IMG/VR virus record: IMGVR_UViG_3300032294_001909
Span: 1-62,170 of that record
Length of the DNA: 62,170 nucleotides
Origin: a virus
Strand: one strand, 5' to 3'
A program made the position numbers and the translations under genes. The notes below the pieces were generated by a model, which made no database searches, was not told where the DNA came from, and saw only the letters and a list, made by a program, of their open reading frames with translations. Shown here in pieces: positions 1 through 62,170 of this stretch. The number at the start of each line of letters is the position of its first letter. The first letter of the stretch is position 1.

Positions 1-468
1 CATTGCCCCGACGCCAGCAGGATCGGCGGCAAACATCTTGAGAAGATTAGTAATCTCCTCGGTGATCTTACCGCTGGGAACGAACCCACCATCGGGATTG
101 ATTCGCCCGAAGAAGATGTTTGCACCGAACGGACCACCATCGGTGATCATCACCGAACCGTTGTACTTGGACCGCTCCCCAGCCAGACCCAACACCACCT
201 TCTGGCCACTCTCCGTCGTGAGGCGGATCTTCGGGTACTTGAGCTTCGCGGATGCCGTCTTGATGAGGGAGATAATCCCCGCCACCTCCAGCATCTCGGT
301 GGGCTCCGGGGCAGGGCGCACCGCCTTGTTCGTGAGAGTGACCACCCAGTACATCTGCTTGTCAGTCAGCCCACGCTTCCGGCCTTGAATAATCAGGTCA
401 TTGGCAAACTGCTTGTCACGAGGCCCGAGGTTAGGAAGAACCGCTTCGAGGTTGTCGATGATCTGCAT
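1..468 (-). CDS. Hypothetical protein, C-terminus cut by window edge
   Basis: Leftward reading frame starting MQIIDNLEAVLPNLG and open for 156 codons to the window edge, so the C-terminus is not seen. The ATG at 468-466 is preceded by GGGAG with normal spacing and by a sigma70-type promoter at 510-537. The N-terminal part (DKQFANDLIIQGRKRGLTDKQ) looks like a small helical domain. I do not recognise a catalytic motif. It is the last visible gene of the GC-rich leftward arm, with its own inverted repeat and promoter, so it is probably transcribed alone. Confidence 0.75.
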   Translation of the reverse strand, partial: MQIIDNLEAVLPNLGPRDKQFANDLIIQGRKRGLTDKQMYWVVTLTNKAVRPAPEPTEMLEVAGIISLIKTASAKLKYPKIRLTTESGQKVVLGLAGERSKYNGSVMITDGGPFGANIFFGRINPDGGFVPSGKITEEITNLLKMFAADPAGVGAM

Positions 469-509
469 TGCTTTCTCCCGCTGAAGTGTTTGCTGCGGTG
501 GACACTGCT

Positions 510-537
510 AACCTAGCACATCCCGGGAAAACCGCAA
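510..537 (-). promoter_or_regulatory. sigma70-type promoter for the 1-468 gene
   Basis: Leftward TTGCGG (537-532), 16-bp spacer, TAGGTT (515-510) preceded by TGC. The -10 hexamer and its TGC extension match the promoter at 1442-1470. Confidence 0.5.
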
Positions 538-582
538 CCCCCCTTGACAACCATCGGGCCACGGGTTATGCGCGGGCGGGCC

Positions 583-627
583 GTGATAAAATGCGTTGTG
601 GGCAACACTAGGGTAGTATTTTATCAC
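583..627. promoter_or_regulatory. Intergenic inverted repeat 1
   Basis: Arms GTGATAAAAT (583-592) and ATTTTATCAC (618-627), arm starts 35 bp apart. It lies between the end of the GP88-type gene and the promoter of the next leftward gene, 45 bp upstream of that -35 box. Confidence 0.85.
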
Positions 628-663
628 ACTTCTGGGAACCGGTTTCCCGGCCCCCGTTATCGA

Positions 664-1398
664 TTAGTGTAGCACGTACGCCGTGGGCTCCGTCTTGTCC
701 CAGCACTTGGTGCAGTTATTCTCCGCACACTTGTGGGAGTTACCGGGTATCGTGGCGGGGCAAGCATTGTGCTTCGGGAAAGTCTCTAGTATCGGCAGAC
801 CACGGATGACTGTCGTGCCAGCAGCGAACCCGGGAATCTCGGGCGCAGCTTCGTCAAGCGCCAGCGCGGACGGGCGCAGGGAAACGTTTGGGAGGTTTCC
901 AAACTCTTGAAGAGTATCTAGCATAGAGGGGATAACCCAGCTACGGGTAGGGAACCAAAACCGAACGTCGGGGAGCGCTTGGGCAATCTTGATCCATGCC
1001 CGCACATAAGCCACCGCGAAAAAGTCCCCGGAGTCGTGGCCCCGGAAAAGCGGAACCTTAGCGGCCCGCACACTTTCCCGGATCATGTCCACCATAGCGG
1101 CAATGAATTCTGCCCCGTTGTCGTGAGCCAGCGTTTCGATAATCCACCCGAAGCGCGCAAGCTGCGCCTTTTCCGTGCTAGGCATATTGTAGAATCCTGC
1201 CGTAGCGTAGCACTCGTGGCAAACGGCATTCTCGCCGGCCCGTTTCATGGACACCTTGGCCCCGGGGCAGGTAGTAACCGCCGGGAGGCTCCACGAATAG
1301 CAGGGCATCTTGGACGGCGTGGAAAGGGAAATGGTTTCCCCATTGGACATCGTGCGGGCAATACGGGGGAAGCGCTTCGCGGCGGCGGTGCGGGGCAT
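664..1398 (-). CDS. GP88-type phage protein
   Basis: 244 residues. The Cys pattern CPGAK...CHECYA near residue 60 and the block FRGHDSGDFF...FWFPTR match the family named after mycobacteriophage gene product 88 (established family, function unknown). A second Cys cluster (CPATIPGN...CAENNCTKC) lies at the C-terminus, so metal or Fe-S binding is likely by inference. The frame is open to 1482, but that codon and the next ATG lie upstream of or close to the -10 box at 1442-1447. The ATG at 1398 has GGAG nine bases before it, so MPRTAAAKRF is taken as the start. Confidence 0.75.
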   Translation of the reverse strand: MPRTAAAKRFPRIARTMSNGETISLSTPSKMPCYSWSLPAVTTCPGAKVSMKRAGENAVCHECYATAGFYNMPSTEKAQLARFGWIIETLAHDNGAEFIAAMVDMIRESVRAAKVPLFRGHDSGDFFAVAYVRAWIKIAQALPDVRFWFPTRSWVIPSMLDTLQEFGNLPNVSLRPSALALDEAAPEIPGFAAGTTVIRGLPILETFPKHNACPATIPGNSHKCAENNCTKCWDKTEPTAYVLH

Positions 1399-1441
1399 CT
1401 TGGCTCCGTGCATTGGGGAGGGTACATCGGGGAACGCCACT

Positions 1442-1470
1442 AACCTAGCATCTTGGGAAATCTTTGGCAA
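1442..1470 (-). promoter_or_regulatory. sigma70-type promoter for the GP88-type gene
   Basis: Leftward TTGCCA (1470-1465), 17-bp spacer, TAGGTT (1447-1442) with upstream TGC. It sets the transcript start near 1435 and excludes the longer ORF start. Confidence 0.55.
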
Positions 1471-1514
1471 CCCCCTTGACAAGGACTGGACACCGTGTTA
1501 TGCGGGCGCCAACG

Positions 1515-1558
1515 GTGATAAAATACATGTTATGTATGTAATATAGGCATTTTATCAC
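1515..1558. promoter_or_regulatory. Intergenic inverted repeat 2
   Basis: Arms 1515-1524 (GTGATAAAAT) and 1549-1558 (ATTTTATCAC), arm starts 34 bp apart, 44 bp upstream of the -35 box of the GP88-type gene. Confidence 0.85.
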
Positions 1559-1569
1559 CAAAAGGGAAG

Positions 1570-1590
1570 CCCCCGGCGAAGTGCCGGGGG
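1570..1590 (-). terminator. Terminator hairpin after the acidic protein gene
   Basis: Eight-base stem CCCCCGGC/GCCGGGGG with a 5-nt loop, followed leftward by CTTCCCTTTT. It sits between the stop codon at 1602 and inverted repeat 2. Confidence 0.7.
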
Positions 1591-1601
1591 CGTTCCTTGG
1601 A

Positions 1602-2000
1602 TTAGAACGGCAGGTCGTCGTTCAATTCCTCGACCTGAATTTTCAGGTCGAAGTCATCGAACCCGTTGTGGTATCCGGCCACCGGCTGCTGGGCGTCGGG
1701 GTCGTTGAAATCCCTGTCTTCGGGATGCGGCCCCGGCTCCCCGGTGTAGTAGGGGTTCCGCTCCCACGTGTCGTAGGAGGTGAGGATCCATTCCCGGTCG
1801 GGGTTCTCCCGCCCGACGTTCCACGCATACTCCCGCATGGCCTCGGCGGGGGTGGCGGGGTGGTCGTTCTCTCGTTCCCACGCCATCTGGTTGTACTCCT
1901 TCTCCTCCCAGTCGAGGTCGTCGTGGTCACCCCACCCCTCCATTGCTTCCTCCCACCCGTCGAGGTCGATGTTTTCCCGGTCGTCGTAGTAGTCGCTCAT
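1602..2000 (-). CDS. Highly acidic protein with SSB-like C-terminal tip
   Basis: 132 residues, extremely rich in Asp and Glu, with many Trp and Tyr. It ends ...VEELNDDLPF, closely resembling the C-terminal tip of bacterial single-stranded DNA binding protein (DDDIPF), the docking peptide for RecO, PriA, exonuclease I and others (established). No OB fold is visible, so it is not an SSB itself. An acidic DNA-mimic or decoy for SSB-binding host enzymes is my inference. The start MSDYYDDREN at 2000 is chosen because AGGAG precedes it; the frame is open 20 codons further upstream. Confidence 0.7.
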   Translation of the reverse strand: MSDYYDDRENIDLDGWEEAMEGWGDHDDLDWEEKEYNQMAWERENDHPATPAEAMREYAWNVGRENPDREWILTSYDTWERNPYYTGEPGPHPEDRDFNDPDAQQPVAGYHNGFDDFDLKIQVEELNDDLPF

Positions 2001-2051
2001 TGTGGATCTCCTGTTGCGGTGGCGGCGGGCTGCGGAGTGCAACCCACGCGC

Positions 2052-2080
2052 AATGTGCAACGGGCGGGAAGCCTTTACAA
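2052..2080 (-). promoter_or_regulatory. Weak promoter candidate for the acidic protein gene
   Basis: Leftward TTGTAA (2080-2075), 17-bp spacer, CACATT (2057-2052). Poor -10 match; the neighbouring TGTAAC repeat suggests activator dependence. Confidence 0.3.
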
Positions 2081-2097
2081 GAGGGAGTTTAGAAATT

Positions 2098-2114
2098 GTT
2101 ACACAACTGTTACA
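2098..2114 (-). promoter_or_regulatory. TGTAAC direct repeat, copy A
   Basis: Two TGTAAC hexamers on the minus strand (2114-2109 and 2103-2098) in an 11-bp period, ending 11 bp from inverted repeat 3. The same layout recurs at 5597-5613 and 6122-6138. Confidence 0.6.
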
Positions 2115-2125
2115 CTCGGGGTCGC

Positions 2126-2160
2126 GTGATAAAACATAGGTCGCCCGTGCATTTTATCAC
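2126..2160. promoter_or_regulatory. Intergenic inverted repeat 3
   Basis: Arms GTGATAAAAC (2126-2135) and ATTTTATCAC (2151-2160), arm starts 25 bp apart. It belongs to the short-spacing class that carries a TGTAAC repeat. Confidence 0.85.
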
Positions 2161-2172
2161 GCCCCGTGAAAA

Positions 2173-2200
2173 GGGGGAGAGGGCCGAAGCCCCCTCCCCC
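2173..2200 (-). terminator. Terminator after the 2207-2596 gene
   Basis: Long GC stem GGGGGAG-GGGGC / GCCC-TCTCCCCC with a tetraloop, followed leftward by TTTTC. Confidence 0.8.
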
Positions 2201-2206
2201 ACCCGA

Positions 2207-2596
2207 TCAGAGAAACTTGGAGATTGCCTTGAACGTGGAGGCAGAGACCATCTCCTCGTCAGTCATCTTGAGGATGCGGATGGCGTTCTCCACTTCGTTG
2301 ATGTCGTCATCGATACGGTATCTATGATCGACAGGCTCCGGGCGCTTGGCGATGAGGTCGGCGGGAATCATGAATCGCGCCGTCACGGATTCGGTGCTGC
2401 GGGCGTGGCCTACGGTATCCTTGTGAGCCATCTTCCACGAGGACACATCCAGCGAAGCGATCACCATCTTGTCCCACTTCTCCAACTCCTTGGTGTACTT
2501 CTCGTACAGAGCGGGGTACGCCTTCATCTCCTTCAGCTTCTTCTCCAGAGCAGCGATCACCTTCTTGGTTTGCACCTTCACGGTAATTCCAGCCAT
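2207..2596 (-). CDS. Hypothetical helical protein
   Basis: 129 residues, start MAGITVKVQTKK with GGAGAACGCG before the ATG. The N-terminal third is rich in Lys, Glu and Leu and probably forms a coiled coil (ALEKKLKEMKAYPALYEKY). No known family is recognised. It lies 61 bp downstream of the 2658-3200 gene with no inverted repeat or promoter between, so the two are probably one operon from the promoter at 3233-3261. Confidence 0.7.
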   Translation of the reverse strand: MAGITVKVQTKKVIAALEKKLKEMKAYPALYEKYTKELEKWDKMVIASLDVSSWKMAHKDTVGHARSTESVTARFMIPADLIAKRPEPVDHRYRIDDDINEVENAIRILKMTDEEMVSASTFKAISKFL

Positions 2597-2618
2597 CGCG
2601 TTCTCCGGTAGAGGTGGT

Positions 2619-2642
2619 GCCCCCCGGCGGATGCCGGGGGGC
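2619..2642 (-). terminator. Intercistronic GC hairpin
   Basis: Stem GCCCCCCGGC/GCCGGGGGGC between two genes of one operon. No U-run follows, so it more likely protects or attenuates the mRNA than terminates it. Confidence 0.55.
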
Positions 2643-2657
2643 GGTACTGCTATCTTG

Positions 2658-3200
2658 TCACGCCAGTTCCAGCACGTTCCCGTTCACCGCCGCCCGCGAG
2701 ACGTTGGTCAACGTAAACATACGATACCGCCCGGAGGGAAGCAACTTCTCAATCCGGCGCTTGGCGATAGTCTTCGGTGCAGACTTGACCGGCTTCCGAG
2801 GAGTTCCCTCCTGAATCACGATCTTATGATTCAGCAGCCCCGACACATACAGCGCACCCGTTTCGTTGTGCATCCTGACACCGGGGAACCCGTCCACATT
2901 GGTATAGGTGTCCTTGTTGGTGTATGCGGAGTTATTCCCGATCCCCTTGGTGAGAGATTCGTTCCGGCTGTTCAGGAGTTCCTGTGCGGCCTGAATCACA
3001 TGGGGCCGCGCCCCAATCTTCTGGAGCAGGGGGAGGATGCGGTTCAACTTCACGATGTCCTTCGCGTACAGCGTCTCCGTCGTGGCCCCAAGGATAAGGT
3101 GATACTTGGCGACCTCCCCCGTCTCCTTGGTGGTGTAGGTGAAGCTGGCGAAGTGTGCGCTTATGCGCCGTGCGAGTGCTTCGAGTAGCTGGTGAATCAT
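2658..3200 (-). CDS. Hypothetical basic protein
   Basis: 180 residues, start MIHQLLEALARRISAHF with GGAGAG upstream. The middle contains HLILGATTETLYAKDIVKLNR and the C-terminal third is Lys/Arg-rich (RKPVKSAPKTIAKRRIEKLL), which would suit nucleic-acid binding (inference). No family recognised. It is the first gene of a two-gene leftward operon behind the best sigma70 promoter of the arm (TTGACA-N17-TATTCT). Confidence 0.7.
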   Translation of the reverse strand: MIHQLLEALARRISAHFASFTYTTKETGEVAKYHLILGATTETLYAKDIVKLNRILPLLQKIGARPHVIQAAQELLNSRNESLTKGIGNNSAYTNKDTYTNVDGFPGVRMHNETGALYVSGLLNHKIVIQEGTPRKPVKSAPKTIAKRRIEKLLPSGRYRMFTLTNVSRAAVNGNVLELA

Positions 3201-3232
3201 GGGTTATACTCTCCGTTAGAGTGTGAGCCCCA

Positions 3233-3261
3233 AGAATAGCGTGGGGCAACCCCGGTGTCAA
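3233..3261 (-). promoter_or_regulatory. Strong sigma70-type promoter
   Basis: Leftward TTGACA (3261-3256), 17 bp, TATTCT (3238-3233). Inverted repeat 4 ends 14 bp upstream of the -35 box. Confidence 0.75.
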
Positions 3262-3275
3262 CCCCCCACTTTTGC

Positions 3276-3319
3276 GTGATAAAATGTTCTTGTATATGGA
3301 ACGCCGTGCATTTTATCAC
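3276..3319. promoter_or_regulatory. Intergenic inverted repeat 4
   Basis: Arms 3276-3285 and 3310-3319, GTGATAAAAT/ATTTTATCAC, arm starts 34 bp apart, 14 bp from the -35 box. Confidence 0.88.
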
Positions 3320-3339
3320 GCCCGGAGGGCGAGAAAAAC

Positions 3340-3363
3340 CGCCGCCCCCCGGAGGGGGCGGCG
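3340..3363 (-). terminator. Terminator after ardC
   Basis: Ten-base stem CGCCGCCCCC/GGGGGCGGCG followed leftward by GTTTTTC: a canonical intrinsic terminator. Confidence 0.85.
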
Positions 3364-3373
3364 TCTTCTCCTC

Positions 3374-4243
3374 TTACTGTTCCTCGCTGGACTCCTTAGC
3401 GAACGTGACCCCTAGGATGTGGTCGGCTGCTTTCTGCGCGGCGGATGCGGCGTCGAGAATCAGGCGGGGCTCCTTGCCCAACCGCGTTGCCCAATGCTGG
3501 ACGTAGGCGGTGCTGTTGTCCTGCACCGCGTCGAGGATTCCGCACTCAGCCGACAGGAACGCCGCCGTCATTTCGGCAATCAATTCCTCGCGGCTGTAGG
3601 GGTCGGTGCCGAACGTGCCGTCGAGCTTCCGGTCGAGTCTCGTGGCGTGTCCCGTGCTGTGCGCCATCTCGTGAAACATCGTGGAGTAGTAGCTTTCGGC
3701 GTTCACAAACTGAGCCAGCAGGGGCATCGTGATCTCGTCTCGTGAGGGCGTGTAGAACGCCATGTCGGACGATTGCACGGTAATCTTGGGGGGATTCTTC
3801 ATACCCCGCACCACCGATTCCGCCGCCGCAATGGGCTCCTTAGCCTTGACCTCCTCCACCTTGACGTTGCAGCCGTTCGTCTGAGCGAGGTTCCACACGT
3901 TGTACCAGCGAAGCATGGGGATGGTCTTCTTCTCCCCGGTGGCCTTGTCGGCAACCTCCTTGAAATTCCAGAACATGATCGGGGTGGCCTTTTCCCCCGT
4001 GTTGATGCGCCCCCCAAGGGCGTTGCAGCCCTTGAACGTCACCCATTGGCCGGTGGGGTAGCTCTTGATCTGCTGCAACATCCCCAAGAACAGGGCGTTG
4101 CTGCCACGGTACGGCTTCTTCGACTGGGCATTGTGGGGACGCCCCAGCATCCCCCCGGACCACGGCTTGCGCCACGGGATGACGCCGCCGTTGAGGGCGT
4201 CGATGAATCGCTGCGCGATAGTGTCGCGAATGTCCTGTTGCAT
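3374..4243 (-). CDS. ardC: ArdC-type anti-restriction protein
   Basis: 289 residues in the family's usual layout. The N-terminal ssDNA-binding domain (about 1-130) carries IAQRFIDALNGGVIPWRKPW and later MFWNFKEV. A zincin-like C-terminal domain has the metal motif FHEMAHSTGH and the downstream glutamate helix REELIAEMTAAFL. ArdC proteins bind single-stranded DNA and protect incoming plasmid or phage DNA from type I restriction (established). It is transcribed alone. Start MQQDIRDTI is preceded by GGGGGAAC. The key residues HExxH are intact, so the protein should be functional. Confidence 0.92.
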   Translation of the reverse strand: MQQDIRDTIAQRFIDALNGGVIPWRKPWSGGMLGRPHNAQSKKPYRGSNALFLGMLQQIKSYPTGQWVTFKGCNALGGRINTGEKATPIMFWNFKEVADKATGEKKTIPMLRWYNVWNLAQTNGCNVKVEEVKAKEPIAAAESVVRGMKNPPKITVQSSDMAFYTPSRDEITMPLLAQFVNAESYYSTMFHEMAHSTGHATRLDRKLDGTFGTDPYSREELIAEMTAAFLSAECGILDAVQDNSTAYVQHWATRLGKEPRLILDAASAAQKAADHILGVTFAKESSEEQ

Positions 4244-4285
4244 TGTTCCCCCTGTCGGGTGGTGAGGTGTTGCGGTGAACGGCTG

Positions 4286-4314
4286 TATAATGCCCCCGGC
4301 GACCGCCGCCGCAA
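4286..4314 (-). promoter_or_regulatory. Promoter candidate for ardC
   Basis: Leftward TTGCGG (4314-4309), 17 bp, ATTATA (4291-4286); TTATAC one base earlier with an 18-bp spacer is an alternative -10. Confidence 0.5.
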
Positions 4315-4332
4315 CAGGGGGAAACCGCCGCC

Positions 4333-4367
4333 GTTACATTCCCGTTACAATGTCACGGGTTTGTAAC
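4333..4367 (-). promoter_or_regulatory. TGTAAC repeat cluster, copy B
   Basis: Minus-strand TGTAAC at 4349-4344 and 4338-4333, 11-bp period, plus an inverted copy (TGTAAC on the plus strand, 4362-4367). Lies between inverted repeat 5 and the ardC promoter. The rest of the 300-bp gap holds only this promoter, the inverted repeat and a terminator. Confidence 0.55.
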
Positions 4368-4420
4368 AGTCTCGTGGGGGCACTTGACAAACGGCGGCTA
4401 CCGTGTTACACGCGGGTGCG

Positions 4421-4487
4421 GTGATAAAATGCCACGGGCGATGATAAAATAACATAGGCGGTTGTTTCTTGAGGAGCATTTTATCAC
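4421..4487. promoter_or_regulatory. Intergenic inverted repeat 5 with extra half-site
   Basis: Arms 4421-4430 and 4478-4487 (57 bp apart) plus an additional ATGATAAAAT half-site at 4441-4450, giving three half-sites. Confidence 0.8.
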
Positions 4488-4505
4488 GGTTGTGGACACA
4501 AAAAA

Positions 4506-4535
4506 ACTGGGGGAGCGGTTTCTCGCTCCCCCAGT
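4506..4535 (-). terminator. Terminator after the 4544-4759 gene
   Basis: Twelve-base stem ACTGGGGGAGCG/CGCTCCCCCAGT followed leftward by TTTTTT. Confidence 0.9.
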
Positions 4536-4543
4536 CTCTTGCG

Positions 4544-4759
4544 TTAGCTGTGGGTGTATCCGTCCTTCTCCACACCCAACCACAGCCCGCTGGTGGCCTG
4601 TACCATCACGGCACCGCTCCCGTCGAAGATCGGATGCACCTTCATCGTTCCCCCCTTCACCGATTCGGGGAACCGCTCCCCGACGTTTTCCAACGCCTTG
4701 CGCTGCTGCGGGGTCAGGGTCACGACGGGATCACCGCTGGCGTTCCAAACGATTTTCAT
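4544..4759 (-). CDS. Hypothetical small protein
   Basis: 71 residues, start MKIVWNASGDPVVTLT with CAGGAGAAG upstream. Contains PQQRKALENVGERFPESVKGG. Not recognised. It is second in an operon after the 4820-5083 gene; the two are separated by a long GC hairpin without a U-run and no promoter. Confidence 0.65.
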   Translation of the reverse strand: MKIVWNASGDPVVTLTPQQRKALENVGERFPESVKGGTMKVHPIFDGSGAVMVQATSGLWLGVEKDGYTHS

Positions 4760-4784
4760 GAGTGCTTCTCCTGTTGGGGACAGT

Positions 4785-4811
4785 ACCGGGGGGAGGGAAT
4801 CTCCCCCCGGT
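4785..4811 (-). terminator. Intercistronic GC hairpin
   Basis: Eleven-base perfect stem ACCGGGGGGAG/CTCCCCCCGGT between two co-directional genes; no U-run. Confidence 0.5.
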
Positions 4812-4819
4812 GTTCACGG

Positions 4820-5083
4820 TCACGGCTTCTCGTTCGTTTCCTTGCCGGTGATTTCCAGCATCCGGTGGTTATACAGCGCGGTCAGGTCGGCGTAGGCTTC
4901 CTGAAGGCCCCGGCGACTCTGGACATACCGGCGACCCGTCAGGGTGGTTGCGGCTTCTCGCATCGCGGGCGGCGTGTACATCCGGCTGGCCTTGATTCCG
5001 TGGTCAAGGTACATACGCAAGGCGCTGGCGATGACCTTGATCCGGTACGCTTCAATCTGCTGCGGCGTGGTGAACGCTTTCAT
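4820..5083 (-). CDS. Hypothetical protein, paralogue of the 7702-7926 product
   Basis: 87 residues, start MKAFTTPQQIEAYRIK with GGGGA before the ATG. It shares along its length the pattern TTPxQIEAxR...VIxSAxxxYL...GxKAxRxYTPxxMR...TGxxYxxSRxGL with the gene at 7702-7926. This marks a duplicated small family inside this arm. Predicted all-helical; function unknown. First gene of a two-gene operon behind inverted repeat 6. Confidence 0.72.
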   Translation of the reverse strand: MKAFTTPQQIEAYRIKVIASALRMYLDHGIKASRMYTPPAMREAATTLTGRRYVQSRRGLQEAYADLTALYNHRMLEITGKETNEKP

Positions 5084-5142
5084 GCTGTCCCCGTGTTAGG
5101 AGGGTGTCGGATAGGGGCCGGAGTGCCCCGCCCGACGTTTCC

Positions 5143-5171
5143 AACCTAGCACTATTCGACCCGGAACGCAA
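5143..5171 (-). promoter_or_regulatory. sigma70-type promoter
   Basis: Leftward TTGCGT (5171-5166), 17 bp, TAGGTT (5148-5143) with TGC extension; 13 bp downstream of inverted repeat 6. Confidence 0.6.
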
Positions 5172-5184
5172 TAGTCACTTTTGG

Positions 5185-5239
5185 GTGATAAAATGCCATA
5201 GGTGATAAAATGCTGAAGGGCAGCATGAAATTTTATCAT
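5185..5239. promoter_or_regulatory. Intergenic inverted repeat 6 with two left arms
   Basis: Left arms GTGATAAAAT at 5185-5194 and 5202-5211; right arm ATTTTATCAT at 5230-5239. The outer arms start 45 bp apart, one further helical turn than the 35-bp class. Confidence 0.8.
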
Positions 5240-5257
5240 CATTTATGGCACAAAAAA

Positions 5258-5293
5258 CTGCGGGGTGCCGGTAGAGTTCACGGCACCCCGCAG
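5258..5293 (-). terminator. Terminator after the zinc-ribbon gene
   Basis: Thirteen-base stem CTGCGGGGTGCCG/CGGCACCCCGCAG followed leftward by TTTTTTG. Confidence 0.9.
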
Positions 5294-5300
5294 CTTCCTG

Positions 5301-5495
5301 TCACCCGTACAGGTCGCCGCCGTTCTCCAAGATGGTGGCGCACCCGTTGCAGTAGGCGTAGTGCGGCTGGATCCGCACCACCTTGCCGCACCCCGCGCAC
5401 TTTTTGCGGACGTTCGTGCGCTGCGTCTTGCGGTAGAACGCCCGCACCTCCGGGTCGTCGCCGCCGTGCCACTCGCCAAAGTTATCGTCGTACAT
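5301..5495 (-). CDS. Small zinc-ribbon protein
   Basis: 64 residues, start MYDDNFGEWHGGDD at 5495 with GGAGG eight bases before. The frame is open further upstream only from a TTG without an RBS. Cys pairs CAGC...CNGC spaced like a zinc ribbon sit in the C-terminal half (VRKKCAGCGKVV...YAYCNGCATI). A DNA- or RNA-binding role is inference. Single-gene unit behind inverted repeat 7. Confidence 0.7.
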   Translation of the reverse strand: MYDDNFGEWHGGDDPEVRAFYRKTQRTNVRKKCAGCGKVVRIQPHYAYCNGCATILENGGDLYG

Positions 5496-5576
5496 TGCCC
5501 AACCCTCCGGTTTCGGTTCCGGCGTTTCCGGGGTGGATCCGCCTACGGCGGAATATACGGCCAGATCAAGGGGGAA

Positions 5577-5605
5577 ACCATAGGCGTTGCACAATTGTTA
5601 CACAA
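5577..5605 (-). promoter_or_regulatory. Promoter candidate for the zinc-ribbon gene
   Basis: Leftward TTGTGT (5605-5600), 17 bp, TATGGT (5582-5577). The -35 overlaps the TGTAAC repeat, which fits activator-dependent or repressed control. Confidence 0.4.
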
Positions 5606-5634
5606 TCGTTACAATCACCAATCGGTGATAAAAT
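5595..5634. repeat. 40-bp direct repeat, copy 1
   Basis: Identical over 40 bp to 6120-6159. It contains the TGTAAC pair (5613-5608, 5602-5597) and the proximal arm of inverted repeat 7, showing recent duplication of a whole control module. Confidence 0.9.
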
Positions 5635-5658
5635 AACCTAGATGGCGCATTTTATCAC
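5625..5658. promoter_or_regulatory. Intergenic inverted repeat 7
   Basis: Arms 5625-5634 and 5649-5658, arm starts 24 bp apart; TGTAAC repeat 11 bp away. Confidence 0.87.
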
Positions 5659-5663
5659 AACTT

Positions 5664-5691
5664 CTCCGGGGCCGGTTTCCCAGCCCCGGAG
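5664..5691 (-). terminator. Hairpin after the 5699-6019 gene
   Basis: Nine-base stem CTCCGGGGC/GCCCCGGAG with a 10-nt loop; the 3' tail is not U-rich, so termination is less certain than at its neighbours. Confidence 0.5.
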
Positions 5692-5698
5692 GGTCGTA

Positions 5699-6019
5699 TC
5701 ACTCTTCCGTGAAATCTTCGATTGCTTCGTCCAGAGTCTCGAACGGACCAAACCATGCCGAATCCGGGAGGCAACCCGGGAGGCAGTAGCACCAGCACCA
5801 GCCACCTTCCAGCCCCATCTCGCGCACAATCGCGTCCAGCATCAGGTCACGCACTCGCGAGTTCATGCTGGCCAGACGGAACTCCGGGAGCTTCATGAAC
5901 TCGTGAATCTCATCTTCCAGCCCTGCGGCCAATTCCGTCGCCGTCAATTGCGCGACCATGACGTTGGGGAGCTTGTGCGGATCCAACTCATCCGCCTTGC
6001 GCGAGTGATACATGGCCAT
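5699..6019 (-). CDS. Hypothetical protein with Cys/Trp cluster
   Basis: 106 residues, start MAMYHSRKADELDPHK at 6019 with GGAGG upstream. The frame is open to 6130, but that part lies within and upstream of the promoter. A conspicuous GGWCWCYCLPGC segment lies near residues 73-84, possibly metal binding. Acidic C-terminus (ETLDEAIEDFTEE). Not recognised. Confidence 0.68.
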   Translation of the reverse strand: MAMYHSRKADELDPHKLPNVMVAQLTATELAAGLEDEIHEFMKLPEFRLASMNSRVRDLMLDAIVREMGLEGGWCWCYCLPGCLPDSAWFGPFETLDEAIEDFTEE

Positions 6020-6076
6020 TAGTCCAACCCTCCGGGTTTGGTTTGGAAGCCCCGAATCGTTCGGGGCTTCGCCCCG

Positions 6077-6105
6077 AAGATAGGTGGGCGCAAGCCCAAA
6101 ATCAA
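6077..6105 (-). promoter_or_regulatory. sigma70-type promoter
   Basis: Leftward TTGATT (6105-6100), 17 bp, TATCTT (6082-6077). Confidence 0.55.
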
Positions 6106-6119
6106 GCACGGCGACACGC

Positions 6120-6159
6120 TTGTTACACAATCGTTACAATCACCAATCGGTGATAAAAT
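6120..6159. repeat. 40-bp direct repeat, copy 2
   Basis: Identical to 5595-5634; carries TGTAAC pair (6138-6133, 6127-6122) and the proximal arm of inverted repeat 8. Confidence 0.9.
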
Positions 6160-6183
6160 GCATGTACTGGGGCATTTTATCAC
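6150..6183. promoter_or_regulatory. Intergenic inverted repeat 8
   Basis: Arms 6150-6159 and 6174-6183, arm starts 24 bp apart; TGTAAC repeat 11 bp away. Confidence 0.87.
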
Positions 6184-6205
6184 CGCTGGAGGGGGCAAAA
6201 AAAAA

Positions 6206-6229
6206 CTCCCGCCGATCTTCCGGCGGGAG
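6206..6229 (-). terminator. Terminator after the 6239-6493 gene
   Basis: Stem CTCCCGCCG/CGGCGGGAG followed leftward by TTTTTTTTT. Confidence 0.9.
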
Positions 6230-6238
6230 CTTCTTTCG

Positions 6239-6493
6239 CTAGACGGCTTTCTGTGCTTCGTTCGCCAGTTCCGCGATGACGTAGCTATCGAACGAACGGG
6301 GAACGCTGTGGTCCACCAAATCTCGTGAAGCCCACTCAAACTCGAACCAGTAGGAACGGGCAGAGGGGAGTCTGACTCCCTTGAAGCCCCGGAAGAAACT
6401 GTCCACGAATACTGCCGGGACAGTCACCCGGACGATAGAGCCTTTCGACTCCACCCGGAACGGGTGCCCGTTGAAACTCACCTTCGTTCGCAT
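6239..6493 (-). CDS. Hypothetical protein
   Basis: 84 residues, start MRTKVSFNGHPFRVES with GAGGAGCGCATA before the ATG. The N-terminal half has alternating hydrophobic and charged residues typical of beta strands; no motif recognised. Single-gene unit behind inverted repeat 9 and a strong promoter. Confidence 0.7.
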   Translation of the reverse strand: MRTKVSFNGHPFRVESKGSIVRVTVPAVFVDSFFRGFKGVRLPSARSYWFEFEWASRDLVDHSVPRSFDSYVIAELANEAQKAV

Positions 6494-6546
6494 TATGCGC
6501 TCCTCAGTTATGGTGCCGTCGCGCCCCGGATGGGCTTGACGAATGT

Positions 6547-6574
6547 ATTATAGCACATTCCGGGCAATATGCAA
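6547..6574 (-). promoter_or_regulatory. Strong extended -10 promoter
   Basis: Leftward TTGCAT (6574-6569), 16 bp, consensus TATAAT (6552-6547) with TGC extension, and an A-tract between the -35 box and inverted repeat 9. Confidence 0.78.
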
Positions 6575-6588
6575 GTATTTTTTTTCTG

Positions 6589-6633
6589 GTGATAAAATGC
6601 ATTGGCGCTATATAGGCGGGGGCATTTTATCAC
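6589..6633. promoter_or_regulatory. Intergenic inverted repeat 9
   Basis: Arms 6589-6598 and 6624-6633, arm starts 35 bp apart, 14 bp from the -35 box. Confidence 0.88.
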
Positions 6634-6651
6634 CGTTGGAGGGCGCAAAAA

Positions 6652-6673
6652 GCCCCCAGCTTTCGCTGGGGGC
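6652..6673 (-). terminator. Terminator after the 6682-6927 gene
   Basis: Stem GCCCCCAGC/GCTGGGGGC with TTTC loop, followed leftward by TTTTTG. Confidence 0.88.
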
Positions 6674-6681
6674 CTCTTGCT

Positions 6682-6927
6682 TCAGGAGTCGAGTGCGCTC
6701 TTCACGATTGCCCGGATGCGCTTCTGGTCCTTGCTGTGCGTGACATCCACCCACACGCCGTTCACTTCCGCCTTCGCGATGTCGTGCGAGTAGATGCTAC
6801 CCAGTTCCGTGAAGATGCCTTCCACTTCCGCCAAACGGATGTTCCCCCGCTTGTTGTCCTTGAGGGTGGCGTACCACCCGTTCCGTAGGCGGATGCGGGT
6901 ACCGCTCTTGAGGTCATTCGTGAGCAT
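6682..6927 (-). CDS. Hypothetical SH3-like small protein
   Basis: 81 residues, start MLTNDLKSGTRIRLRNGWYATL at 6927 with CGGAGCCACC before it; the longer frame overlaps the promoter. The sequence RIRLRNGWYATLKDNKRGNIRLAEVEG resembles small beta-barrel proteins (a weak fold-level impression only). Function unknown. Confidence 0.68.
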   Translation of the reverse strand: MLTNDLKSGTRIRLRNGWYATLKDNKRGNIRLAEVEGIFTELGSIYSHDIAKAEVNGVWVDVTHSKDQKRIRAIVKSALDS

Positions 6928-6981
6928 GGTGGCTCCGTGTAGCTGGTGGCAGCGAGTCCGGGATGGCTTCGCTGTGCCAAC

Positions 6982-7010
6982 AACGTAACACCTCCGGGGC
7001 TGAAATGCAA
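6982..7010 (-). promoter_or_regulatory. sigma70-type promoter
   Basis: Leftward TTGCAT (7010-7005), 17 bp, TACGTT (6987-6982); 13 bp from inverted repeat 10, with an A-tract between. Confidence 0.6.
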
Positions 7011-7023
7011 GCACTTTTTTTCG

Positions 7024-7068
7024 GTGATAAAATAATAGTACAGGGTATGCCGCAGCGCATTTTATCAC
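7024..7068. promoter_or_regulatory. Intergenic inverted repeat 10
   Basis: Arms 7024-7033 and 7059-7068, arm starts 35 bp apart. Confidence 0.88.
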
Positions 7069-7087
7069 CAATTATGCCCACGAGAGA

Positions 7088-7115
7088 GCCCCGCCTCCCA
7101 TATGGGAGACGGGGC
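7088..7115 (-). terminator. Second hairpin after the 7204-7479 gene
   Basis: Thirteen-base stem with one mismatch (GCCCCGCCTCCCA / TGGGAGACGGGGC), followed leftward by TCTCTCG. Confidence 0.6.
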
Positions 7116-7168
7116 CGGGGTGGTAACCCGCTCGAATGCTGTTGCGTCACGAGCCATTCCCGGGAGCA

Positions 7169-7193
7169 GCCCCCCGGCATCTCACCGGGGGGC
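7169..7193 (-). terminator. First hairpin after the 7204-7479 gene
   Basis: Stem GCCCCCCGG/CCGGGGGGC with a 7-nt loop, 10 bp after the stop codon; no U-run. Confidence 0.55.
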
Positions 7194-7203
7194 TTCCCAC
7201 TCG

Positions 7204-7479
7204 TCACTCTTCGGTTCGGATGAACCATTCCGACATCACATGCGCCTCTTCCTCGCCATCGGGGGAGCGGATGAGGCCGTACTCCAGCACCTCGTTCTTG
7301 AACAGCACCAGCGTGAGGACCGGCTCCTCCGGGAGATGAAGCCCCATCTCCCGGAACACTTCCGCCGACTTGGTGCGCTTGCCATCCGCCAGCACCGCCA
7401 CCAGCCCCTTGGCCACGATAGCCTTAGCCATCTCATAGCGGTACAGGCCACTACGGGTCACCGCCTCGACTCGTAACAT
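7204..7479 (-). CDS. Hypothetical protein
   Basis: 91 residues, start MLRVEAVTRSGLYRYE with AGGAGGCTGTC before the ATG, ending EWFIRTEE. Contains ADGKRTKSAEVFREMGLHLPEEPVLTLVLF. Mixed alpha/beta by eye; not recognised. Monocistronic behind inverted repeat 11. Confidence 0.7.
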   Translation of the reverse strand: MLRVEAVTRSGLYRYEMAKAIVAKGLVAVLADGKRTKSAEVFREMGLHLPEEPVLTLVLFKNEVLEYGLIRSPDGEEEAHVMSEWFIRTEE

Positions 7480-7539
7480 GACAGCCTCCTAGGCTGTTCA
7501 GGTTCGCCGGGGCACCGGAGTGTGCCGCCGACACCAATA

Positions 7540-7567
7540 TGATTACCTTTCAGCCCCCAAAAGTCAA
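7540..7567 (-). promoter_or_regulatory. sigma70-type promoter
   Basis: Leftward TTGACT (7567-7562), 16 bp, TAATCA (7545-7540); 13 bp from inverted repeat 11, A-tract between. Confidence 0.6.
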
Positions 7568-7580
7568 GCACTTTTTTTCC

Positions 7581-7625
7581 GTGATAAAACAGCCCCTCTA
7601 CTGGGGTGGGTGGGCATTTTATCAT
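7581..7625. promoter_or_regulatory. Intergenic inverted repeat 11
   Basis: Arms GTGATAAAAC (7581-7590) and ATTTTATCAT (7616-7625), arm starts 35 bp apart; both arms carry one substitution. Confidence 0.82.
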
Positions 7626-7653
7626 GCGTGACCGATCCGCTAGGAAAAAATTG

Positions 7654-7688
7654 CCGGGGGGCTAGGAACCTTCTGCCTAGCCCCCCGG
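7654..7688 (-). terminator. Terminator after the 7702-7926 gene
   Basis: Thirteen-base stem CCGGGGGGCTAGG/CCTAGCCCCCCGG followed leftward by CAATTTTTT. Confidence 0.9.
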
Positions 7689-7701
7689 AATCATTTACCG
7701 C

Positions 7702-7926
7702 CTAGTTCATGAACAGGGCGTTCAGGTCGTTCAGGGCTGCCTCCAGCCCCTTCCGGCTGCGGGGGTACGTCTTGCCGGTGTACTGGGAAGCAACCGCCCG
7801 CATGTTCGCCGGGGTGTAGGCGCGGTTCGCCTTCATGCCGGTCTTCAGGTACAGCTTGATGGCAGACATGATCACACGAAGCCGAAAGGCTTCGATCTGC
7901 CCGGGGGTGGTTAACACTCGCTCCAT
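7702..7926 (-). CDS. Hypothetical protein, paralogue of the 4820-5083 product
   Basis: 74 residues, start MERVLTTPGQIEAFRL at 7926 with CTGGAGCGAG before it. Shares the TTPxQIEAxR / YTPxxMR / TGxxYxxSRxGLxxAxxDLxAL pattern with the gene at 4820-5083, but is shorter at the C-terminus. Predicted helical, function unknown; a duplicated family within one arm. Confidence 0.72.
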   Translation of the reverse strand: MERVLTTPGQIEAFRLRVIMSAIKLYLKTGMKANRAYTPANMRAVASQYTGKTYPRSRKGLEAALNDLNALFMN

Positions 7927-7982
7927 GCTCGCTCCAGTAGGAGAGTGCGTCCGCATTGCCGAAGTGCATTGCGAACACCCAC

Positions 7983-8011
7983 AATATGGCTAATGTTAGA
8001 CTGGGAGTCAA
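7983..8011 (-). promoter_or_regulatory. sigma70-type promoter
   Basis: Leftward TTGACT (8011-8006), 17 bp, CATATT (7988-7983); 13 bp from inverted repeat 12. Confidence 0.6.
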
Positions 8012-8024
8012 GCATTTTTTTTGG

Positions 8025-8069
8025 GTGATAAAACAGCCCTGCGTTTGGTGTACATGCGCATTTTATCAC
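8025..8069. promoter_or_regulatory. Intergenic inverted repeat 12
   Basis: Arms GTGATAAAAC (8025-8034) and ATTTTATCAC (8060-8069), arm starts 35 bp apart. Confidence 0.86.
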
Positions 8070-8079
8070 AGAAAAGCGA

Positions 8080-8104
8080 GCCCCCCGGCGCGAGGCCGGG
8101 GGGC
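8080..8104 (-). terminator. Terminator after the 8111-8380 gene
   Basis: Stem GCCCCCCGGC/GCCGGGGGGC, then TCGCTTTTC leftward. 8061-8098 is identical to 8518-8555, a duplicated repeat-arm plus terminator module. Confidence 0.82.
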
Positions 8105-8110
8105 GTCCCC

Positions 8111-8380
8111 TCATAACTGGACGTTGTGGTAGTCGTCGTACTCGGCGTTGTCGTCGTCGTCCCCCTCGTCGTCGGACCCGAACATCGCCGTCCACTCGGC
8201 GGGGGTGATGCCGGTCTTGATGAACTCCCGCTGCTCGGCGTTGAGCATCGGGAACGCCTTCTGAATCAGGGTACCGGCCTTCCACGCCGCCTCACAGGCG
8301 TCGAACTCGTCCTGCGTGAGGGGGACGAACATGGCATTCATCTTGCCAGACATCTGGCTCCTGCGAGTCACCTTGAGCAT
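8111..8380 (-). CDS. Hypothetical protein with acidic tail
   Basis: 89 residues, start MLKVTRRSQMSGKMNAMF at 8380 with AGGAGACAGG before it. The core GTLIQKAFPMLNAEQREFIKTG is helical, followed by TPAEWTAMFG and an Asp/Glu-rich stretch. Its acidic tail recalls the acidic protein at 1602-2000 but lacks the DDLPF end. Function unknown. Confidence 0.7.
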   Translation of the reverse strand: MLKVTRRSQMSGKMNAMFVPLTQDEFDACEAAWKAGTLIQKAFPMLNAEQREFIKTGITPAEWTAMFGSDDEGDDDDNAEYDDYHNVQL

Positions 8381-8439
8381 TGTCCTGTCTCCTGAGAGAG
8401 GGTGTCGTGCCGCGCCGGGTTGCGCTGCCGACAGGAACC

Positions 8440-8467
8440 AATATACACTACTTTCCCCCCGGCGCAA
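8440..8467 (-). promoter_or_regulatory. sigma70-type promoter
   Basis: Leftward TTGCGC (8467-8462), 16 bp, TATATT (8445-8440); 14 bp from inverted repeat 13. Confidence 0.6.
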
Positions 8468-8481
8468 GTGCGGATTTTCCG

Positions 8482-8526
8482 GTGATAAAATAGCACCCGG
8501 GCACCCCTATAGAGTTATTTTATCAC
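8482..8526. promoter_or_regulatory. Intergenic inverted repeat 13
   Basis: Arms 8482-8491 and 8517-8526, GTGATAAAAT/ATTTTATCAC, arm starts 35 bp apart. Confidence 0.88.
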
Positions 8527-8536
8527 AGAAAAGCGA

Positions 8537-8561
8537 GCCCCCCGGCGCGAGGCCGAGGGGC
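8537..8561 (-). terminator. Terminator after the RadC-like gene
   Basis: Stem GCCCCCCGGC/GCCGAGGGGC with one mismatch, then TCGCTTTTC leftward; near copy of 8080-8104. Confidence 0.75.
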
Positions 8562-8577
8562 TGGTACTGCGGGGTGG

Positions 8578-9057
8578 CTAGAGCCACCCCTGTTCCGCAA
8601 AGCTAGTGTAGCGGGCCGCACCGATGATGATGTGGTCGTGGACAGCGATGTCCAACAGCCGCCCCGCTGCCACCAACTGCGCCGTAATGTTCCTATCCTC
8701 GGCGCTGGGGGTGGGATCCCCGCTGGGGTGATTGTGGGCGATGATGAGTGCAGCGGCATTGAGTGCGATGGCCATCCGGAAAACTTCCCGGGGATGCACC
8801 AGCGATGAGTCAAGCAACCCACGGGTAACCTCAACCCGGGCGATGCACCGATGCTGCGCGTTCAAGATGGCCACGCAGAAAACTTCGGAGTCCTCGTTTT
8901 CCAGATCGGAAAACAGCGCGGCAGCTTCCCTCGGCGTACGCACCGGGGCGAGTACCGGCGGGGCGTTGTACTCGGGGCGGGGCGTACGCACCAGCCGCAG
9001 CCACGGGGCGTGGCCAGTCACACGGGGCGTCACTAACGACATCCGGGGCGTTTCCAT
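8578..9057 (-). CDS. radC: RadC-family JAB/MPN metalloprotein
   Basis: 159 residues covering only the C-terminal JAB domain of RadC; the usual helix-hairpin-helix N-terminus is missing, as in many phage and plasmid copies. The metal motif HNHPSGDPTPSAED (residues 108-121) and an upstream Glu near residue 58 are intact. RadC was once thought to be a repair protein, but its activity is unsettled; mobile elements often carry it beside anti-restriction genes such as the ardC seen here. Start METPRMSLV has GAGGGAACC upstream. Confidence 0.9.
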   Translation of the reverse strand: METPRMSLVTPRVTGHAPWLRLVRTPRPEYNAPPVLAPVRTPREAAALFSDLENEDSEVFCVAILNAQHRCIARVEVTRGLLDSSLVHPREVFRMAIALNAAALIIAHNHPSGDPTPSAEDRNITAQLVAAGRLLDIAVHDHIIIGAARYTSFAEQGWL

Positions 9058-9115
9058 GCGGGTTCCCTCTGTTCGGGGTTGTCAGCCGCGCCGGGTTGCG
9101 CTGCCGACACCCCAA

Positions 9116-9143
9116 GTATTACCCTCCAACCCCCAAAAGTCAA
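9116..9143 (-). promoter_or_regulatory. sigma70-type promoter for the RadC-like gene
   Basis: Leftward TTGACT (9143-9138), 16 bp, TAATAC (9121-9116); 13 bp from inverted repeat 14, A-tract between. Confidence 0.62.
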
Positions 9144-9156
9144 GCACTTTTTTTCG

Positions 9157-9201
9157 GTGATAAAACAGCCCCCCGGGGGTAGGGGATGGGCATTTTATCA
9201 C
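9157..9201. promoter_or_regulatory. Intergenic inverted repeat 14
   Basis: Arms GTGATAAAAC (9157-9166) and ATTTTATCAC (9192-9201), arm starts 35 bp apart. Rightmost copy; none is seen in the AT-rich remainder. Confidence 0.87.
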
Positions 9202-9208
9202 AGAGAGG

Positions 9209-9232
9209 GCTCCCCCGCCGAAGCGGGGGAGC
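9209..9232 (-). terminator. Terminator after the three-gene operon
   Basis: Stem GCTCCCCCGC/GCGGGGGAGC followed leftward by CTCTCTG. Confidence 0.65.
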
Positions 9233-9242
9233 GATCCGTGGG

Positions 9243-9425
9243 CTATCGGCGGCGAGCCTCCTCCTCCATGATCCGCAGCCGACGCGCAAACTCCTGCTGC
9301 ACCGCAGGAATCCGATCCCCATGAATCGTACGCTGCGCCTGAGTGGTGATGCGAAGCTGCTCTGCACGAGCTTGCATGGGCGCGTTCCCGACGCGCACCC
9401 GATCCGGTAAGACAGTCCAGTCCAC
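9243..9425 (-). CDS. Hypothetical helical protein
   Basis: 60 residues, from a GTG at 9425 (VDWTVLPDRVRV) that has GGAGG five bases before it; the alternative upstream TTG lies inside the RBS. The C-terminal half is Arg/Glu-rich and helical (QEFARRLRIMEEEARRR). Third gene of an operon with 9483-9749 and 9814-10035. Confidence 0.62.
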   Translation of the reverse strand: MDWTVLPDRVRVGNAPMQARAEQLRITTQAQRTIHGDRIPAVQQEFARRLRIMEEEARRR

Positions 9426-9449
9426 GGTAACCTCCAAGAGGGGGGGGGT

Positions 9450-9474
9450 GCCCCCCGGCGGGGTGCCGGGGGGC
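9450..9474 (-). terminator. Intercistronic GC hairpin
   Basis: Stem GCCCCCCGGC/GCCGGGGGGC; 9431-9476 is almost identical to the region before 9804, so hairpin plus RBS was copied as a unit. Confidence 0.55.
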
Positions 9475-9482
9475 GGTTGTTG

Positions 9483-9749
9483 CTAGTCGATGTCGATCTT
9501 CAATTCACCATCGGTGCTGATCCAGAAGTGCCCCAGCGTCACCTCATGTTCGTCGCTGGTGCGGCAGTTGTGCAGGGTGACGTTCCGAGTCTGGTCAATG
9601 GTCCGCAGGAAGTCGATCAACTCCCCGACAGTCAGGTGGTGCGATCCGCGAAACTGACGCACCATTTCCCCGCAGCACTCCGCTTCCTCGTTGAATTCGT
9701 ATGGCATCCCTTCAACGTTTTCGCTCACCTTCCCACGGATTCGTAACAT
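9483..9749 (-). CDS. Hypothetical acidic protein
   Basis: 88 residues, start MLRIRGKVSENVEGMPY at 9749 with GGAGG nine bases before; a GTG two codons upstream is too close to the RBS. Ends DGELKIDID. Contains EEAECCGEMVRQFRGSHHL. Not recognised; middle gene of a three-gene operon. Confidence 0.66.
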   Translation of the reverse strand: MLRIRGKVSENVEGMPYEFNEEAECCGEMVRQFRGSHHLTVGELIDFLRTIDQTRNVTLHNCRTSDEHEVTLGHFWISTDGELKIDID

Positions 9750-9779
9750 TCGCACGTTCCTCCAAGAGGGGGGGGGGGT

Positions 9780-9804
9780 GCCCCCCGGCGGGGTGCCGGG
9801 GGGC
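9780..9804 (-). terminator. Intercistronic GC hairpin
   Basis: Stem GCCCCCCGGC/GCCGGGGGGC, near copy of 9450-9474, after the 9814-10035 stop codon; no U-run. Confidence 0.55.
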
Positions 9805-9813
9805 GGGGGGTGC

Positions 9814-10035
9814 TTATCGAGCCACCCGGTTGATGTAGCTCACCTCACCACCGAACATCCCGACGAACACCCGGTACCCGTCCACCGTGGCGACCCACGT
9901 GGTGTTGGGGCGGCCCGAGTTGCTCACGCTGCTGCTGTCCAACTTCCAGTTGGCCCCGGGGATGACCTGCTCCACCACCAGCCGGTCCTGCGCCACCAGC
10001 AGGTCCATCGCGGCCATCGTCACGCTCTGCGACAT
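9814..10035 (-). CDS. Hypothetical protein
   Basis: 73 residues, start MSQSVTMAAMDLLVAQ at 10035 with GAGGGACGC before it. The C-terminal half (TTWVATVDGYRVFVGMFGGEVSYINRVAR) looks like a small beta sheet. First gene of a leftward three-gene operon that has its own promoter but no inverted repeat, which sets it apart from the rest of the arm. Confidence 0.68.
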   Translation of the reverse strand: MSQSVTMAAMDLLVAQDRLVVEQVIPGANWKLDSSSVSNSGRPNTTWVATVDGYRVFVGMFGGEVSYINRVAR

Positions 10036-10094
10036 TGTGCGTCCCTCTGTTCGAGTCTGTCGGGTGGGGCGGGCTTGCCCTGCCGACGACCCCA

Positions 10095-10122
10095 AGTTTA
10101 CCTTTCGACCGCCGAATGTCAA
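10095..10122 (-). promoter_or_regulatory. sigma70-type promoter of the three-gene operon
   Basis: Leftward TTGACA (10122-10117), 16 bp, TAAACT (10100-10095). No GTGATAAAAT repeat upstream. Confidence 0.65.
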
Positions 10123-10237
10123 GGCCCGGAAGGTTTCTTGGAACTGGAAAGTTTTTTGCCGGCGACCACCCTAGGGTGGCTCACGAACATCACGCTAATA
10201 TTTTTTTGCCTATAGAACTTTTCTTATACAATAATTA

Positions 10238-10277
10238 TGCGTCCCCCAACATGCGCCCCCAATACTGCGCCCCCCAA
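10238..10277. repeat. Three iteron-like 14-bp repeats at the composition boundary
   Basis: TGCGTCCCCCAA (10238), TGCGCCCCCAA (10252) and TGCGCCCCCCAA (10266) in an exact 14-bp period. They lie in the 366-bp gene-free gap (10036-10401) between divergent transcription units. The rest of the gap is AT-rich, with A/T tracts around 10330-10360. Confidence 0.65.
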
Positions 10278-10368
10278 GTTACGTCCTTGTTCTAGGAATA
10301 TCAAAAAATTATCGACCCCTCGGCATGTTGAAAAAAAATTCTAAAAAAATTTTTGGGTATGGGAAGAC

Positions 10369-10376
10369 TATTTATA
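10369..10376 (+). promoter_or_regulatory. TATTTATA late-promoter candidate 1
   Basis: TATTTATA 25 nt before the start codon at 10402; same box and spacing as upstream of other late units. Confidence 0.5.
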
Positions 10377-10401
10377 CAAAACTTCTACTTAACTTGATTT
10401 T

Positions 10402-12780
10402 ATGACATCATTAGCTACGTTGATATTTGAAGATGACATTAGTGTATCGCAAGGTGCGAAAAAAGCAAAAGAAATGGGGCTGGAGAAAAAGCCCGGTATT
10501 GGGTTATATGGACCGCCTGATAGTGATGTAGCAACCCATAGAATCAAGAACGGCCAATTAATTCCAATTCTTCGAAAGAAAAAAAAGAAAGATACGGCGG
10601 GTGGCGGCAGCGATGTATCTGGTGCAACTGGAGGTGGTGATGGGGAAGTAAAAGGGGAAAAAAAGAAAAAGGAAGATGATGGTACTGTTGCGGGATTGTT
10701 TGCACAATTACAACAACAAATTATCGATAGATTAGCTACGCCTATTCCTACAACATCAACTGAAGGTGGCGAGGAAGGCATGACGCTTATGGATGTAGTT
10801 GACCAACTGCAATCGGATATCATTGAAAGGCTTGCAACGCCGCGCCCGGGTGATTTGGTTCCATCACCGGAAAGCAGTGAAGAAGAACCCGCCGATACAA
10901 ACGACACTGATGATCCAAATCAATCAACCTTTTTTAATGGTATGGTAAAGCATTATACCAAGTTAAGAGAAGACTATGAAAAGCGAATCGGCATATCCAA
11001 ATACAGGTTCTTTACTTCGGCGTGGGGTACGTTAATAACTCACTTAAAGGAAGTAGACAGTGACCAAAATCTACGGCCCGAAGATAAAACGTTTATTATA
11101 GCACATTCCTTGGAAAGTTTCATGGATAGTAAGTTTAAATTTAATCCACTTGATTTAGATGAAATGTTTCCTAATACTGATATTTTCACAACAAGACAAA
11201 AACTAGACGAGTTAGTAAATCAGGTGTATCCGTATGATATACCTGAACCAAGGTTTTTTGACAATATCATCTTGACTGGGCTGAAGTATGCGGAACATTC
11301 TATTCTGCGAGATGTGCAGGAACGCTGTTACTACTTATCCATTAACAGTCTGATTGCAGACCCCTCGGTAAGAAAAGTAGCGTCTTATACGTTATTTCAT
11401 GCAATGAAAAAAAATGAAGAAGACGTTAGTGAGTTGGTATTTATGTATCCACAGAAATGGGTCGATAGCAAAAAAATGCTTGTTCCAAGAGGAACAGAAA
11501 AAGAAACTGAAGACTCATATATCGAAGAAATTGATAAAGATTTAGAAGCGCTAACATCACCAATTGATTTGCGAATAGCAGAATTACCGGACGTAATAGA
11601 TTACCTGCAAAAGGTAATACAGTTTGCTGCAAAGTATAGAATTAATCAAAATATGACGAAATTAAAAGACCCCGCTACCAGTGGATGGGGGGCGCTTAGT
11701 ATTGGTATGGACGATGAAATGTCTAATGCGTTAGCGGCAATCCAAAGTTCAGAAAAATTTAAAGAGCTTATGGCTAGCATTGGAAATCCACGGCTGACAT
11801 CAGTTACTGGATTAATGCCGATGGATGTTGCGGACAAAATTTATGATACCGCAAGTTTCTTGAAATTTGTAATACACGATCATTTAAATGATGTATACAC
11901 CGAAAGAGACAAGGAACGGTTGGAAAAAAAGGAAATTAAAGAAGCAAAACTGTTTGCTACGCTTGTTGCGAGATGTTTTTCAAAAAGAGATTTGCCCGAT
12001 AAAGCCTCGGATTGGGTGCAAAATATTTCCTTTTCCGGAGGGGTGAGAACAGACACTCGAAAAATTTTGTTTGATTACTTTGAACGAATGTTACCGGACA
12101 ATTTGCGGCAATCTATGGTAGCATACGCAGACTTTATCAAACAACGCCGAGGAGGCGGGCTTAGGGTTACCAGTACTACGTCTCAGCTTAGGGCGTCGGC
12201 GTGGAGCACAACAGGAAATATTTCCTTAACCGACACAGATTCTGCCAGTACCGTGTTACATGAAATATTTCACATTGTGGAAGATTCCAACAAAGACTTG
12301 CATTCTCGCGCTGTTGGATTATTATCAAACTCAATAAATAAATTTCCTGATCCGTCTATACCAACGCCGCTCACTCCACTTGCCAACGACCCAAATGTAA
12401 CCGTATTATATGGCAATGTACTACAACTTAAAAGCATAAATCGCTCATATGAAGAAAACGAACTATACATGAGATCAGAATTATTTCATCCATATACATC
12501 TAAATTATACATAACATATAACGCATCCGCGTTTCCTAATAATACAGCCTCATCAAAAGTACTAGTGTATGTTAAAGATAAAATAAGTAGACAAGGGCTT
12601 TTGCCGCTCCCATCCGTTGATCCGACAATTGTTGGATACGATGAATGGCTAGTTGGTTACATACACGCAACTGAAATATCGTCGTCGGCATTAGGTGACT
12701 TGTTCAAAAGTCCACTTCTGTTGTATCAACATGACAAAATTTTATTTAGTTACGCCACATCCGTGTTGCGAGGAGAATAG
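10402..12780 (+). CDS. Large protein with zinc-metallopeptidase motif
   Basis: 792 residues. The N-terminus (KKPGIGLYGPPDSDVATHRIKNG) resembles a short leader I associate with virion proteins of T4-like environmental phages; this is an impression. A Lys/Gly/Glu linker with basic runs follows, then a large helical region. A zincin motif LHEIFHIVEDSN places HExxH at residues 620-624, preceded by a beta segment. A virion-associated or injected protease, or a toxin-like metallopeptidase, is inference. First rightward gene after the GC-rich arm, with no clear RBS. Confidence 0.72.
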   Translation: MTSLATLIFEDDISVSQGAKKAKEMGLEKKPGIGLYGPPDSDVATHRIKNGQLIPILRKKKKKDTAGGGSDVSGATGGGDGEVKGEKKKKEDDGTVAGLFAQLQQQIIDRLATPIPTTSTEGGEEGMTLMDVVDQLQSDIIERLATPRPGDLVPSPESSEEEPADTNDTDDPNQSTFFNGMVKHYTKLREDYEKRIGISKYRFFTSAWGTLITHLKEVDSDQNLRPEDKTFIIAHSLESFMDSKFKFNPLDLDEMFPNTDIFTTRQKLDELVNQVYPYDIPEPRFFDNIILTGLKYAEHSILRDVQERCYYLSINSLIADPSVRKVASYTLFHAMKKNEEDVSELVFMYPQKWVDSKKMLVPRGTEKETEDSYIEEIDKDLEALTSPIDLRIAELPDVIDYLQKVIQFAAKYRINQNMTKLKDPATSGWGALSIGMDDEMSNALAAIQSSEKFKELMASIGNPRLTSVTGLMPMDVADKIYDTASFLKFVIHDHLNDVYTERDKERLEKKEIKEAKLFATLVARCFSKRDLPDKASDWVQNISFSGGVRTDTRKILFDYFERMLPDNLRQSMVAYADFIKQRRGGGLRVTSTTSQLRASAWSTTGNISLTDTDSASTVLHEIFHIVEDSNKDLHSRAVGLLSNSINKFPDPSIPTPLTPLANDPNVTVLYGNVLQLKSINRSYEENELYMRSELFHPYTSKLYITYNASAFPNNTASSKVLVYVKDKISRQGLLPLPSVDPTIVGYDEWLVGYIHATEISSSALGDLFKSPLLLYQHDKILFSYATSVLRGE

Positions 12781-12782
12781 TT

Positions 12783-13070
12783 ATGAAAAATGAAAAATTC
12801 GGAGCCGTTCTAGAATTACCCGAAAATATTATTGTATATGTAGATTACAATACATTAAACTTAGAAGTATTAACAAAAGTTGACGCCAAGGTACATGCGC
12901 AACTGCTACACGCATACTTCACGATAAAAGGAGAATCTATGCTTGGCTATTTTCCGTACCGGGGAGATGAGATAGTAGCTCTTATGGAAAAACACATGAA
13001 TGCCAAGATAGTAGATCGGTGGGATGATTCGGTTAGTTCAAAACAATCAGATAAAATGATTGTATACTAA
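12783..13070 (+). CDS. Hypothetical protein
   Basis: 95 residues, start two bases after the preceding stop with GAGGAGAATAGTT before the ATG, hence translationally coupled to the 792-aa protein. Sequence MKNEKFGAVLELPENIIVYVDY suggests a small alpha/beta domain. Not recognised. Confidence 0.7.
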   Translation: MKNEKFGAVLELPENIIVYVDYNTLNLEVLTKVDAKVHAQLLHAYFTIKGESMLGYFPYRGDEIVALMEKHMNAKIVDRWDDSVSSKQSDKMIVY

Positions 13071-13096
13071 TTATAGTAAATGCTTTGGAGTAGCTT

Positions 13097-13345
13097 ATGA
13101 TTTCTTTAATAGACTTAATACTTGAATTAAACGATACAGAAGAACGTAAGGTATGGAGAACATACGCAAATAGATTTGGTTCAAGAAACACGGTGGGTCA
13201 GGTCAGGTATTTTAAAAATAGAGATAAAGCATCAAAGTTTGCCACCGGGGCAAAAAAAGGACCAAAGATGGGAAGACCCAAGGCAAAAATCAAACCTCGG
13301 CATAAAGAAGAAAAACAAAAGTACGACTATACTCCGGGAACATAA
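13097..13345 (+). CDS. Small basic hypothetical protein
   Basis: 82 residues with the N-terminal helix MISLIDLILELNDTEERKVW and a Lys/Arg/Gly-rich remainder (GAKKGPKMGRPKAKIKPRHK), suggesting a nucleic-acid or capsid-interior protein (inference). Followed directly by a bidirectional terminator. Confidence 0.68.
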   Translation: MISLIDLILELNDTEERKVWRTYANRFGSRNTVGQVRYFKNRDKASKFATGAKKGPKMGRPKAKIKPRHKEEKQKYDYTPGT

Positions 13346-13348
13346 AAA

Positions 13349-13374
13349 AATCGCTAGCTTGATGGCTAGCGATT
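13349..13374. terminator. Bidirectional terminator between convergent genes
   Basis: Stem AATCGCTAGC/GCTAGCGATT with a 6-nt loop, T-rich on both strands; separates the rightward 13097-13345 gene from the leftward 13379-13885 gene. Confidence 0.9.
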
Positions 13375-13378
13375 TTGT

Positions 13379-13885
13379 TTATTCGCAGAATTGATATATA
13401 AACGGCTTGGGAGGATGAAACTCAGGTAACCCATATTTTAGTTGAAGGCTTTTTATTAGTTCCTTGGATGGTCTTCGTTTATTATCCCATCCCATAATCC
13501 GTGTATTTTTATTTACTTCTTCGATAAATTCTTTAAATGGCCCGAAATAAAGTAGCTTTAGTTCTGTGTATGTGCTGTTTGGCTCTAATATAGCAATCAA
13601 GTCTACGCTTTCTTCGCCCGTGTATGTACAAGAAACTTCGGTGTGCATTTCACTGACAGTTTTTACTTGTACCGTTTTGCCGTCCATGAGAACTAAATCA
13701 ACGGCGTCATCGTGGCCCTTTTGTTTTTTTGTAGCATTCCATACAGAGCGTAATATAGCTTCACCGTAGTCACCGGAATGGTTGAACTTTTCTCCGTAAA
13801 ATCCAACGCTACGGTGAAGATTATTTACTTGCCGCCAAACTTCTAGATACGTTTTTGCTTCGTCATTTAATGGTATTAGTGACAT
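13379..13885 (-). CDS. PD-(D/E)XK-like nuclease candidate
   Basis: 168 residues. GDYGEAILRSVW provides a conserved Glu helix. DAVDLVLMDGKTVQVKT fits the restriction-endonuclease-fold active site with a QxK variant (D...QVK). This is a fold-level inference. The start codon (13885) lies inside the 3' end of the frameshifted frame of the upstream gene, a 23-nt overlap. Last gene of the leftward block. Confidence 0.6.
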   Translation of the reverse strand: MSLIPLNDEAKTYLEVWRQVNNLHRSVGFYGEKFNHSGDYGEAILRSVWNATKKQKGHDDAVDLVLMDGKTVQVKTVSEMHTEVSCTYTGEESVDLIAILEPNSTYTELKLLYFGPFKEFIEEVNKNTRIMGWDNKRRPSKELIKSLQLKYGLPEFHPPKPFIYQFCE

Positions 13886-14293
13886 TACCGGCTGTTATTG
13901 TGGTCGAGCTAAATGTGCTGTTTAGAAGGCCGCTTGTGGAAAATCCCGATGTGATAGTTCCGGATCCACTACAGGGAAAATTCCATTTTTCGTTTGCCCA
14001 TTGTTGATCGTAATACCAGATGCTATTTCCCGTATATGTATTAATGGCCGTGCCCGTGAATGGTTTAACGGTTAAACCTTCCCACCACGGGCTTACCGAA
14101 AAGGGCGGATTAAGATATCAATATTATCTAAATCGTCTTCCCAATCGGACGGGATTTCTCTAATAACTTTTGCACGAGCCTTGTCTTCGGTAGCCGCTAA
14201 TACAATGTCGCGAGCAATAACTTGTGCCAGACCAGCGTCTTCCGTTTCCGGATTGTATACAACCACGTAATCCCATACTAACTTTTTTGCCAT
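13863..14293 (-). CDS. Frameshift extension product (66 aa plus about 78 aa)
   Basis: Predicted -1 frameshift product of the 14093-14293 gene. The slippery heptamer CCCTTTT (14105-14099 read leftward) is in the correct X XXY YYZ phase (CCT TTT in frame). It is followed after 6 nt by a 7-bp stem GCCCGTG/CACGGGC (14092-14086 with 14058-14052) that encloses a second perfect hairpin at 14062-14078. The -1 frame then reads SPWWEGLTVKPFTG... and stays open to a TGA at 13865-13863. It has no start codon of its own near its beginning. The extension is Trp/Thr/Ser-rich and beta-like; function unknown. Confidence 0.6.
14093..14293 (-). CDS. Small conserved phage-type protein (zero-frame product)
   Basis: 66 residues, MAKKLVWDYVVVYNPETEDAG..., ending DNIDILIRPFR just after the slippery site. 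The pattern of beta strand, RDIVLAATEDKARAKVIREIP helix and terminal IRPF recalls a short family I associate with phages; the name is unknown. RBS AGAGGG lies before the ATG at 14293. Its termination codon sits 3 nt after the slippery heptamer. Confidence 0.75.
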   Translation of the reverse strand: MAKKLVWDYVVVYNPETEDAGLAQVIARDIVLAATEDKARAKVIREIPSDWEDDLDNIDILIRPFR

Positions 14294-14305
14294 AAAACCC
14301 TCTCT

Positions 14306-14650
14306 TTATAGTGGTAACATAAATTTGTCTAGCTTGTATCCCACACCTTCGCTCACTGCATCAAGTGATTTCGTTCCATAATAATTCTTGATCTTCCACC
14401 CGCTCTGAAGGTAATCCTTTAGGCACATCTTGTCATTATACATAAAGCTAAAAATTACCAGAGGAATAATTCCTACCCAAAACAGTGACGCGACAATTAA
14501 TACTGCTGCAATTATAAGGGAGTTTTTCCAATCTTGTCGAAAGATTGCGGGGAAACATCCCCAAAAAAGAACCGTCCATGAATATCCCACAGGAATAGTC
14601 TTCGTTTCATCTGTGTTAGGATTTACGATTGTAACATGACCATGCGCCAT
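14306..14650 (-). CDS. Small membrane protein
   Basis: 114 residues. After a short hydrophilic N-terminus, YSWTVLFWGCFPAIFRQDW is followed by a long hydrophobic stretch (about residues 43-70) forming two transmembrane segments. This combination is common in small phage and bacterial membrane proteins of unknown role. Located just downstream of the serine tRNA in the leftward block. Confidence 0.75.
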   Translation of the reverse strand: MAHGHVTIVNPNTDETKTIPVGYSWTVLFWGCFPAIFRQDWKNSLIIAAVLIVASLFWVGIIPLVIFSFMYNDKMCLKDYLQSGWKIKNYYGTKSLDAVSEGVGYKLDKFMLPL

Positions 14651-14679
14651 AAATTACCTTTAGGTTGAAGTTAGGTGTA

Positions 14680-14768
14680 CGGAAGGAGAGGGATTCGAAC
14701 CCTCGGTGCAAGTTTCCTCACACGGCGGTTTAGCAAACCGCTACCTTAAGCCTCTCGGTCATCCTTCC
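14680..14768 (-). tRNA. tRNA-Ser (GCU)
   Basis: 89 nt. Acceptor GGAAGGA/TCCTTCC; anticodon arm GCGGT-TTGCTAA-ACCGC with anticodon GCT; long variable arm as expected for serine; T arm GAGGG-TTCGAAT-CCCTC. CCA not encoded. Confidence 0.92.
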
Positions 14769-14810
14769 TACTCATTAAGTATAATGAGTCTGCCACAAAA
14801 TGTCAATAGG

Positions 14811-15407
14811 TTATTTGATATCAGCCGAGGTTATCAATGTGTATGTAAAGCTATTTCCGTGAATATCACGCGCCTTTCTACAAATGTCCATAAATAAGTT
14901 AAAATCTTTTACTCTCTTGAACACTTGACATCCCTCTGACCAGTTTTCAACAAATTCTGATTCCGTTTTTGGATTGGAGCGATGAATATTGATACCAAAT
15001 AATCCATCTTGGGTTGTTGCTTCATCAAACGTCATATCTTTATTTTTATCACGCCACACCTTTACAGTTTTTTGTTGGCGCAACGCTTCATACTTTCCTT
15101 GGTGCATTCCAATCATGTGAGACCCACGATATTGATTGGGTACTAATCTTGCCACGCCGTTTGGATTACTGAACTCTTTTACGGCTTTTGTGCCGGGATC
15201 GGTTGTACAAGGCCAGATGTGAAATTTCCAAACACCCCCCTCTTTATACGAAATCGTCATCCAGTCATCAAACTTATTTGTAACTTTTTTTCCGGTTGTT
15301 GCATTTCGTATGCCCACAATATTTACATCAAAATCTTTAGCACCTTCAAACCACACATAACCCTTGGCTTTTACTGCACGTTCTACTTGTTCTCGGGTAA
15401 ACGCCAT
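14811..15407 (-). CDS. Possible L,D-transpeptidase-like murein enzyme
   Basis: 198 residues, start MAFTREQVERAVKAKGY at 15407 (CGAGA before it; the TTG two codons upstream is not used). The motif GINIHRS...NWSEGCQVF resembles the HxxS...S-G-C catalytic signature of YkuD-type L,D-transpeptidases. No signal peptide. The adjacent small membrane protein upstream (15424-15759) fits a holin, so a lysis cassette is a reasonable inference, not proven. Confidence 0.5.
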   Translation of the reverse strand: MAFTREQVERAVKAKGYVWFEGAKDFDVNIVGIRNATTGKKVTNKFDDWMTISYKEGGVWKFHIWPCTTDPGTKAVKEFSNPNGVARLVPNQYRGSHMIGMHQGKYEALRQQKTVKVWRDKNKDMTFDEATTQDGLFGINIHRSNPKTESEFVENWSEGCQVFKRVKDFNLFMDICRKARDIHGNSFTYTLITSADIK

Positions 15408-15423
15408 AGACAATCTCGGTTGA

Positions 15424-15759
15424 TTAGTTTACATGACCGCAGTTTGTACAGGCATTATTTTCTGGGGTTGGCTCTGTTGGAGTTGATACCGCAGCTTCTG
15501 CTTCAACTTTTGCCGCTGGAGAAAATCTTTCTAACCCAGCAACACCAAACGAGCCTAATGTGATCGTTACAAACGAATTATAGATGTATTCAGTTATCAC
15601 TAAATCATGTCCAATAATTCCTGATCCCAAATCAATAAATGCCGTTAAAACCATCATTGCAAATGAAATGAAACCAATTATTGTTTTTTCGTTGTAGTCG
15701 TTTGAATCCTTAAAAATTTGAGTAAACCACATTTCTTTTTTCCTCTTGGTTGGCGACAT
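15424..15759 (-). CDS. Holin-like membrane protein
   Basis: 111 residues with two hydrophobic segments (about 28-48 and 60-76), a basic N-terminus and a soluble tail ending CTNCGHVN. Topology and its position 16 bp upstream of the candidate murein enzyme suggest a holin. No family-specific motif is visible. Confidence 0.5.
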   Translation of the reverse strand: MSPTKRKKEMWFTQIFKDSNDYNEKTIIGFISFAMMVLTAFIDLGSGIIGHDLVITEYIYNSFVTITLGSFGVAGLERFSPAAKVEAEAAVSTPTEPTPENNACTNCGHVN

Positions 15760-15820
15760 AATGTTCTCAGGTAAGAGTTTACAAAACTAACATTACCTTT
15801 ATGTAACCAATTTAAGAGAG

Positions 15821-15926
15821 CGGCATCGGGGGATTCGAACCCCTATTCCTTGGCTTAGCACGATATAAATAAACTATCACGGTAGCGAGCCCAAATATCG
15901 TCGTTGTCCCGTCCAACTGCGATGCC
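15821..15926 (-). tRNA. tRNA-like element with expanded anticodon region
   Basis: 106 nt. Acceptor GGCATCG/CGATGCC, D arm GTTG/CAAC, T arm GGGG-TTCGAAT-CCCC. The anticodon stem ACGAT/ATCGT encloses 32 nt instead of 7. An inner hairpin CGTGATA/TATCGTG lies in or overlaps this region. Amino acid cannot be assigned. It starts 4 bp after tRNA-Arg. Could be interrupted by a small insertion or be a degenerate tRNA. Confidence 0.5.
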
Positions 15927-15930
15927 TATA

Positions 15931-16002
15931 TACCCCAAGAAGGATTCAAACCCTCTCTAAAACGTTCGAAGCGTTTCGTGCTATTCTTTACACTATTGGG
16001 GT
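15931..16002 (-). tRNA. tRNA-Arg (UCG)
   Basis: 72 nt. Acceptor ACCCCAA/TTGGGGT, anticodon arm AAACG-CTTCGAA-CGTTT giving TCG, T arm GAGGG-TTTGAAT-CCTTC. The D loop lacks the usual GG, so the fold is slightly atypical. Confidence 0.8.
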
Positions 16003-16003
16003 G

Positions 16004-16282
16004 TTAATTACGCTTGTTTTTTATTTCTTCTCGTAAATCTTGTATAAATCCGTCACGTTGCTCTACTAAATATTTTTCTCTTTCTATCAATCTAAGTCGC
16101 TCTTCGTCTGTCAATTTCAATACTAATTGTTCTTTCTGTTCAATCATTTTTTTGTATTCGTCCAACTGCTTTGAAAATAGCATGTTTTGATAATATAAAA
16201 TACATACCAACAAAATTATGGTAAACGATTGTTCTTTTAGCTTTTCAATAAACGTGTCTGAAATGTGTTTTGTGGCTGCCAT
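16004..16282 (-). CDS. Single-pass membrane protein with coiled coil (spanin-like)
   Basis: 92 residues, start MAATKHISDTFIEKL at 16282 with GGGAGACATGC before it. One transmembrane helix (about 20-36, FTIILLVCILYYQNM) followed by a charged coiled coil to the C-terminus. This is the layout of an Rz-type inner-membrane spanin; with the nearby holin-like gene this is plausible but unproven. Confidence 0.5.
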   Translation of the reverse strand: MAATKHISDTFIEKLKEQSFTIILLVCILYYQNMLFSKQLDEYKKMIEQKEQLVLKLTDEERLRLIEREKYLVEQRDGFIQDLREEIKNKRN

Positions 16283-16316
16283 GCATGTCTCCCGTGTATG
16301 ACAACACAACCATTTA

Positions 16317-16390
16317 TGGCACCGATTGGATTCGAACCAACGTATTCTCCCTTATGAGAGGAGCGCCTGAGCCTCTCGCGCCACGATGCC
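16317..16390 (-). tRNA. tRNA-Met (CAU)
   Basis: 74 nt. Acceptor GGCATCG/CGGTGCC, anticodon arm CTCCT-CTCATAA-GGGAG giving CAT, T arm GTTGG-TTCGAAT-CCAAT. Elongator Met versus lysidine-modified Ile cannot be told from sequence. Confidence 0.9.
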
Positions 16391-16391
16391 G

Positions 16392-16712
16392 TTACATCAA
16401 TTTACCGGTATTTTTCTCTACGCGGATTGCTTTGTCGTCAAACAAAGCAACCATATACATGTCTTTTTTATTAGTGATTTCTAACTCTTGGCCTATATGT
16501 GTTTTACACCATTTTTTAATAATAGAAATGGTTTTTTCATCCGCGTCGGCTGCACGAGCAGTCATAATCTTAACAATTTTACCAGATGCTAACAATTTCT
16601 TAACCTTATCAACCATAGGTTGAATGGGTTCACCTATGTGATGAGTACCTTTCCAACCATCTATTTTAGCTAACGTTCCGTCTAAATCAACTCCTATCCA
16701 CTGTTTTTTCAT
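16392..16712 (-). CDS. HAD-superfamily phosphatase
   Basis: 106 residues. Motif I DLDGTLAKID at residues 9-18 and motif II-like VKIMTARAADAD near residue 48; a C-terminal ALFDDKA resembles motif IV. Compact phage HAD proteins of this size are thought to act as nucleotidases or polynucleotide phosphatases; the substrate is not visible. RBS AGAGA before ATG. Begins one base from the Met tRNA. Confidence 0.8.
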   Translation of the reverse strand: MKKQWIGVDLDGTLAKIDGWKGTHHIGEPIQPMVDKVKKLLASGKIVKIMTARAADADEKTISIIKKWCKTHIGQELEITNKKDMYMVALFDDKAIRVEKNTGKLM

Positions 16713-16770
16713 ATAAGTCTCTATAAAAATACTGTAACGCGGAGAGTAAAACCCACTTCTTCTATAACTA

Positions 16771-17031
16771 TCAAGGAGCAGTATTAGTTACTTCTTGATA
16801 TAGCGTTTCAAATTCTTCGTTAAGCTGAATTTCTTCGGAGAAATTTTGCTTATGATATGTCTTTGCTAGCTTAGTAAAAAGCTTCTTATTTAAATCCAGT
16901 TCTTTGCAAATGTCATCCTTGATGTTTTTTTGCAAGTCTCGCTCCGCTTCTACTCTAGTCAGTGAGGTGCTAAAATCCTTTAGCGCCCCCATCAATTTTA
17001 TTTTATCATTTGGTCCCATCGTAATATTCAT
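16771..17031 (-). CDS. dsbA: DsbA-like late transcription DNA-binding protein
   Basis: 86 residues, start MNITMGPNDKIKLMGALKDFS at 17031 with GAGGTTATT before it. The pattern ALKDFSTSLTRVEAERDLQK...FTKLAKTYHKQNFSE...EEFETLY matches T4 DsbA, a small double-stranded DNA-binding protein that stimulates late transcription in T4 (established). Together with the gp55-like sigma factor at 33697 it indicates a T4-type late programme. Confidence 0.8.
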   Translation of the reverse strand: MNITMGPNDKIKLMGALKDFSTSLTRVEAERDLQKNIKDDICKELDLNKKLFTKLAKTYHKQNFSEEIQLNEEFETLYQEVTNTAP

Positions 17032-17038
17032 AATAACC

Positions 17039-17401
17039 TCATTTGTTTGCAAAAGTTGTTCTCCACCCAACCGGCAATACGCAATTGTCGGGTGCATTTT
17101 TAAATAGTGGTGCAATCTCTTCGTCTTCGTAACCAGCAAACCCACATCCAATTCGCGTGACGTTAAATTTCATATCTGGGTTTAATTTGGCAAACTTGAT
17201 AAACGCTTGTACATACTGTGCAACTTTGTTAATAGGCAAAGATTTTAAGTTGTCATCTTTTGTTGGAATTGCGTAACTACTTCCCTGCAATCCCATTCCT
17301 TGTCCATAAATCGCACCGTGTTCACGGAACGCTGTTAATGCCGCTCCTTTTCCATGCCGTCCTGCTAAATTACTACCAAAAACAAATATACTATTTTTCA
17401 T
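17039..17401 (-). CDS. Macro-domain-like conserved protein
   Basis: 120 residues. FVFGSNLAGRHGKGAALTAF, GLQGSSYAIPTKD and VTRIGCGFAGYEDEEIAPLF are the hallmarks of a widespread phage/bacterial family that resembles ADP-ribose-binding macro domains. Biochemical role unknown. It is packed between the metallopeptidase-like gene and dsbA with gaps of a few bases. Confidence 0.75.
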   Translation of the reverse strand: MKNSIFVFGSNLAGRHGKGAALTAFREHGAIYGQGMGLQGSSYAIPTKDDNLKSLPINKVAQYVQAFIKFAKLNPDMKFNVTRIGCGFAGYEDEEIAPLFKNAPDNCVLPVGWRTTFANK

Positions 17402-17403
17402 AA

Positions 17404-17742
17404 TTATCTTACCATATGCACCATTACATTATGTTCATTTGCGTACGCTTCTTGTTCCATTGGAATATTTCTCTTTACAAACTTTGCTTTTATTGCTTGC
17501 AGCGCATACGTAGGTAAATATTTCCATCCTAACTTTCGTGCTTGTAATACGTGGATTGCTTCATGACCAATGATATTTGGTAAGTATACTAATACAAATT
17601 CCAAGCGATATTTTAGGAATACATGATTGGCACTTAAAGTAATACCCGCTGTTTTGTATAGCAACGTCAACCATCGCGCGTGGTCGTATAAATTAAACTC
17701 AAAGGTTTCGTCATTGTATGTTGCTCGAATTCTATATTTCAT
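17404..17742 (-). CDS. HExxH metallopeptidase-like protein
   Basis: 112 residues, start MKYRIRATYNDETFEF at 17742 immediately after the upstream stop codon. GHEAIHVLQARKLGWKYL gives HExxH, with MEQEAYANE downstream as the candidate third ligand. Small phage zincin; substrate unknown. The frame is open another 32 codons upstream, but that overlaps the preceding gene. Confidence 0.75.
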   Translation of the reverse strand: MKYRIRATYNDETFEFNLYDHARWLTLLYKTAGITLSANHVFLKYRLEFVLVYLPNIIGHEAIHVLQARKLGWKYLPTYALQAIKAKFVKRNIPMEQEAYANEHNVMVHMVR

Positions 17743-17743
17743 A

Positions 17744-18238
17744 TCAAGTCCATAGTCCGCTGTAATATTTTCCAAATAGACGAAACCCATTTTCCATTCT
17801 GTCGGCATACGCCTTGATGCCCGCCGCGTCACACCCAAGTATTGGGTTTATATCGCCGTCTGTTGATTCTGGAGGGGTGTTCCAAAACTGATCTTCCCAA
17901 TCCGTAAGTTTACTTTCAAATGCAAAAATCATTTCACCAAGTACCCACTCCCACCGCTTAAAATGATTATCATCGGGTTCCCATTCTTCAAGTCGAAGAC
18001 GGGGAAACGCTTCCCAGTCTTCAACTTTAGGTGCTGAAAACCTGCGAAGGTTTTCCGGTACATCTTCATCTACTACATAAGGCGCTCCATTCTTATCGTT
18101 TTGTAGTTGCTTAAGCATAGGAACAATAATAAGAGCCAGCGTAGTATCCATGTTCCACGTATCCCACGGATCAATTTGAATGGATACCTTACGTTCTTTA
18201 TTTGGATTCTTAGGATATTTTCCGATATAAACTTTCAT
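17744..18238 (-). CDS. Conserved phage hypothetical protein
   Basis: 164 residues, start MKVYIGKYPKN at 18238 with AGGAGGTAT before it. The blocks KVSIQIDPWDTWNMDTTLALIIVPML, VVDEDVPENL and FKRWEWVLGEMIFAFE recall a phage family I believe is widespread and uncharacterised. Confidence 0.78.
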   Translation of the reverse strand: MKVYIGKYPKNPNKERKVSIQIDPWDTWNMDTTLALIIVPMLKQLQNDKNGAPYVVDEDVPENLRRFSAPKVEDWEAFPRLRLEEWEPDDNHFKRWEWVLGEMIFAFESKLTDWEDQFWNTPPESTDGDINPILGCDAAGIKAYADRMENGFRLFGKYYSGLWT

Positions 18239-18455
18239 ATACCTCCTCAAGTATACTCCCCCAATCTAAACTCAGTTTTCCAAATTTTTCTTGATACAAA
18301 TTAATCATTTCTGCTTCTTTATCAATCCCATAATAGAAATTTTCTATGGGATTTTCTTCATCAATTTTTACCAAAAAAGAAAGCTCTTCTTCAGTCAATT
18401 TTCTTTTTCTGAAAGCTTCAATATCTTGAACAGCAAGATCTAACTGATGTGACAT
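18210..18455 (-). CDS. Hypothetical protein
   Basis: 81 residues, helical and acidic (DLAVQDIEAFRKRKLTEEELSFL). Overlaps the next gene by 29 bp and follows the 31-aa membrane peptide by 6 bp, so all three are probably co-translated. Confidence 0.65.
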   Translation of the reverse strand: MSHQLDLAVQDIEAFRKRKLTEEELSFLVKIDEENPIENFYYGIDKEAEMINLYQEKFGKLSLDWGSILEEVYESLYRKIS

Positions 18456-18461
18456 AATTAG

Positions 18462-18557
18462 TCATGGCTCCTGTTGGTCTAAATGTTTAATTACATATAT
18501 CATGCCACATGCTACCACAGAACACAATACTAAAAATATAACAATAGCTTCTAGCAT
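18462..18557 (-). CDS. 31-aa single-pass membrane peptide
   Basis: MLEAIVIFLVLCSVVACGM... then YVIKHLDQQEP: one transmembrane helix with a short soluble tail, stop TGA at 18464-18462. It lies in what would otherwise be an empty 107-bp gap. Its 3' end carries the GGAG of the downstream gene. Function unknown. Confidence 0.6.
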   Translation of the reverse strand: MLEAIVIFLVLCSVVACGMIYVIKHLDQQEP

Positions 18558-18562
18558 ATGAT

Positions 18563-18838
18563 TCACATCCACCTATAAATTCCTATCAGATCAATCAATA
18601 TCCAAACTCCATTAACTATCATCATGGGATAATCATGCTTTTCATAGAACGAATGTAACATACCACCATGCCCAAAGAAAAACAAGACATAGGGAATAAA
18701 TAATGGAACGGGTAGTTTACCCGCCAATATAATACCACCAAGAATCAATAGTATTACTGCCCACCATTTACGTTTTACTATTTTATGTTCTTGCGTTTCT
18801 GATAATATTTTTGGTTTTGCGTATAAAATGTCTTTCAT
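18563..18838 (-). CDS. Membrane protein
   Basis: 91 residues: a hydrophilic N-terminus (about 25), then three hydrophobic segments (WWAVILLILGGIILAG, PLFIPYVLFFFGHGG, MMIVNGVWILIDLIGIY). No family recognised. Immediately downstream of tRNA-Asn. Confidence 0.7.
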   Translation of the reverse strand: MKDILYAKPKILSETQEHKIVKRKWWAVILLILGGIILAGKLPVPLFIPYVLFFFGHGGMLHSFYEKHDYPMMIVNGVWILIDLIGIYRWM

Positions 18839-18858
18839 ATAACTTACAGTAGAAGTAG

Positions 18859-18930
18859 CTCTCCGGGAGAATTACGATATCTCGACCCTCGGTTTAACAG
18901 ACCGATGCTCTGCCTCTGAGCTACCGGAGA
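18859..18930 (-). tRNA. tRNA-Asn (GUU)
   Basis: 72 nt. Acceptor TCTCCGG/CCGGAGA, D arm GCTCAGAGGCAGAGC, anticodon arm TCGGT-CTGTTAA-ACCGA giving GTT. T loop ATCGTAA deviates from consensus. Confidence 0.88.
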
Positions 18931-19027
18931 ATATGTGTAGTTGGTTATTCAAGTTCACACCACACAGTGAACGTTAGAGGACCATCCAGTTTCGTTGATA
19001 ACCTACAACGTCTATGATTTATTAGAA

Positions 19028-19075
19028 GGGGAGCCATAGATGCTACTTCGGTTCCGCACCGCCGGGTACCGCCCC
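19028..19075 (-). ncRNA. GC-rich three-way-junction RNA candidate
   Basis: A GC-rich island in AT-rich DNA between tRNA-Asn and the 19092 gene. On the minus strand an outer GGGG/CCCC stem closes two hairpins, CGGT-GCGGA-ACCG and AGC-ATCTATG-GCT. No known RNA family is recognised. The remaining part of this gap shows nothing else. Confidence 0.35.
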
Positions 19076-19091
19076 ATTCGGTCTTATAGTT

Positions 19092-19412
19092 TCATGATTC
19101 CTCGTCGTCCCATGATGACCAGAAAAGCTCATATGAGTTCCCCAGATATACATAAACAGGACCAGTATTATCTTTATCAAATCCGGAATAATATTCAATG
19201 TTTAAATCGGATTTAGTGCACATATCACGAGGAATCGTTCTTAGAATCAGCGGGTTGCACATTTTCGGGGCGAATCCCAACTTTAACTTTAACATTTTAG
19301 TCGTATCTACTACGGAAAAGTAGTCATCCCCCGCCATACATATGGGTCGTACCCAACTTTCTGTCGCTGGAAATATTATTTGTCCTAGATGTTGCATTTC
19401 ATTACTCGTCAT
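19092..19412 (-). CDS. Hypothetical protein
   Basis: 106 residues, start MTSNEMQHLGQIIFPATE with GGAGCAAATGTT before it. Beta-rich, acidic C-terminus (ELFWSSWDDEES). Lies between tRNA-Cys and the candidate structured RNA. Not recognised. Confidence 0.68.
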   Translation of the reverse strand: MTSNEMQHLGQIIFPATESWVRPICMAGDDYFSVVDTTKMLKLKLGFAPKMCNPLILRTIPRDMCTKSDLNIEYYSGFDKDNTGPVYVYLGNSYELFWSSWDDEES

Positions 19413-19436
19413 AACATTTGCTCCACATAAAAATCA

Positions 19437-19519
19437 AGGGCGAGATCGGATTCGAACCGATGACGGAATACTCCGAAGGTTTTGCAGACCTCTGCCTTTA
19501 GCCACTCAGCCACTCACCC
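19437..19519 (-). tRNA. tRNA-Cys (GCA) with extra variable arm
   Basis: 83 nt. Acceptor GGGTGAG/CTCGCCC, anticodon arm GAGGT-CTGCAAA-ACCTT giving GCA, T arm ATCGG-TTCGAAT-CCGAT. The variable region is 14 nt with a 4-bp stem CGGA/TCCG, unusual for cysteine tRNA. Confidence 0.85.
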
Positions 19520-19522
19520 GAA

Positions 19523-19882
19523 TTACGAACCAAGAGAATGGCGAACAGGTCTACCATTCTCATTTACTGCCACGAAAACCATTTCATCAATATTAACGAT
19601 AACCTTTTGTGTTGTCAAGTCTCTAACTTGAACATCCAACGTTACTGATGTTTTTCCTACTTTTTTTAGAGCTACCCCGATTTCAATAACATCTCCCTGA
19701 AATGCTGGAGCAATGAAGTTGATAGCAGAGATGCTTTTCGTTACAACTCTACGATGCTTCATCTCTATCCCGGCAAAAATTGCCGCTTCTTCGTCGATCC
19801 ACTGTAATACTCTGCCACCAAAAAGAGTGTTGCTGGCGTTTAAATCTGTAGGTTGTACTAACTTTCTTGTAAGAAATCTCAT
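19523..19882 (-). CDS. Hotdog-fold acyl-CoA thioesterase
   Basis: 119 residues, start MRFLTRKLVQPTDLNASN at 19882. The signature LVQPTDLNASNTLFGGRVLQWIDEEAA is that of the YciA/BFIT-type acyl-CoA thioesterases, which hydrolyse acyl-CoA to free acid and CoA. The remainder (NFIAPAFQGDVIEIGVALKKVGKTSVTL) completes the fold. A lipid-metabolism gene in a phage is a likely auxiliary metabolic gene (inference). Longer frame to 19918 overlaps the upstream gene. Confidence 0.88.
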   Translation of the reverse strand: MRFLTRKLVQPTDLNASNTLFGGRVLQWIDEEAAIFAGIEMKHRRVVTKSISAINFIAPAFQGDVIEIGVALKKVGKTSVTLDVQVRDLTTQKVIVNIDEMVFVAVNENGRPVRHSLGS

Positions 19883-19889
19883 ATGTAAC

Positions 19890-20375
19890 TTATTTTTGTT
19901 TGGGTTTTTGTTTTTCAAATCTGGTTAAAAACTTTTCAAATACTAAATCTAGATCCCGATAACCATCTTCCGACAATTTAGATTGTAATATTTGCCCCGT
20001 CAAGCCCCCTAAAATCTTTTCTAAATTAGTAACCAGCCCTTCTTCAAGTCTCTGGGTAACCTTTAACTTTTCTTTGTCATTCTTACACAAGTCTTCGGTC
20101 CATTCTACGATAGGCCAAGCCAAGCAATGACACATCTCATGTATAGCGGTACAAATGACATCATAGTCGTTTAAGTTAACTAAATTCTTGATGTATAATC
20201 GTATTATTGCTTGCTTGTACTCCGGGCGAGCTTCACATGTAGCTAGCTGCTTTGTTCCAGCCTTTCTGGAGTATTTAACTACTATAGTCCAATCGTTCAA
20301 GTTTAACAAAGGCTGAAGAATTTCTATGGTCTTAGAAAATAAGACTTTCTTAGAAATTCTTTTTTTCTCTACCAT
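19890..20375 (-). CDS. HExxH protein
   Basis: 161 residues, start MVEKKRISKKVLFSKT with CGGAGAAG before it. ICTAIHEMCHCLAWPIVEWTED supplies HEMCH and EEGLVTNLEK may supply a further acidic residue. This matches SprT-like or wider zincin layouts only loosely. Third HExxH protein of the window; substrate unknown. Confidence 0.65.
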   Translation of the reverse strand: MVEKKRISKKVLFSKTIEILQPLLNLNDWTIVVKYSRKAGTKQLATCEARPEYKQAIIRLYIKNLVNLNDYDVICTAIHEMCHCLAWPIVEWTEDLCKNDKEKLKVTQRLEEGLVTNLEKILGGLTGQILQSKLSEDGYRDLDLVFEKFLTRFEKQKPKQK

Positions 20376-20395
20376 AGACTTCTCCGCTTAAGTAA

Positions 20396-20469
20396 TGCAT
20401 TCGGTGAGATTCGAACTCACACTGTACAGATCCTAAGTCTGTCGCCTCCTGCCGTTGGGCTACGAATGC
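20396..20469 (-). tRNA. tRNA with Leu anticodon (UAG), class I body
   Basis: 74 nt. Acceptor GCATTCG/CGAATGC, anticodon arm ACAGA-CTTAGGA-TCTGT giving TAG, variable loop only 5 nt (ACAGT), T arm GTGAG-TTCGAAT-CTCAC. Bacterial leucine tRNAs normally have a long variable arm, so charging identity is uncertain. Confidence 0.85.
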
Positions 20470-20472
20470 GTT

Positions 20473-20664
20473 TTATAACGCTTTAATACTATCCAGCGCG
20501 TTTTCTATCTTTTTTTTACCTTCTTCTCTACAATAAGTATACACATCTATAAGAGACGTTTCAAGTTTCCACGCTCTGATAAATAACGTTTTAGCGTTTT
20601 TACGTTCTTTACGTAAGTTTACGTAAAGATATATATTTAAGAGTATTGATAAAAGTAATAACAT
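20473..20664 (-). CDS. Single-pass membrane protein
   Basis: 63 residues: N-terminal transmembrane helix (MLLLLSILLNIYLYVNL) then a basic, helical tail. First ORF of the leftward transcript from the divergent promoter; no SD is visible before its ATG. Confidence 0.55.
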   Translation of the reverse strand: MLLLLSILLNIYLYVNLRKERKNAKTLFIRAWKLETSLIDVYTYCREEGKKKIENALDSIKAL

Positions 20665-20675
20665 ACGTTTATAAC

Positions 20676-20708
20676 GTTTTGGCGTTTTGGCGTTTTGGCG
20701 TTTTTAAC
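20676..20708. repeat. 8-bp tandem repeats in the leftward leader
   Basis: Three perfect GTTTTGGC units plus a degenerate fourth. In the leftward transcript they read CGCCAAAA repeats in the 5' leader of the 20473-20664 gene. Confidence 0.75.
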
Positions 20709-20726
20709 GTTTAGACCGCTTTTACA

Positions 20727-20754
20727 AGTATAGCCTGAAAAAAACGTTTGTCAA
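20727..20754 (-). promoter_or_regulatory. Leftward sigma70 promoter of the divergent pair
   Basis: TTGACA (20754-20749), 16 bp, TATACT (20732-20727), reading into the leftward tRNA/small-gene block. Confidence 0.78.
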
Positions 20755-20759
20755 GCCCC

Positions 20760-20787
20760 TTGACAAAAATAATTTTAAGAGTATACT
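20760..20787 (+). promoter_or_regulatory. Rightward sigma70 promoter of the divergent pair
   Basis: TTGACA (20760-20765), 16 bp, TATACT (20782-20787). Same hexamers and spacer as the leftward promoter; the two -35 boxes form the palindrome TTGTCAAGCCCCTTGACAA. Confidence 0.8.
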
Positions 20788-20815
20788 TATCACAACCCTT
20801 AATTTGGAGTACTAT

Positions 20816-21040
20816 ATGGAACCTCTTAATAAGTATGAAGTATATGTTAAATTTACCGTGCTGGGCGATTCTGAAGAAGATGCTGTCGAATATCTAAGCG
20901 ATGCAATCGACTCATCGGATATTATTTTACAAGATGGTATGATTGGAGTCGAGATCCTAGAAGATACCGTGTCAACCCTTGACGATGAGGATGATGTTGA
21001 GTATACTGTTGAATCGGATGAAGATGATTCCGATGAATAA
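20816..21040 (+). CDS. Small acidic protein
   Basis: 74 residues, start MEPLNKYEVYVKFTVLGD at 20816 (GGAG eight bases before). A ferredoxin-like alpha/beta start is followed by a long Asp/Glu tail (DDEDDVEYTVESDEDDSDE). First gene behind the strong rightward early-type promoter. Function unknown; a DNA mimic or host-takeover role would be speculation. Confidence 0.7.
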   Translation: MEPLNKYEVYVKFTVLGDSEEDAVEYLSDAIDSSDIILQDGMIGVEILEDTVSTLDDEDDVEYTVESDEDDSDE

Positions 21041-21061
21041 CACTAACAGTGGAGAATGGTT

Positions 21062-21331
21062 ATGCTAGTTAATCTAGTTAACAAACTAAAAAGTTTTAGC
21101 TTTGAGGCGTTTTGGGACGCGATTTTTATCTTGGGCGGTACCGCTATGATCATGTATTTTATAGTACAATTTGACACTGAACGCAGTTTATCCGCTCAAA
21201 AGGCAAATACTGCGAGGATGAATGTTATTTGCCCTTCGCTTCTTAGTATTGGTAGATCTTCCAGAGACACGTTAATTGTCATGAAGGCAGAGCCTCTCTG
21301 CAATACTTTTGTGATGGAAAATCTAAAGTAA
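21062..21331 (+). CDS. Small membrane protein
   Basis: 89 residues, start MLVNLVNKLKSFSFEAFW at 21062 (GGAG seven bases before; the ATG two codons upstream is too close). One transmembrane helix near residues 20-38. Not recognised. Confidence 0.68.
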   Translation: MLVNLVNKLKSFSFEAFWDAIFILGGTAMIMYFIVQFDTERSLSAQKANTARMNVICPSLLSIGRSSRDTLIVMKAEPLCNTFVMENLK

Positions 21332-21333
21332 GA

Positions 21334-21341
21334 TATTTATA
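21334..21341 (+). promoter_or_regulatory. TATTTATA box 2
   Basis: TATTTATA 57 nt before the start codon at 21399. Confidence 0.35.
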
Positions 21342-21398
21342 GTTGTACCTAAAGTGGTACCAATAAAGGTTTTATCTTAACTTTTATTGGAGAAAACT

Positions 21399-21764
21399 AT
21401 GGTGGTATTCGCGGCAAACCCTCTTGTTTCTGAAATAGGTTCCGCTGTTTATGGAGCTATTGGAGCATTGTTGGTTGCGGCTGCGATCAAGATGATCCAA
21501 AAATTTCTAGATAGAGACAAAGAAAAGTTTAAAGAAAACTTTCTTCTTAGAAAAGAATTACGGGAAGAACTTGCAGAAGTTAAAAAAGAATTATATGCAT
21601 TACAGGAAGAAATCGACGAGTGGAAGCAGAAATACTACGCTCAAGTAGAGCTAACTAATAGTTTGAAACTTGATGTGCTAAAGCTTACGGAAGAACTTGA
21701 AGAGTACAAAAAAAATACCGGTAATTACACAACGTTACCGGACATAGCTCCTAGAGCAGATTAA
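21399..21764 (+). CDS. Membrane-anchored coiled-coil protein
   Basis: 121 residues, start MVVFAANPLVSEIGSAV at 21399 with TTGGAGAAAAC before it. Transmembrane helix at about 10-34, then an almost uninterrupted Glu/Lys/Leu coiled coil (residues 40-108). Structurally similar to its neighbour at 21786. Confidence 0.7.
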   Translation: MVVFAANPLVSEIGSAVYGAIGALLVAAAIKMIQKFLDRDKEKFKENFLLRKELREELAEVKKELYALQEEIDEWKQKYYAQVELTNSLKLDVLKLTEELEEYKKNTGNYTTLPDIAPRAD

Positions 21765-21785
21765 TAATATTTAATAAGAGGTTAT

Positions 21786-22247
21786 ATGGACATTTTTCAA
21801 GTATTTGTGGTTATCATCGGCGTGGTTAGTGTAATAAATTTGTTTGTATTATTGCTATTAGTATTTAAGCTTCTGCCAGAAATGGCATCGGCTAAATTCG
21901 CAATAATGACGCAAGTAAGTAACGCTAACCTGTTAACGGCTGGGAAGCTGAATACGATTGAAGTGTTGTTGGTAAAGTTGAGCAATAGCTTTAATGAATT
22001 TGTGAACATGACCGGAAGCGTGGTAGATAAAATGGATGATATGTTTAAATTTCCACCGGCCATGCAAATGTTTAGAACTATGGATGGAAAATTTACGGCG
22101 CGATCATTAGACGAGTTAGTTGATAAGATTAAAAAGGCAAATAAAGAAAGTGATTATTTGTCTGAAGAAGAGCTTAAGAAACTGAAAGAAATGTTTGAGC
22201 AGTCCGAAGATTCGGACGACGATGGTGACGACGACGACGAGGAATAA
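21786..22247 (+). CDS. Membrane protein with acidic C-terminus
   Basis: 153 residues, RBS AGAGGTTAT, one N-terminal transmembrane helix (residues 5-29), a helical middle and an Asp/Glu-rich end. Stop overlaps the next start by one base, so translation is coupled. Function unknown. Confidence 0.7.
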   Translation: MDIFQVFVVIIGVVSVINLFVLLLLVFKLLPEMASAKFAIMTQVSNANLLTAGKLNTIEVLLVKLSNSFNEFVNMTGSVVDKMDDMFKFPPAMQMFRTMDGKFTARSLDELVDKIKKANKESDYLSEEELKKLKEMFEQSEDSDDDGDDDDEE

Positions 22248-22606
22248 TGATTTTTGACAATATGAGAGATGGTTGGAGAAACGCATTTCAGCCCAAATTT
22301 GATATCTTATATAAATATTTTCCAGACATAACTGTAGAAAGCTCAGTAAAATATAGAGGAATGTTACGAGTCAAACTTAAAGCACTTGACAGCGATGTGC
22401 AGTTCATATTAGATTCAGTGACGTACTTGATAGAGCGTCAGTCAGCAAAAACATGCGAAGTATGTGGTACACATACGGCAATTAGAATTTTGCATGATTA
22501 CCGGTTGCCTGAAGTAATGTGCCTATGTTGGAAATGTTATGCCTTTGAAATAAGTTCATTGGACGATCATAACAGATTGAACAAAATAGAAAGAGAGAGT
22601 GCATGA
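22247..22606 (+). CDS. Zinc-binding hypothetical protein
   Basis: 119 residues. CEVCGTH near residue 71 and CLCWKC near residue 95 make a four-Cys zinc site. N-terminal part is alpha/beta. Overlaps both neighbours by 1 and 4 bp, indicating coupled translation in an early-type operon. Confidence 0.7.
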   Translation: MIFDNMRDGWRNAFQPKFDILYKYFPDITVESSVKYRGMLRVKLKALDSDVQFILDSVTYLIERQSAKTCEVCGTHTAIRILHDYRLPEVMCLCWKCYAFEISSLDDHNRLNKIERESA

Positions 22607-22860
22607 TGTTTTGGACCGAAGAAGATATTCAACCAGTTGTAGATGCGGCAGTTAAGATGTTTGGCTCACAGGGGATGTATTATTATTACCCAAGCAACGT
22701 TTGTATGCTTACCGTCTCCTCCCCAAAATTTGGAAAAATTTGGCACGGAGAAGTAGAAAAGACCCAACAGCAAGCTACTGACATGGTAAAAGCCTTGTCA
22801 CAAGCAACTAATGAGCCTCTACTGTGTGAAGTATCAGAAATAATTCGAACTGCCTCTTGA
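22603..22860 (+). CDS. Hypothetical protein
   Basis: 85 residues, start overlapping the previous stop (ATGATG). Contains VDAAVKMFGSQGMYYYYPSN and IWHGEVEKTQQQATD. Small alpha/beta protein; not recognised. The promoter of the next unit overlaps its final codons. Confidence 0.65.
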   Translation: MMFWTEEDIQPVVDAAVKMFGSQGMYYYYPSNVCMLTVSSPKFGKIWHGEVEKTQQQATDMVKALSQATNEPLLCEVSEIIRTAS

Positions 22861-22885
22861 CAAATAAAGTCAACCCTGTTACATT
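22857..22885 (+). promoter_or_regulatory. sigma70 promoter
   Basis: TTGACA (22857-22862), 17 bp, TACATT (22880-22885); transcript would begin near 22892, at the first base of a predicted pseudoknot. Confidence 0.62.
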
Positions 22886-22891
22886 ATATAG

Positions 22892-22936
22892 GTCGCGGAT
22901 GAGTAAGGCATGTGCGACTAATATCTAATTCCTTAC
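22892..22936 (+). promoter_or_regulatory. Predicted H-type pseudoknot in a 5' leader
   Basis: Stem 1 GTCGC (22892-22896)/GCGAC (22914-22918); GTAAGG in its loop (22903-22908) pairs with CCTTAC (22931-22936). Located in the 5' leader of the 22962 gene. No known riboswitch recognised. Confidence 0.45.
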
Positions 22937-22961
22937 AAAACCATTTAAATAAAGAGGTTAT

Positions 22962-23249
22962 ATGTCAAGTACCAATCGTAGAACCAACGTTGATGGAGCA
23001 GAATTTTCACGTTTAGTTAGCGGAATGCGTTCTTATTTGAACCGACTCGCTCGCGGTCGGACTTCAGGAACCGTATCAGCAGATGACGCTCATACCTTCC
23101 TTGATCGCAATGGTGTGAGTGAGTCCCCTCGGGTGCGGCTGCGCTTTATCAATAGCGTACTTCGTACTCCACAATATTCATACGCTGGTGTGACGACTTC
23201 AACTCGTCCAGTAGCAAAGGGCCGCACGATCAATCTCTGGACTCGTTAA
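22962..23249 (+). CDS. Small basic protein
   Basis: 95 residues, RBS AGAGGTTAT. Arg-rich: RLVSGMRSYLNRLARGRTSG, then DAHTFLDRNGVSESPRVRLRF. Its base composition is higher in G+C than its neighbours. A winged-helix-like DNA-binding role is a guess. It has its own promoter and structured leader, so it is probably made in quantity. Confidence 0.7.
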   Translation: MSSTNRRTNVDGAEFSRLVSGMRSYLNRLARGRTSGTVSADDAHTFLDRNGVSESPRVRLRFINSVLRTPQYSYAGVTTSTRPVAKGRTINLWTR

Positions 23250-23305
23250 TCCAGACAAAACTCTCCAAGTAATTTAAGTTTTACAAAAAACTTGATATAC
23301 TTATC

Positions 23306-23340
23306 AAAATAGAAACGGGATTATCTCTCGTTTCTATTTT
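23306..23340 (+). terminator. Hairpin terminator candidate
   Basis: Twelve-base stem AAAATAGAAACG/CGTTTCTATTTT with an 11-nt loop between the 22962 and 23361 genes. Confidence 0.6.
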
Positions 23341-23360
23341 GACTTTATACCGAGAATTGA

Positions 23361-23828
23361 ATGAATGCAATTGAAGAAGAAATTAAAGACATCCGTTACA
23401 TATTATCGGTGTCTATACCAGAAGAATTAAACGCTGCATTAGAATTTGGAGATGCGGACGACAATTCAGAGTTATCTGAAATCTTGAGTAGACAATATTA
23501 TCTTAGCGTTAGGTTAAATCAACTTATCAATCGACTCGAAGAAGCGGAAGTCGTAGATTGCTCTAAATTACCAACTGATAGAGTGCATCTTGGATCTAGA
23601 GTAACTGTACAAAACGCAACCACGGGTGAAATACTAAAATTTTTCATAACAAAAACCGTAGAATCATTTGATGATGTTCCGTATCAAGAATACCTAGTAG
23701 TTACTGCGAAGTCGCCTATTGGAAAGGCGATACTAAATAAAAAGACATCCGATCAGGTACATGTTAAACTACCCTCTGCATCAGTAACGTTTATTATACT
23801 AGATTTTTTGACCGTACACGACACTTGA
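23361..23828 (+). CDS. GreA/GreB-like transcription factor
   Basis: 155 residues. An N-terminal helical hairpin (about 1-70) precedes a C-terminal domain with the GreA pattern VHLGSRVTVQNATTGEILKFFI, then AKSPIGKAILNKKTSDQVHVKLP. Gre factors insert their coiled coil into the RNA polymerase secondary channel and stimulate transcript cleavage (established). The tip residues here (FGDADDNSE) retain acidic character. A phage copy could retune host polymerase (inference). Confidence 0.8.
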   Translation: MNAIEEEIKDIRYILSVSIPEELNAALEFGDADDNSELSEILSRQYYLSVRLNQLINRLEEAEVVDCSKLPTDRVHLGSRVTVQNATTGEILKFFITKTVESFDDVPYQEYLVVTAKSPIGKAILNKKTSDQVHVKLPSASVTFIILDFLTVHDT

Positions 23829-23853
23829 CTTTTCAAATCCTAATACTTATATT
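23825..23853 (+). promoter_or_regulatory. sigma70 promoter
   Basis: TTGACT (23825-23830), 17 bp, TATATT (23848-23853), upstream of 23877 and the tmRNA. Confidence 0.65.
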
Positions 23854-23876
23854 AAAGAAACTGTACAGGGGGATTG

Positions 23877-24104
23877 ATGCAACGAATACATAACCAATCA
23901 TCTGATAAGCAACATTTGATAGTTGATCTTGGTCCATTTACCACGCTACTACTGTGTGAAATAATTTTAATACTATTGAAGTTGACACATCATATTAATT
24001 TTCCTTGGACGTTGGTACTTTCGCCAATATTATTGGTTATACTAGGATCTATTTTGATAATTTTACGTGCGTTGTTTAACCTATTACGCAAAACTTTTTT
24101 TTAG
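23877..24104 (+). CDS. Small membrane protein
   Basis: 75 residues with two hydrophobic segments (about 20-37 and 45-63) and a basic end (LRKTFF). GGGGG lies before the ATG. Not recognised. Confidence 0.62.
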   Translation: MQRIHNQSSDKQHLIVDLGPFTTLLLCEIILILLKLTHHINFPWTLVLSPILLVILGSILIILRALFNLLRKTFF

Positions 24105-24113
24105 GAGAATTTT

Positions 24114-24302
24114 ATGGAAACTGCGTTAATTGTATTAGTATTAGGAGCATTTGTTTTCTTGTTTTATAAGTCACACACTCGCAAGAACACACAAACCCCT
24201 ACTACATTTAATGGTGGCGGTGGCGGTGGTGATACTGGCGAAGGTGATCGTACTAGACCAGATGGAGTTGGTGAAACACAACGCCCTTCCAATCAAGCAT
24301 AA
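24114..24302 (+). CDS. Short membrane-anchored Gly-rich protein
   Basis: 62 residues: transmembrane helix METALIVLVLGAFVFLFY, then a polar tail with six consecutive Gly. RBS AGGAGAATTTT. Ends 9 bp before the tmRNA. Confidence 0.65.
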   Translation: METALIVLVLGAFVFLFYKSHTRKNTQTPTTFNGGGGGGDTGEGDRTRPDGVGETQRPSNQA

Positions 24303-24311
24303 GTAACACAC

Positions 24312-24650
24312 GGGCACGACCGGCTTCGACGGGGTGTGGATGATTAAGCTTTGTGTCTCGTTTGGTAAGACGAGTAAAACAGACCAAAAAATCTAACTGG
24401 CAACTATAATCTAGCCCTCGCTGCTTAATTGCGGCCTGACGAAGTAATCTGACCCACGTAGGGTTACTTTGTTCAATTACGTGGTATAGTCTTAGCACAC
24501 GGGACGTAACTAAGATGATACACAACGCTTCCCTTTGACCGCCTTGTGTTTGTTTGTTGTCAATAGGCGCCAAGAATATACAACAAACTACACACATAAA
24601 TCCTTAATAGGAAGCAATCTCGGACAGGGGTTCGATTCCCCTCGTGTCCA
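24312..24650 (+). ncRNA. ssrA: tmRNA (ssrA)
   Basis: 339 nt. Acceptor stem GGGCACG (24312-24318) pairs with CGTGTCC (24643-24649). The 5' end has the conserved GACCGGCTTCGACGGGG and the 3' end the T arm AGGGG-TTCGATT-CCCCT; CCA is not encoded. The tag frame at 24399-24428 reads GNYNLALAA followed by TAA, with the canonical ALAA proteolysis signal; resume codon GGC is inferred. It rescues stalled ribosomes and tags the product. A phage-borne tmRNA in one-piece form is uncommon. Confidence 0.93.
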
Positions 24651-24694
24651 CTTAACATGGTTGACGTTTTATAACTAATTACATGGAGAGCGGT

Positions 24695-24949
24695 ATGTAT
24701 AATTTTATAATGCGTCATATAAAAAGATTATTGTACAATCCAGCAAAATATGATTTGTATTATAACATAATTATTAAAGAATTGCACAAGCCTATTACAC
24801 TGTCTCAGTTGTATTATACTAGCGGATTAATCAATGATCTAGATAAACAAATAAAAAAAGATGGATACGAAAACGAGCTAAAATATAAAATTCAAGAACT
24901 TGACAAATTATGGTTAGTTCGGCTAAAACTATGGAAGCGTAGGAATTAA
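24695..24949 (+). CDS. Hypothetical helical protein
   Basis: 84 residues, start MYNFIMRHIKRLLYNPAK at 24695 with GGAGAGCGGT before it (the upstream ATG lacks an RBS). Rich in Lys, Tyr, Ile and Leu; helical. Begins 44 bp after the tmRNA. Not recognised. Confidence 0.66.
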   Translation: MYNFIMRHIKRLLYNPAKYDLYYNIIIKELHKPITLSQLYYTSGLINDLDKQIKKDGYENELKYKIQELDKLWLVRLKLWKRRN

Positions 24950-24950
24950 T

Positions 24951-25271
24951 ATGAAAAGAAAAAAAAGTAAAGTTACCGGAACTTCCGTATTAAGTATAAA
25001 AATAGGCAGACAATACATACCTTGTTCAGAGTGTGGTATGGATGAACTTGAAGTTCCAACTGACGTTTCTAAAGTTATTTGTTCTCGGTGTGTACAAAAA
25101 ATGTCTGCGCCACCGGAAAAAGCACCAGAAAAGTCGGACAAGCCAAAAGGATGGCATTTAAAAATATATTTTGAGCATAACGGAAACGTTTATTCTCGGG
25201 GCAAACTAATAACAGATTCCGCTGAAATTAAAAAATTAAAAGTACAACGTTTAGAGGAAACTAAATGCTAG
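24951..25271 (+). CDS. Zinc-ribbon protein
   Basis: 106 residues. CSECGMDEL...VICSRC (residues 25-47) is a zinc ribbon; the tail KPKGWHLKIYFEHNGNVYSRGKL is a beta hairpin pattern I have seen in small phage proteins. Possibly nucleic-acid binding. Overlaps the next gene by 7 bp. Confidence 0.7.
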   Translation: MKRKKSKVTGTSVLSIKIGRQYIPCSECGMDELEVPTDVSKVICSRCVQKMSAPPEKAPEKSDKPKGWHLKIYFEHNGNVYSRGKLITDSAEIKKLKVQRLEETKC

Positions 25272-25567
25272 TATTACCGATCAAAAGTAAAGTGGTTTGG
25301 AAACGATTTATGGAAGAAAACAGACCATTGATATACAAGTTTGTTCTTAAAGAAATTAAGAAGAACTTAACCTCTTCAGCGGAAAAGATTGATTTATTTA
25401 AGTGTGAAGATGGTTCTAGGTATACTTGGATACAAAAAAAAGAAATTCCGGTTGTTTTGAATGAAGCGGTTAACGTTTTTATAAAAACAGAAGAATATGA
25501 GTACGCCAAAAAAGCAGACGATTTATTAAAACAATATTATATACACAAGCTACTTAGCGAAATTTGA
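25265..25567 (+). CDS. Hypothetical protein
   Basis: 100 residues, overlaps the zinc-ribbon gene. Helical, Lys/Glu-rich (VLKEIKKNLTSSAEKIDLF). Not recognised. Confidence 0.65.
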   Translation: MLVLPIKSKVVWKRFMEENRPLIYKFVLKEIKKNLTSSAEKIDLFKCEDGSRYTWIQKKEIPVVLNEAVNVFIKTEEYEYAKKADDLLKQYYIHKLLSEI

Positions 25568-25585
25568 GAATATGAGGTTTGACAT

Positions 25586-26104
25586 ATGGGATTTGAAACA
25601 ACTAGATGCGTTGTTCTAAATTCTACATACGAGCCAATATCTATCATAACATCTAAACGAGCATTACTTCTGATACTTGAAGGTAAGGCAGTTGTGGTAG
25701 AAGAGCATCCGTATCTAGAAATTAGATCTCCTAGCGTAACATTTAAAGTGCCCGTTATGGTTGCATTAAAAGTGTTCGTTAAGGCTAGAAAGATTTTTAG
25801 AACAAAGGCTGCTCTTACGCAAAAAAATCTGTTTATCAGAGACAATTATACGTGTCAATACTGTGATCGTCATAGATCTGAGCTTAGAAGTTTTGAGTTT
25901 TTGACTCGCGATCACATCATCCCTGAATCAAAGGGTGGAAAAAATACGTGGGAAAACTTGGTTACTGCTTGTTCAACGTGTAATAATAAAAAGGCAGATC
26001 ATTTCTTGGCAGATGTAACTATGAAATTGATAAAAGAACCAACTATTCCCACTTTATTTGAACTTTGGATGAAGCACAATAGCAAAAAATTACCAAATTT
26101 TTAA
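25586..26104 (+). CDS. HNH endonuclease
   Basis: 172 residues. The C-terminal half carries the HNH core CQYCDRH, LTRDHIIPESKGGKNTWENLVTAC and CNNKKADH with both zinc CxxC pairs. The N-terminal half (VVLNSTYEPISIITSKRALLLILEGKAVVVE) matches a common bacterial HNH family. It nicks or cuts DNA; free-standing, without an intron in view. Confidence 0.9.
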   Translation: MGFETTRCVVLNSTYEPISIITSKRALLLILEGKAVVVEEHPYLEIRSPSVTFKVPVMVALKVFVKARKIFRTKAALTQKNLFIRDNYTCQYCDRHRSELRSFEFLTRDHIIPESKGGKNTWENLVTACSTCNNKKADHFLADVTMKLIKEPTIPTLFELWMKHNSKKLPNF

Positions 26105-26114
26105 AGAGGTTATT

Positions 26115-26750
26115 ATGTTTACATTAGACGAAAAGGCAGTTGCGACTGAAACCACCGAGGCATACAATAAGTTTCTAGCATATATTGCTTCCGATAGTAG
26201 GGCGGATGCTCTTAATGTCATGTATACCAAGCTACATGATCAGTTGATAACCGCACCTGCCTCCAGCAGAACGTATTTTCATAATTGTTTCCCCGGCGGA
26301 TACATTGATCATATTGTTCGTGTCGCTGAACTTGCTTTGAAGCTGGCAGCCACGTTTAAATCTGGTGGTGCTAACATTACGTTTACGAAAGAAGAATTGA
26401 TTTTCTCTGCACTTCATCACGACCTTGGAAAACTTGGGGACGGAACTGATCCATATTACCTAGACCAAGATTCGGAGTGGCACCGTAAGCGTGGCGAGCT
26501 TTACAAGATAAACGAAAATATTCAATATTTTAAGGTACCGGAACGTGGATTGCTACTGCTTCAACAGCACGGGATTACGGTCACCGAACAAGAGTGGCTT
26601 TCCATAAAGCTGTCCGATGGCTTATATTGCGAAGGAAATTCTTCATATCTTAAGAACAATGGTATGAAAACGGATCTTCCTTACATAATTCATTGGGCCG
26701 ATAACATGGCAACGAGAATAGAAAAACATAAGAATTCTATTACTTTTTAA
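26115..26750 (+). CDS. HD-domain phosphohydrolase
   Basis: 211 residues. Metal motif: FPGGYIDHIVRVAELAL, then LHHDLGKLGDG (HD pair), and IIHWADNMATR near the C-terminus. HD enzymes cleave phosphoester bonds of nucleotides or (p)ppGpp; substrate not evident. RBS AGAGGTTATT. Confidence 0.87.
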   Translation: MFTLDEKAVATETTEAYNKFLAYIASDSRADALNVMYTKLHDQLITAPASSRTYFHNCFPGGYIDHIVRVAELALKLAATFKSGGANITFTKEELIFSALHHDLGKLGDGTDPYYLDQDSEWHRKRGELYKINENIQYFKVPERGLLLLQQHGITVTEQEWLSIKLSDGLYCEGNSSYLKNNGMKTDLPYIIHWADNMATRIEKHKNSITF

Positions 26751-26758
26751 TATTTATA
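26751..26758 (+). promoter_or_regulatory. TATTTATA box 3
   Basis: TATTTATA 80 nt before the hsp20 start. The leader between is long and contains GGGA/TCCC-type pairing segments. Confidence 0.4.
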
Positions 26759-26838
26759 CGATAGATGGGGATGTCTTCGGAGTCCCTGAAATCGTCACCT
26801 AATAGTAGGGACGATACTTTAAAACAAGGAGAATTTAT

Positions 26839-27339
26839 ATGACAAAGTGGGTAACACACCGAGTACCAGCATCTGTGCTGGCAAAAGAACTAGAATTCAA
26901 TCGCGACAGTTTACTGAATTCATTCGACAAAATACTTGACGATGCGTTTAGAGGAGTCAACCCAGATCTGTACAAAGCATTTGGAATTGATCCATTTAGT
27001 AAGTCTGCGTATCCAAAGGTTAACGTGCTTTCATTTGATAACAGAATTGAAATTGAAGCGGAAATTGCCGGTTATACCAAGGAAGATATTTCCGTCCAAA
27101 TTGAAGAACATGTGTTAAGTATTGTAGGAAAGGCGTCTCAGTTGAACGAGCAAACTGATAAATCTGTTTATCTACTACGTGAACTGAAGCGATCTTCATT
27201 CAGTCGTTCATTTACGCTCAGTGATCAATTAGATGCCAGCAACATCGACGCTACTTTTAAGGATGGTTTACTAAAGCTTGTAATTCCACGGAAAGTAAAG
27301 ACTCCAGAAAGTAAAGTCAACAAAGTAGTAATCAAATAA
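26839..27339 (+). CDS. Small heat-shock protein (Hsp20/alpha-crystallin)
   Basis: 166 residues. Alpha-crystallin domain from about residue 55: PKVNVLSFDNRIEIEAEIAGYTKEDISV, then SFSRSFTLSDQLDASNIDATFKDGLLKLVIPRK, with the C-terminal basic tail. Holdase chaperone; T4-like marine phages often carry one. RBS AAGGAGAATTT. It may help virion or polymerase folding during infection (inference). Confidence 0.93.
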   Translation: MTKWVTHRVPASVLAKELEFNRDSLLNSFDKILDDAFRGVNPDLYKAFGIDPFSKSAYPKVNVLSFDNRIEIEAEIAGYTKEDISVQIEEHVLSIVGKASQLNEQTDKSVYLLRELKRSSFSRSFTLSDQLDASNIDATFKDGLLKLVIPRKVKTPESKVNKVVIK

Positions 27340-27365
27340 ATAACCATTAAAGTGGAGGGTTGAAA

Positions 27366-27428
27366 ATGTGTAATGAATGCATTTTGTGTGGTTGTGGGAA
27401 ACTTTATTGTAACGTAACTGCTAACTAA
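27366..27428 (+). CDS. 20-aa Cys-rich micropeptide
   Basis: MCNECILCGCGKLYC then NVTAN: five Cys in 15 residues, after a good RBS (GGAGGG, 27354-27359). Zinc or Fe-S binding is likely if translated. Its 3' end overlaps an inverted repeat (27412-27420 with 27447-27455). Confidence 0.45.
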   Translation: MCNECILCGCGKLYCNVTAN

Positions 27429-27455
27429 CCGAGGAGGTGATCTTAACAGTTACGT
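27412..27455 (+). promoter_or_regulatory. Hairpin displaying a near-perfect Shine-Dalgarno sequence
   Basis: Arms ACGTAACTG/CAGTTACGT with GAGGAGGTGATC (27431-27442) in the loop, complementary to the 3' end of 16S rRNA. No start codon follows at usable distance. Confidence 0.45.
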
Positions 27456-27488
27456 CCCGCTAAAACCCTTAAAAATACGGAGAAACGT

Positions 27489-27512
27489 GCGACTGAAGGG
27501 TTCTTCAGTCGC
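27489..27512 (+). terminator. Intrinsic terminator of the hsp20 unit
   Basis: Stem GCGACTGAA/TTCAGTCGC with a GGGTTC loop followed by ATTTTCTT. Confidence 0.88.
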
Positions 27513-27529
27513 ATTTTCTTAATGAACAT

Positions 27530-28540
27530 ATGAATAAAAAAACTTCTTTAATACTATTAACGACTATAACTTCTACATTCGTTGCACTATGCGCGGCAGT
27601 ATTTTCTATATCCGGCATAGCAAAATTATTTTCTGGGGCAGCGCTTGCAACCGGAATAATGGCATCCGCCTTAGAATTAGGAAAATTGGTTAGTATTTCT
27701 TTTTTGTATCAATACTGGAAACTTATTCCAAAAGCACTTAAAGTATACCTATCTACCGCTAGTTTAATCTTGATGTTGATAACTTCTGCTGGTATTTATG
27801 GGTATTTGTCCGCTGCATACGCTACCGTTGCAGCGGATCCGTTGAAAAAAACAGCAGATATACAAACCGCAGAAGTTAAACTTGTCACGATAGAACAAGA
27901 TATACAGAGAAAAAACGACCGGTTAAATCAGCTTATAGCTCTTAGAACTCAACAAGAAAACCGAGTTGATGCGCTGATTAGTAAAAGTCAGTCTGGAAAT
28001 TCCTCTGCTATCAGAACGGCACAAAGTAGCTTGGCTATAGCTGACAATAATGTAAAAGACATTCAAAAAGAACTTTCGCAGTTATCCGAAATACGAGACA
28101 GTTTGAACTCCATAAAAATAGCGAAGCAAGTTGAAATAGAAACAAATGGAGATGTTGGTACGTTTATTTATATTGCAAAAACACTAAATACTAGTTTGGA
28201 CGTAGTTGTAAAATGGTTTATATTGATTATAGTGTTGGTGTTTGATCCACTGGCAATCGCTTTAGTCCTAGCAGTTAATTTCTTGTTGAAATTAAAAAAC
28301 GATGATCCCGCCCCGGTAGTAGACCTCCCGAAGCCAACAGAATCGTTAGGCGAACCGTTTGAAATATACAAAGAACCAGCAGTGGAAGAAGAACCGCAGG
28401 TTTCATACATAACACCCAGCGACCCACAATATTTTGCCAGAGGAGATTTTGATTGGCGAAATAAAGCGCTGTGGGAAAATAATCCGGCGGCGGTTAAATA
28501 TTATAACGAGCGGATGAAACATATCATAGAGGGAACTTGA
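27530..28540 (+). CDS. Multi-pass membrane protein with coiled coil
   Basis: 336 residues: three N-terminal transmembrane helices (within 1-95), a coiled-coil region (about 110-195), a fourth transmembrane helix (about 222-245) and a Pro/Glu-rich cytoplasmic tail. This resembles uncharacterised membrane proteins of T4-like phages. No enzymatic motif. Confidence 0.75.
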   Translation: MNKKTSLILLTTITSTFVALCAAVFSISGIAKLFSGAALATGIMASALELGKLVSISFLYQYWKLIPKALKVYLSTASLILMLITSAGIYGYLSAAYATVAADPLKKTADIQTAEVKLVTIEQDIQRKNDRLNQLIALRTQQENRVDALISKSQSGNSSAIRTAQSSLAIADNNVKDIQKELSQLSEIRDSLNSIKIAKQVEIETNGDVGTFIYIAKTLNTSLDVVVKWFILIIVLVFDPLAIALVLAVNFLLKLKNDDPAPVVDLPKPTESLGEPFEIYKEPAVEEEPQVSYITPSDPQYFARGDFDWRNKALWENNPAAVKYYNERMKHIIEGT

Positions 28541-28565
28541 CATATAACGTACCTCGTTATATATT
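28537..28565 (+). promoter_or_regulatory. sigma70 promoter of uvsE
   Basis: TTGACA (28537-28542), 17 bp, TATATT (28560-28565), overlapping the end of the membrane-protein gene. Confidence 0.68.
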
Positions 28566-28590
28566 TAGGAAACCACTACAACGAGGTTAT

Positions 28591-29481
28591 ATGCCGCATC
28601 GGATTGGATATTGCTGTATTAACAATACGCTAGCCGCAAAAGGTATTACTACCAACCGTGGTATGATTTTGCGCACGTTTCAAGAACGTGGTATACAGTA
28701 TGCATCGGAACTTGCCTTGCAAAACGTAAAAGACTTGTGCTCCATTATTAAATGGAACGCAGAGAATAATATTTTTGCATTTCGTATGTCATCGAACTTG
28801 TTTCCGTGGAACAGTAAATATAATCTGTGCGATCTACCAGATTACGATGAAATTGTAAAGTATCTACAGCTAGCAGGAAGTTTGGCTACACAATCAAATC
28901 AGCGCATCACCGCACATCCAGACCATTTTGTCAAGCTCGGATCCACAAAACCAGACGTAGTTAATAACGCAATTCACGACCTCGAACATCATTCTGAAGT
29001 CTTTGATTTGATGGGACTATCCGCGTCTCATTACAATTGCCTAAACATTCACGTAGGCATGAACTACAACGAAGATACTATTAATCGCTGGCTTCATGCG
29101 TTTGACCGACTGTCTGATAATTGCAAGAAGCGTCTCGTTGTAGAGAATGACGACAAAGCATCTGCGTTTTCTGTGCAGCAACTATATGATAAGATTTACA
29201 AGCAAGCTCACGTTCCAATCACGTTTGATTACTTCCACCATCAGTTCCATCCAGACGATCTTACCACAAAAGAAGCCGCTGCTCTTGCAGTTTTTACTTG
29301 GGATACTCTGCCCCTGTTTCATTATAGCGAATCCAAAAATCTCAACGAAAATGTCTCTGGTAATCCTCGGGCACATGCGGATTATGTGTTTAATAAAATT
29401 GACGACTATGGGATGCGATTCGACGTTGATCTAGAGGCAAAAGCAAAAGAACTGGCACTCTTTAAATATCGGGAATTGTAA
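28591..29481 (+). CDS. uvsE: UV-damage endonuclease UvsE/UVDE
   Basis: 296 residues, start MPHRIGYCCINNTLAAKG at 28591 with GAGGTTAT before it; the TTG upstream lies in the promoter. A TIM-barrel endonuclease of the UVDE family: RMSSNLFPWNSKYN, AHPDHFVKLGS, NIHVGMNYN, LVVENDDKA and FDYFHHQFHP carry the metal ligands. It nicks 5' to UV photoproducts. Useful to a phage exposed to sunlight (inference). Confidence 0.92.
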   Translation: MPHRIGYCCINNTLAAKGITTNRGMILRTFQERGIQYASELALQNVKDLCSIIKWNAENNIFAFRMSSNLFPWNSKYNLCDLPDYDEIVKYLQLAGSLATQSNQRITAHPDHFVKLGSTKPDVVNNAIHDLEHHSEVFDLMGLSASHYNCLNIHVGMNYNEDTINRWLHAFDRLSDNCKKRLVVENDDKASAFSVQQLYDKIYKQAHVPITFDYFHHQFHPDDLTTKEAAALAVFTWDTLPLFHYSESKNLNENVSGNPRAHADYVFNKIDDYGMRFDVDLEAKAKELALFKYREL

Positions 29482-29483
29482 TA

Positions 29484-29936
29484 ATGGGCGTTTGGACAAC
29501 ATTTAGCGGGTTATATACGCACTCGGCGCGGTATGGAATCATTAAAGGACAAATCTGGGCACCAAGGGAACCAAATGGTTATCCCAATAATGAAATCATT
29601 GGAATAACAGTTAGTGGGTATGTTATTTTTGATAGAAGCGAAAATAAACTGATTCTTCCGGGAAAGATGTATGTTCGAAACTTTCTTGAACAATACAAAC
29701 TAACACAGCCGGTCATACTAAAAGCACATATTCAACACGGAGGTACACGGGTTCAGATATTCCGTGAAAAAGAGGGAGTGATGGTAGCACGTGGTCATAT
29801 AAAAGACAACTACGAGTGGAACCGATGCAACTGCAAGTGCCATCATATTGAAGGAGTAATACACGTTATTGATTGTTGCGAAGGAGTCTATAAGCTATAT
29901 CCGTGGGCAAGGCAAAAAAATAAGGAGAACACATGA
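29484..29936 (+). CDS. Hypothetical protein with Cys/His cluster
   Basis: 150 residues. RCNCKCHHIEGV...DCCEGVY near residues 114-133 looks like a metal site. Overlaps rtcB by 4 bp (ATGA), so the two are translationally coupled. Not recognised. Confidence 0.7.
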   Translation: MGVWTTFSGLYTHSARYGIIKGQIWAPREPNGYPNNEIIGITVSGYVIFDRSENKLILPGKMYVRNFLEQYKLTQPVILKAHIQHGGTRVQIFREKEGVMVARGHIKDNYEWNRCNCKCHHIEGVIHVIDCCEGVYKLYPWARQKNKENT

Positions 29937-31237
29937 TTTTTGGTACACACGACGAAAAGACACTAGCTCAGTTCGAGGATGTTAAGAGTCGAGCAGTTAG
30001 AGCGGCACTTATGGCTGATGGGCATATGGGTTATATTATGCCTATTGGTGGCGTTGCTGCCTATGACAACATGGTATCCGTAGCCGGTGTTGGGTTTGAT
30101 ATTGCGTGTGGTAACGCCGCAATTCGAACCGATGCGAAGATTTCGGATTTTGATACCCGTGAATTGAACCGTGTAGCGAACGATATTCAGTCAATGATTT
30201 CGTTCGGCGTTGGTCGTAGTAACAAGGCCAAGGACGCACCTACTGACCACGAACTTTTTAGTTCCGATGCGTGGGACGTTCTAAAGGACGTAACGGGTAA
30301 GGGACAGGCGCACGTGATACTGAAGGCTAAGGCTCGTGAGCAGTTGGGAACGGTCGGCAGTGGAAACCATTACGTTGACGTATTCGTTGACCGTAAGGAT
30401 GGTCATTTGTGGGTCGGTGTTCACTTTGGTTCCCGTGGACTTGGTCACAGTATCGCTTCTGGGTTCATGGCTCTTTCCCAGAACAAGTCTTGGGACGAGA
30501 AGGTTCAGGAAGTCGAGGCTCTTCTTTCTCTTGACTCTGATTTGGGTAAGGCGTATTGGGAGTTGATGACTCTTGCCGGTGAGTATGCCTATGTTGGCCG
30601 TGAATGGGTTGCACGAACTGTTGTGGGAATCTTGGGCGGTAAGGAGTTGGACTTGGTTCATAACCATCACAACTTTGCGTGGAAGGAAAAGCACTTTGGT
30701 CAGGAACTTGTTGTAGTCCGTAAGGGCGCAACTCCTGCGTTTCCGGGGCAACGTGGATTCGTTGGTGGTTCTATGGGTGATGATGCTGTCATCTTGGAAG
30801 GAATCTCTTTAGGAGTTTTTCATGAAAGAACGGGTTCACCAAACATTACTGTTGATTGGAACAATAATGCGGTGGTTTGCATCAACGCTGCACGGACTGA
30901 ATCTCTATACTCCACCGTCCACGGCGCCGGTCGTGTAATGTCCAGAACGGAAGCAGCAGGTAAGCGCGACCGTAAGACTGGTCAACTAAAGCTGGACAAG
31001 GAAACCGGACTACCAGTAAAGCCGGGGAAAGTAACACCGGATATGATGAACAACTGGATTTCTGATAAGGGTGTTATTCTCCGAGGCGGTGGACTAGACG
31101 AATCGCCACACGCATATCGTCGCCTACCTGACGTATTGACAGCGCAAGGTGATACTGTTACTGTACTACACACACTTCGTCCTTTGATTGTTGTGATGGC
31201 TGGTGCAAATGAATTTGATCCGTACAAAGACGGTTAG
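29933..31237 (+). CDS. rtcB: RNA ligase RtcB
   Basis: 434 residues. GVGFDIACGN (residues 53-62, with the metal Cys59), VGSGNHYVDVF, HFGSRGLGH, VHNHHNFAW and the active-site region YSTVHGAGRVMSR are all present. RtcB joins 2',3'-cyclic phosphate or 3'-phosphate RNA to 5'-OH RNA using GTP and Mn (established). It probably repairs cleaved tRNA during infection (inference). The gene is visibly richer in G+C than its neighbours, suggesting later acquisition. Confidence 0.95.
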   Translation: MIFGTHDEKTLAQFEDVKSRAVRAALMADGHMGYIMPIGGVAAYDNMVSVAGVGFDIACGNAAIRTDAKISDFDTRELNRVANDIQSMISFGVGRSNKAKDAPTDHELFSSDAWDVLKDVTGKGQAHVILKAKAREQLGTVGSGNHYVDVFVDRKDGHLWVGVHFGSRGLGHSIASGFMALSQNKSWDEKVQEVEALLSLDSDLGKAYWELMTLAGEYAYVGREWVARTVVGILGGKELDLVHNHHNFAWKEKHFGQELVVVRKGATPAFPGQRGFVGGSMGDDAVILEGISLGVFHERTGSPNITVDWNNNAVVCINAARTESLYSTVHGAGRVMSRTEAAGKRDRKTGQLKLDKETGLPVKPGKVTPDMMNNWISDKGVILRGGGLDESPHAYRRLPDVLTAQGDTVTVLHTLRPLIVVMAGANEFDPYKDG

Positions 31238-31257
31238 TGTTTGAGTGTGACCTGTAC

Positions 31258-31265
31258 TATTTATT
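31258..31265 (+). promoter_or_regulatory. TATTTATT box 4
   Basis: TATTTATT 29 nt before the start codon at 31295. Confidence 0.45.
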
Positions 31266-31294
31266 AGTATGGGTCACACTCAACGGAGTCGGGT

Positions 31295-32152
31295 ATGAAA
31301 TGTTTAGCATGTAATAAAGAAGTGCGCAGTATAAATTATGTACATTTAAAATATTGTTCTGGATTAACGGTTAGTGAATACAAAGAAAAATATTCCACTT
31401 CTGATTTAATGGACGATGATGTAAAAATTGCATGCGCACATCATGGTGTAGATAACTCATCATGGGTTGCGGAAAAGCATAACAAATCATCATGGAAGAG
31501 AACTTGTCAATGCGGTAGAATTGTAGTTCATAGATCGTATGAAGCTTATCTACGATCAAAAAAAATAAATACTTGTACAAAATGTATTGTGCGTGATCAT
31601 TGGATAGGTAAATTGCATTCAGTAGAATCTAAAAGTAGAATTAGTCTTGCCAACAAAGGAAAAGATTATAATAAATCTAGATTGGGTGTGCGTGAATCAG
31701 AAGAAACTCGTAGACGAAAAAGTATAGCATTGAAAGGTAATAAATCTTGGTTAGGAAGAAAACACTCTGATTCAACTCGACAGAAAATGAGTGAAGCTAG
31801 AGCAAAATTGCTCTTACAAAGATTTGGTGAAGAGCATCAAATTTCACCGTGGTATAATAAAACAGCTTGTGCTTTGTTTGAAACAATAAACAAGTTTTTT
31901 GGTTGGAATGGACAACATGCTGAAAATGGTGGTGAGTTTTATATTGGTGGTTATTGGCTTGATTATTATGAACCGTTTCAAAATATAGTAATTGAGTTTG
32001 ATGAACCTAGACATGACATACCATCTGTAAAAGAAAAAGATTTAATCAAACAAAAGTATGTAACTGAGCAATTAAAGTGTAAGTTTATTCGTATTAAACA
32101 AATTGAACAAGATAATTGGAAAGCCACGATACAACGAGAACTAATCATATGA
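31295..32152 (+). CDS. NUMOD3-type homing endonuclease
   Basis: 285 residues. N-terminal Cys-rich segment (CLACNKEV, CQCGRIV, CTKC), a DNA-binding repeat GRKHSDSTRQKMSEARAKL typical of NUMOD3, and a C-terminal nuclease-like domain ENGGEFYIGGYWLDYYEP then IVIEFDEPRH. The same domain pair occurs in the gene at 54972. Free-standing homing endonuclease. Its stop overlaps the start of the glycosyltransferase, so it may have displaced that gene's own RBS. Confidence 0.82.
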   Translation: MKCLACNKEVRSINYVHLKYCSGLTVSEYKEKYSTSDLMDDDVKIACAHHGVDNSSWVAEKHNKSSWKRTCQCGRIVVHRSYEAYLRSKKINTCTKCIVRDHWIGKLHSVESKSRISLANKGKDYNKSRLGVRESEETRRRKSIALKGNKSWLGRKHSDSTRQKMSEARAKLLLQRFGEEHQISPWYNKTACALFETINKFFGWNGQHAENGGEFYIGGYWLDYYEPFQNIVIEFDEPRHDIPSVKEKDLIKQKYVTEQLKCKFIRIKQIEQDNWKATIQRELII

Positions 32153-32769
32153 TATCATTTGGAATTACTACACATAATGAAGGTGTATATATTCAAGAGC
32201 TACTAGATCAACTCGTTCCATACTGCGAGGAATCTGGTGACGAGATCGTGGTTGTTGATGATTTTTCCACCGATCCGTATACAATTAATCTGTTAGAAGG
32301 ATATGAACGTGATGGTCTTATCAAACTTCACCAACACGCTCTTAACAAAGATTTTGCTGCCCACAAAAACTTTCTGTCGGAGCGGTGTGCCGGAGATTAT
32401 ATTTTTCAAGTTGACGCCGACGAAACGTTTCATCCAAATCTACTAACCTACTTACATGACATTGTAGATAACAATACAGAAATTGATCTATTTCTCATTC
32501 CCCGTGTCAACGTAGTTAATGGATTAACTAATGAAGATATTCGTCGGTGGGGATGGCAGGTAAATGATAAAGGGTGGGTAATGTTTCCGGACTATCAGAC
32601 AAGACTTTACCGTAATCACGTAGACATCCGGTGGGAAGGAAAAGTTCATGAACGGATTGTTGGACACAAAACAATAGCCCCACTTCCAGCAGAAGAAGAG
32701 TGGTCCCTTTATCACATCAAGGAAATAGAACGCCAAAGGAAGCAAAATGAATTCTACGGAACTATTTGA
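32149..32769 (+). CDS. Family 2 glycosyltransferase
   Basis: 206 residues, start MISFGITTHNEGVYIQEL at 32149, overlapping the homing endonuclease stop. GT-A fold: EIVVVDDFSTD, FQVDADETFHPN (DxD) and PDYQTRLYRN are characteristic. It transfers sugar to an unknown acceptor: DNA, virion or host surface. No SD other than GAGA before the ATG. Confidence 0.87.
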   Translation: MISFGITTHNEGVYIQELLDQLVPYCEESGDEIVVVDDFSTDPYTINLLEGYERDGLIKLHQHALNKDFAAHKNFLSERCAGDYIFQVDADETFHPNLLTYLHDIVDNNTEIDLFLIPRVNVVNGLTNEDIRRWGWQVNDKGWVMFPDYQTRLYRNHVDIRWEGKVHERIVGHKTIAPLPAEEEWSLYHIKEIERQRKQNEFYGTI

Positions 32770-32905
32770 TACGGGCAGTCTTGAACATCAAATGATCAGT
32801 ATGTCTAACGCCACATATTTGGCGTCAAAGAAAATCCCACAACTCAGTTATATATCAGTAAAACTAGATGGTAAGTGGGTAACATTCGAGGATAACAAAC
32901 CATGA
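32747..32905 (+). CDS. 52-aa overlapping small protein
   Basis: MNSTELFDTGSLEHQMISMS..., preceded by AAGGAAGC. Overlaps the glycosyltransferase end by 23 bp and the next gene by 4 bp (ATGA). It fills an otherwise empty gap. Not recognised. Confidence 0.55.
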   Translation: MNSTELFDTGSLEHQMISMSNATYLASKKIPQLSYISVKLDGKWVTFEDNKP

Positions 32906-33426
32906 AAAAATTTATTACATTATTTATACTGTTAGTGGTAGCAACAAAAACAACGGAACGCTTGCCTGATGTAAAATTGACACCAATCCCGATGTCAGAA
33001 CCAACTCAGGTAGAAAAATTTATGAAAAGAATTGCTATCATTGAAAGCGATAATAACCATCGCGTTGTAAATGAATTCGGTATGATGGGAAAGTATCAAT
33101 TTAGCCCATCTACGGTTAGAGTATTAGGATTTAAAATTTCTAAGAAGGAATTCCTAGACAACCCCCGCCTACAGGACACGGTTATGTTGGCATATATGAA
33201 GGCCAACCAGCAAGATCTTCGCCCTCTTATAAAGAAATATAACGGTAAGGTAGTTAATGGGGTAAAGATAACCCGTGCTGGTATTTTGGCGGGAGCGCAT
33301 TTTGCTGGGTCTGGAAATCTTGTGGCGTTTTTTAACTCATCCGGTGAAGGCATTTCCGATGCCAGAGGAACAACGGTTAAAAAGTATATGTCATATTTTA
33401 GTAACTTCTACCTACCAGAGATTTAA
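32902..33426 (+). CDS. Secreted murein hydrolase-like protein (lytic transglycosylase type)
   Basis: 174 residues. N-terminal hydrophobic signal (KKFITLFILLVVATKT), then a lysozyme-like core: RIAIIESDNNHRVVNEFGMMGKYQF with the catalytic Glu in IIESDN, and RAGILAGAHFAGSGN. It resembles soluble lytic transglycosylases. A role in lysis or cell-wall passage is likely. Confidence 0.72.
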   Translation: MKKFITLFILLVVATKTTERLPDVKLTPIPMSEPTQVEKFMKRIAIIESDNNHRVVNEFGMMGKYQFSPSTVRVLGFKISKKEFLDNPRLQDTVMLAYMKANQQDLRPLIKKYNGKVVNGVKITRAGILAGAHFAGSGNLVAFFNSSGEGISDARGTTVKKYMSYFSNFYLPEI

Positions 33427-33428
33427 TC

Positions 33429-33716
33429 ATGGTTTATTTTTTAATACTATTAAATATTATATTAATTATTTATGCAATAGGATCTGCTATTGTAATTACT
33501 AAACTTTTTAAACAACAAGATTTATATGAAACTACTATCACGGAATTTTATTCCTCCGTTAGCATAGTGTTACACACCATGCGAACATTGGATAACAAAA
33601 AAATGTTTGAAACCGACGACGAAGTTGGATATGTATTTTCTCAATTAGTGGAAGTACTATCCATGCTTCGTCCTATACTTTATGGACCGGAGCCTGATGA
33701 AGAAGAAAAAAACTGA
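33429..33716 (+). CDS. Small membrane-anchored phage protein
   Basis: 95 residues: transmembrane helix (VYFLILLNIILIIYAIGSAIVI), then SVSIVLHTMRTLDNKKMFETDDEVGYVFSQLV. I associate this tail pattern with T4-like phages. Overlaps the sigma-factor gene. Confidence 0.72.
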   Translation: MVYFLILLNIILIIYAIGSAIVITKLFKQQDLYETTITEFYSSVSIVLHTMRTLDNKKMFETDDEVGYVFSQLVEVLSMLRPILYGPEPDEEEKN

Positions 33717-34428
33717 TTTAGAAATACGAAGAGCCAAGCTAGGCAAAATATATTGGACCAGTGATACTGAAATGGCGATTGTAGAGTTTAATAACTCAAA
33801 TGACTTAGATGAGCGAGAAACGATATTTAGAGAACGAATACACCCTGCAATAGATAAACTAGCGGAAAACATAATAAACCGATTTAAGTTTCCTTATATA
33901 GACGGTACATTTGATGATATTAAAAATCAAGTGGTATCGTTTCTTGTGTTAAATTTACACAAATATACGCAAAATAAAGGAAAAGCATTCTCTTATTTTT
34001 CTGTTGTTGCCAAAAATTATTTAGTTTTAAATAATAACAATTCGTACCGAGATGAACTTAGATCCTCGCCTATCTTAGAAACCTCATCCGATGAAACATT
34101 TTTGTTGGACGAAATTCTTACCACCAAACCAGACATAGAATCTTCTCATAAAGATACTAGTGAATTCATTTCTTTATTGATAGACTATTGGGATACAAAT
34201 TTAGACGTAATTTTTAAGAAAAAACGAGATAAAGAGATAGCCAATGCGGTGGTAGAACTAATGCGTAGAGCAAATACCATTGAAAATTTCAATAAAAAAG
34301 CTCTGTATGTGTTAATACGAGAAATGACAAACAATAAAACCGTTCATATTACCAAAGTAATAAATAAAATGAAAGTTCATGTTATTAGACACGTACAAGA
34401 ATTTAGAAAAACGGGAATTATTCAATAA
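33697..34428 (+). CDS. Late-transcription sigma factor (gp55-like)
   Basis: 243 residues, start MKKKKTDLEIRRAKLGKIYW at 33697 with GGAG before it. A sigma region 2-like core is seen: RIHPAIDKLAENIINRFKFPY, IKNQVVSFLVLNLHKYTQNKGKAFSYFSVVAKNYLV. This matches T4 gp55-type sigma factors that direct host RNA polymerase to late promoters (established for T4). It directly precedes the structural genes. Confidence 0.82.
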   Translation: MKKKKTDLEIRRAKLGKIYWTSDTEMAIVEFNNSNDLDERETIFRERIHPAIDKLAENIINRFKFPYIDGTFDDIKNQVVSFLVLNLHKYTQNKGKAFSYFSVVAKNYLVLNNNNSYRDELRSSPILETSSDETFLLDEILTTKPDIESSHKDTSEFISLLIDYWDTNLDVIFKKKRDKEIANAVVELMRRANTIENFNKKALYVLIREMTNNKTVHITKVINKMKVHVIRHVQEFRKTGIIQ

Positions 34429-34432
34429 TATC

Positions 34433-34440
34433 TATTTATA
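34433..34440 (+). promoter_or_regulatory. TATTTATA box 5
   Basis: TATTTATA 24 nt before the start codon at 34465, in front of the baseplate operon. Confidence 0.5.
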
Positions 34441-34464
34441 ATGTAGATCTTCAGGAGATTTATA

Positions 34465-34848
34465 ATGAGCATGGAAGCAGTAATATTTGAAGGGAAAACT
34501 TTAGCGGATATGTTTTCTGACGTATACCGAAATACTAGTTCTAAGAGAGATCAAATAAACCAGTACGTGTCTAGTATGGTAAAGCTTATACGAACACCCG
34601 AAGACGCTACTATAATTGGTCCTATTATAAAAGACTTTCTAGAAGTAAATGTAAAGAATGATGAGCATATCGTACGATTGGTACAAATTGCTCAGCGTAT
34701 TGTATCTGTAGGTAATAAATCAGAGTCGGATGGCATTTTATCTGAACAAGAAAAGGAACAGTTATTAAAAAATATAAAAACCGAGTTTGAAACTGTTATT
34801 GCAGAACAGGATGAGTTTCAAACAACAATTAACAGCTTGAAGAAGTAA
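34465..34848 (+). CDS. Hypothetical helical protein of the baseplate operon
   Basis: 127 residues, fully helical (DMFSDVYRNTSSKRDQINQYVSSM). The stop is 1 bp before the spike gene. Its place before the spike suggests an assembly or regulatory role; not recognised. Confidence 0.72.
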   Translation: MSMEAVIFEGKTLADMFSDVYRNTSSKRDQINQYVSSMVKLIRTPEDATIIGPIIKDFLEVNVKNDEHIVRLVQIAQRIVSVGNKSESDGILSEQEKEQLLKNIKTEFETVIAEQDEFQTTINSLKK

Positions 34849-34849
34849 T

Positions 34850-36352
34850 ATGGTATATGTAAGCAGAGGAAAGTCTAGCGATTTATTTACCCTTGGTAGC
34901 TCAATCGACTCGGGTCGGGTAATATCTGAGCCCATTTATGAAGCATTGGTCGAGGATGTTATTTTTGATCAGTTCCACCCAGAATATTCTGATGTTGATG
35001 GGTATAACGTTGGTGATATAAAAGTAAGAATTTTTTCTGTTGATAATAGTAGAGACTCCGAATTACTGGATTGGGCGAGTCCAAAAGAAATAACACTTCA
35101 AGAATATCCGCTAAAAGGAGAAATTGTTATTCTCCATAAGATTCTTGGAAAATTCTTTTATTCAAAAAAAATTAACATTACCCATCGATTACAAGAAGCG
35201 GGAATGCTTAATTTAGCGAGCGATTTAAATAATAAATACGCAAAATTAAATTCCGGCGTTAACCCATCTCGCAATAGTGAGATGACAACGAAAGAACATA
35301 GATTTGGTGAATATTTCAAACCGGATTCTAGAGTACGGCAGTTAAAACATTTTGAAGGTGATGTAATACTTCAAGGTAGGATGGGTCAATCGATTAGGTT
35401 TGGCTCAGCTATGATGAGTCTTACAGACGAATCATTAGCACCTAATGTAATTTTGCGAACTGGACAGGGAAAGGACGTTGAGAAGACGGACGCAAGTATA
35501 GACAGCTTATACGGTTTAATTTTGGAGGACGTAAACAAGGATGCATCTTCTATATGGATGACCTCTGATCAAACCGTTCCATTTGAACCGGCAACAGTAA
35601 GCGCTGGCTCGTTTTCTCGCTCCATAAACAACTTTCCACAAACGTTTAATGGCGCACAGTTGATCGCTAATTCTGATAGATTAATTTTAAACTCTAAACG
35701 TAATGAAATATTGTTGTTTTCTAAGAAAGGTATACATTTAAATAGTTTTGACGATGCAACGATAGATACTGACAATGATGTCATATTAACCGCTAACATT
35801 GACGTTTTAATTAGGTCGGGAAATAATATTCAACACACTGCGGATCTTGATTATGCTATAAATGCGGGCAGTGATTTTATATCTATAGTAAAAGAAAAGA
35901 CTTCATTTATATCAGATAAAATTCACTTGGGAAGTGTGGAGAACACCGATGAGCCAATGGTTGGTGGAACTAGTATATCAATATTTCTTGCTAGATTGAT
36001 AATGACATTAATGGGAATTCCTACGACTATACAAACTCAGACCCAAGCTAATTCTAGAATTTCTATACCTAGAACTATAACACCCGGTATTGCAACGAAT
36101 ACACACGTTATAACACCAACTGGGCCGGGGTTACTGTCTCCACAAATTGTTACTGCATTGACTAAATTGTATAATGAGTTGGCTACCGGTACGTTTGCCA
36201 AAGCGCCGTTCAATAGCGAAGATAACTTTGTAATGCTGCAAAACGAAACGCCTGAGTTAGAGCTAAATGAATTTGAGTCTGGTGAAAATTTAATACCTGA
36301 TGCCCCTGAATGGGATTACACTGCACCGTACTATGAAATTGCGGATAAATAA
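34850..36352 (+). CDS. Baseplate central spike, gp5-like without lysozyme
   Basis: 500 residues. N-terminal OB-like part (VEDVIFDQFHPEYSDVDGYNVGDIKVRIFSV), a middle with HFEGDVILQGRMGQSIRFG and a beta-helix-like repeat region (TIDTDNDVILTANIDVLIRSGNNIQH). T4 gp5 has a lysozyme domain between OB and helix; it is absent here, and separate murein hydrolases are encoded next door. Identification is by architecture and position. Confidence 0.72.
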   Translation: MVYVSRGKSSDLFTLGSSIDSGRVISEPIYEALVEDVIFDQFHPEYSDVDGYNVGDIKVRIFSVDNSRDSELLDWASPKEITLQEYPLKGEIVILHKILGKFFYSKKINITHRLQEAGMLNLASDLNNKYAKLNSGVNPSRNSEMTTKEHRFGEYFKPDSRVRQLKHFEGDVILQGRMGQSIRFGSAMMSLTDESLAPNVILRTGQGKDVEKTDASIDSLYGLILEDVNKDASSIWMTSDQTVPFEPATVSAGSFSRSINNFPQTFNGAQLIANSDRLILNSKRNEILLFSKKGIHLNSFDDATIDTDNDVILTANIDVLIRSGNNIQHTADLDYAINAGSDFISIVKEKTSFISDKIHLGSVENTDEPMVGGTSISIFLARLIMTLMGIPTTIQTQTQANSRISIPRTITPGIATNTHVITPTGPGLLSPQIVTALTKLYNELATGTFAKAPFNSEDNFVMLQNETPELELNEFESGENLIPDAPEWDYTAPYYEIADK

Positions 36353-36355
36353 TAC

Positions 36356-37492
36356 ATGATAGACCCAATTAAACAAGCAATAGCTGTAGCTAAAAATCCA
36401 ATCGATCCATTACCGGAAAATATACCGGATATACTAGATGACGTTCAGAAAAAGGTAAATTCAAAAAATAAGTTACCGGTGATGAAAAATCAGCGATTAA
36501 CTGCTGCACAAAAAAAAGCTAAAGCACAAAAAAAGCTTGCCGAAAAAAAAGAAAAGGCGTTAAAGGCAAAAAACGAAGCAATTAAAAATGCAAAAAAATC
36601 AGCAAAAAGCAAAGCTACGGGTGCAGTAACAAAAGCGGTATCGTCTATACCAAAACCACCAATAAAATCAGAAAAGGTGCTGTCTTCAATCGCAGTGGCA
36701 AAGCAAGTAAAACAAGCGGCGGCGGAAAGAAAAGCGGCAACGATACAAAATATACAGACAAATTCTAGACTATTTAAATTTCCTATGAAAGCTCCTACAG
36801 GGCTTGGTCTTGCGTTACCGTTGGTAGCGAATTCGGTTTCTGCTATTAAAAAAATCAACATCAAGGATTTGTTTAAGACTAGAGACATTTCTCCAACCGT
36901 GTCACTTAAAGATAAATACTGTAATACATTTTCAAATAAAAATGCCAGAACTTTGTGTAAATTTGCATATGATCAAGGAATAACTGAAGTAAAAGAACTG
37001 GCACAGTTTATGGCACAGACTAAAGTGGAATCTTCTACTTTTTCTAGGCTACAGGAAGGATTGTATTATACAACGGTGAGTAATTTGTTAAGTACTTTTG
37101 GAAGTACGTTAAGAACACCTGATGTAGCGGCTAGATTTCTTAAAAATCCAATTTCGTTAGCAAATTTTGTATACGCGAGATCAAACGGAAATAGATTTCC
37201 GGGTGATGGATATAAATTTAGAGGAAGAGGATTTATCCAACTCACCGGTAGAGAGTTATATGATGATTTTGGTTCTTTTATTGGAAAAAATGTAATTGAC
37301 AATCCAGACTATTTATCTACATTGCAAGGTGCATTGGAATCGTCTGTGTGGTACTGGAAAACGAGAGTAAAGTCTAGGATAACTTCATTTGAAGATACGC
37401 GAGCAGTAACGGCCACCATAAATCCAGCACTTAAAAAATTATTAGAAAGACAAGCTTCGTATGAAACAATATATCAATCATTTCAATTTTAG
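36356..37492 (+). CDS. Tail lysozyme, GH19-like domain
   Basis: 378 residues. A Lys/Ala-rich coiled N-terminal half (QKKAKAQKKLAEKKEKALKA) is followed by a C-terminal glycoside hydrolase family 19-like domain: LAQFMAQTKVESSTFSRLQEG (catalytic Glu) and FRGRGFIQLTGRELYDDFG. It cleaves peptidoglycan. Its position directly after the spike suggests it is virion-borne and replaces the missing gp5 lysozyme domain (inference). Confidence 0.85.
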   Translation: MIDPIKQAIAVAKNPIDPLPENIPDILDDVQKKVNSKNKLPVMKNQRLTAAQKKAKAQKKLAEKKEKALKAKNEAIKNAKKSAKSKATGAVTKAVSSIPKPPIKSEKVLSSIAVAKQVKQAAAERKAATIQNIQTNSRLFKFPMKAPTGLGLALPLVANSVSAIKKINIKDLFKTRDISPTVSLKDKYCNTFSNKNARTLCKFAYDQGITEVKELAQFMAQTKVESSTFSRLQEGLYYTTVSNLLSTFGSTLRTPDVAARFLKNPISLANFVYARSNGNRFPGDGYKFRGRGFIQLTGRELYDDFGSFIGKNVIDNPDYLSTLQGALESSVWYWKTRVKSRITSFEDTRAVTATINPALKKLLERQASYETIYQSFQF

Positions 37493-37507
37493 GATAGGAG
37501 CGTTAGT

Positions 37508-37852
37508 ATGGATAAGCAGCTATTAAAAGCGTATGTTAGAACTCTAGTGGAAGATGAAATTAGACGGGTGTTACCGGAGATTTTAGGAGAAGCTATTAGT
37601 GAACTAAAGCAACTAAAAGAAAATACTACTGTCGCTCACGCTCCTGCTCAACCACAAAAACCAAAGGTAGATAGGGCAAAGCTTGCTCAAATGATGGGGC
37701 TTGATTATGACGGAACTACTTTAATGGCAACTTCTACTGATGCAATTAAAACGAGATTACCAGAGAACGCACCAATTGATGTAGATAAAAAGGTACTTGA
37801 TGCAATTACTAAAAATTACTCGCAAGAAATGAAAAAGTGGGGTATAATTTAA
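37508..37852 (+). CDS. Hypothetical baseplate-operon protein
   Basis: 114 residues: acidic helical N-terminus (LEDEIRRVLPEILGEAISELKQL has an amphipathic pattern), a Pro/Ala linker, then KLAQMMGLDYDGTTLMATST. Not recognised. Confidence 0.68.
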   Translation: MDKQLLKAYVRTLVEDEIRRVLPEILGEAISELKQLKENTTVAHAPAQPQKPKVDRAKLAQMMGLDYDGTTLMATSTDAIKTRLPENAPIDVDKKVLDAITKNYSQEMKKWGII

Positions 37853-37860
37853 ACTAATAT

Positions 37861-38241
37861 ATGACACAGGCAATAGGCATAACGCTTCCCCTTGGAATGG
37901 GAAATTCTGGATATTTCCAGCAATCGTATGATTCATTAACTCAAATCAAGTCAAATTTTATAAATCTGATACTTACTAGAAAGGGAGAGCGTGTGCATCA
38001 ACCTGACTTTGGTTGTGATATTCACAAGTATTTGTTTGAGAATTTGACTCCCTCTACGATAGACGGTGCTAAGCGGTCTGTGTTAGACGCTGTAGAAAGA
38101 TGGATGCCCTTTTTAGAATTGATTCAATTCGATTTAGGACAATCTAACGATGATATTGACAGAAATAGGCTTAGGCTATATGTTGGGTATAGACTTAAAA
38201 AAAATTTAAATATACGAGATGCTATTATCTTGACGTTTTAG
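37861..38241 (+). CDS. Baseplate wedge protein gp25
   Basis: 126 residues. TRKGERVHQPDFGCDIHKYLFENL and RWMPFLELIQF are signatures of the gp25/GpW-type wedge protein. It initiates sheath assembly at the baseplate in T4 and related contractile machines. Confidence 0.92.
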   Translation: MTQAIGITLPLGMGNSGYFQQSYDSLTQIKSNFINLILTRKGERVHQPDFGCDIHKYLFENLTPSTIDGAKRSVLDAVERWMPFLELIQFDLGQSNDDIDRNRLRLYVGYRLKKNLNIRDAIILTF

Positions 38242-38251
38242 GAGAGTTTAA

Positions 38252-40237
38252 ATGGCGGTAAGTCAATCTATTACAAAAAAATTTAATCCAGCATATAAAG
38301 ACGTAAATTATCTTGCAAAAAATTTCACTGATTTTAGGCAAAATTTAATTGAGTTTGCTAAGGTTTATTTTCCAAATACATATAGTGATTTTAACGAAGC
38401 ATCTCCGGGTATGATGTTTATTGAAATGGCCGCGTATATTGGAGATGTGCTTTCGTTTTACGTAGACAATCAATTTAAAGAAAATTTATTATTATTTGCA
38501 AACGAAAGAAAAAATATAATAGCAATTTCACAGGCGCTGGGGTATAAACCAAAACTAACCTCTGCTGCCACAGTAGAAGCTCTTATTTATCAGATGGTAC
38601 CCGCACTAGGGTCGTCACAAAATTATGAACCAGACGGTAGATTTTTCTTGAAGGTATTAACCAACTCTAAGTTTTCTACTAGCTCACCTCCTGTACAAAT
38701 TTTTAGATCATCGGGAGATGTTGATTTTTCTGATCCAACCGATAGAGACATACGAGTACTTGCGAGAGACGTAAACAACGCTCCGACGATGTACGTTGCG
38801 TCCAAGAAAATAAAGCTAATTTCAGCCGATACCAGAACCACGACTTTTACAATAGGATCTGCTCAAAAATTCTTAACGTTAGAAATTCCAGATGCAAATA
38901 TTATTGCAATTCAATCCGTGGTTGATTCTGATAATAATGTATGGGAAGAAGTTGATTATTTGGGGCAAGATTTGATTGTAGAAGATAGAGATTTAATGAC
39001 TAGAGACAACGACGGCTTTGTTCAGGCACAAACTCTTCCTACTGGATCTTTGCCTCCGTCTAAGTTAGCGGTGTTTAGAAAAAAACCAAGACGATTTGTC
39101 ACTAGAATAAATACAGATTTAAAAATGGAACTCTGGTTTGGATCTGGTACAGCAGATTTAACCGATGAATTGTTAACCTTAAATACCACTCAAATAGCAA
39201 ACTCTAAGTATAACCAGACGGTGGCTAACACTACGATAGACCCATCAGATTTTATATCATCTGATACCTTTGGAGTTTCCCCGGCAAATACGGTATTGAC
39301 CGTCACATATCTAGTAGGAGGTGGTATAGAATCAAATGTACCATCTAACTCTATTACTCGGGTAGATCTTCCAATCGTAGCCAATAATGCAAGCGATTAT
39401 GCACCGGTAGAACAAAATTTGTTTGCTCAAGTTGTATCTAGTATAGCTATAAAAAACGAAGAACCGGCTAGGGGTGGCGGAAGCGTAGAAACTCCCGAAG
39501 AAATGCGACAAAATGCATTAGCGTTTTTCAATGCACAAAATAGAGTAGTTACTGATAAAGATTATTTGGTAAGAACGCTGGCAATGCCGTCGAAATTTGG
39601 TAAGGTTGCTAAGGCATTTGTTGTTAGAGATGAGCAAATAAATGCTATAGGGGAACAAAATCCGGCAAATTTAGTAGTAAATAATGACGAGAATCCGTTT
39701 AATAATAGAACGTTCGTATTAGATCCGGTAAATCCAAATTCTATTAATTTATATGTACTGGGCTATAATTCAACCAAAAAACTTTCACCGTTGAATACCC
39801 TAGTTAAGAAAAACTTGGCTAAATATTTGGAACAATATCGATTATTAACGGATGATGTAAACATTTTAGATGCGTTTGTCGTAAATATAGGAGTTGAATT
39901 TCATATAGTAGTTTATCGAAATTATAATATGAATGACGTATTAGCCCGATCTATAGACGCGATTAAAGAATTTTTCGATATAGATAAGTGGCAAATAAAT
40001 CAACCAATCATACTAAATGATTTGCGTTTAACGATAGGTTCGGTTGAAGGGGTGCAAACCGTAACGTCAGTGAATGTATTCAACAAATACCGCTTTAAAG
40101 ACGGCAGTGACTATTTTGAATATAGATATCCAATAGACGAAGCTACTGAAGATGATGTGATATATCCTTCACTAGACCCGTGCATTTTTGAAATACGATA
40201 TCCAGAAACGGATATAATAGGATTTGCTAGACAATAA
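38252..40237 (+). CDS. Baseplate wedge protein gp6
   Basis: 661 residues. The N-terminal block FTDFRQNLIEFAKVYFPNTYSDF, then EMAAYIGDVLSFYVDNQFKENLL, and the central ARGGGSVETPEEMRQNALAFFNAQNRVVT correspond to T4 gp6/GpJ. It forms the ring connecting the wedges. It follows gp25 by 10 bp, the standard order. Confidence 0.92.
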   Translation: MAVSQSITKKFNPAYKDVNYLAKNFTDFRQNLIEFAKVYFPNTYSDFNEASPGMMFIEMAAYIGDVLSFYVDNQFKENLLLFANERKNIIAISQALGYKPKLTSAATVEALIYQMVPALGSSQNYEPDGRFFLKVLTNSKFSTSSPPVQIFRSSGDVDFSDPTDRDIRVLARDVNNAPTMYVASKKIKLISADTRTTTFTIGSAQKFLTLEIPDANIIAIQSVVDSDNNVWEEVDYLGQDLIVEDRDLMTRDNDGFVQAQTLPTGSLPPSKLAVFRKKPRRFVTRINTDLKMELWFGSGTADLTDELLTLNTTQIANSKYNQTVANTTIDPSDFISSDTFGVSPANTVLTVTYLVGGGIESNVPSNSITRVDLPIVANNASDYAPVEQNLFAQVVSSIAIKNEEPARGGGSVETPEEMRQNALAFFNAQNRVVTDKDYLVRTLAMPSKFGKVAKAFVVRDEQINAIGEQNPANLVVNNDENPFNNRTFVLDPVNPNSINLYVLGYNSTKKLSPLNTLVKKNLAKYLEQYRLLTDDVNILDAFVVNIGVEFHIVVYRNYNMNDVLARSIDAIKEFFDIDKWQINQPIILNDLRLTIGSVEGVQTVTSVNVFNKYRFKDGSDYFEYRYPIDEATEDDVIYPSLDPCIFEIRYPETDIIGFARQ

Positions 40238-40250
40238 CGCGAGATAATTT

Positions 40251-41294
40251 ATGAGAACGTTTATTCCTATAAAAGAAGATGCTTCCATCTATCAACGATA
40301 TCCATTAACAAATACTGGGTTGGATGAAGTTTTAGAAGTTGGTAAGGTAGTAAAGTCAACTGACGGTGATGCTATGTATGCGTCTGGTTCGGCAAGAATT
40401 TTGTTAAACATTGACATCCCATCGGAAAATCAATACCCTACAAATTCTCTCTATTACTTAAACTTAAAAATAGCAAACGCAAAGAACGTTAATAGATATC
40501 AAACGTTGGAAGTGTACCCCGTTTCAAGAAGTTGGGTTGAAGGCAGCGGATATTTTTATCAAGATACTCAAAACTCGGAAGACGGTGTTACGTGGACTAC
40601 ATACAATGCTACTTCAAATTGGAATTCTCCGGGCGGTAATTTCGTAACATCTACCTCTTCGTTATATGAAATGTCATCCGTTCCTATTACGGACGTTAAA
40701 ATTAATGTCACTAACATAATTTCTTCCGTCGTAAGAGGAATTAACACAACTCCGTGGAATGGATTGATTATTAAATTTCCAACCGCTGACGAAGCAAATA
40801 GTAAAAATAAGGGAAATATAAAGTTCTTTTCTAGCAATACCCATACGATATTTGCGCCGAAATTAGAGGTTCTGTATCCGTCACAGGTATTTTCTACTGG
40901 AAGCTTAAAGCCGATTCCAAACGGTAACGTCACGGTTATACCAAAAAATTTAAAAGAATCGTACACGATTGGTGAAATAGATAAGGTATATTTGATAGTA
41001 CGAGATCCATTTCCAGATAAAAGATTTGACGCAGCGCAAAGATACAGATCAATGTATTATCTTCCATCTTCATCGTATTTTAGAATAACAGATCAAGTGT
41101 CTGGTGTTGTTGTCTATGAGTTTGATCAATATTCTTCCATTAACTGCGATTCGTCTGGCTCATATATAACACTAGACACAACCTCATTAGATATAGATCG
41201 TTATTATACAATTGATTTGAAAATAAATAAGAATGGACTGGTGTTTTTTCCCGAGTTTAATTATTCGTTTAAGGTAGATAACGATGGCTACTGA
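40251..41294 (+). CDS. DNRLRE-like beta-rich structural protein
   Basis: 347 residues. It starts TFIPIKEDASIYQRYPLTNTGLDEVLEVGK and continues ARILLNIDIPSENQY...LKIANAKNV, the pattern of DNRLRE-type beta sandwiches, then a second beta domain. A baseplate or fibre structural protein by position. Confidence 0.7.
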   Translation: MRTFIPIKEDASIYQRYPLTNTGLDEVLEVGKVVKSTDGDAMYASGSARILLNIDIPSENQYPTNSLYYLNLKIANAKNVNRYQTLEVYPVSRSWVEGSGYFYQDTQNSEDGVTWTTYNATSNWNSPGGNFVTSTSSLYEMSSVPITDVKINVTNIISSVVRGINTTPWNGLIIKFPTADEANSKNKGNIKFFSSNTHTIFAPKLEVLYPSQVFSTGSLKPIPNGNVTVIPKNLKESYTIGEIDKVYLIVRDPFPDKRFDAAQRYRSMYYLPSSSYFRITDQVSGVVVYEFDQYSSINCDSSGSYITLDTTSLDIDRYYTIDLKINKNGLVFFPEFNYSFKVDNDGY

Positions 41295-41661
41295 TATCTT
41301 AAAAACATATATTCCAAAATTTTTAGTTGAATTAAATAGGCAAAATGAAGACATTATAACGGTAACTACAAACTACTTTTCGCCTAGTGGAGATGCGTAC
41401 CAATTAGATAAACGCGCCGTTTCTCCGATTGTAATACAAACTACACAGTCGTTATCTGAACTTAAACCTGAAATATCAACGGTGTATCCTTTTCGGGCGC
41501 CGGTAAAGTTAGATTATGATAATTCAACTTTATTACAGGTTCCTAGCGTAGATACTGTACCTACTTCGTCGCAAGATTATTATGTTCCTATTTATTTTGA
41601 GCGATATAAGCAAGACGTTGTTTTACTAATAGATAAAGAATTTACAGAGCTAACTGTATAA
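41284..41661 (+). CDS. Baseplate-region structural protein
   Basis: 125 residues, overlapping the previous gene by 11 bp. Beta-rich, no motif recognised. Its conserved place between DNRLRE-like and helical structural genes suggests a baseplate component. Confidence 0.65.
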   Translation: MATDILKTYIPKFLVELNRQNEDIITVTTNYFSPSGDAYQLDKRAVSPIVIQTTQSLSELKPEISTVYPFRAPVKLDYDNSTLLQVPSVDTVPTSSQDYYVPIYFERYKQDVVLLIDKEFTELTV

Positions 41662-41664
41662 CAT

Positions 41665-42504
41665 ATGCCAAACCAGTCTAATTTTAGGAGTGATGTTACA
41701 ACCGCGACCTCGGGTAGATACACTGCATCTAGGATAGTCAGTGTAGATGATAACTTTATATTAAATGAAGAACTTCCTGCTAGTTTTGGGTTCGACAATG
41801 AAGACAATATCGAAATTCATTTTTACTCTATCCCTGACAATGAGTTGATCTTAAGTACGGTCGTTAACATAAACGATGGTATGTTGAAATCTCATATAGT
41901 GTCGTATGTAGACGATACGTTTAAAAACTACATTAGAATTGATTTTACAAAATTGTTTATTGATAAAAATTTAATTTTAGCACCAAACGATTACCTTGTC
42001 ACGTTAAACTTTTTTTCTGATGAAATCGGATCGTATGATGACAGAATTTTAACGTTGCAAACTATATCTCCATCTAGAACTGAAGTTGAGTTAATTTTCA
42101 ATAATATCACAGATGAAGTGGCACGTGAAACTGCACTAAAATCTCTAAAAGAATTTATTGAGCCAGCATTTAACAAGCCAGACGCTGTTGGTGTTGCTGA
42201 GAAAATATTTACGGCGGGAGTTGTGTCCGGCGATGACGAAGAGGGCATCACCAGTAATGTAATCGCGCAATCATTTGCTCCTACTGTTATAAATCAGATG
42301 GACAATTTAGCGTTATACGACACGTTCCAGATTCAATTAAACAATTTTTTGTTAGAACTGTTTACTTTTATACGAGAAGAAATAATTATAAAAGGAGACG
42401 ACCGCATTCAGAGAGATGAATTTGAGGCTATTATTAGATCCACTGTATTGGATAAGATAAAAGAACTTCAAAAAATAGTAGATTCTAGAATTAAGATAAC
42501 ATAA
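41665..42504 (+). CDS. Baseplate-region structural protein
   Basis: 279 residues. N-terminal beta part, then a helical C-terminal half (ITDEVARETALKSLKEFIEPAF and NFLLELFTFIREEIIIKGDDRI). Not recognised. Tightly packed in the late operon. Confidence 0.68.
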   Translation: MPNQSNFRSDVTTATSGRYTASRIVSVDDNFILNEELPASFGFDNEDNIEIHFYSIPDNELILSTVVNINDGMLKSHIVSYVDDTFKNYIRIDFTKLFIDKNLILAPNDYLVTLNFFSDEIGSYDDRILTLQTISPSRTEVELIFNNITDEVARETALKSLKEFIEPAFNKPDAVGVAEKIFTAGVVSGDDEEGITSNVIAQSFAPTVINQMDNLALYDTFQIQLNNFLLELFTFIREEIIIKGDDRIQRDEFEAIIRSTVLDKIKELQKIVDSRIKIT

Positions 42505-42517
42505 CAAGGACTTAAAT

Positions 42518-42985
42518 ATGGCACGGCAAACGTCTGTACAAGTAACAATAAATAATCCACAACAAGGAAGCGTCGAGCTTCAAGCCGGTACTTCTCTTGG
42601 TGATAGAGGTAGAACGGTTACCCTAAAAGCCATACCTGCACCGGGATATAAGTTTAGTCAGTGGCAAATTGCTGAATATGGATTGCAGCAGTATGCCGGA
42701 AATTTTATAGCGCGGTATTCAACGCCACAAGAAGTTTGTGCGGGGGCAAGTAGCGAAACTCCAATTGGGGATATATTTTTCATAAGTCAAATTGATGGAA
42801 AATTATATACATCCGCTGAAGGAGACGCCGAAGTGCCAGATGGCCTGTGGTATGTAGGTAATTTCAGATATATCCCAGTACAAGGCGGCGTTCCTCTACA
42901 ACCGGTGGTATGTCAATCTGGCTTAGGGGGCACGGGTGACGGGTCGGGTGGTGGTGATACTGGAACTCTTGTTCCTCAACTTTAA
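42518..42985 (+). CDS. InlB-repeat-like fibre protein, N-terminal part
   Basis: 155 residues. VELQAGTSLGDRGRTVTLKAIPAPGYKFSQWQI matches the first half of an InlB-type B repeat, and the C-terminus is Gly-rich. The second half of such a repeat (ITVSNDLVVTAIFEP) opens the next ORF 11 bp downstream in the -1 frame, so the module appears split between two proteins. Confidence 0.65.
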   Translation: MARQTSVQVTINNPQQGSVELQAGTSLGDRGRTVTLKAIPAPGYKFSQWQIAEYGLQQYAGNFIARYSTPQEVCAGASSETPIGDIFFISQIDGKLYTSAEGDAEVPDGLWYVGNFRYIPVQGGVPLQPVVCQSGLGGTGDGSGGGDTGTLVPQL

Positions 42986-42996
42986 CAACTGATACA

Positions 42997-45030
42997 ATGA
43001 GCACGGTATTTAATTCTAATCCATTAAGCATTACGGTTTCTAATGATTTAGTTGTAACAGCTATTTTTGAACCGGATGATGCTAGTAATACACAAGTCAT
43101 AGATAAAGTTTTTATTTCTACGGGAGGGCAAGACGTATCCGAAATTGTTCTTCAGCTAGGGCAATCCGTAGATGTTTATGTAACTGCGATTGATAAAGAA
43201 GGCAACGCAATTACACAAGCTAACTCTATGGAGTGGGCTAGTACGACACCATCTGTAGCCGATTTTACCGTTGTAGGTGCTGCGTTTAACAATGGTATAT
43301 CATTTGCAACGCTTCGTGCTACTGCTAACGGGGTTTCTGTAATCCAAGCTTCATTAGATAACGTGCCCTCTAATGCCATAACTGTTAAAGTAGGAACACC
43401 ATCAATACAGATAACACCATCTGCGGTTGAAGTGGCAAAAAATACCACGGCGCAACTATCTGCGGTGTACAGAACAGAAGCCGGTGATATAGATAACAGT
43501 AAAGGTATAACATGGGAATCTTCTGCCCCCGCAATCGCCACAGTAACTCAAAATGGATTAGTAACTGGTATAAATACGGGAGACGTAACTGTTACCGCTA
43601 CTGCTAACGGTCTCGTTTCTTCTGCAAACATTACAGTTACTGCACCCTCGGCAGTTTCATTAGAAATTACTCCGCTAGAAAGCGAAATTTTCGTTGGAAA
43701 AGAAACTACATTTACTGCGATAGTAACAGATGCGGCGGGTAATATATTACCAAATAGAAAAATCTCGTGGAGCACTGCAAATGTAGATATAGTAAACCTT
43801 GATACTAGAACTGCTACTGTAGAAGGAAACGCAGTTACGTTATCCTCGTTGTCTTCTGGACTGATTACCGTTACTGGGCTAAAAGTCGGTGAAACATCAA
43901 TTCGAGCCCAAGATGTTACTAATTCGTCTACAATAGACACTGCAATAGCAAATTTTGCATTTGTAACAGTTAAACGTCTTCCATTTACTATACAACTTTC
44001 CCCCGAAAATTCCACTATTTTCGTAAGTAATACTCAACAATTGATCGCAACCATACTAGATGAAGAAGGGAGCGCTCAAACATACGCCATAGAACGATGG
44101 GAAACTTCAAATCCCTCAATAGCATCGGTAAGTGCCACCGGCCTAGTTACGGGAATCTCTGCCGGAACTGTTTCGGTGCGAGCTTTTATTGGAAATACTT
44201 TTGGGGAAGCAACGGTAACGGTTTCTGCTCAGGCTACTCCTGACATAGCTAGTATTTCAGTAGTTCCAAAAAATTCAACTATAAATGTTAACCAAGATAG
44301 AACGCTATCTGCAATAGTTCTAGACACTCAAGGAAATACGGTATCCAGAGTACTTCAGTGGGTTAGTGACAGTCCAACAATAGCCACAGTTGATGTTAAT
44401 GGAAAGGTATTAGGGATATCTAGCGGTCAAGCGGTTATTACAGCGAAGGTACGCAAAAACAACAACGAAGAACTCACGGATACTGCAAATGTGATAGTGG
44501 TAGCCGTTTCGGCGTCTCCTACTCCAACTCCATCTCCTTCGCCAACGCCACGGGCTAGTGAAGTTCCAACTCCTTCTCCAACACCAACTCCACAGCCAAG
44601 CGCAGTGCTATGGAGAGATTGTGCCTCGGGAAATCTTAATCAAGGAACTCCTCCGAATGGATATATACAGGCAATATATATTGGAGCGGGCGGTGGCTTT
44701 TGCTGGGAACCTTCTACTACGGTTGGGTTCAATCCGTCGTTGGCACAAGCTCTTGAGTTTGAATATCAACGAGGGTCATCGTTATACCCACAACCTAAAA
44801 CCGTAACTGCTACAAATCCATCATACGCTAAATCGTATAGAATTTCTCTTACCACGAATAGTGGAATTGCGTTTTTATTAGGAAACAATGCGTCAAATGG
44901 AACACTTTCGTTTAATTTAGGCCCTAGACAAAACATCTCGTTTGTTATTAATGTATCACCCGAATTATTGGATATTTTAGGTGACGGTAGATCCTCAATA
45001 AACTTAACGGTTTCCATCGAAGATTTATAA
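42997..45030 (+). CDS. Adhesin with five bacterial Ig-like (BIG2) domains
   Basis: 677 residues. Five BIG2-type repeats with the landmarks W-S/T-S-x-P-x-I/V-A and G-x-V-T-G-I-x-x-G occupy about residues 30-500. A Pro/Thr/Ser linker (SPTPTPSPSPTP...) and a C-terminal beta domain of about 150 residues follow. Such displays bind cell surfaces weakly. No SD precedes its ATG, so it depends on translation of the upstream ORF. Confidence 0.82.
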   Translation: MSTVFNSNPLSITVSNDLVVTAIFEPDDASNTQVIDKVFISTGGQDVSEIVLQLGQSVDVYVTAIDKEGNAITQANSMEWASTTPSVADFTVVGAAFNNGISFATLRATANGVSVIQASLDNVPSNAITVKVGTPSIQITPSAVEVAKNTTAQLSAVYRTEAGDIDNSKGITWESSAPAIATVTQNGLVTGINTGDVTVTATANGLVSSANITVTAPSAVSLEITPLESEIFVGKETTFTAIVTDAAGNILPNRKISWSTANVDIVNLDTRTATVEGNAVTLSSLSSGLITVTGLKVGETSIRAQDVTNSSTIDTAIANFAFVTVKRLPFTIQLSPENSTIFVSNTQQLIATILDEEGSAQTYAIERWETSNPSIASVSATGLVTGISAGTVSVRAFIGNTFGEATVTVSAQATPDIASISVVPKNSTINVNQDRTLSAIVLDTQGNTVSRVLQWVSDSPTIATVDVNGKVLGISSGQAVITAKVRKNNNEELTDTANVIVVAVSASPTPTPSPSPTPRASEVPTPSPTPTPQPSAVLWRDCASGNLNQGTPPNGYIQAIYIGAGGGFCWEPSTTVGFNPSLAQALEFEYQRGSSLYPQPKTVTATNPSYAKSYRISLTTNSGIAFLLGNNASNGTLSFNLGPRQNISFVINVSPELLDILGDGRSSINLTVSIEDL

Positions 45031-45031
45031 T

Positions 45032-45478
45032 ATGGCACTTCGTTTACCCAAGTCAGCAGATATACCGTTTTTAACTTCATATACACCGTTTGCTTCCCCG
45101 GAACAAGAGGCGGTTAGTATCGACGATATGGTACGGGTGACAATACCTCCGGACTTACTAACATCTGATTTAAATTATGTAATAGGTCTTGGAGAAGATT
45201 CGGAATATTTAGTGTCCATTGTAAATGTTACCGCAAATGCAAATTTAAGTATATTGATTACATGTTCAAATAAAGCATTAACAAATCCAGACGCGGTGAT
45301 AGTTGATGGGCAATTAAAATTAACTACACAAATACGTCCACGAGAAACGTTTAATACAACGTTTTCATTAAATAAAGAAAATCTAGACGCGAGTGATAAT
45401 TATGATGTATATCCCATTAATTTTTCACTGACAGTTAGAAATATCTTAAATGGGTCTATAGTACTCAAAGCCGGGTAA
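45032..45478 (+). CDS. Structural protein
   Basis: 148 residues, beta-rich, starting MALRLPKSADIPFLTSYTPF one base after the adhesin stop. No domain recognised. Within the late structural operon, between the adhesin and the 1569-aa tail protein. Confidence 0.66.
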   Translation: MALRLPKSADIPFLTSYTPFASPEQEAVSIDDMVRVTIPPDLLTSDLNYVIGLGEDSEYLVSIVNVTANANLSILITCSNKALTNPDAVIVDGQLKLTTQIRPRETFNTTFSLNKENLDASDNYDVYPINFSLTVRNILNGSIVLKAG

Positions 45479-45481
45479 TAA

Positions 45482-48400
45482 ATGATTCAAACGTTTACCG
45501 TTCCAATTATAGTTAATATTTTTCCGAGAAAAGAAGCGTTGGTTCTTTCTTTTCCTATTAATATTTCTGTACTTCCCGAAGAAACCCCGTCCTATTCTAT
45601 TTCATATACGGGAGTTAACAAAATTTCAACTTTTCCGGTTGAATTAAATGTTTCAGACCCCCTAATCTCTTCAGCAATAGAATTTTTAACGTCTACGTTT
45701 GAATCATACGTCGATGAGGATAGAGAGTTAAAAACTCTATTAAATTATGGTGAAGACTTACAAACGGTAGCGCTTGCCTATAGATACGGGCCGTTGGATG
45801 AAAATAACATACCATCCGTTCAATTAAAATTACTGACACCGGTTCCAGACACGGTAGCTGAAAACGTGTCGGTGTTTTTGAGTAGGGAATTAGCAAAAAG
45901 CATTATAGATAAATTTAGAATTAGGTTTGCACCTCAAATAGATGCTACTCCATACTTAAGACCAAAAAATCTTAGTGCATTAACTAATTTAGATACCGGT
46001 AAATCAGTAAATAATGTAACACTTAACACACTTTCATTACAATCTGGTTCAATAGGAATATCGGACACGTATAAAAATGTATCATTTGAAGATAGAATTT
46101 TTAGACAATGGTATTCTTATGATTTTAATTCGTCCGAGTTAAATTTAGATTTTACTGATTATAATAACTTTGTGTTTTATGGATCAGCGGCGATGCGACT
46201 TTCTGCATTTAGAGAAAAGCTTCGTCAACTAGAATTGATTGACGCAAACCGAATACAGTTTTTGTCATCTTCAACGTACATTGGTAATCCATCATCTTCT
46301 GGATTTTTGTTTGTACAACAAAAATCTGCGGAATACTCTGCTCAAAAAGAGGATGTTATTAGAGCGTTTGATAGATATGAGCAATATTTGTATTTTACAC
46401 CTTCCGGTTCACAATTACCATATTCTGCGTCGGCGTATTATGTGGATGGTGGAATTGAATACAATGAATTTTCTTACTGGCCTAAAACAGTGTCTGGTAG
46501 TGTGTATTCCATATATGCATCTGAATCTATCGCATGGTACAATCAGCAATTACAAATTGCACAACGGTTTGATGAGTTTAATGAGAACAATTTAGTAAAT
46601 ACGATTCCAACATATATTAGAGAGGATGAAAACAGCTCTTCTTATGTAACGTTTGTGTCTATGACGGGGCACTTTTTTGACTTGCTTAAGCCATACATAG
46701 ATCAAATGCTTTATGTTTGGAGCAGAAACTTAAATCCGAATAAAGAACTCTCAAAAGATTTAATACATGAAATCGCAGAATCAGTTGGATTCGTTATGCC
46801 TACCATAGATTCTACGTATGATATAACCGATAGTATTTTAGGAACAACGTCAGAAACTCCGCGAAGAGAATTAACCGCGCAAATATATAAGCGTTTGCTA
46901 CACAATCTTCCGTTCTTCGCAAAGGCAAAAGGTACTAAGTCTGCATTAGATTCGTTCCTAAGAACGTTTGGATTACCACCACAAATTGTTAGTATAAAAG
47001 AATCTGGCACCCCGGTCTCAGGATCATATTACGTGTACGATGAGTTTTCTACCGTATTAGATTTTGACGCATCGAAGATTTCATATGTTTCGTTACCCGT
47101 ATCTGCTAGCAATCGCTCACCAAAAATGTTACAATTTAGTTGTGTTGTGGCTAAGCAACAACACATGACAATTGCCACGGGAGATAATCGCTGGGCATTG
47201 AATGTATCTCCTCATCCAACAAATAAAGAGTTGGGTAGGTTTGAAATAGTGTCTGGTAGCAGTCAGACACTTATAATGAGCAGTAGTTATCAACATATAT
47301 ACAACGAGTCTCCGAATAGTGTTGTAATCGACGTTCAAGGGTCAACTGCCGTATTTAGAGTTATTCAAACGGAAGGAGAGGACATCGTATTTGATTCTAT
47401 CAATATAGAGTCCACGAAGTTTTCGCCGCTGTGGAACAATACGCAATTTATTTATCTCGGTGGAACCGGACCCTTGGTGGTTAGTAGATTCGAGGGATAC
47501 ATTGACGAGGTTAGATTGTGGAATGACAATCTATCAAATCAGTCTATCTTAAACGCAGCGTTTGACCCCGGTTCATCGGCGGGTGACACGTATGATGCGG
47601 CGTCGAATAATCTATTGATTCAATTGTCGTTTAATAATGTAAACACTGCATTATTAACTGCGTCTTCATCTTTAGAAAACGAGAGTCCGTACAAGAACAT
47701 AGCCGCTGCCCCTTCAATAGAACAAATATTTGCGTTTAACTTCACGGAATTAGATTTCAGCAGATACAATAGAACGGTTCGTCAAGATATGTTGCTGGGA
47801 GGAAGTTCTACCCCGTTAACAACTAAAGTTAAAGTAGCAGAACCAGCTAAGTTTATTGATTCATCTGACGGATTGCGATTATACAAAAATAAGAGTATAG
47901 TTGTTCCCGAAACTAAAAAATATACTCGGGGAAAGAATAGAGTTACTATTGCATCGTCTCCAACTGACATAATAAATCAAAATATTATAAGATCTATTGG
48001 ATTGGAAAACATAAACGCCTTGTTAGGATTTCCAAGCGATCTATATACCTCATACGACCTATCGTTGAGAATGCTAAAAAATCATTATCAACAATATTAC
48101 AATGTTACTGTTGATAAGAATAGATTTACTAGAATTATGTCTGAGATGGGACAGATAATAAACCAAGTGGTTGATTACTTTGTCCCGGCTAAAGCTAATT
48201 TATTAAAAGGAATTATCATTGAACCTAATGTTTTAGAGCAAGTAAAACTCAGACCAGTAAAAAGCGTAAAGGTTTATGGTAAAAATACTCGTAGAACATT
48301 GACCGCCGCTAACTCTAGAACAGGAAGCGCGTCGGATTATTCTGCAACATTTAACTTAAGTGATACTGTAGATGCAATCGAAAGCTCTACCGTACAAGGT

Positions 48401-50191
48401 TCGTATAAGACATATAAAGGATCTTTAGCAGACTTGGCAAAAGATCCAAATGTTTCACTTTCCGGTAAAATTTCACAACCGTCGTCGTCGGTACAAGTCT
48501 CACCAACGATGACCGATAATGGTATAAGTAAACTTCAAACTGATTTAACAGTTATTACTTCTCTAAAATCAGATCCAGTAAACAAACTGTCGGGGGATAT
48601 AGATGGTCTCATAACCGTTGTTTCTAGTAGTATTAGTAATTTGCGGGCTACGATAGAACGAGCTAATATTAATATTAGTTCTAGCTACTCAACACATCAA
48701 GCCAAACTTGATTCGGCTAATCCACAAATGATCGGTAGCTATGACACTAAACTCTCCAGTGTAAACGTAGCCTCTGAGATGGATGTGTCTGCAAATTATA
48801 ATACATATAACTTAAAGCACATAGCAACATCTTTGTTAAATATAGCGAAGCAGTTATCTGGCTCAACCAAGCCGTCGTCTGTTGATATGGAACTGAGCAA
48901 CATGAATAAGATTCCATACAATGATGTTAATTATGGGTCTCCCGGGGCAGAACCGTTTAATAGAGTTTACGCTCGAAAGCTTTTTCCGTTTGAAATACAA
49001 ACTAGTAGAAACGGTGGACTCACAAGCTTATACAAACCTGCGTTGTATGATATTCCTCCGTCTGCCGATTTCAGAGATTACGGGGTATACACATACTTTA
49101 ACCGATCTACCGGAATTTATTATTTCCCAGAAACTGTAAAAACACCGGCATACTTTAAGCCATTAACTCAAACGTGGAATTTCGAAAGCCAATCATTTTA
49201 TTCTAACACTACTTGGGAATATGGAAATAGATACAACATTTATGATGTAGTGTATCAGTCAATCGATCAATCATACTCATCTACGTTGGGAGCAGATCTG
49301 GTACGGGCCTCGTCTGCCGGAAACGGATTGTATTATGTGTTCAAGACTAGACCATCATACAAAGCATCAAGCGACGGGTCATTTTATTACTCGGGTAGTG
49401 TTCCTTCGTATATACCACCGTCATTGGACAGGGAAAACTGGGAGCCTTTGCGATTTACTCCTGTTACGCGGCTGCGCCCTAGAAGAGTAGTATTCGATGT
49501 CTTTACCAATTCTAACTTGTCACAAACGAATTTTAAAACTACCACGATATCAATAGATAAAAACGTTGACGCCCCCGCTAGATACATTGATGCAATTGAA
49601 GTCTCGTCAATTCCAGCCAACACATACGTTACCGGCGAAGTTTTAGCTCAAAATATTGCTGTTCTATTTGCAATTCAATCTAATTTTGGCGGATTGCGTG
49701 TTAGGTTGTACAGAACTCCACAGGCAAGAACTTCCGATATTAACAGATCGATTTCGACCAAGCCTACCGGATCACATGGAGTACTACTTGATATGCAAAT
49801 TCCTTCTAGCAACGTTGCAGTATTTACTAATCCAATTCCTACCTTAGTTGCAGATGGGATACCACCCAACGGTAAATTGTATTATACAATTGATAATTTA
49901 GAATCAGTTAGTAAGTTATCAGTAACGATGTTGCTATACTATTTTGCACTTCAAATTGAACCAAAAATTCCACGGGGATATTTACGAAAGCACTATAGAT
50001 TTTTTAGAGATAATTCTACTGCACTTAAGAGAAGAAATTATATTGGTTGTAAGAACACTCAATCTACTACAATTGACGGACTACCGGCGATTCAAATATT
50101 CTTAAGTGAAGGAACTGATGTGATTGTATCACCTACACAAACAAATGAAGAAATTATAACGGGTGGTGGTGGACAATTAAATGTGACGTAA
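45482..50191 (+). CDS. Large tail/fibre protein with LamG-like domain
   Basis: 1569 residues, the largest gene. A helical block near 410-500 (ELSKDLIHEIAESVGFVMPT, HNLPFFAKAKGTKSALDSFL) is typical of T4-like environmental phage tail proteins. A concanavalin/LamG-like domain (about 549-710, FEGYIDEVRLWNDNLS) follows, then a further helical block and a long beta C-terminus. Probably a baseplate-fibre connector or receptor-binding component. Confidence 0.8.
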   Translation: MIQTFTVPIIVNIFPRKEALVLSFPINISVLPEETPSYSISYTGVNKISTFPVELNVSDPLISSAIEFLTSTFESYVDEDRELKTLLNYGEDLQTVALAYRYGPLDENNIPSVQLKLLTPVPDTVAENVSVFLSRELAKSIIDKFRIRFAPQIDATPYLRPKNLSALTNLDTGKSVNNVTLNTLSLQSGSIGISDTYKNVSFEDRIFRQWYSYDFNSSELNLDFTDYNNFVFYGSAAMRLSAFREKLRQLELIDANRIQFLSSSTYIGNPSSSGFLFVQQKSAEYSAQKEDVIRAFDRYEQYLYFTPSGSQLPYSASAYYVDGGIEYNEFSYWPKTVSGSVYSIYASESIAWYNQQLQIAQRFDEFNENNLVNTIPTYIREDENSSSYVTFVSMTGHFFDLLKPYIDQMLYVWSRNLNPNKELSKDLIHEIAESVGFVMPTIDSTYDITDSILGTTSETPRRELTAQIYKRLLHNLPFFAKAKGTKSALDSFLRTFGLPPQIVSIKESGTPVSGSYYVYDEFSTVLDFDASKISYVSLPVSASNRSPKMLQFSCVVAKQQHMTIATGDNRWALNVSPHPTNKELGRFEIVSGSSQTLIMSSSYQHIYNESPNSVVIDVQGSTAVFRVIQTEGEDIVFDSINIESTKFSPLWNNTQFIYLGGTGPLVVSRFEGYIDEVRLWNDNLSNQSILNAAFDPGSSAGDTYDAASNNLLIQLSFNNVNTALLTASSSLENESPYKNIAAAPSIEQIFAFNFTELDFSRYNRTVRQDMLLGGSSTPLTTKVKVAEPAKFIDSSDGLRLYKNKSIVVPETKKYTRGKNRVTIASSPTDIINQNIIRSIGLENINALLGFPSDLYTSYDLSLRMLKNHYQQYYNVTVDKNRFTRIMSEMGQIINQVVDYFVPAKANLLKGIIIEPNVLEQVKLRPVKSVKVYGKNTRRTLTAANSRTGSASDYSATFNLSDTVDAIESSTVQGSYKTYKGSLADLAKDPNVSLSGKISQPSSSVQVSPTMTDNGISKLQTDLTVITSLKSDPVNKLSGDIDGLITVVSSSISNLRATIERANINISSSYSTHQAKLDSANPQMIGSYDTKLSSVNVASEMDVSANYNTYNLKHIATSLLNIAKQLSGSTKPSSVDMELSNMNKIPYNDVNYGSPGAEPFNRVYARKLFPFEIQTSRNGGLTSLYKPALYDIPPSADFRDYGVYTYFNRSTGIYYFPETVKTPAYFKPLTQTWNFESQSFYSNTTWEYGNRYNIYDVVYQSIDQSYSSTLGADLVRASSAGNGLYYVFKTRPSYKASSDGSFYYSGSVPSYIPPSLDRENWEPLRFTPVTRLRPRRVVFDVFTNSNLSQTNFKTTTISIDKNVDAPARYIDAIEVSSIPANTYVTGEVLAQNIAVLFAIQSNFGGLRVRLYRTPQARTSDINRSISTKPTGSHGVLLDMQIPSSNVAVFTNPIPTLVADGIPPNGKLYYTIDNLESVSKLSVTMLLYYFALQIEPKIPRGYLRKHYRFFRDNSTALKRRNYIGCKNTQSTTIDGLPAIQIFLSEGTDVIVSPTQTNEEIITGGGGQLNVT

Positions 50192-50210
50192 CAAAACGTA
50201 GTGTGCTATA

Positions 50211-50218
50211 TATTTATA
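50211..50218 (+). promoter_or_regulatory. TATTTATA box 6
   Basis: TATTTATA 31 nt before the start codon at 50250. Confidence 0.5.
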
Positions 50219-50249
50219 TTAGAACTTTTATACTCTGGAGTTAATTTTT

Positions 50250-50888
50250 ATGGGATATCTTAACAAGTCAACGGTAACGGTTGACGCAATCTTAACTAAA
50301 AAAGGTAGAGAATTGCTTGCTCGTGGCCGCTCTGCCTTTCAAATTACACAATTTGCCGTGGCAGATGATGAAATTGACTATGGATTATATGATCCCGCTC
50401 ATCCTCTTGGTACGGAATACTATGGGTCTGTCATTGAAAATATGCCAATAGTAGAAGCCGTACCAGACGAGACTCAAAACTTACGGTATAAGTTAGTAAC
50501 ATTAAATCGCGGAACAAACTTAATTCCTACGATTCAGACAGGCATTTCTTCAATTGAATTAACCTTTAGCAATACACAAAACCCGGTAACTACGATCACA
50601 CCAACGACTAGCCAAGGATTTAATGTTTTGCCGTTTGGATATACAGCGATTTTGTATGACAGAGAAGCTGCGCTATTAACCAGTAACGGACTAGCTGGTT
50701 CGGCAACCGTTCCGGTTTTTATAAGCGATTCCATTTCTCAGAATGCAGTCGTAGTTCGAGGAACAACGTTTACTATTTCACCAAAAGACGTTTCCACTAT
50801 AACAAAGACACAATTGATCATCGTGGGAAATCAAACTGGTGCGACCGTAACAATTCCAGTAACGATTAATCCTGCAACAGTACTTTAA
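50250..50888 (+). CDS. T4-like virion structural protein
   Basis: 212 residues. The opening MGYLNKSTVTVDAILTKKGRELLARG and FAVADDEIDYGLYD are characteristic of structural proteins of T4-like environmental phages; the rest is beta-rich with Ig-like repeats near the C-terminus. Role in tail or fibre is inferred. First gene of a late unit. Confidence 0.75.
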   Translation: MGYLNKSTVTVDAILTKKGRELLARGRSAFQITQFAVADDEIDYGLYDPAHPLGTEYYGSVIENMPIVEAVPDETQNLRYKLVTLNRGTNLIPTIQTGISSIELTFSNTQNPVTTITPTTSQGFNVLPFGYTAILYDREAALLTSNGLAGSATVPVFISDSISQNAVVVRGTTFTISPKDVSTITKTQLIIVGNQTGATVTIPVTINPATVL

Positions 50889-50904
50889 CATATAGGAAAT
50901 ACCC

Positions 50905-52098
50905 ATGAGTATTTATACACGATTAACTCCAGATGATATAGTAGAAGCAAACCCAACGGTAGTAACAACTGGGTTGTGGTCGGGAGATACTGGTTCATTA
51001 GAAACCAGTCTATTCTTGGATACTAGTCAACAGATTCCTAATGCCGGTGGTGAATATTATTTTGATGTTTATAATAAAATTCCTACTGATGAATTAGCAG
51101 AAGTTCAATTTTCAGTTTCGTACGGTCATGTTAACGGAGGAGGTTCTCCTCCATTGTCAGTTGATGAATTGGCTAAATTACCAACGAAAGCAATTTATAG
51201 CCAATATCGTAACCTATTACTGGATCCATCTGATACCAAATTTACATTTAATGGCGTAGACTCGGATCATATATATGTTATTAATTTTCAACGGGCTAGA
51301 ATCAGAGAACAACTTGATCCCGGTAATTGGGAATTGCCTCTCTCTGGGGCCAACGGCTCTTTCACTTTCATTGATGATAGCAATCAAACTTTAGGTGCTC
51401 TTACCGCCACCAGCAAAGCGGGTAGAGTCTTTAACATAGTGTCTGGTGCGTTGGATACCGTGTCCGGGTCTATTGTACATCACACTGCGTACCCGAGCGG
51501 ATCTTCTACCGGCAAGGGATATGGATTGGTGTACCCGGACTTAGGTATTATCATTTTAAATCCGGATGCAATTGGTCCGCTGGTTGGATTCTTTACGGGT
51601 TCAACTGGAACTGGGACTGGTTCAGCGGCATCGTCTAGCTTCAACACCGCACCGTTCTATGATTCTACAGACTTTACGAATTATGCGTCAAGTACATTAC
51701 GTCCAGTTGCGCCAGTAACGCAATCATTGAGTGAAACCGCGTGGAGTAATGGATCAATAAAATCTGCATACAATCATGCTGGATTGTTCATTTCTATTCT
51801 ATTGGCAACAACTGCAAGTATTGATTTTAAAGCTAGATCTGCGGAAACGATTTCATCTACGCACTATTTCATTAGATTGCGCAATAAAGAATATAATTAC
51901 TCAAATAATCCAACATTCTACAACCCAGATAACGGTTCGTTAATCAACGGTGAGTTTAGAAATGATCCAAAAGTTTACTTGACTACAGTTGGGTTATACA
52001 ACGATTCAAATGAACTATTAGCGGTAGCAAAACTAAGCCAACCAGTTCGCAAGAGCTTTGATGAAGAAGTTCTTTTGCGCGTAAGACTTGATTTCTAA
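50905..52098 (+). CDS. Virion structural protein
   Basis: 397 residues. It shares with the following gene the order: LTPDDI-type start, KIP...V, YRNLLL, a Gly/Ser-rich middle, then VGLYNDSNELLAVAKLSQPVRKSFDEEVLLRVRLDF at the C-terminus. Two tandem paralogues. Likely fibre or tail decoration. Confidence 0.75.
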   Translation: MSIYTRLTPDDIVEANPTVVTTGLWSGDTGSLETSLFLDTSQQIPNAGGEYYFDVYNKIPTDELAEVQFSVSYGHVNGGGSPPLSVDELAKLPTKAIYSQYRNLLLDPSDTKFTFNGVDSDHIYVINFQRARIREQLDPGNWELPLSGANGSFTFIDDSNQTLGALTATSKAGRVFNIVSGALDTVSGSIVHHTAYPSGSSTGKGYGLVYPDLGIIILNPDAIGPLVGFFTGSTGTGTGSAASSSFNTAPFYDSTDFTNYASSTLRPVAPVTQSLSETAWSNGSIKSAYNHAGLFISILLATTASIDFKARSAETISSTHYFIRLRNKEYNYSNNPTFYNPDNGSLINGEFRNDPKVYLTTVGLYNDSNELLAVAKLSQPVRKSFDEEVLLRVRLDF

Positions 52099-52121
52099 TT
52101 CAAATCTTAATACATAGTAAG

Positions 52122-52154
52122 ATAACCACTACTTATATAAAAGGTAGTGGTTAT
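52122..52154 (+). terminator. Hairpin between the paralogous structural genes
   Basis: Perfect 11-base stem ATAACCACTAC/GTAGTGGTTAT with an 11-nt loop, followed by TTACTTTTC. Confidence 0.65.
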
Positions 52155-52171
52155 TTACTTTTCTAGCTAAT

Positions 52172-53101
52172 ATGCAAACTTTTAAGACTATAAAACCCAG
52201 CGAATATACCGTAGAAGAAATATATGCAGCAACTCCCATTTCATGGGAATTGTTATCGGGGTCTGCTGGATTGGAACTAACATCGGCGTCCGAATTAAAC
52301 GATGCAATAACAATACAAATAGCATCTAACGATATTGTTGACTTTTACGAGTCGGGTGCTCCCAGAACAAATAATAACACAGGAATTCCGGAATATATCT
52401 TATATAAATCTGTTCGACATTTGTTTTACACCAACGCTCCTTTTGCAGTTAACAATAAAATACTAACCGCCAGCGCTGCTGGTCTGGCGGATTCATCCTA
52501 TGTTCTCAGTATAGGGCAAAATTTTTATGGTAATAGAATAAAGCCCGGATCGTTTACGATATCAACCGAGTTACCTAATACGTATATTTTAGATGATTCG
52601 TTTGGAAATTTGTATGTAAGTCAGTCTGGAGTTGGCTCCTATGTTGGAAATATTTTCTATGAACGTGGAGTTGCCGTTATCAAGCACGACTCCGGTTCTA
52701 GCACAACCGCGATCAATTCATCTGGGCTACATTTGGACAGCGGATCGTTTTTGTATATGGATTATTTCAGTGACGTAAAAGTGCATCGACATGAAATAAA
52801 TGTAAACATAGAACCTATGGATTTTAATTTTTCACCATTCAATCCGTCTATTTTTAATACATTTCAAAGCACTGGAAGTTTTGCCGCATCAATGGCAACA
52901 AAGAATATAAAACCGTCAGGTAGTAGCTCTGATACATGGAATTTATATAACTTGATGCGGGCAAATATAATCAAACCATATATTACAACGATTGGATTAT
53001 ATAATCAAGAATATGAACTTTTGGCGGTTGCTAAAGTAAGTGAACCAATACAGCGAACTTTCGACGTTAATCAGATATTTATTATTAGGTTTGACACATA
53101 A
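52172..53101 (+). CDS. Virion structural protein, paralogue of 50905-52098
   Basis: 309 residues. Same ending as its neighbour (IGLYNQEYELLAVAKVSEPIQRTFDVNQIFIIRFDT) and a similar start (KTIKPSEYTVEEIYAATPISW). Tandem duplication followed by divergence. Structural by position. Confidence 0.75.
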   Translation: MQTFKTIKPSEYTVEEIYAATPISWELLSGSAGLELTSASELNDAITIQIASNDIVDFYESGAPRTNNNTGIPEYILYKSVRHLFYTNAPFAVNNKILTASAAGLADSSYVLSIGQNFYGNRIKPGSFTISTELPNTYILDDSFGNLYVSQSGVGSYVGNIFYERGVAVIKHDSGSSTTAINSSGLHLDSGSFLYMDYFSDVKVHRHEINVNIEPMDFNFSPFNPSIFNTFQSTGSFAASMATKNIKPSGSSSDTWNLYNLMRANIIKPYITTIGLYNQEYELLAVAKVSEPIQRTFDVNQIFIIRFDT

Positions 53102-53115
53102 TTTGGAGAAACAAC

Positions 53116-53622
53116 ATGGCAAACAGTTTGTTAGAGCTATACAACGCAACCGCGTCACCTACCGTTCTCGCCGCAAAAAGCATGGGAACTACCGCCAATC
53201 AAGGGCGAGGAGTAAACTTTTTTGATGGACAGTCGAGAGGACCGTGGAATAAAGATTCTACTGGAGTAAATGACGTATGGCAAGACAATTTCAAAGAAAA
53301 CGCGCAGGGTACAAAAATAACTCCCGCCACATCCAATGACAAGTCATATCCTTTAAGTAGATGGTCGGAAGACGCATTAAAAATCGCATTTGACGGAAAA
53401 GGTCCACCTCAAAGGGGAAATACATCGTATTGGGGAGATGTTAGATTCACCAAGTTCAGCGATACCGCCGGTAGAAATTTCAATACTGAATTACATCGGT
53501 ATGCTCCAAAGCAAGATAAAAAGTACGCCGACTTATCATTTGATAAAGACAATACCAGATGGGCAAATCTAAGAATCAATGCACGAGCATTTAGTACTTC
53601 GGTTAGGGGTATTATAGGATAA
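53116..53622 (+). CDS. Virion-type protein
   Basis: 168 residues, ANSLLELYNATASPTVLAAKSMG..., rich in Gly, Asn and Arg, with RGPWNKDSTGVNDVWQDNF. Unordered-looking. Last of the block of tail proteins before the replication genes. Not recognised. Confidence 0.68.
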   Translation: MANSLLELYNATASPTVLAAKSMGTTANQGRGVNFFDGQSRGPWNKDSTGVNDVWQDNFKENAQGTKITPATSNDKSYPLSRWSEDALKIAFDGKGPPQRGNTSYWGDVRFTKFSDTAGRNFNTELHRYAPKQDKKYADLSFDKDNTRWANLRINARAFSTSVRGIIG

Positions 53623-53642
53623 CTTGAATAAAAAGAGGTTAT

Positions 53643-54005
53643 ATGAAACCACGTAGTGCAAAAGCTAAGGGTCGAAAGTTACAAAACACTATCAGAGATT
53701 TAATACAGGAACATTTTCCACATCTTCACCCCGATGACGTTGTATCTACACAGATGGGTGGATCGGGAGTCGATATTCAGCTATCTCCTACGGCCAGAAA
53801 ATCGTTTCCATATTCTATAGAGTGTAAGAATTCAGAAAAGCTTTCTATCTGGTCTGCTTTAGAGCAAGCAGAAGCAAATACTAAGGAAGGAACTGTCCCG
53901 GCATTATTTTTTAAACGAAATCGTTCTAAAACATATGTTGTACTCGAAGCCGATCATTTTTTTGATCTAGTTCAGCGCATCAATCAACTTGACAAAAAAG
54001 AGTAG
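53643..54005 (+). CDS. Hjc/VRR-like nuclease
   Basis: 120 residues, RBS AGAGGTTAT. KGRKLQNTIRDLIQEHFPHL, GGSGVDIQLSP and FPYSIECKNSEKLSIW show the E-(G)xD-xE-x-K active site of the restriction-endonuclease fold, as in Holliday junction resolvases of the Hjc type. A role in recombination or packaging is likely. Confidence 0.82.
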   Translation: MKPRSAKAKGRKLQNTIRDLIQEHFPHLHPDDVVSTQMGGSGVDIQLSPTARKSFPYSIECKNSEKLSIWSALEQAEANTKEGTVPALFFKRNRSKTYVVLEADHFFDLVQRINQLDKKE

Positions 54006-54017
54006 TTATGCTATATT
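53989..54017 (+). promoter_or_regulatory. sigma70 promoter of the primase gene
   Basis: TTGACA (53989-53994), 17 bp, TATATT (54012-54017) inside the 3' end of the nuclease gene and just before the primase start. Confidence 0.7.
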
Positions 54018-54023
54018 GGTAGC

Positions 54024-54941
54024 ATGACTACTCTTTTTCTACTCCAAGAACTATTAGGTAATTATATTCAACAACGGGACGAATGCTTGTTTTCGTGCCC
54101 GTTTTGCCATCATCCCAAGAAAAAATTATCTATTAATATATCGACTAATAAATGGAAATGTTGGGTCTGCGGCAGTAAAGGAGGCCATATCTTGTGGCTA
54201 CTCAAAAAACTTAATGTGCCACCCCATCTTATTAAAGAGTTTAAGAAAATATTGGGTGATGTAGATATTAAACAATACAAAAACACCACTTCAGAAGTCA
54301 CCCTGCACTTACCTACAGAATATATACCACTGTGGAAGGTTGACAGTGATTATAAGTACAAACATGCCATTAAATACTTAAACAACAGAGGAATAACAGC
54401 CGATGACATTCTACGATACCGTATTGGTTATTGCGCTCAAGGCGCGTATGCTAATAGAATTATACTTCCGTCATATGATGGAGATAACAACCTCAATTAC
54501 TTTACCGCCCGAACTTTTTATGACGGCGGAAGAAAATACTGGAACCCTCCCGTCTCAAAAAACATAATATGTTTTGAGAACATGGTGGATTGGTCAGACG
54601 AAGAAATTACTTTATGTGAAGGAATGTTTGATGCAATTGCTCTCCGACGAAACGCAATTCCATTGTTGGGTAAAACACTTCCATCAAAATTAGTTATCAA
54701 ATTATTAGAGTATAGGCCAAAAATAATTAATATAGTATTGGACAAAGATGCCATAAACAATGCCTACGAGATAGGACTATATCTTAATAATAATGGATTG
54801 CAGTGTAGGGTAATTCATTTGAATGCGAAAGACCCGTCTAATTTAGGATTTGAGAAATCTTGGGAAGCAATACAAAATCAACGAATTTTAACAGAAAGTG
54901 AAATTTTTTCTAATAAATTGAAACATGCCTTATATTTATAA
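54024..54941 (+). CDS. DnaG-type DNA primase
   Basis: 305 residues. Zinc-binding N-terminus with C25, C28, C46 and C49 (SCPFCHHP...WKCWVCG), the RNA polymerase core (YLNNRGITADDILRYRIGYC) and a Toprim domain (ITLCEGMFDAIALRRNAIPLLG, then VLDKDAINNAYEIG). It makes primers at the phage replication fork. Very short leader or leaderless: start 6 bp after the -10 box, so a second start or distant TSS is possible. Confidence 0.9.
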   Translation: MTTLFLLQELLGNYIQQRDECLFSCPFCHHPKKKLSINISTNKWKCWVCGSKGGHILWLLKKLNVPPHLIKEFKKILGDVDIKQYKNTTSEVTLHLPTEYIPLWKVDSDYKYKHAIKYLNNRGITADDILRYRIGYCAQGAYANRIILPSYDGDNNLNYFTARTFYDGGRKYWNPPVSKNIICFENMVDWSDEEITLCEGMFDAIALRRNAIPLLGKTLPSKLVIKLLEYRPKIINIVLDKDAINNAYEIGLYLNNNGLQCRVIHLNAKDPSNLGFEKSWEAIQNQRILTESEIFSNKLKHALYL

Positions 54942-54971
54942 CTGTAGTCAGTGGATATAAGGAGAACGTGT

Positions 54972-55700
54972 ATGTTTATTAGACAATGCCCAAATTGTAA
55001 TACGGATATAGATTGTAAAGAAAGTAGTTATTACCATGAAAGTGTTCGTGCAAACAGATTATGTAGAAGTTGTGCTTCTAAAGTTAAAGCTGAAAAACGT
55101 AAATATATTGGGTCTTTAAAGCGAACATGTGTAGTTTGTCAATCAGTACACGAATTTAAATCTGCTAATAAATACAAACAATCGTTGAAAACTAAAAAAG
55201 AATATATCTGTAAATCGTGTTCTATATCGGCAACACATAAGAATAAAACAGTATCAGACGAAACTAAAGAAAAAATGCGAGTGAGTAGTATTGGAAAAGT
55301 TATGTCATCTGAAACCAGAAAAAAGATATCAGAAAAAATGATGGGAAAAAATAATCCTATGTATGGTGTAATTAGACATGATGTTAGAAAAAAATATTTA
55401 GATTTTCTAATTGAAAATGGTATAAATCCAAAAATGTTTTACAACCCACGGGCGTGTGAGGCAATAGATGAGTATGGTAAACTGCACGGATACAACTTTC
55501 AACACGCAATGAACGGCGGCGAGTTTTATATAAAAGAATTAGGATATTCAATTGATGGATATGACAAAGAAAAAAATGTGGTCATTGAATATTACGAAAA
55601 CTATCACACCAGACCCAAACAGATTAGAAAAGATTTGGAACGACAAAAACTTATAACAGAATTTCTTGGTTGTGAATTTATAATTATACGGGAAGAATAA
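54972..55700 (+). CDS. NUMOD3-type homing endonuclease, second copy
   Basis: 242 residues, start MFIRQCPNCNTDIDCKES at 54972 with AAGGAGAAC before it. Four CxxC pairs, NUMOD3-like repeats (SDETKEKMRVSSIG, SSETRKKISEKMMGK) and the C-terminal domain NGGEFYIKELGYSIDGYDKEKNVVIEYYENYH shared with the 31295-32152 protein. Inserted between primase and gp47/46 genes. Confidence 0.82.
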   Translation: MFIRQCPNCNTDIDCKESSYYHESVRANRLCRSCASKVKAEKRKYIGSLKRTCVVCQSVHEFKSANKYKQSLKTKKEYICKSCSISATHKNKTVSDETKEKMRVSSIGKVMSSETRKKISEKMMGKNNPMYGVIRHDVRKKYLDFLIENGINPKMFYNPRACEAIDEYGKLHGYNFQHAMNGGEFYIKELGYSIDGYDKEKNVVIEYYENYHTRPKQIRKDLERQKLITEFLGCEFIIIREE

Positions 55701-55713
55701 GGATATTGATAAT

Positions 55714-58700
55714 ATGAGAATAAATGTTCCGTTTACAAAATTGCGGCATGTATGCCATATTGCGGACGTACATATAAGATTATTTCGTCGGCATGAAGAA
55801 TATGAAATTGTGTTTGATCGGCTCTATAAAGACATTCGGTCGAAGCAACTGAAGAATTTTGTTATCGTGTTAGCCGGTGATATCGTTCACGCAAAAACTG
55901 ATATGAGCCCCGAAATGATAGAGGTAACGTCCGCATTTCTCAGAAACATAGCAGATATTGCGCCTACCATTTTAATTGCCGGGAATCATGATTGTAATTT
56001 AGCCAACCCTAATCGGTTGGATTCGCTAACACCAATAGTTAATAACTTGGGGCACCCCTCGTTGTATTACTTGAAAGACTCCGGAGTTGCATATGTGGCG
56101 GATACTGCATTTGCGGTGTGCTCTATATTTGATTCTCCGGAACACTGGCCCACGGCTGATGAATTGGACCCGGAAGTAGCACATAAGATTGCCTTGTACC
56201 ACGGCCCAGTTCACGGGGCTACGACGGATACAGGATTTATAATCACCAATGAGCACGTTCGCATCAAATCTTTCAACGGATTTGATATGGTATTGTTGGG
56301 GGATATCCACAGATTTCAGTGCCTACAAAATTACAGCGAAACGTTTAGCCGACCAATTATACAATATGCTGGGTCTCTTGTTCAACAAAATCACGGAGAG
56401 TCTCTTGCTGGGCATGGGTGGTGCTTATGGGATGTTCCCGACAGAACAGTAGAATTATGTGAAATTGAAAATGATTTTGGGTATGTAACCGTAGAAGTTG
56501 TTAATGGTACGTATACGTTACCTCCCAAGCTTCCAAAGAATATTAGAATGCGATTGTTTACGGGAGATCTAACACCCACCGAAGCAAACAATCTGATCTC
56601 TACTTTAAAAAGCAATTACAATATAATTGAATTAAGCGTAAATAAGCACAGAACGAAAAAGTCAATTGTTAGAACCAGCAATATAAAATTGAAAGAATTG
56701 GCTGATTTGTCGGATGTAAATACTCAAAATGAATTAATTTCTGACTGGATTTCTAGAAATGATCACACCGTAACAGCAAGTGATTTAGAGACTATTTTAT
56801 CTATTAATAAAGAGCTAAATACAAAAGTTTCACACGACGATCAGTCTAGAAATATTCACTGGAAACCTATCAAATTTACATTTGATAACATGTTTTCGTA
56901 TGGCGAAAATAACGAAATAAATTTTGATTCCATGAAAGGAATTTATGGAATATTTGCACCAAATGCTTCTGGAAAAAGCTCTATAATGGACTCACTAATG
57001 TTTTGTTTATACGACAAAACTCCCCGTGCGTTTAAGGGCGATCACATTCTTAACAATAGAAGAGACAAGTTTCAATGTGAATTAATTTTTGAAATTAATG
57101 ATGAAACATATGGTATAAGTCGGGTAGGAACTAGAAAAAAGAATGGCGATGTAAAGGTGGATGTTGATTTTTGGAAAGTTGAAAATGATGTAAAGATTTC
57201 TCTCAACGCAGAAGATCGACGTACAACCAACGCAATTATTCGTAATTATGTAGGAAGTTACGAAGACTTCGTAATGACTACTATGAGCGGGCAACTCGGG
57301 GCTTCGTTATTCATTGATAAATCCCACTCAGAAAGAAAAGATTTATTAAATCAATTTATGGGGCTTAATATTTTTGACAAATTAAACGAATTAGCGAACG
57401 TTGAGTCAAAAGAAATAAATGCCCTCCTAAAACGATTCAAAAAGTTAGAATTAACCGACTCGGTGACAGCAATTACCACGGAATTGAATGAATCTAAAAC
57501 TAAGTTAGAATTTACCACACATCAAGTAAAAGAATTAGAACTAAAACGAGACAAGTTAATTGAAAAATCAACCGAATTACAGCAAAAGAAACTTTCTGTT
57601 CCGGCGGTAAGCCTAAGTATAACAGAACTGACACAAACCCTTAACAAAAACAAAGCCGAGTTAAAGGAAAAAGAAGAACAACTTTTTCTTATGGATACCG
57701 TAATTGAAAAGGCGGAAATTGAGCGTGAAGTCGTGTCACAAGACTTAGAGCAATATGATTTAGTTGCTCTTAAAAAATCTATTGATAAAATTCGTTCACT
57801 TGAAGCGTTGTTAATTTCACATAATGCTAACATTAGGCACCTTTCAACAAAAATAGACGGGGCAATAAAGCTTCGAACTAAATTGCAAGCGTATGAATAC
57901 AATCCTACTTGTGCTGTGTGCGCAAAAAACAACAAGTCTATTATAGAAGAATTAAGCGCAGTTAATTCAGAGTTAGATCAATTATATGCAAATAAATTAA
58001 TAGAAGAGGGTATAGTAACCGAAACAATTAAAAGTATTGAAGAGTTGGTTGGTGATAAGGATGATTACAACACTGTTCAGGCATTGACTGAGTATTTGCG
58101 AAGAATCGATCAGTCCCTTGAAAATTTTAAAATACGTAAAGAAACATATTTATCTGATCAATATATGTTAAAATATGTTATCAACTCAACTAAAAATGAG
58201 ATCGAAATACACAACGAACACGCAAACGCTATAGCACATAATGACGCGCTAAATAATCAAATCAACGGATTAATCAATCCAGAAATCGTGTCAATAAAAA
58301 TGCAGTTATTAGATAAAGAAAAGGTAGTTCGAACGTTAATTGGAGACGTTAAAGTATTAGAAACTAAATTAGAAGATCTTTTCATAAAACTAAAAGAAGT
58401 TGATGATTTAGAAGCTAAGGCTAGAATATACTCGTTGTATATGGATGCTATTGGTAGGGACGGAATTCCGTATGAAATTATCGGAAAAACCATCCCATTG
58501 CTTGAAGACGAAATAAATGCGTTACTGTCTCAGATTGTAGAATTTAGAGTAAGTTTGGAGGTTGATGGTAAAAATATCAACAGTAGAATATCATACGATG
58601 ATGAAAGAATTTGGCCATTAGAAAACGGATCTGGCATGGAACGTTTCGTTAGTGGATTGGCCATTAGAGTTGCCCTGCTAAACGCAAGCAACTTACCAAA

Positions 58701-58899
58701 ACCAAATCTGTTAGTCATAGATGAAGGGTTTGCTGCGCTGGATGCTGAGCATTTAAATTCCATTCAAACGCTATTTAATATGATGAAACCGCAGTTTGAC
58801 TTTATGATCATCATAAGCCACCTAGAGTCCATGCGTGACATGGTTGACCATATCATAGAAATCAAAAAAGAAGATGGGTATAGCAGTATAAATATATAA
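55714..58899 (+). CDS. Fused Mre11-Rad50 (gp47-gp46) recombination nuclease
   Basis: 1061 residues. Residues 1-330 are the Mre11/gp47 phosphodiesterase: IADVH (D18, H20), LAGDIVHA, AGNHDCN (90-94) and LLGDIHRFQ. From about 385 the Rad50/gp46 ATPase follows: Walker A FAPNASGKSS near 415-421, a coiled coil with zinc hook CAVC at 733-736, signature ENGSGMERFVSG and Walker B LLVIDEGFAALD near 1000. The two are separate genes in T4. One polypeptide fixes a 1:1 ratio. Confidence 0.93.
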   Translation: MRINVPFTKLRHVCHIADVHIRLFRRHEEYEIVFDRLYKDIRSKQLKNFVIVLAGDIVHAKTDMSPEMIEVTSAFLRNIADIAPTILIAGNHDCNLANPNRLDSLTPIVNNLGHPSLYYLKDSGVAYVADTAFAVCSIFDSPEHWPTADELDPEVAHKIALYHGPVHGATTDTGFIITNEHVRIKSFNGFDMVLLGDIHRFQCLQNYSETFSRPIIQYAGSLVQQNHGESLAGHGWCLWDVPDRTVELCEIENDFGYVTVEVVNGTYTLPPKLPKNIRMRLFTGDLTPTEANNLISTLKSNYNIIELSVNKHRTKKSIVRTSNIKLKELADLSDVNTQNELISDWISRNDHTVTASDLETILSINKELNTKVSHDDQSRNIHWKPIKFTFDNMFSYGENNEINFDSMKGIYGIFAPNASGKSSIMDSLMFCLYDKTPRAFKGDHILNNRRDKFQCELIFEINDETYGISRVGTRKKNGDVKVDVDFWKVENDVKISLNAEDRRTTNAIIRNYVGSYEDFVMTTMSGQLGASLFIDKSHSERKDLLNQFMGLNIFDKLNELANVESKEINALLKRFKKLELTDSVTAITTELNESKTKLEFTTHQVKELELKRDKLIEKSTELQQKKLSVPAVSLSITELTQTLNKNKAELKEKEEQLFLMDTVIEKAEIEREVVSQDLEQYDLVALKKSIDKIRSLEALLISHNANIRHLSTKIDGAIKLRTKLQAYEYNPTCAVCAKNNKSIIEELSAVNSELDQLYANKLIEEGIVTETIKSIEELVGDKDDYNTVQALTEYLRRIDQSLENFKIRKETYLSDQYMLKYVINSTKNEIEIHNEHANAIAHNDALNNQINGLINPEIVSIKMQLLDKEKVVRTLIGDVKVLETKLEDLFIKLKEVDDLEAKARIYSLYMDAIGRDGIPYEIIGKTIPLLEDEINALLSQIVEFRVSLEVDGKNINSRISYDDERIWPLENGSGMERFVSGLAIRVALLNASNLPKPNLLVIDEGFAALDAEHLNSIQTLFNMMKPQFDFMIIISHLESMRDMVDHIIEIKKEDGYSSINI

Positions 58900-58914
58900 T
58901 GTTGTTAAGTTGTA

Positions 58915-58922
58915 TATTTATT
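58915..58922 (+). promoter_or_regulatory. TATTTATT box 7
   Basis: TATTTATT 27 nt before the start codon at 58950. Confidence 0.45.
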
Positions 58923-58949
58923 GTAGGCACTATTAATAAGAGATTGTGA

Positions 58950-61241
58950 ATGGCAAGAACCCGTAAATCTATACAACCATTAAATTTACACACCTACGAT
59001 GTATTGATAGAAGACAGAGGAGTGCGTTCCGACTACTTTAAAATATCCCAGTTCGATGGATATTTTTATGGTGGTCGTAACGCATTTTTGTTAGCGGGGG
59101 CCAGTGTATTAAAGCCCACTTCAAAAGTACTGGTTGAAATTTTAAACAAGGACAACAAAACGGTATACAGTGCCCCAGTTTCATCGTTCATAGAAGGGGA
59201 CTCCAGATTAATTCAAGTTGAAGTATATTCTGATACTCCAATTGGCCCGGGTAAAATAGTTTTGCTTGGGTGCGCGTCTTCTTTTATAGATGGATCTCCA
59301 ATCCCCAAAGAGTGGGAAGACAAATATAATGTTAGATGGATAACTGATGTTATTATTTCTCCTCTTATTGAAAATAAAACTCCTATTCGGTTTTATAATC
59401 CTCCAGTTGTTAGTGTTTCTGAAAAGTTATATGCAATACCGGCTACAGCGTCGTATTCTGAATCAGTAATACTTCCCGTAGATATAAAAATTTCCCCAAA
59501 AAAATACAATATTTTCCCAAACGGATACTTTCTTAATCTTGTAGGTCCATCCACCACTGAGTATTTGTCGGATTATTTAAATGGAGTAATTACAGGATCG
59601 ATTATATGTAAGACTAGTTCTTCCGTAGAATCTGCATCTATTAACTTACCTGTTACTAAAATATACAATTCTAAATTAGCTGAGACCGTGGGATCTTTAA
59701 TCTATACCGACTCTTCGAAACTTTTATTAGAAGGAACTATTAGTAGTAGCGGTATGTATATTGGTAATATAGAACCCTTCGGTCCCGTGAATATAACCAG
59801 TAGTTTAAATATACTGTATGGTAGGTTGAACACTAAAGAATCTGGGCAAACAAATTCATACGCTAATATTAGAATAGCAGATTTAAAAACCATTTCTGGT
59901 GAAATTCACAAAGTACAAGTATACTATAAAATAGCAACGGATCCCGCTGAATATGTTATCTTAACCGATGTTCCTACTAATGTAGAGGAACTTTTGGCGA
60001 TAGATACAGGTAGCGGTGTTCGTTCTACCGGAACGTTTAAAAATTTAGATGTGTTAAATTATTGGGCAAGCGCAACGATGTCCATACAAAAAAACGAAAA
60101 CGTTCAACAAGCACCAAACTATTACGCAACCTCATCTAATATATTATCAAACACTTTCATATTGGCTTCGTCTGATAAATTACTTGATTCTATAAATGCT
60201 ACCCCATTAATAGCAGGAAATAAATTTATAAACGATGTGTCATATTTTATCGGTACAAAGGAAAGAAATTCAATCGCATTATTTCCTAGAAGCGAGTATA
60301 CTCTGTCGTTTAATGCAATAGTAAATAAAAATTCTGGGTCTATTACGTTAGATCAACCCGATTATTCAGTAGAAGTCTATTTGGTGCCAGTTTCAGGATC
60401 AACGTCCCGGGTATTAAATCAAAATCCTTTGGGTCAATTACTCGGCGTTCTTACTCCATCGTCTACGTTTCAAAGTCAAAATTTTGACCGGGTGGAATTT
60501 AATTTTACACCTCAAATTGCTAATCCCGGGTTATATGGATTGCGATTTGTGTTTTATGGAGGATTCTGGAATATATCTAACGTGTCGGTGAAACCGGCAC
60601 AAGAACCATTTTTCAGTCCGGATGAAATTAATATATTAGTTCCGGTCATAGATTATGACAATTCATTAGTTCAATTCAAGGTAAACTTTTTAGATATTAA
60701 TAATAACTCGTCCGCGATTTATTCTGTATCCACACCAACATATTTTTCCGGTTCTCAAGTTTATGTTAAGCGTTCTGGTGATACTATGTCGGGAGCACTT
60801 ACCATAAATACGCCCAACGCCAAAGCGTTAAATTTAAATGGATTAACTTCTTTACAATCTGTTATAGAAAAAACTACAATTTCAAACATATCTGCTACCG
60901 GAACCGTTCATTTCGACGTTACAACACAGTCTATATTATTTTATTCTGCCAATTCGACTGGGAACTGGACGTTGAATCTCCGGGCTAACGCCGCCACAAG
61001 TCTCAATAGTATAATGGAAATTGGACAAACCATTACGATTGCATTTTTTGTATCTAACGGATCAACTCCATATTATCCTACCGCCCATAGTATAGATGGC
61101 GTTTCTATTACTCCATCGTGGCAAGGTGGCATTGTGCCTGTCGCAGGAAACGCAAATTGTATTGATGTTTACAATTACAGTATAGTAAAAACCGCAGATT
61201 CTACATTTATATTGTTAGCATCGCAAACTAGATTTGGGTAA
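58950..61241 (+). CDS. Tail fibre-like structural protein
   Basis: 763 residues, beta-rich throughout, starting KSIQPLNLHTYDVLIEDRGVRSDYFKISQF. The C-terminal 150 residues include VKRSGDTMSGALTINTPNAKALNLNG, a motif common in fibre shafts, followed by a domain with GNWTLNLRANAATSLN found in fibre tips. Receptor-proximal structural protein by inference. Confidence 0.78.
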   Translation: MARTRKSIQPLNLHTYDVLIEDRGVRSDYFKISQFDGYFYGGRNAFLLAGASVLKPTSKVLVEILNKDNKTVYSAPVSSFIEGDSRLIQVEVYSDTPIGPGKIVLLGCASSFIDGSPIPKEWEDKYNVRWITDVIISPLIENKTPIRFYNPPVVSVSEKLYAIPATASYSESVILPVDIKISPKKYNIFPNGYFLNLVGPSTTEYLSDYLNGVITGSIICKTSSSVESASINLPVTKIYNSKLAETVGSLIYTDSSKLLLEGTISSSGMYIGNIEPFGPVNITSSLNILYGRLNTKESGQTNSYANIRIADLKTISGEIHKVQVYYKIATDPAEYVILTDVPTNVEELLAIDTGSGVRSTGTFKNLDVLNYWASATMSIQKNENVQQAPNYYATSSNILSNTFILASSDKLLDSINATPLIAGNKFINDVSYFIGTKERNSIALFPRSEYTLSFNAIVNKNSGSITLDQPDYSVEVYLVPVSGSTSRVLNQNPLGQLLGVLTPSSTFQSQNFDRVEFNFTPQIANPGLYGLRFVFYGGFWNISNVSVKPAQEPFFSPDEINILVPVIDYDNSLVQFKVNFLDINNNSSAIYSVSTPTYFSGSQVYVKRSGDTMSGALTINTPNAKALNLNGLTSLQSVIEKTTISNISATGTVHFDVTTQSILFYSANSTGNWTLNLRANAATSLNSIMEIGQTITIAFFVSNGSTPYYPTAHSIDGVSITPSWQGGIVPVAGNANCIDVYNYSIVKTADSTFILLASQTRFG

Positions 61242-61243
61242 CT

Positions 61244-62170
61244 ATGTCTCCGGTTATTGGTTCTATCGGCGCGATGAGCGCACGTTCATTTGGATTATTT
61301 GGCGCAGCTACACCAACTCCAACGCCTTCGGTGACAGTTACTCCGTTTTTGTCACCTACTCCTACACCCACACCAACACCGTCGTTAACGGTCACTCCGA
61401 CCGTTACCCCATCAAACACAGTTACGCCCAGTGTTACTGCAACTCCGTCTAATACACAAACTCCTTCAGTAACGCCCACCCCGTCTAACACACAGACGCC
61501 ATCAAATACTACTACACCATCGGTGACACCAACAAACACCGTTACACCTTCTACCTCTTCAACTCCATCAAACACCGTCACGCCAACAAATACCTCTACT
61601 CCATCAAACACCCTTACGCCAACACAAACGCCCTCTAACACCGTTACGCCATCAAACACCGTTACGCCAACACAAACGCCGTCTAATACCGTTACGCCGT
61701 CTAATACTTCAACTCCATCAAACACCGCTACGCCATCACAAACTCCCTCTAATACCGTTACACCATCAAACACCGTTACGCCAACACAAACGCCGTCTAA
61801 TACCGTTACGCCGTCTAACACCGTTACGCCATCACAAACGCCCTCTAACACTGTTACGCCATCAAACACCGTTACGCCAACACAAACGCCGTCTAATACT
61901 ACAACACCATCAAACACTGCTACGCCAACACAAACACCGTCTAATACCCCAACACCATCAAACACCGTTACGCCAACACAAACGCCATCTAACACCGTTA
62001 CGCCGTCAAACACCGTTACACCAACACAAACGCCATCTAACACCGTTACGCCGTCAAACACCGTTACGCCAACTAACACCCCAACGCCCACTGTTACTCC
62101 TACGACACCCGCAAGCTCCGTTTGCTTTAACTCAAACGTCAATCAAATCTGCACAACGTGTGCTGCGTTC
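61244..62170 (+). CDS. Thr/Pro/Ser-repeat fibre protein, cut by window edge
   Basis: 309 codons visible, open at the right edge. Short N-terminus MSPVIGSIGAMSARSFGLF, then about 250 residues of TPSNTV-type hexapeptides with a longer TPTQTPSNTVTPSNTV period, then a Cys-containing domain beginning (SVCFNSNVNQICTTC). An extended, mucin-like stalk that would hold a distal domain away from the virion. Starts 2 bp after the preceding stop. Confidence 0.8.
   Translation, partial: MSPVIGSIGAMSARSFGLFGAATPTPTPSVTVTPFLSPTPTPTPTPSLTVTPTVTPSNTVTPSVTATPSNTQTPSVTPTPSNTQTPSNTTTPSVTPTNTVTPSTSSTPSNTVTPTNTSTPSNTLTPTQTPSNTVTPSNTVTPTQTPSNTVTPSNTSTPSNTATPSQTPSNTVTPSNTVTPTQTPSNTVTPSNTVTPSQTPSNTVTPSNTVTPTQTPSNTTTPSNTATPTQTPSNTPTPSNTVTPTQTPSNTVTPSNTVTPTQTPSNTVTPSNTVTPTNTPTPTVTPTTPASSVCFNSNVNQICTTCAAF
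61300..62090 (+). repeat. Coding tandem repeats of 18 bp and multiples
   Basis: Repeated ACACCATCAAACACCGTT-like units encode TPSNTV hexapeptides; synonymous variation is present between units. The antisense strand is open for 304 codons as a by-product. Confidence 0.85.

Follow-up and report, generated by a model that had tools for sequence, protein, structure and literature searches.

The window, the whole 62,170-nucleotide stretch of viral DNA analysed here, carries on its minus strand a small gene, p66, that lies in a tRNA-rich variable island of this IMG/VR fragment. The gene (14093-14293) specifies a 66-aa zero-frame product, as delimited by the open reading frame, by family comparison and by an AlphaFold2 model. 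It is preceded by a Shine-Dalgarno-like AGAGAGGG (14298-14305) and ends, read directly from the sequence, in ATC CGC CCT TTT CGG TAA. Within the codons of a conserved Arg-Pro-Phe lies the heptamer C_CCT_TTT (14099-14105) in X_XXY_YYZ phase, and the zero-frame stop TAA (14093-14095) follows one codon past the slip codons. A spacer of 6 nt, CGGTAA (14098-14093), separates the heptamer from the outer of two downstream stems. An earlier sequence-only reading of this DNA had proposed a -1 ribosomal frameshift signal here, with CCCTTTT at 14105-14099 phased two codons before the p66 stop and a 6-nt spacer after it; direct inspection of the letters bears out both.

The -1 frame that overlaps the end of p66 is bounded by TGA codons at 14120-14118 and 13865-13863. 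It comprises 84 codons, 78 of them past the slip site, and contains no ATG, GTG or TTG, as the same reading had stated. The extension defined by sequence and family comparison (13863-14098; 78 codons and TGA) begins with a codon that shares base 14099 with the heptamer. Two products from one gene can be deduced, of 66 aa and 143 aa; the proposal had been 66 aa and roughly 144 aa. The added tail is rich in Ser, Thr, Asn and Gly (S+T 32%) and has the C-terminal end ..STTITAGNVTNTIK. Its coding stretch overlaps by 23 nt the ATG (13885) of the next gene, also an overlap that had been foreseen; this gene (13379-13885, minus strand, from the ORF list) encodes 168 aa with a weak Pfam match to DUF6998. 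No obvious Shine-Dalgarno sequence was seen before it. Given this and the overlap, translation of the 168-aa gene may be coupled to ribosomes that complete the -1 extension.

Downstream of the spacer, the outer stem pairs GCCCGTG (14086-14092) with CACGGGC (14052-14058), found both in the letters and by RNAfold. An inner hairpin, GGTTTAA (14072-14078) with TTAAACC (14062-14068), is evident in the sequence and incomplete in the minimum free-energy structure. For the segment 14098-14048, RNAfold gives -20.1 kcal/mol (z = -2.7), and one of 200 shuffles was equally stable. In the minimum free-energy structure the outer 7-bp stem is kept and lengthened by a G-U pair and UGG/CCA, and since this extension and the inner 7-bp hairpin compete, there are two alternative forms. 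The nested arrangement first described is thus right as to the presence of both 7-bp stems, and is an alternative to the RNAfold minimum rather than the minimum itself.

Taken in isolation, the -1 frame of the window could be a product of chance, because its codon usage is at background and direct searches returned nothing. The claim that the frame has a protein-like composition proved half right: its codon-usage score is -0.002, like that of stop-free wrong-frame stretches, against a median of 0.19 for real genes. Single-sequence searches with p66 and with the tail found no true match in phages, viral contigs, Pfam or PHROGs. Candidate matches were rejected as chance similarity inside a cell-wall hydrolase (L003/L004) and as an S/T-rich fibre repeat (L086). 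A neighbouring 200-aa gene, p200, was tried as a route to relatives of the window; 80 loci share it without p66 in the searched flanks, and single-sequence queries found no true p66 match anywhere on 40 contigs among them. Locus L005, with the same tRNA-p114 order as the window, carries other cargo at the p66 position. After the p114 gene in its tRNA array (L005:5346-5590) lie about 240 apparently non-coding bases of possible structure, for which Rfam gave no match. It is family conservation, not composition, that sets the window's -1 frame apart from chance.

The family was reached through a weak tblastn match (E = 0.5) to a 735-kb phage record, LR756501, which covers the full length of p66 and ends in ..LDQIDVIVRPF-stop. 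This match, judged by the C-terminus common to both, is a true remote homologue of p66. From this pair the family was built up through one IMG/VR member, found by the two-member profile at E 1.6e-15, then nine, then 45 IMG/VR loci. With LR756501 and three genome contigs, from a Bacteroidia MAG, an Elusimicrobia MAG and a Spirosoma sordidisoli scaffold, these make up the full set, of which 44 non-redundant members enter the counts. The window protein is 22-43% identical to 42 other members over its full length. The consensus reads (M)xKxKLFEYAVLxHPK...LA...AARxIPxxYxDKLDQVEIxVRPF, and the base domain measures 66-74 aa across the family. p66 fits the definition of the group: a bb-a-a-b domain with [LF]xY..V...HP and a C-terminal [VI]RP[FL]. 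The AlphaFold2 model of p66 has the same bb-a-a-b order, with a mean pLDDT of 86.9. Pfam and PHROG scans of 43 members gave stray weak matches and nothing convincing. The PDB held no convincing sequence match for the members, and a fold search there with the p66 model gave no significant match. Foldseek against BFVD aligned the whole domain to A0A8S5VES1 (Microviridae), G3GN79 and Q4Z8Z1 (Twort ORF134) at probability 1.00 and TM 0.66-0.71; with E-values of 0.007-0.03 and 16-20% identity, these uncharacterised small phage proteins provide a lead only. By these sequence comparisons, p66 is a member of a widespread, previously unclassified phage gene family, which was found undescribed in the literature searched, subscription papers lying outside that scope.

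Nearly all members end in Arg-Pro-Phe/Leu, coded CGN-CCT-TTN, with a stop directly after. The Pro codon is CCT in 44 of the 44 non-redundant members (24% in the background of long ORFs from the same loci), and 36 have CGC for Arg (background 24.5%), which gives the reading CCC-TTT; the members share ancestry, so that such counts are not independent trials. The last codon is always TTN (TTT in 25, TTC in 14, TTG in 5). The search patterns were degenerate peptide patterns and should not impose the codons observed. In 42 of 44 members the stop follows the slip codons immediately, as TAG in 36 and as TAGC in 25 of these. The two exceptions are the window, where it comes one codon later, and L140, which has no stop. 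The window and 35 of the 43 others belong to the CCC_TTT_N class. The remaining eight have N_CCT_TTN (T/G/A_CCT_TTN), where the lack of CCC implies weaker re-pairing in the P site.

Of 44 members, 43 keep the -1 frame free of stops for 44 codons or more beyond the slip site; the +1 frame stays open that far in three and the zero frame after the stop in four. Its first start codon falls anywhere from codon 0 to codon 65. None is present in the window, L117 and L142, and in L139 and L141 starts occur only near the end; separate initiation therefore cannot explain the whole set. Two members found with a different query, L146 and L147, have CCCTTTT_TAG and CCCTTTC_TAG with open -1 frames, and their tails end in YTNASSLTN and YTASNLVTAAKA, respectively. 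The Spirosoma locus (L148) has A_CCT_TTT_TAA followed by a long stem. The one member without a separate open -1 frame, L140 (from 5001), reads TCCTTTC TTG without a stop and continues in frame into an S/T/N-rich tail. This natural fusion suggests that the tailed form can be tolerated as the sole product. Conservation of the heptamer in relatives, which the sequence-only reading had named as a check, was observed, together with that of the -1 frame. Relatives with a broken -1 frame, which it had named as counter-evidence, did not appear among the 44 members, L140 being an in-frame fusion rather than a break.

Downstream structure is a further shared feature. The 50-nt stretches past the heptamer fold more stably than shuffled versions do (mean z -1.13; p = 1.6e-5 by Wilcoxon test), and also more stably than control stretches that follow other ORF stops of these loci (mean z -0.04; p = 3.7e-6). 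The hairpins mostly start a few nucleotides past the heptamer and vary in sequence among members. In L120 and L121, for instance, the stem is retained although its bases differ, being CCCCCAA/TTGGGGG and CCCCTTAATG/CATTAGGGG. The structure expected in relatives is present in the family at large and weak or absent in some members, a marked hairpin being missing from L127, L130, L135, L136 and L138. An upstream stimulator of the Shine-Dalgarno type was sought in ten members and none was seen.

The extensions of the family are S-, T-, N-, G- and A-rich and about 45-190 aa long. Most end in a short motif, Y-x-A-S/A-x-V/L, such as SYTASQV, TYMNASSI or VYNAAQI. A loose expression of this motif, composed after inspection of the tails, fits 31 of 43 extensions, including that of the window; it also fits 39 of the 627 ends of other ORFs and 13% of the tails after shuffling. 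The window tail is absent from the matches of a profile built on the other tails. Its similarity to them is weak and best to L136 and L141 (the latter aligned as TSGFSTSGLLNSTFSSTTITAGNV / TTNLSTSGLFNSLNNSTYVSASTL); 3.7% of shuffles reach its top score, and its mean score over all tails was reached by none of 300. It is linked to the other tails by architecture, composition and this weak similarity. No Pfam domain, Ig-like domains included, was matched in a scan of ten tails, and a search for a signal that the tails might share with other phage proteins encoded at these loci turned up none. The tail is probably flexible and, by itself, disordered.

Tails diverge far faster than the domain. Identities of domain and tail are 99% vs 32% for L127/L129, 99% vs 46% for L111/L112, and 92% vs 35% for L101/L102. 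Ka/Ks, which counts against the frameshift reading, is only about 0.57 in the best -1 pair (L120/L121) and about 1 in a subgroup ending in Arg-Pro-Leu (L127, L129, L131, L133). This subgroup shares C_CCT_TTG_TAG and has domains that are 85-99% identical with tails that are 17-60% identical. Its tails are without the C-terminal motif, and the sequence switches directly after TAGCCCTG, as if the tails had been exchanged right at that point.

Several explanations other than frameshifting have to be weighed. CCCTTTT might merely code for the conserved C-terminal Arg-Pro-Phe, with a -1 frame that is open by chance and untranslated. In its favour, a protein C-terminus kept as RPF predicts CCNTTY and the codon usage of the window's -1 frame is at background level. 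This reading was overturned by the constrained choice among synonymous Pro and Arg codons and by a -1 frame that stays open where the other two frames seldom do; the common tail motif and the downstream hairpins also argue against it, and it is now considered improbable. About equally improbable is a separate downstream gene that is translated from a non-standard start or by coupling to p66 termination. L145, L138, L143 and L121 have an early start codon in the -1 frame, and the Spirosoma locus, which has the same site as L137, contains a 152-aa ATG ORF within it. However, three members have no start codon in that frame, and others have one near its end at the earliest. The favoured synonymous codons belong to the zero-frame gene and coincide exactly with the slip heptamer, and the L140 fusion indicates that the fused form is tolerated.

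Far less credible still is an assembly or sequencing error, or a real frameshift mutation, that splits one gene of about 144 aa. A single extra T in the T-run would join both frames, but the same split, at the same codon and with the same slip type, recurs in some 45 independently assembled contigs and an isolate genome; on this recurrence the error or mutation reading is excluded for the family. Slippage of the polymerase rather than of the ribosome has a comparably negligible probability as the source of the second product. Many members do have a five-T run (CCCTTTTTAG), yet those with CCCTTTC_TAG or CCCTTTG_TAG, and the window with CCCTTTTCGG, have 3-4 T only, fewer than polymerase slippage usually requires. 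Downstream hairpins that keep a set distance fit ribosomal slippage instead.

A programmed -1 ribosomal frameshift in a small phage gene, conserved in a new gene family, is the reading that these comparisons support with high confidence, and the slip signal is very probably a real conserved device rather than chance. For the window, it is the remote homologues with the same signal in the same place that settle the matter. Most ribosomes would read p66 to its stop and produce the compact 66-aa domain predicted from the ORF. Some would pause at C_CCU_UUU, owing to the hairpin 6 nt downstream and the nearby stop codon. A minority of ribosomes, to judge from the phase of the heptamer and its conservation, would then let tRNA-Pro and tRNA-Phe slip back by one base. 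Across the family this corresponds to a tandem slippage of tRNA-Pro and tRNA-Phe/Leu from CCU_UUN to CCC_UUU, and in most relatives the stop next to enter the A site would add to the pause. Tandem rather than stop-dependent slippage is simplest for the window, as its stop lies one codon further on. Slipped ribosomes would bypass the stop and add the flexible S/T/N-rich tail, with a predicted junction of ..DILIRPFSVSPWWEGL.. in the window fusion. Plain and tailed copies of the protein would thereby be made in a set ratio.

By analogy, the best guess at a purpose is that the protein forms a small oligomer, with an exposed and quickly evolving tail on a few of its subunits. The rapid change of the tail suggests an exposed part or the partner of a changing target and points to an interaction under pressure. 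A bolder and tentative possibility is that the fixed -1 slip junction serves as a frameshift-dosed device for swapping fast-changing tails in many unrelated phages, with the tail exposed on the virion or aimed at a changing host target. On this bolder view, a small protein has been overlooked in many unrelated phages, the 735-kb phage and the Spirosoma locus included. The family, which matches neither Pfam, PHROGs nor a solved structure and occurs in phages from many samples, appears to need frameshifting for its long form. It also supplies natural CCC_TTT_N signals with hairpins as a ready set.

Annotated neighbours of the family genes include DNA polymerase, clamp loader, ribonucleotide reductase, terminase, portal, endolysin, GroEL and a Sak4-like protein. 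No tape-measure gene was seen among 30 scanned neighbours, several large ones of which matched no family. The Spirosoma member comes from S. sordidisoli TY50 (NZ_SBLB01000001), on a 2-Mb scaffold, and is the same in sequence as L137 from IMG/VR. It lies near a gene with a weak match to a virion structural protein, and the locus is probably a prophage. About 10.3 kb into the window, GC content drops from 0.59 to 0.40. ArdC-, RadC- and GP88-like genes (Pfam) lie to the left of this point (1-10300), and a myovirus-like genome with tRNAs lies to the right. The contig may be chimeric or may span the junction between two elements. The phage part has six tRNA genes, an RtcB-like RNA ligase (29933-31237) and its own tmRNA gene (24312-24651) with the tag GNYNLALAA.

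Frameshifting in phages has been sought almost only at tail chaperones, and elsewhere gene callers lose the -1 part. The recent predictor PRFect takes annotated joined phage genes as its training set and equates them with tail chaperones (PMC10885494). In the lambda tail assembly chaperone gpG/gpGT and its relatives, ribosomes slip by -1 close to the end of a small gene, and a minority of the product gains a C-terminal extension (PMC5009743), as is proposed for p66. The p66 family differs in that no adjoining tape measure was seen, its annotated flanks hold replication, packaging, lysis and tRNA genes, it has no Pfam or PHROG match and its slip site is CCC_TTT_N. The family does not look like a tail-assembly chaperone, as far as neighbours and sequence matches can tell; the earlier suggestion of a case outside the known tail chaperones is supported by annotated flanks without a tape measure and by the lack of any chaperone-family match.

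Another parallel is found in gene 10A/10B of T7 and T3, where the short form is in the majority and a minority carries an added C-terminal part (PMC5009743). Phage extensions of this kind are added by -1 or +1 frameshifting or in frame, varying between phages (PMC5009743), and the in-frame fusion of L140 parallels such variation. Unlike 10A/10B, p66 is a 66-74-aa bb-a-a-b domain without a capsid or tail-tube match in any search. The family tails also differ from the Ig-like extensions of T3 10B, A2 and A118, since none of the ten scanned had a Pfam match. With dnaX (PMC3711429) and the -1 frameshifts of insertion sequences, p66 shares an X_XXY_YYZ heptamer followed by a 3′ hairpin. Those systems use A_AAA_AAG-type heptamers in different genes, and no upstream Shine-Dalgarno stimulator was seen in the ten p66-family members inspected. 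Three hallmarks of bacterial and phage -1 frameshifting are present in the sequence: a phased heptamer, an open -1 frame independent of a start codon, and a 3′ structure, for which the usual distance is about 5-9 nt downstream of the heptamer and the window spacer is 6 nt. The mechanism proposed here would be a textbook one, while the gene family and its use of frameshifting appear to be new.
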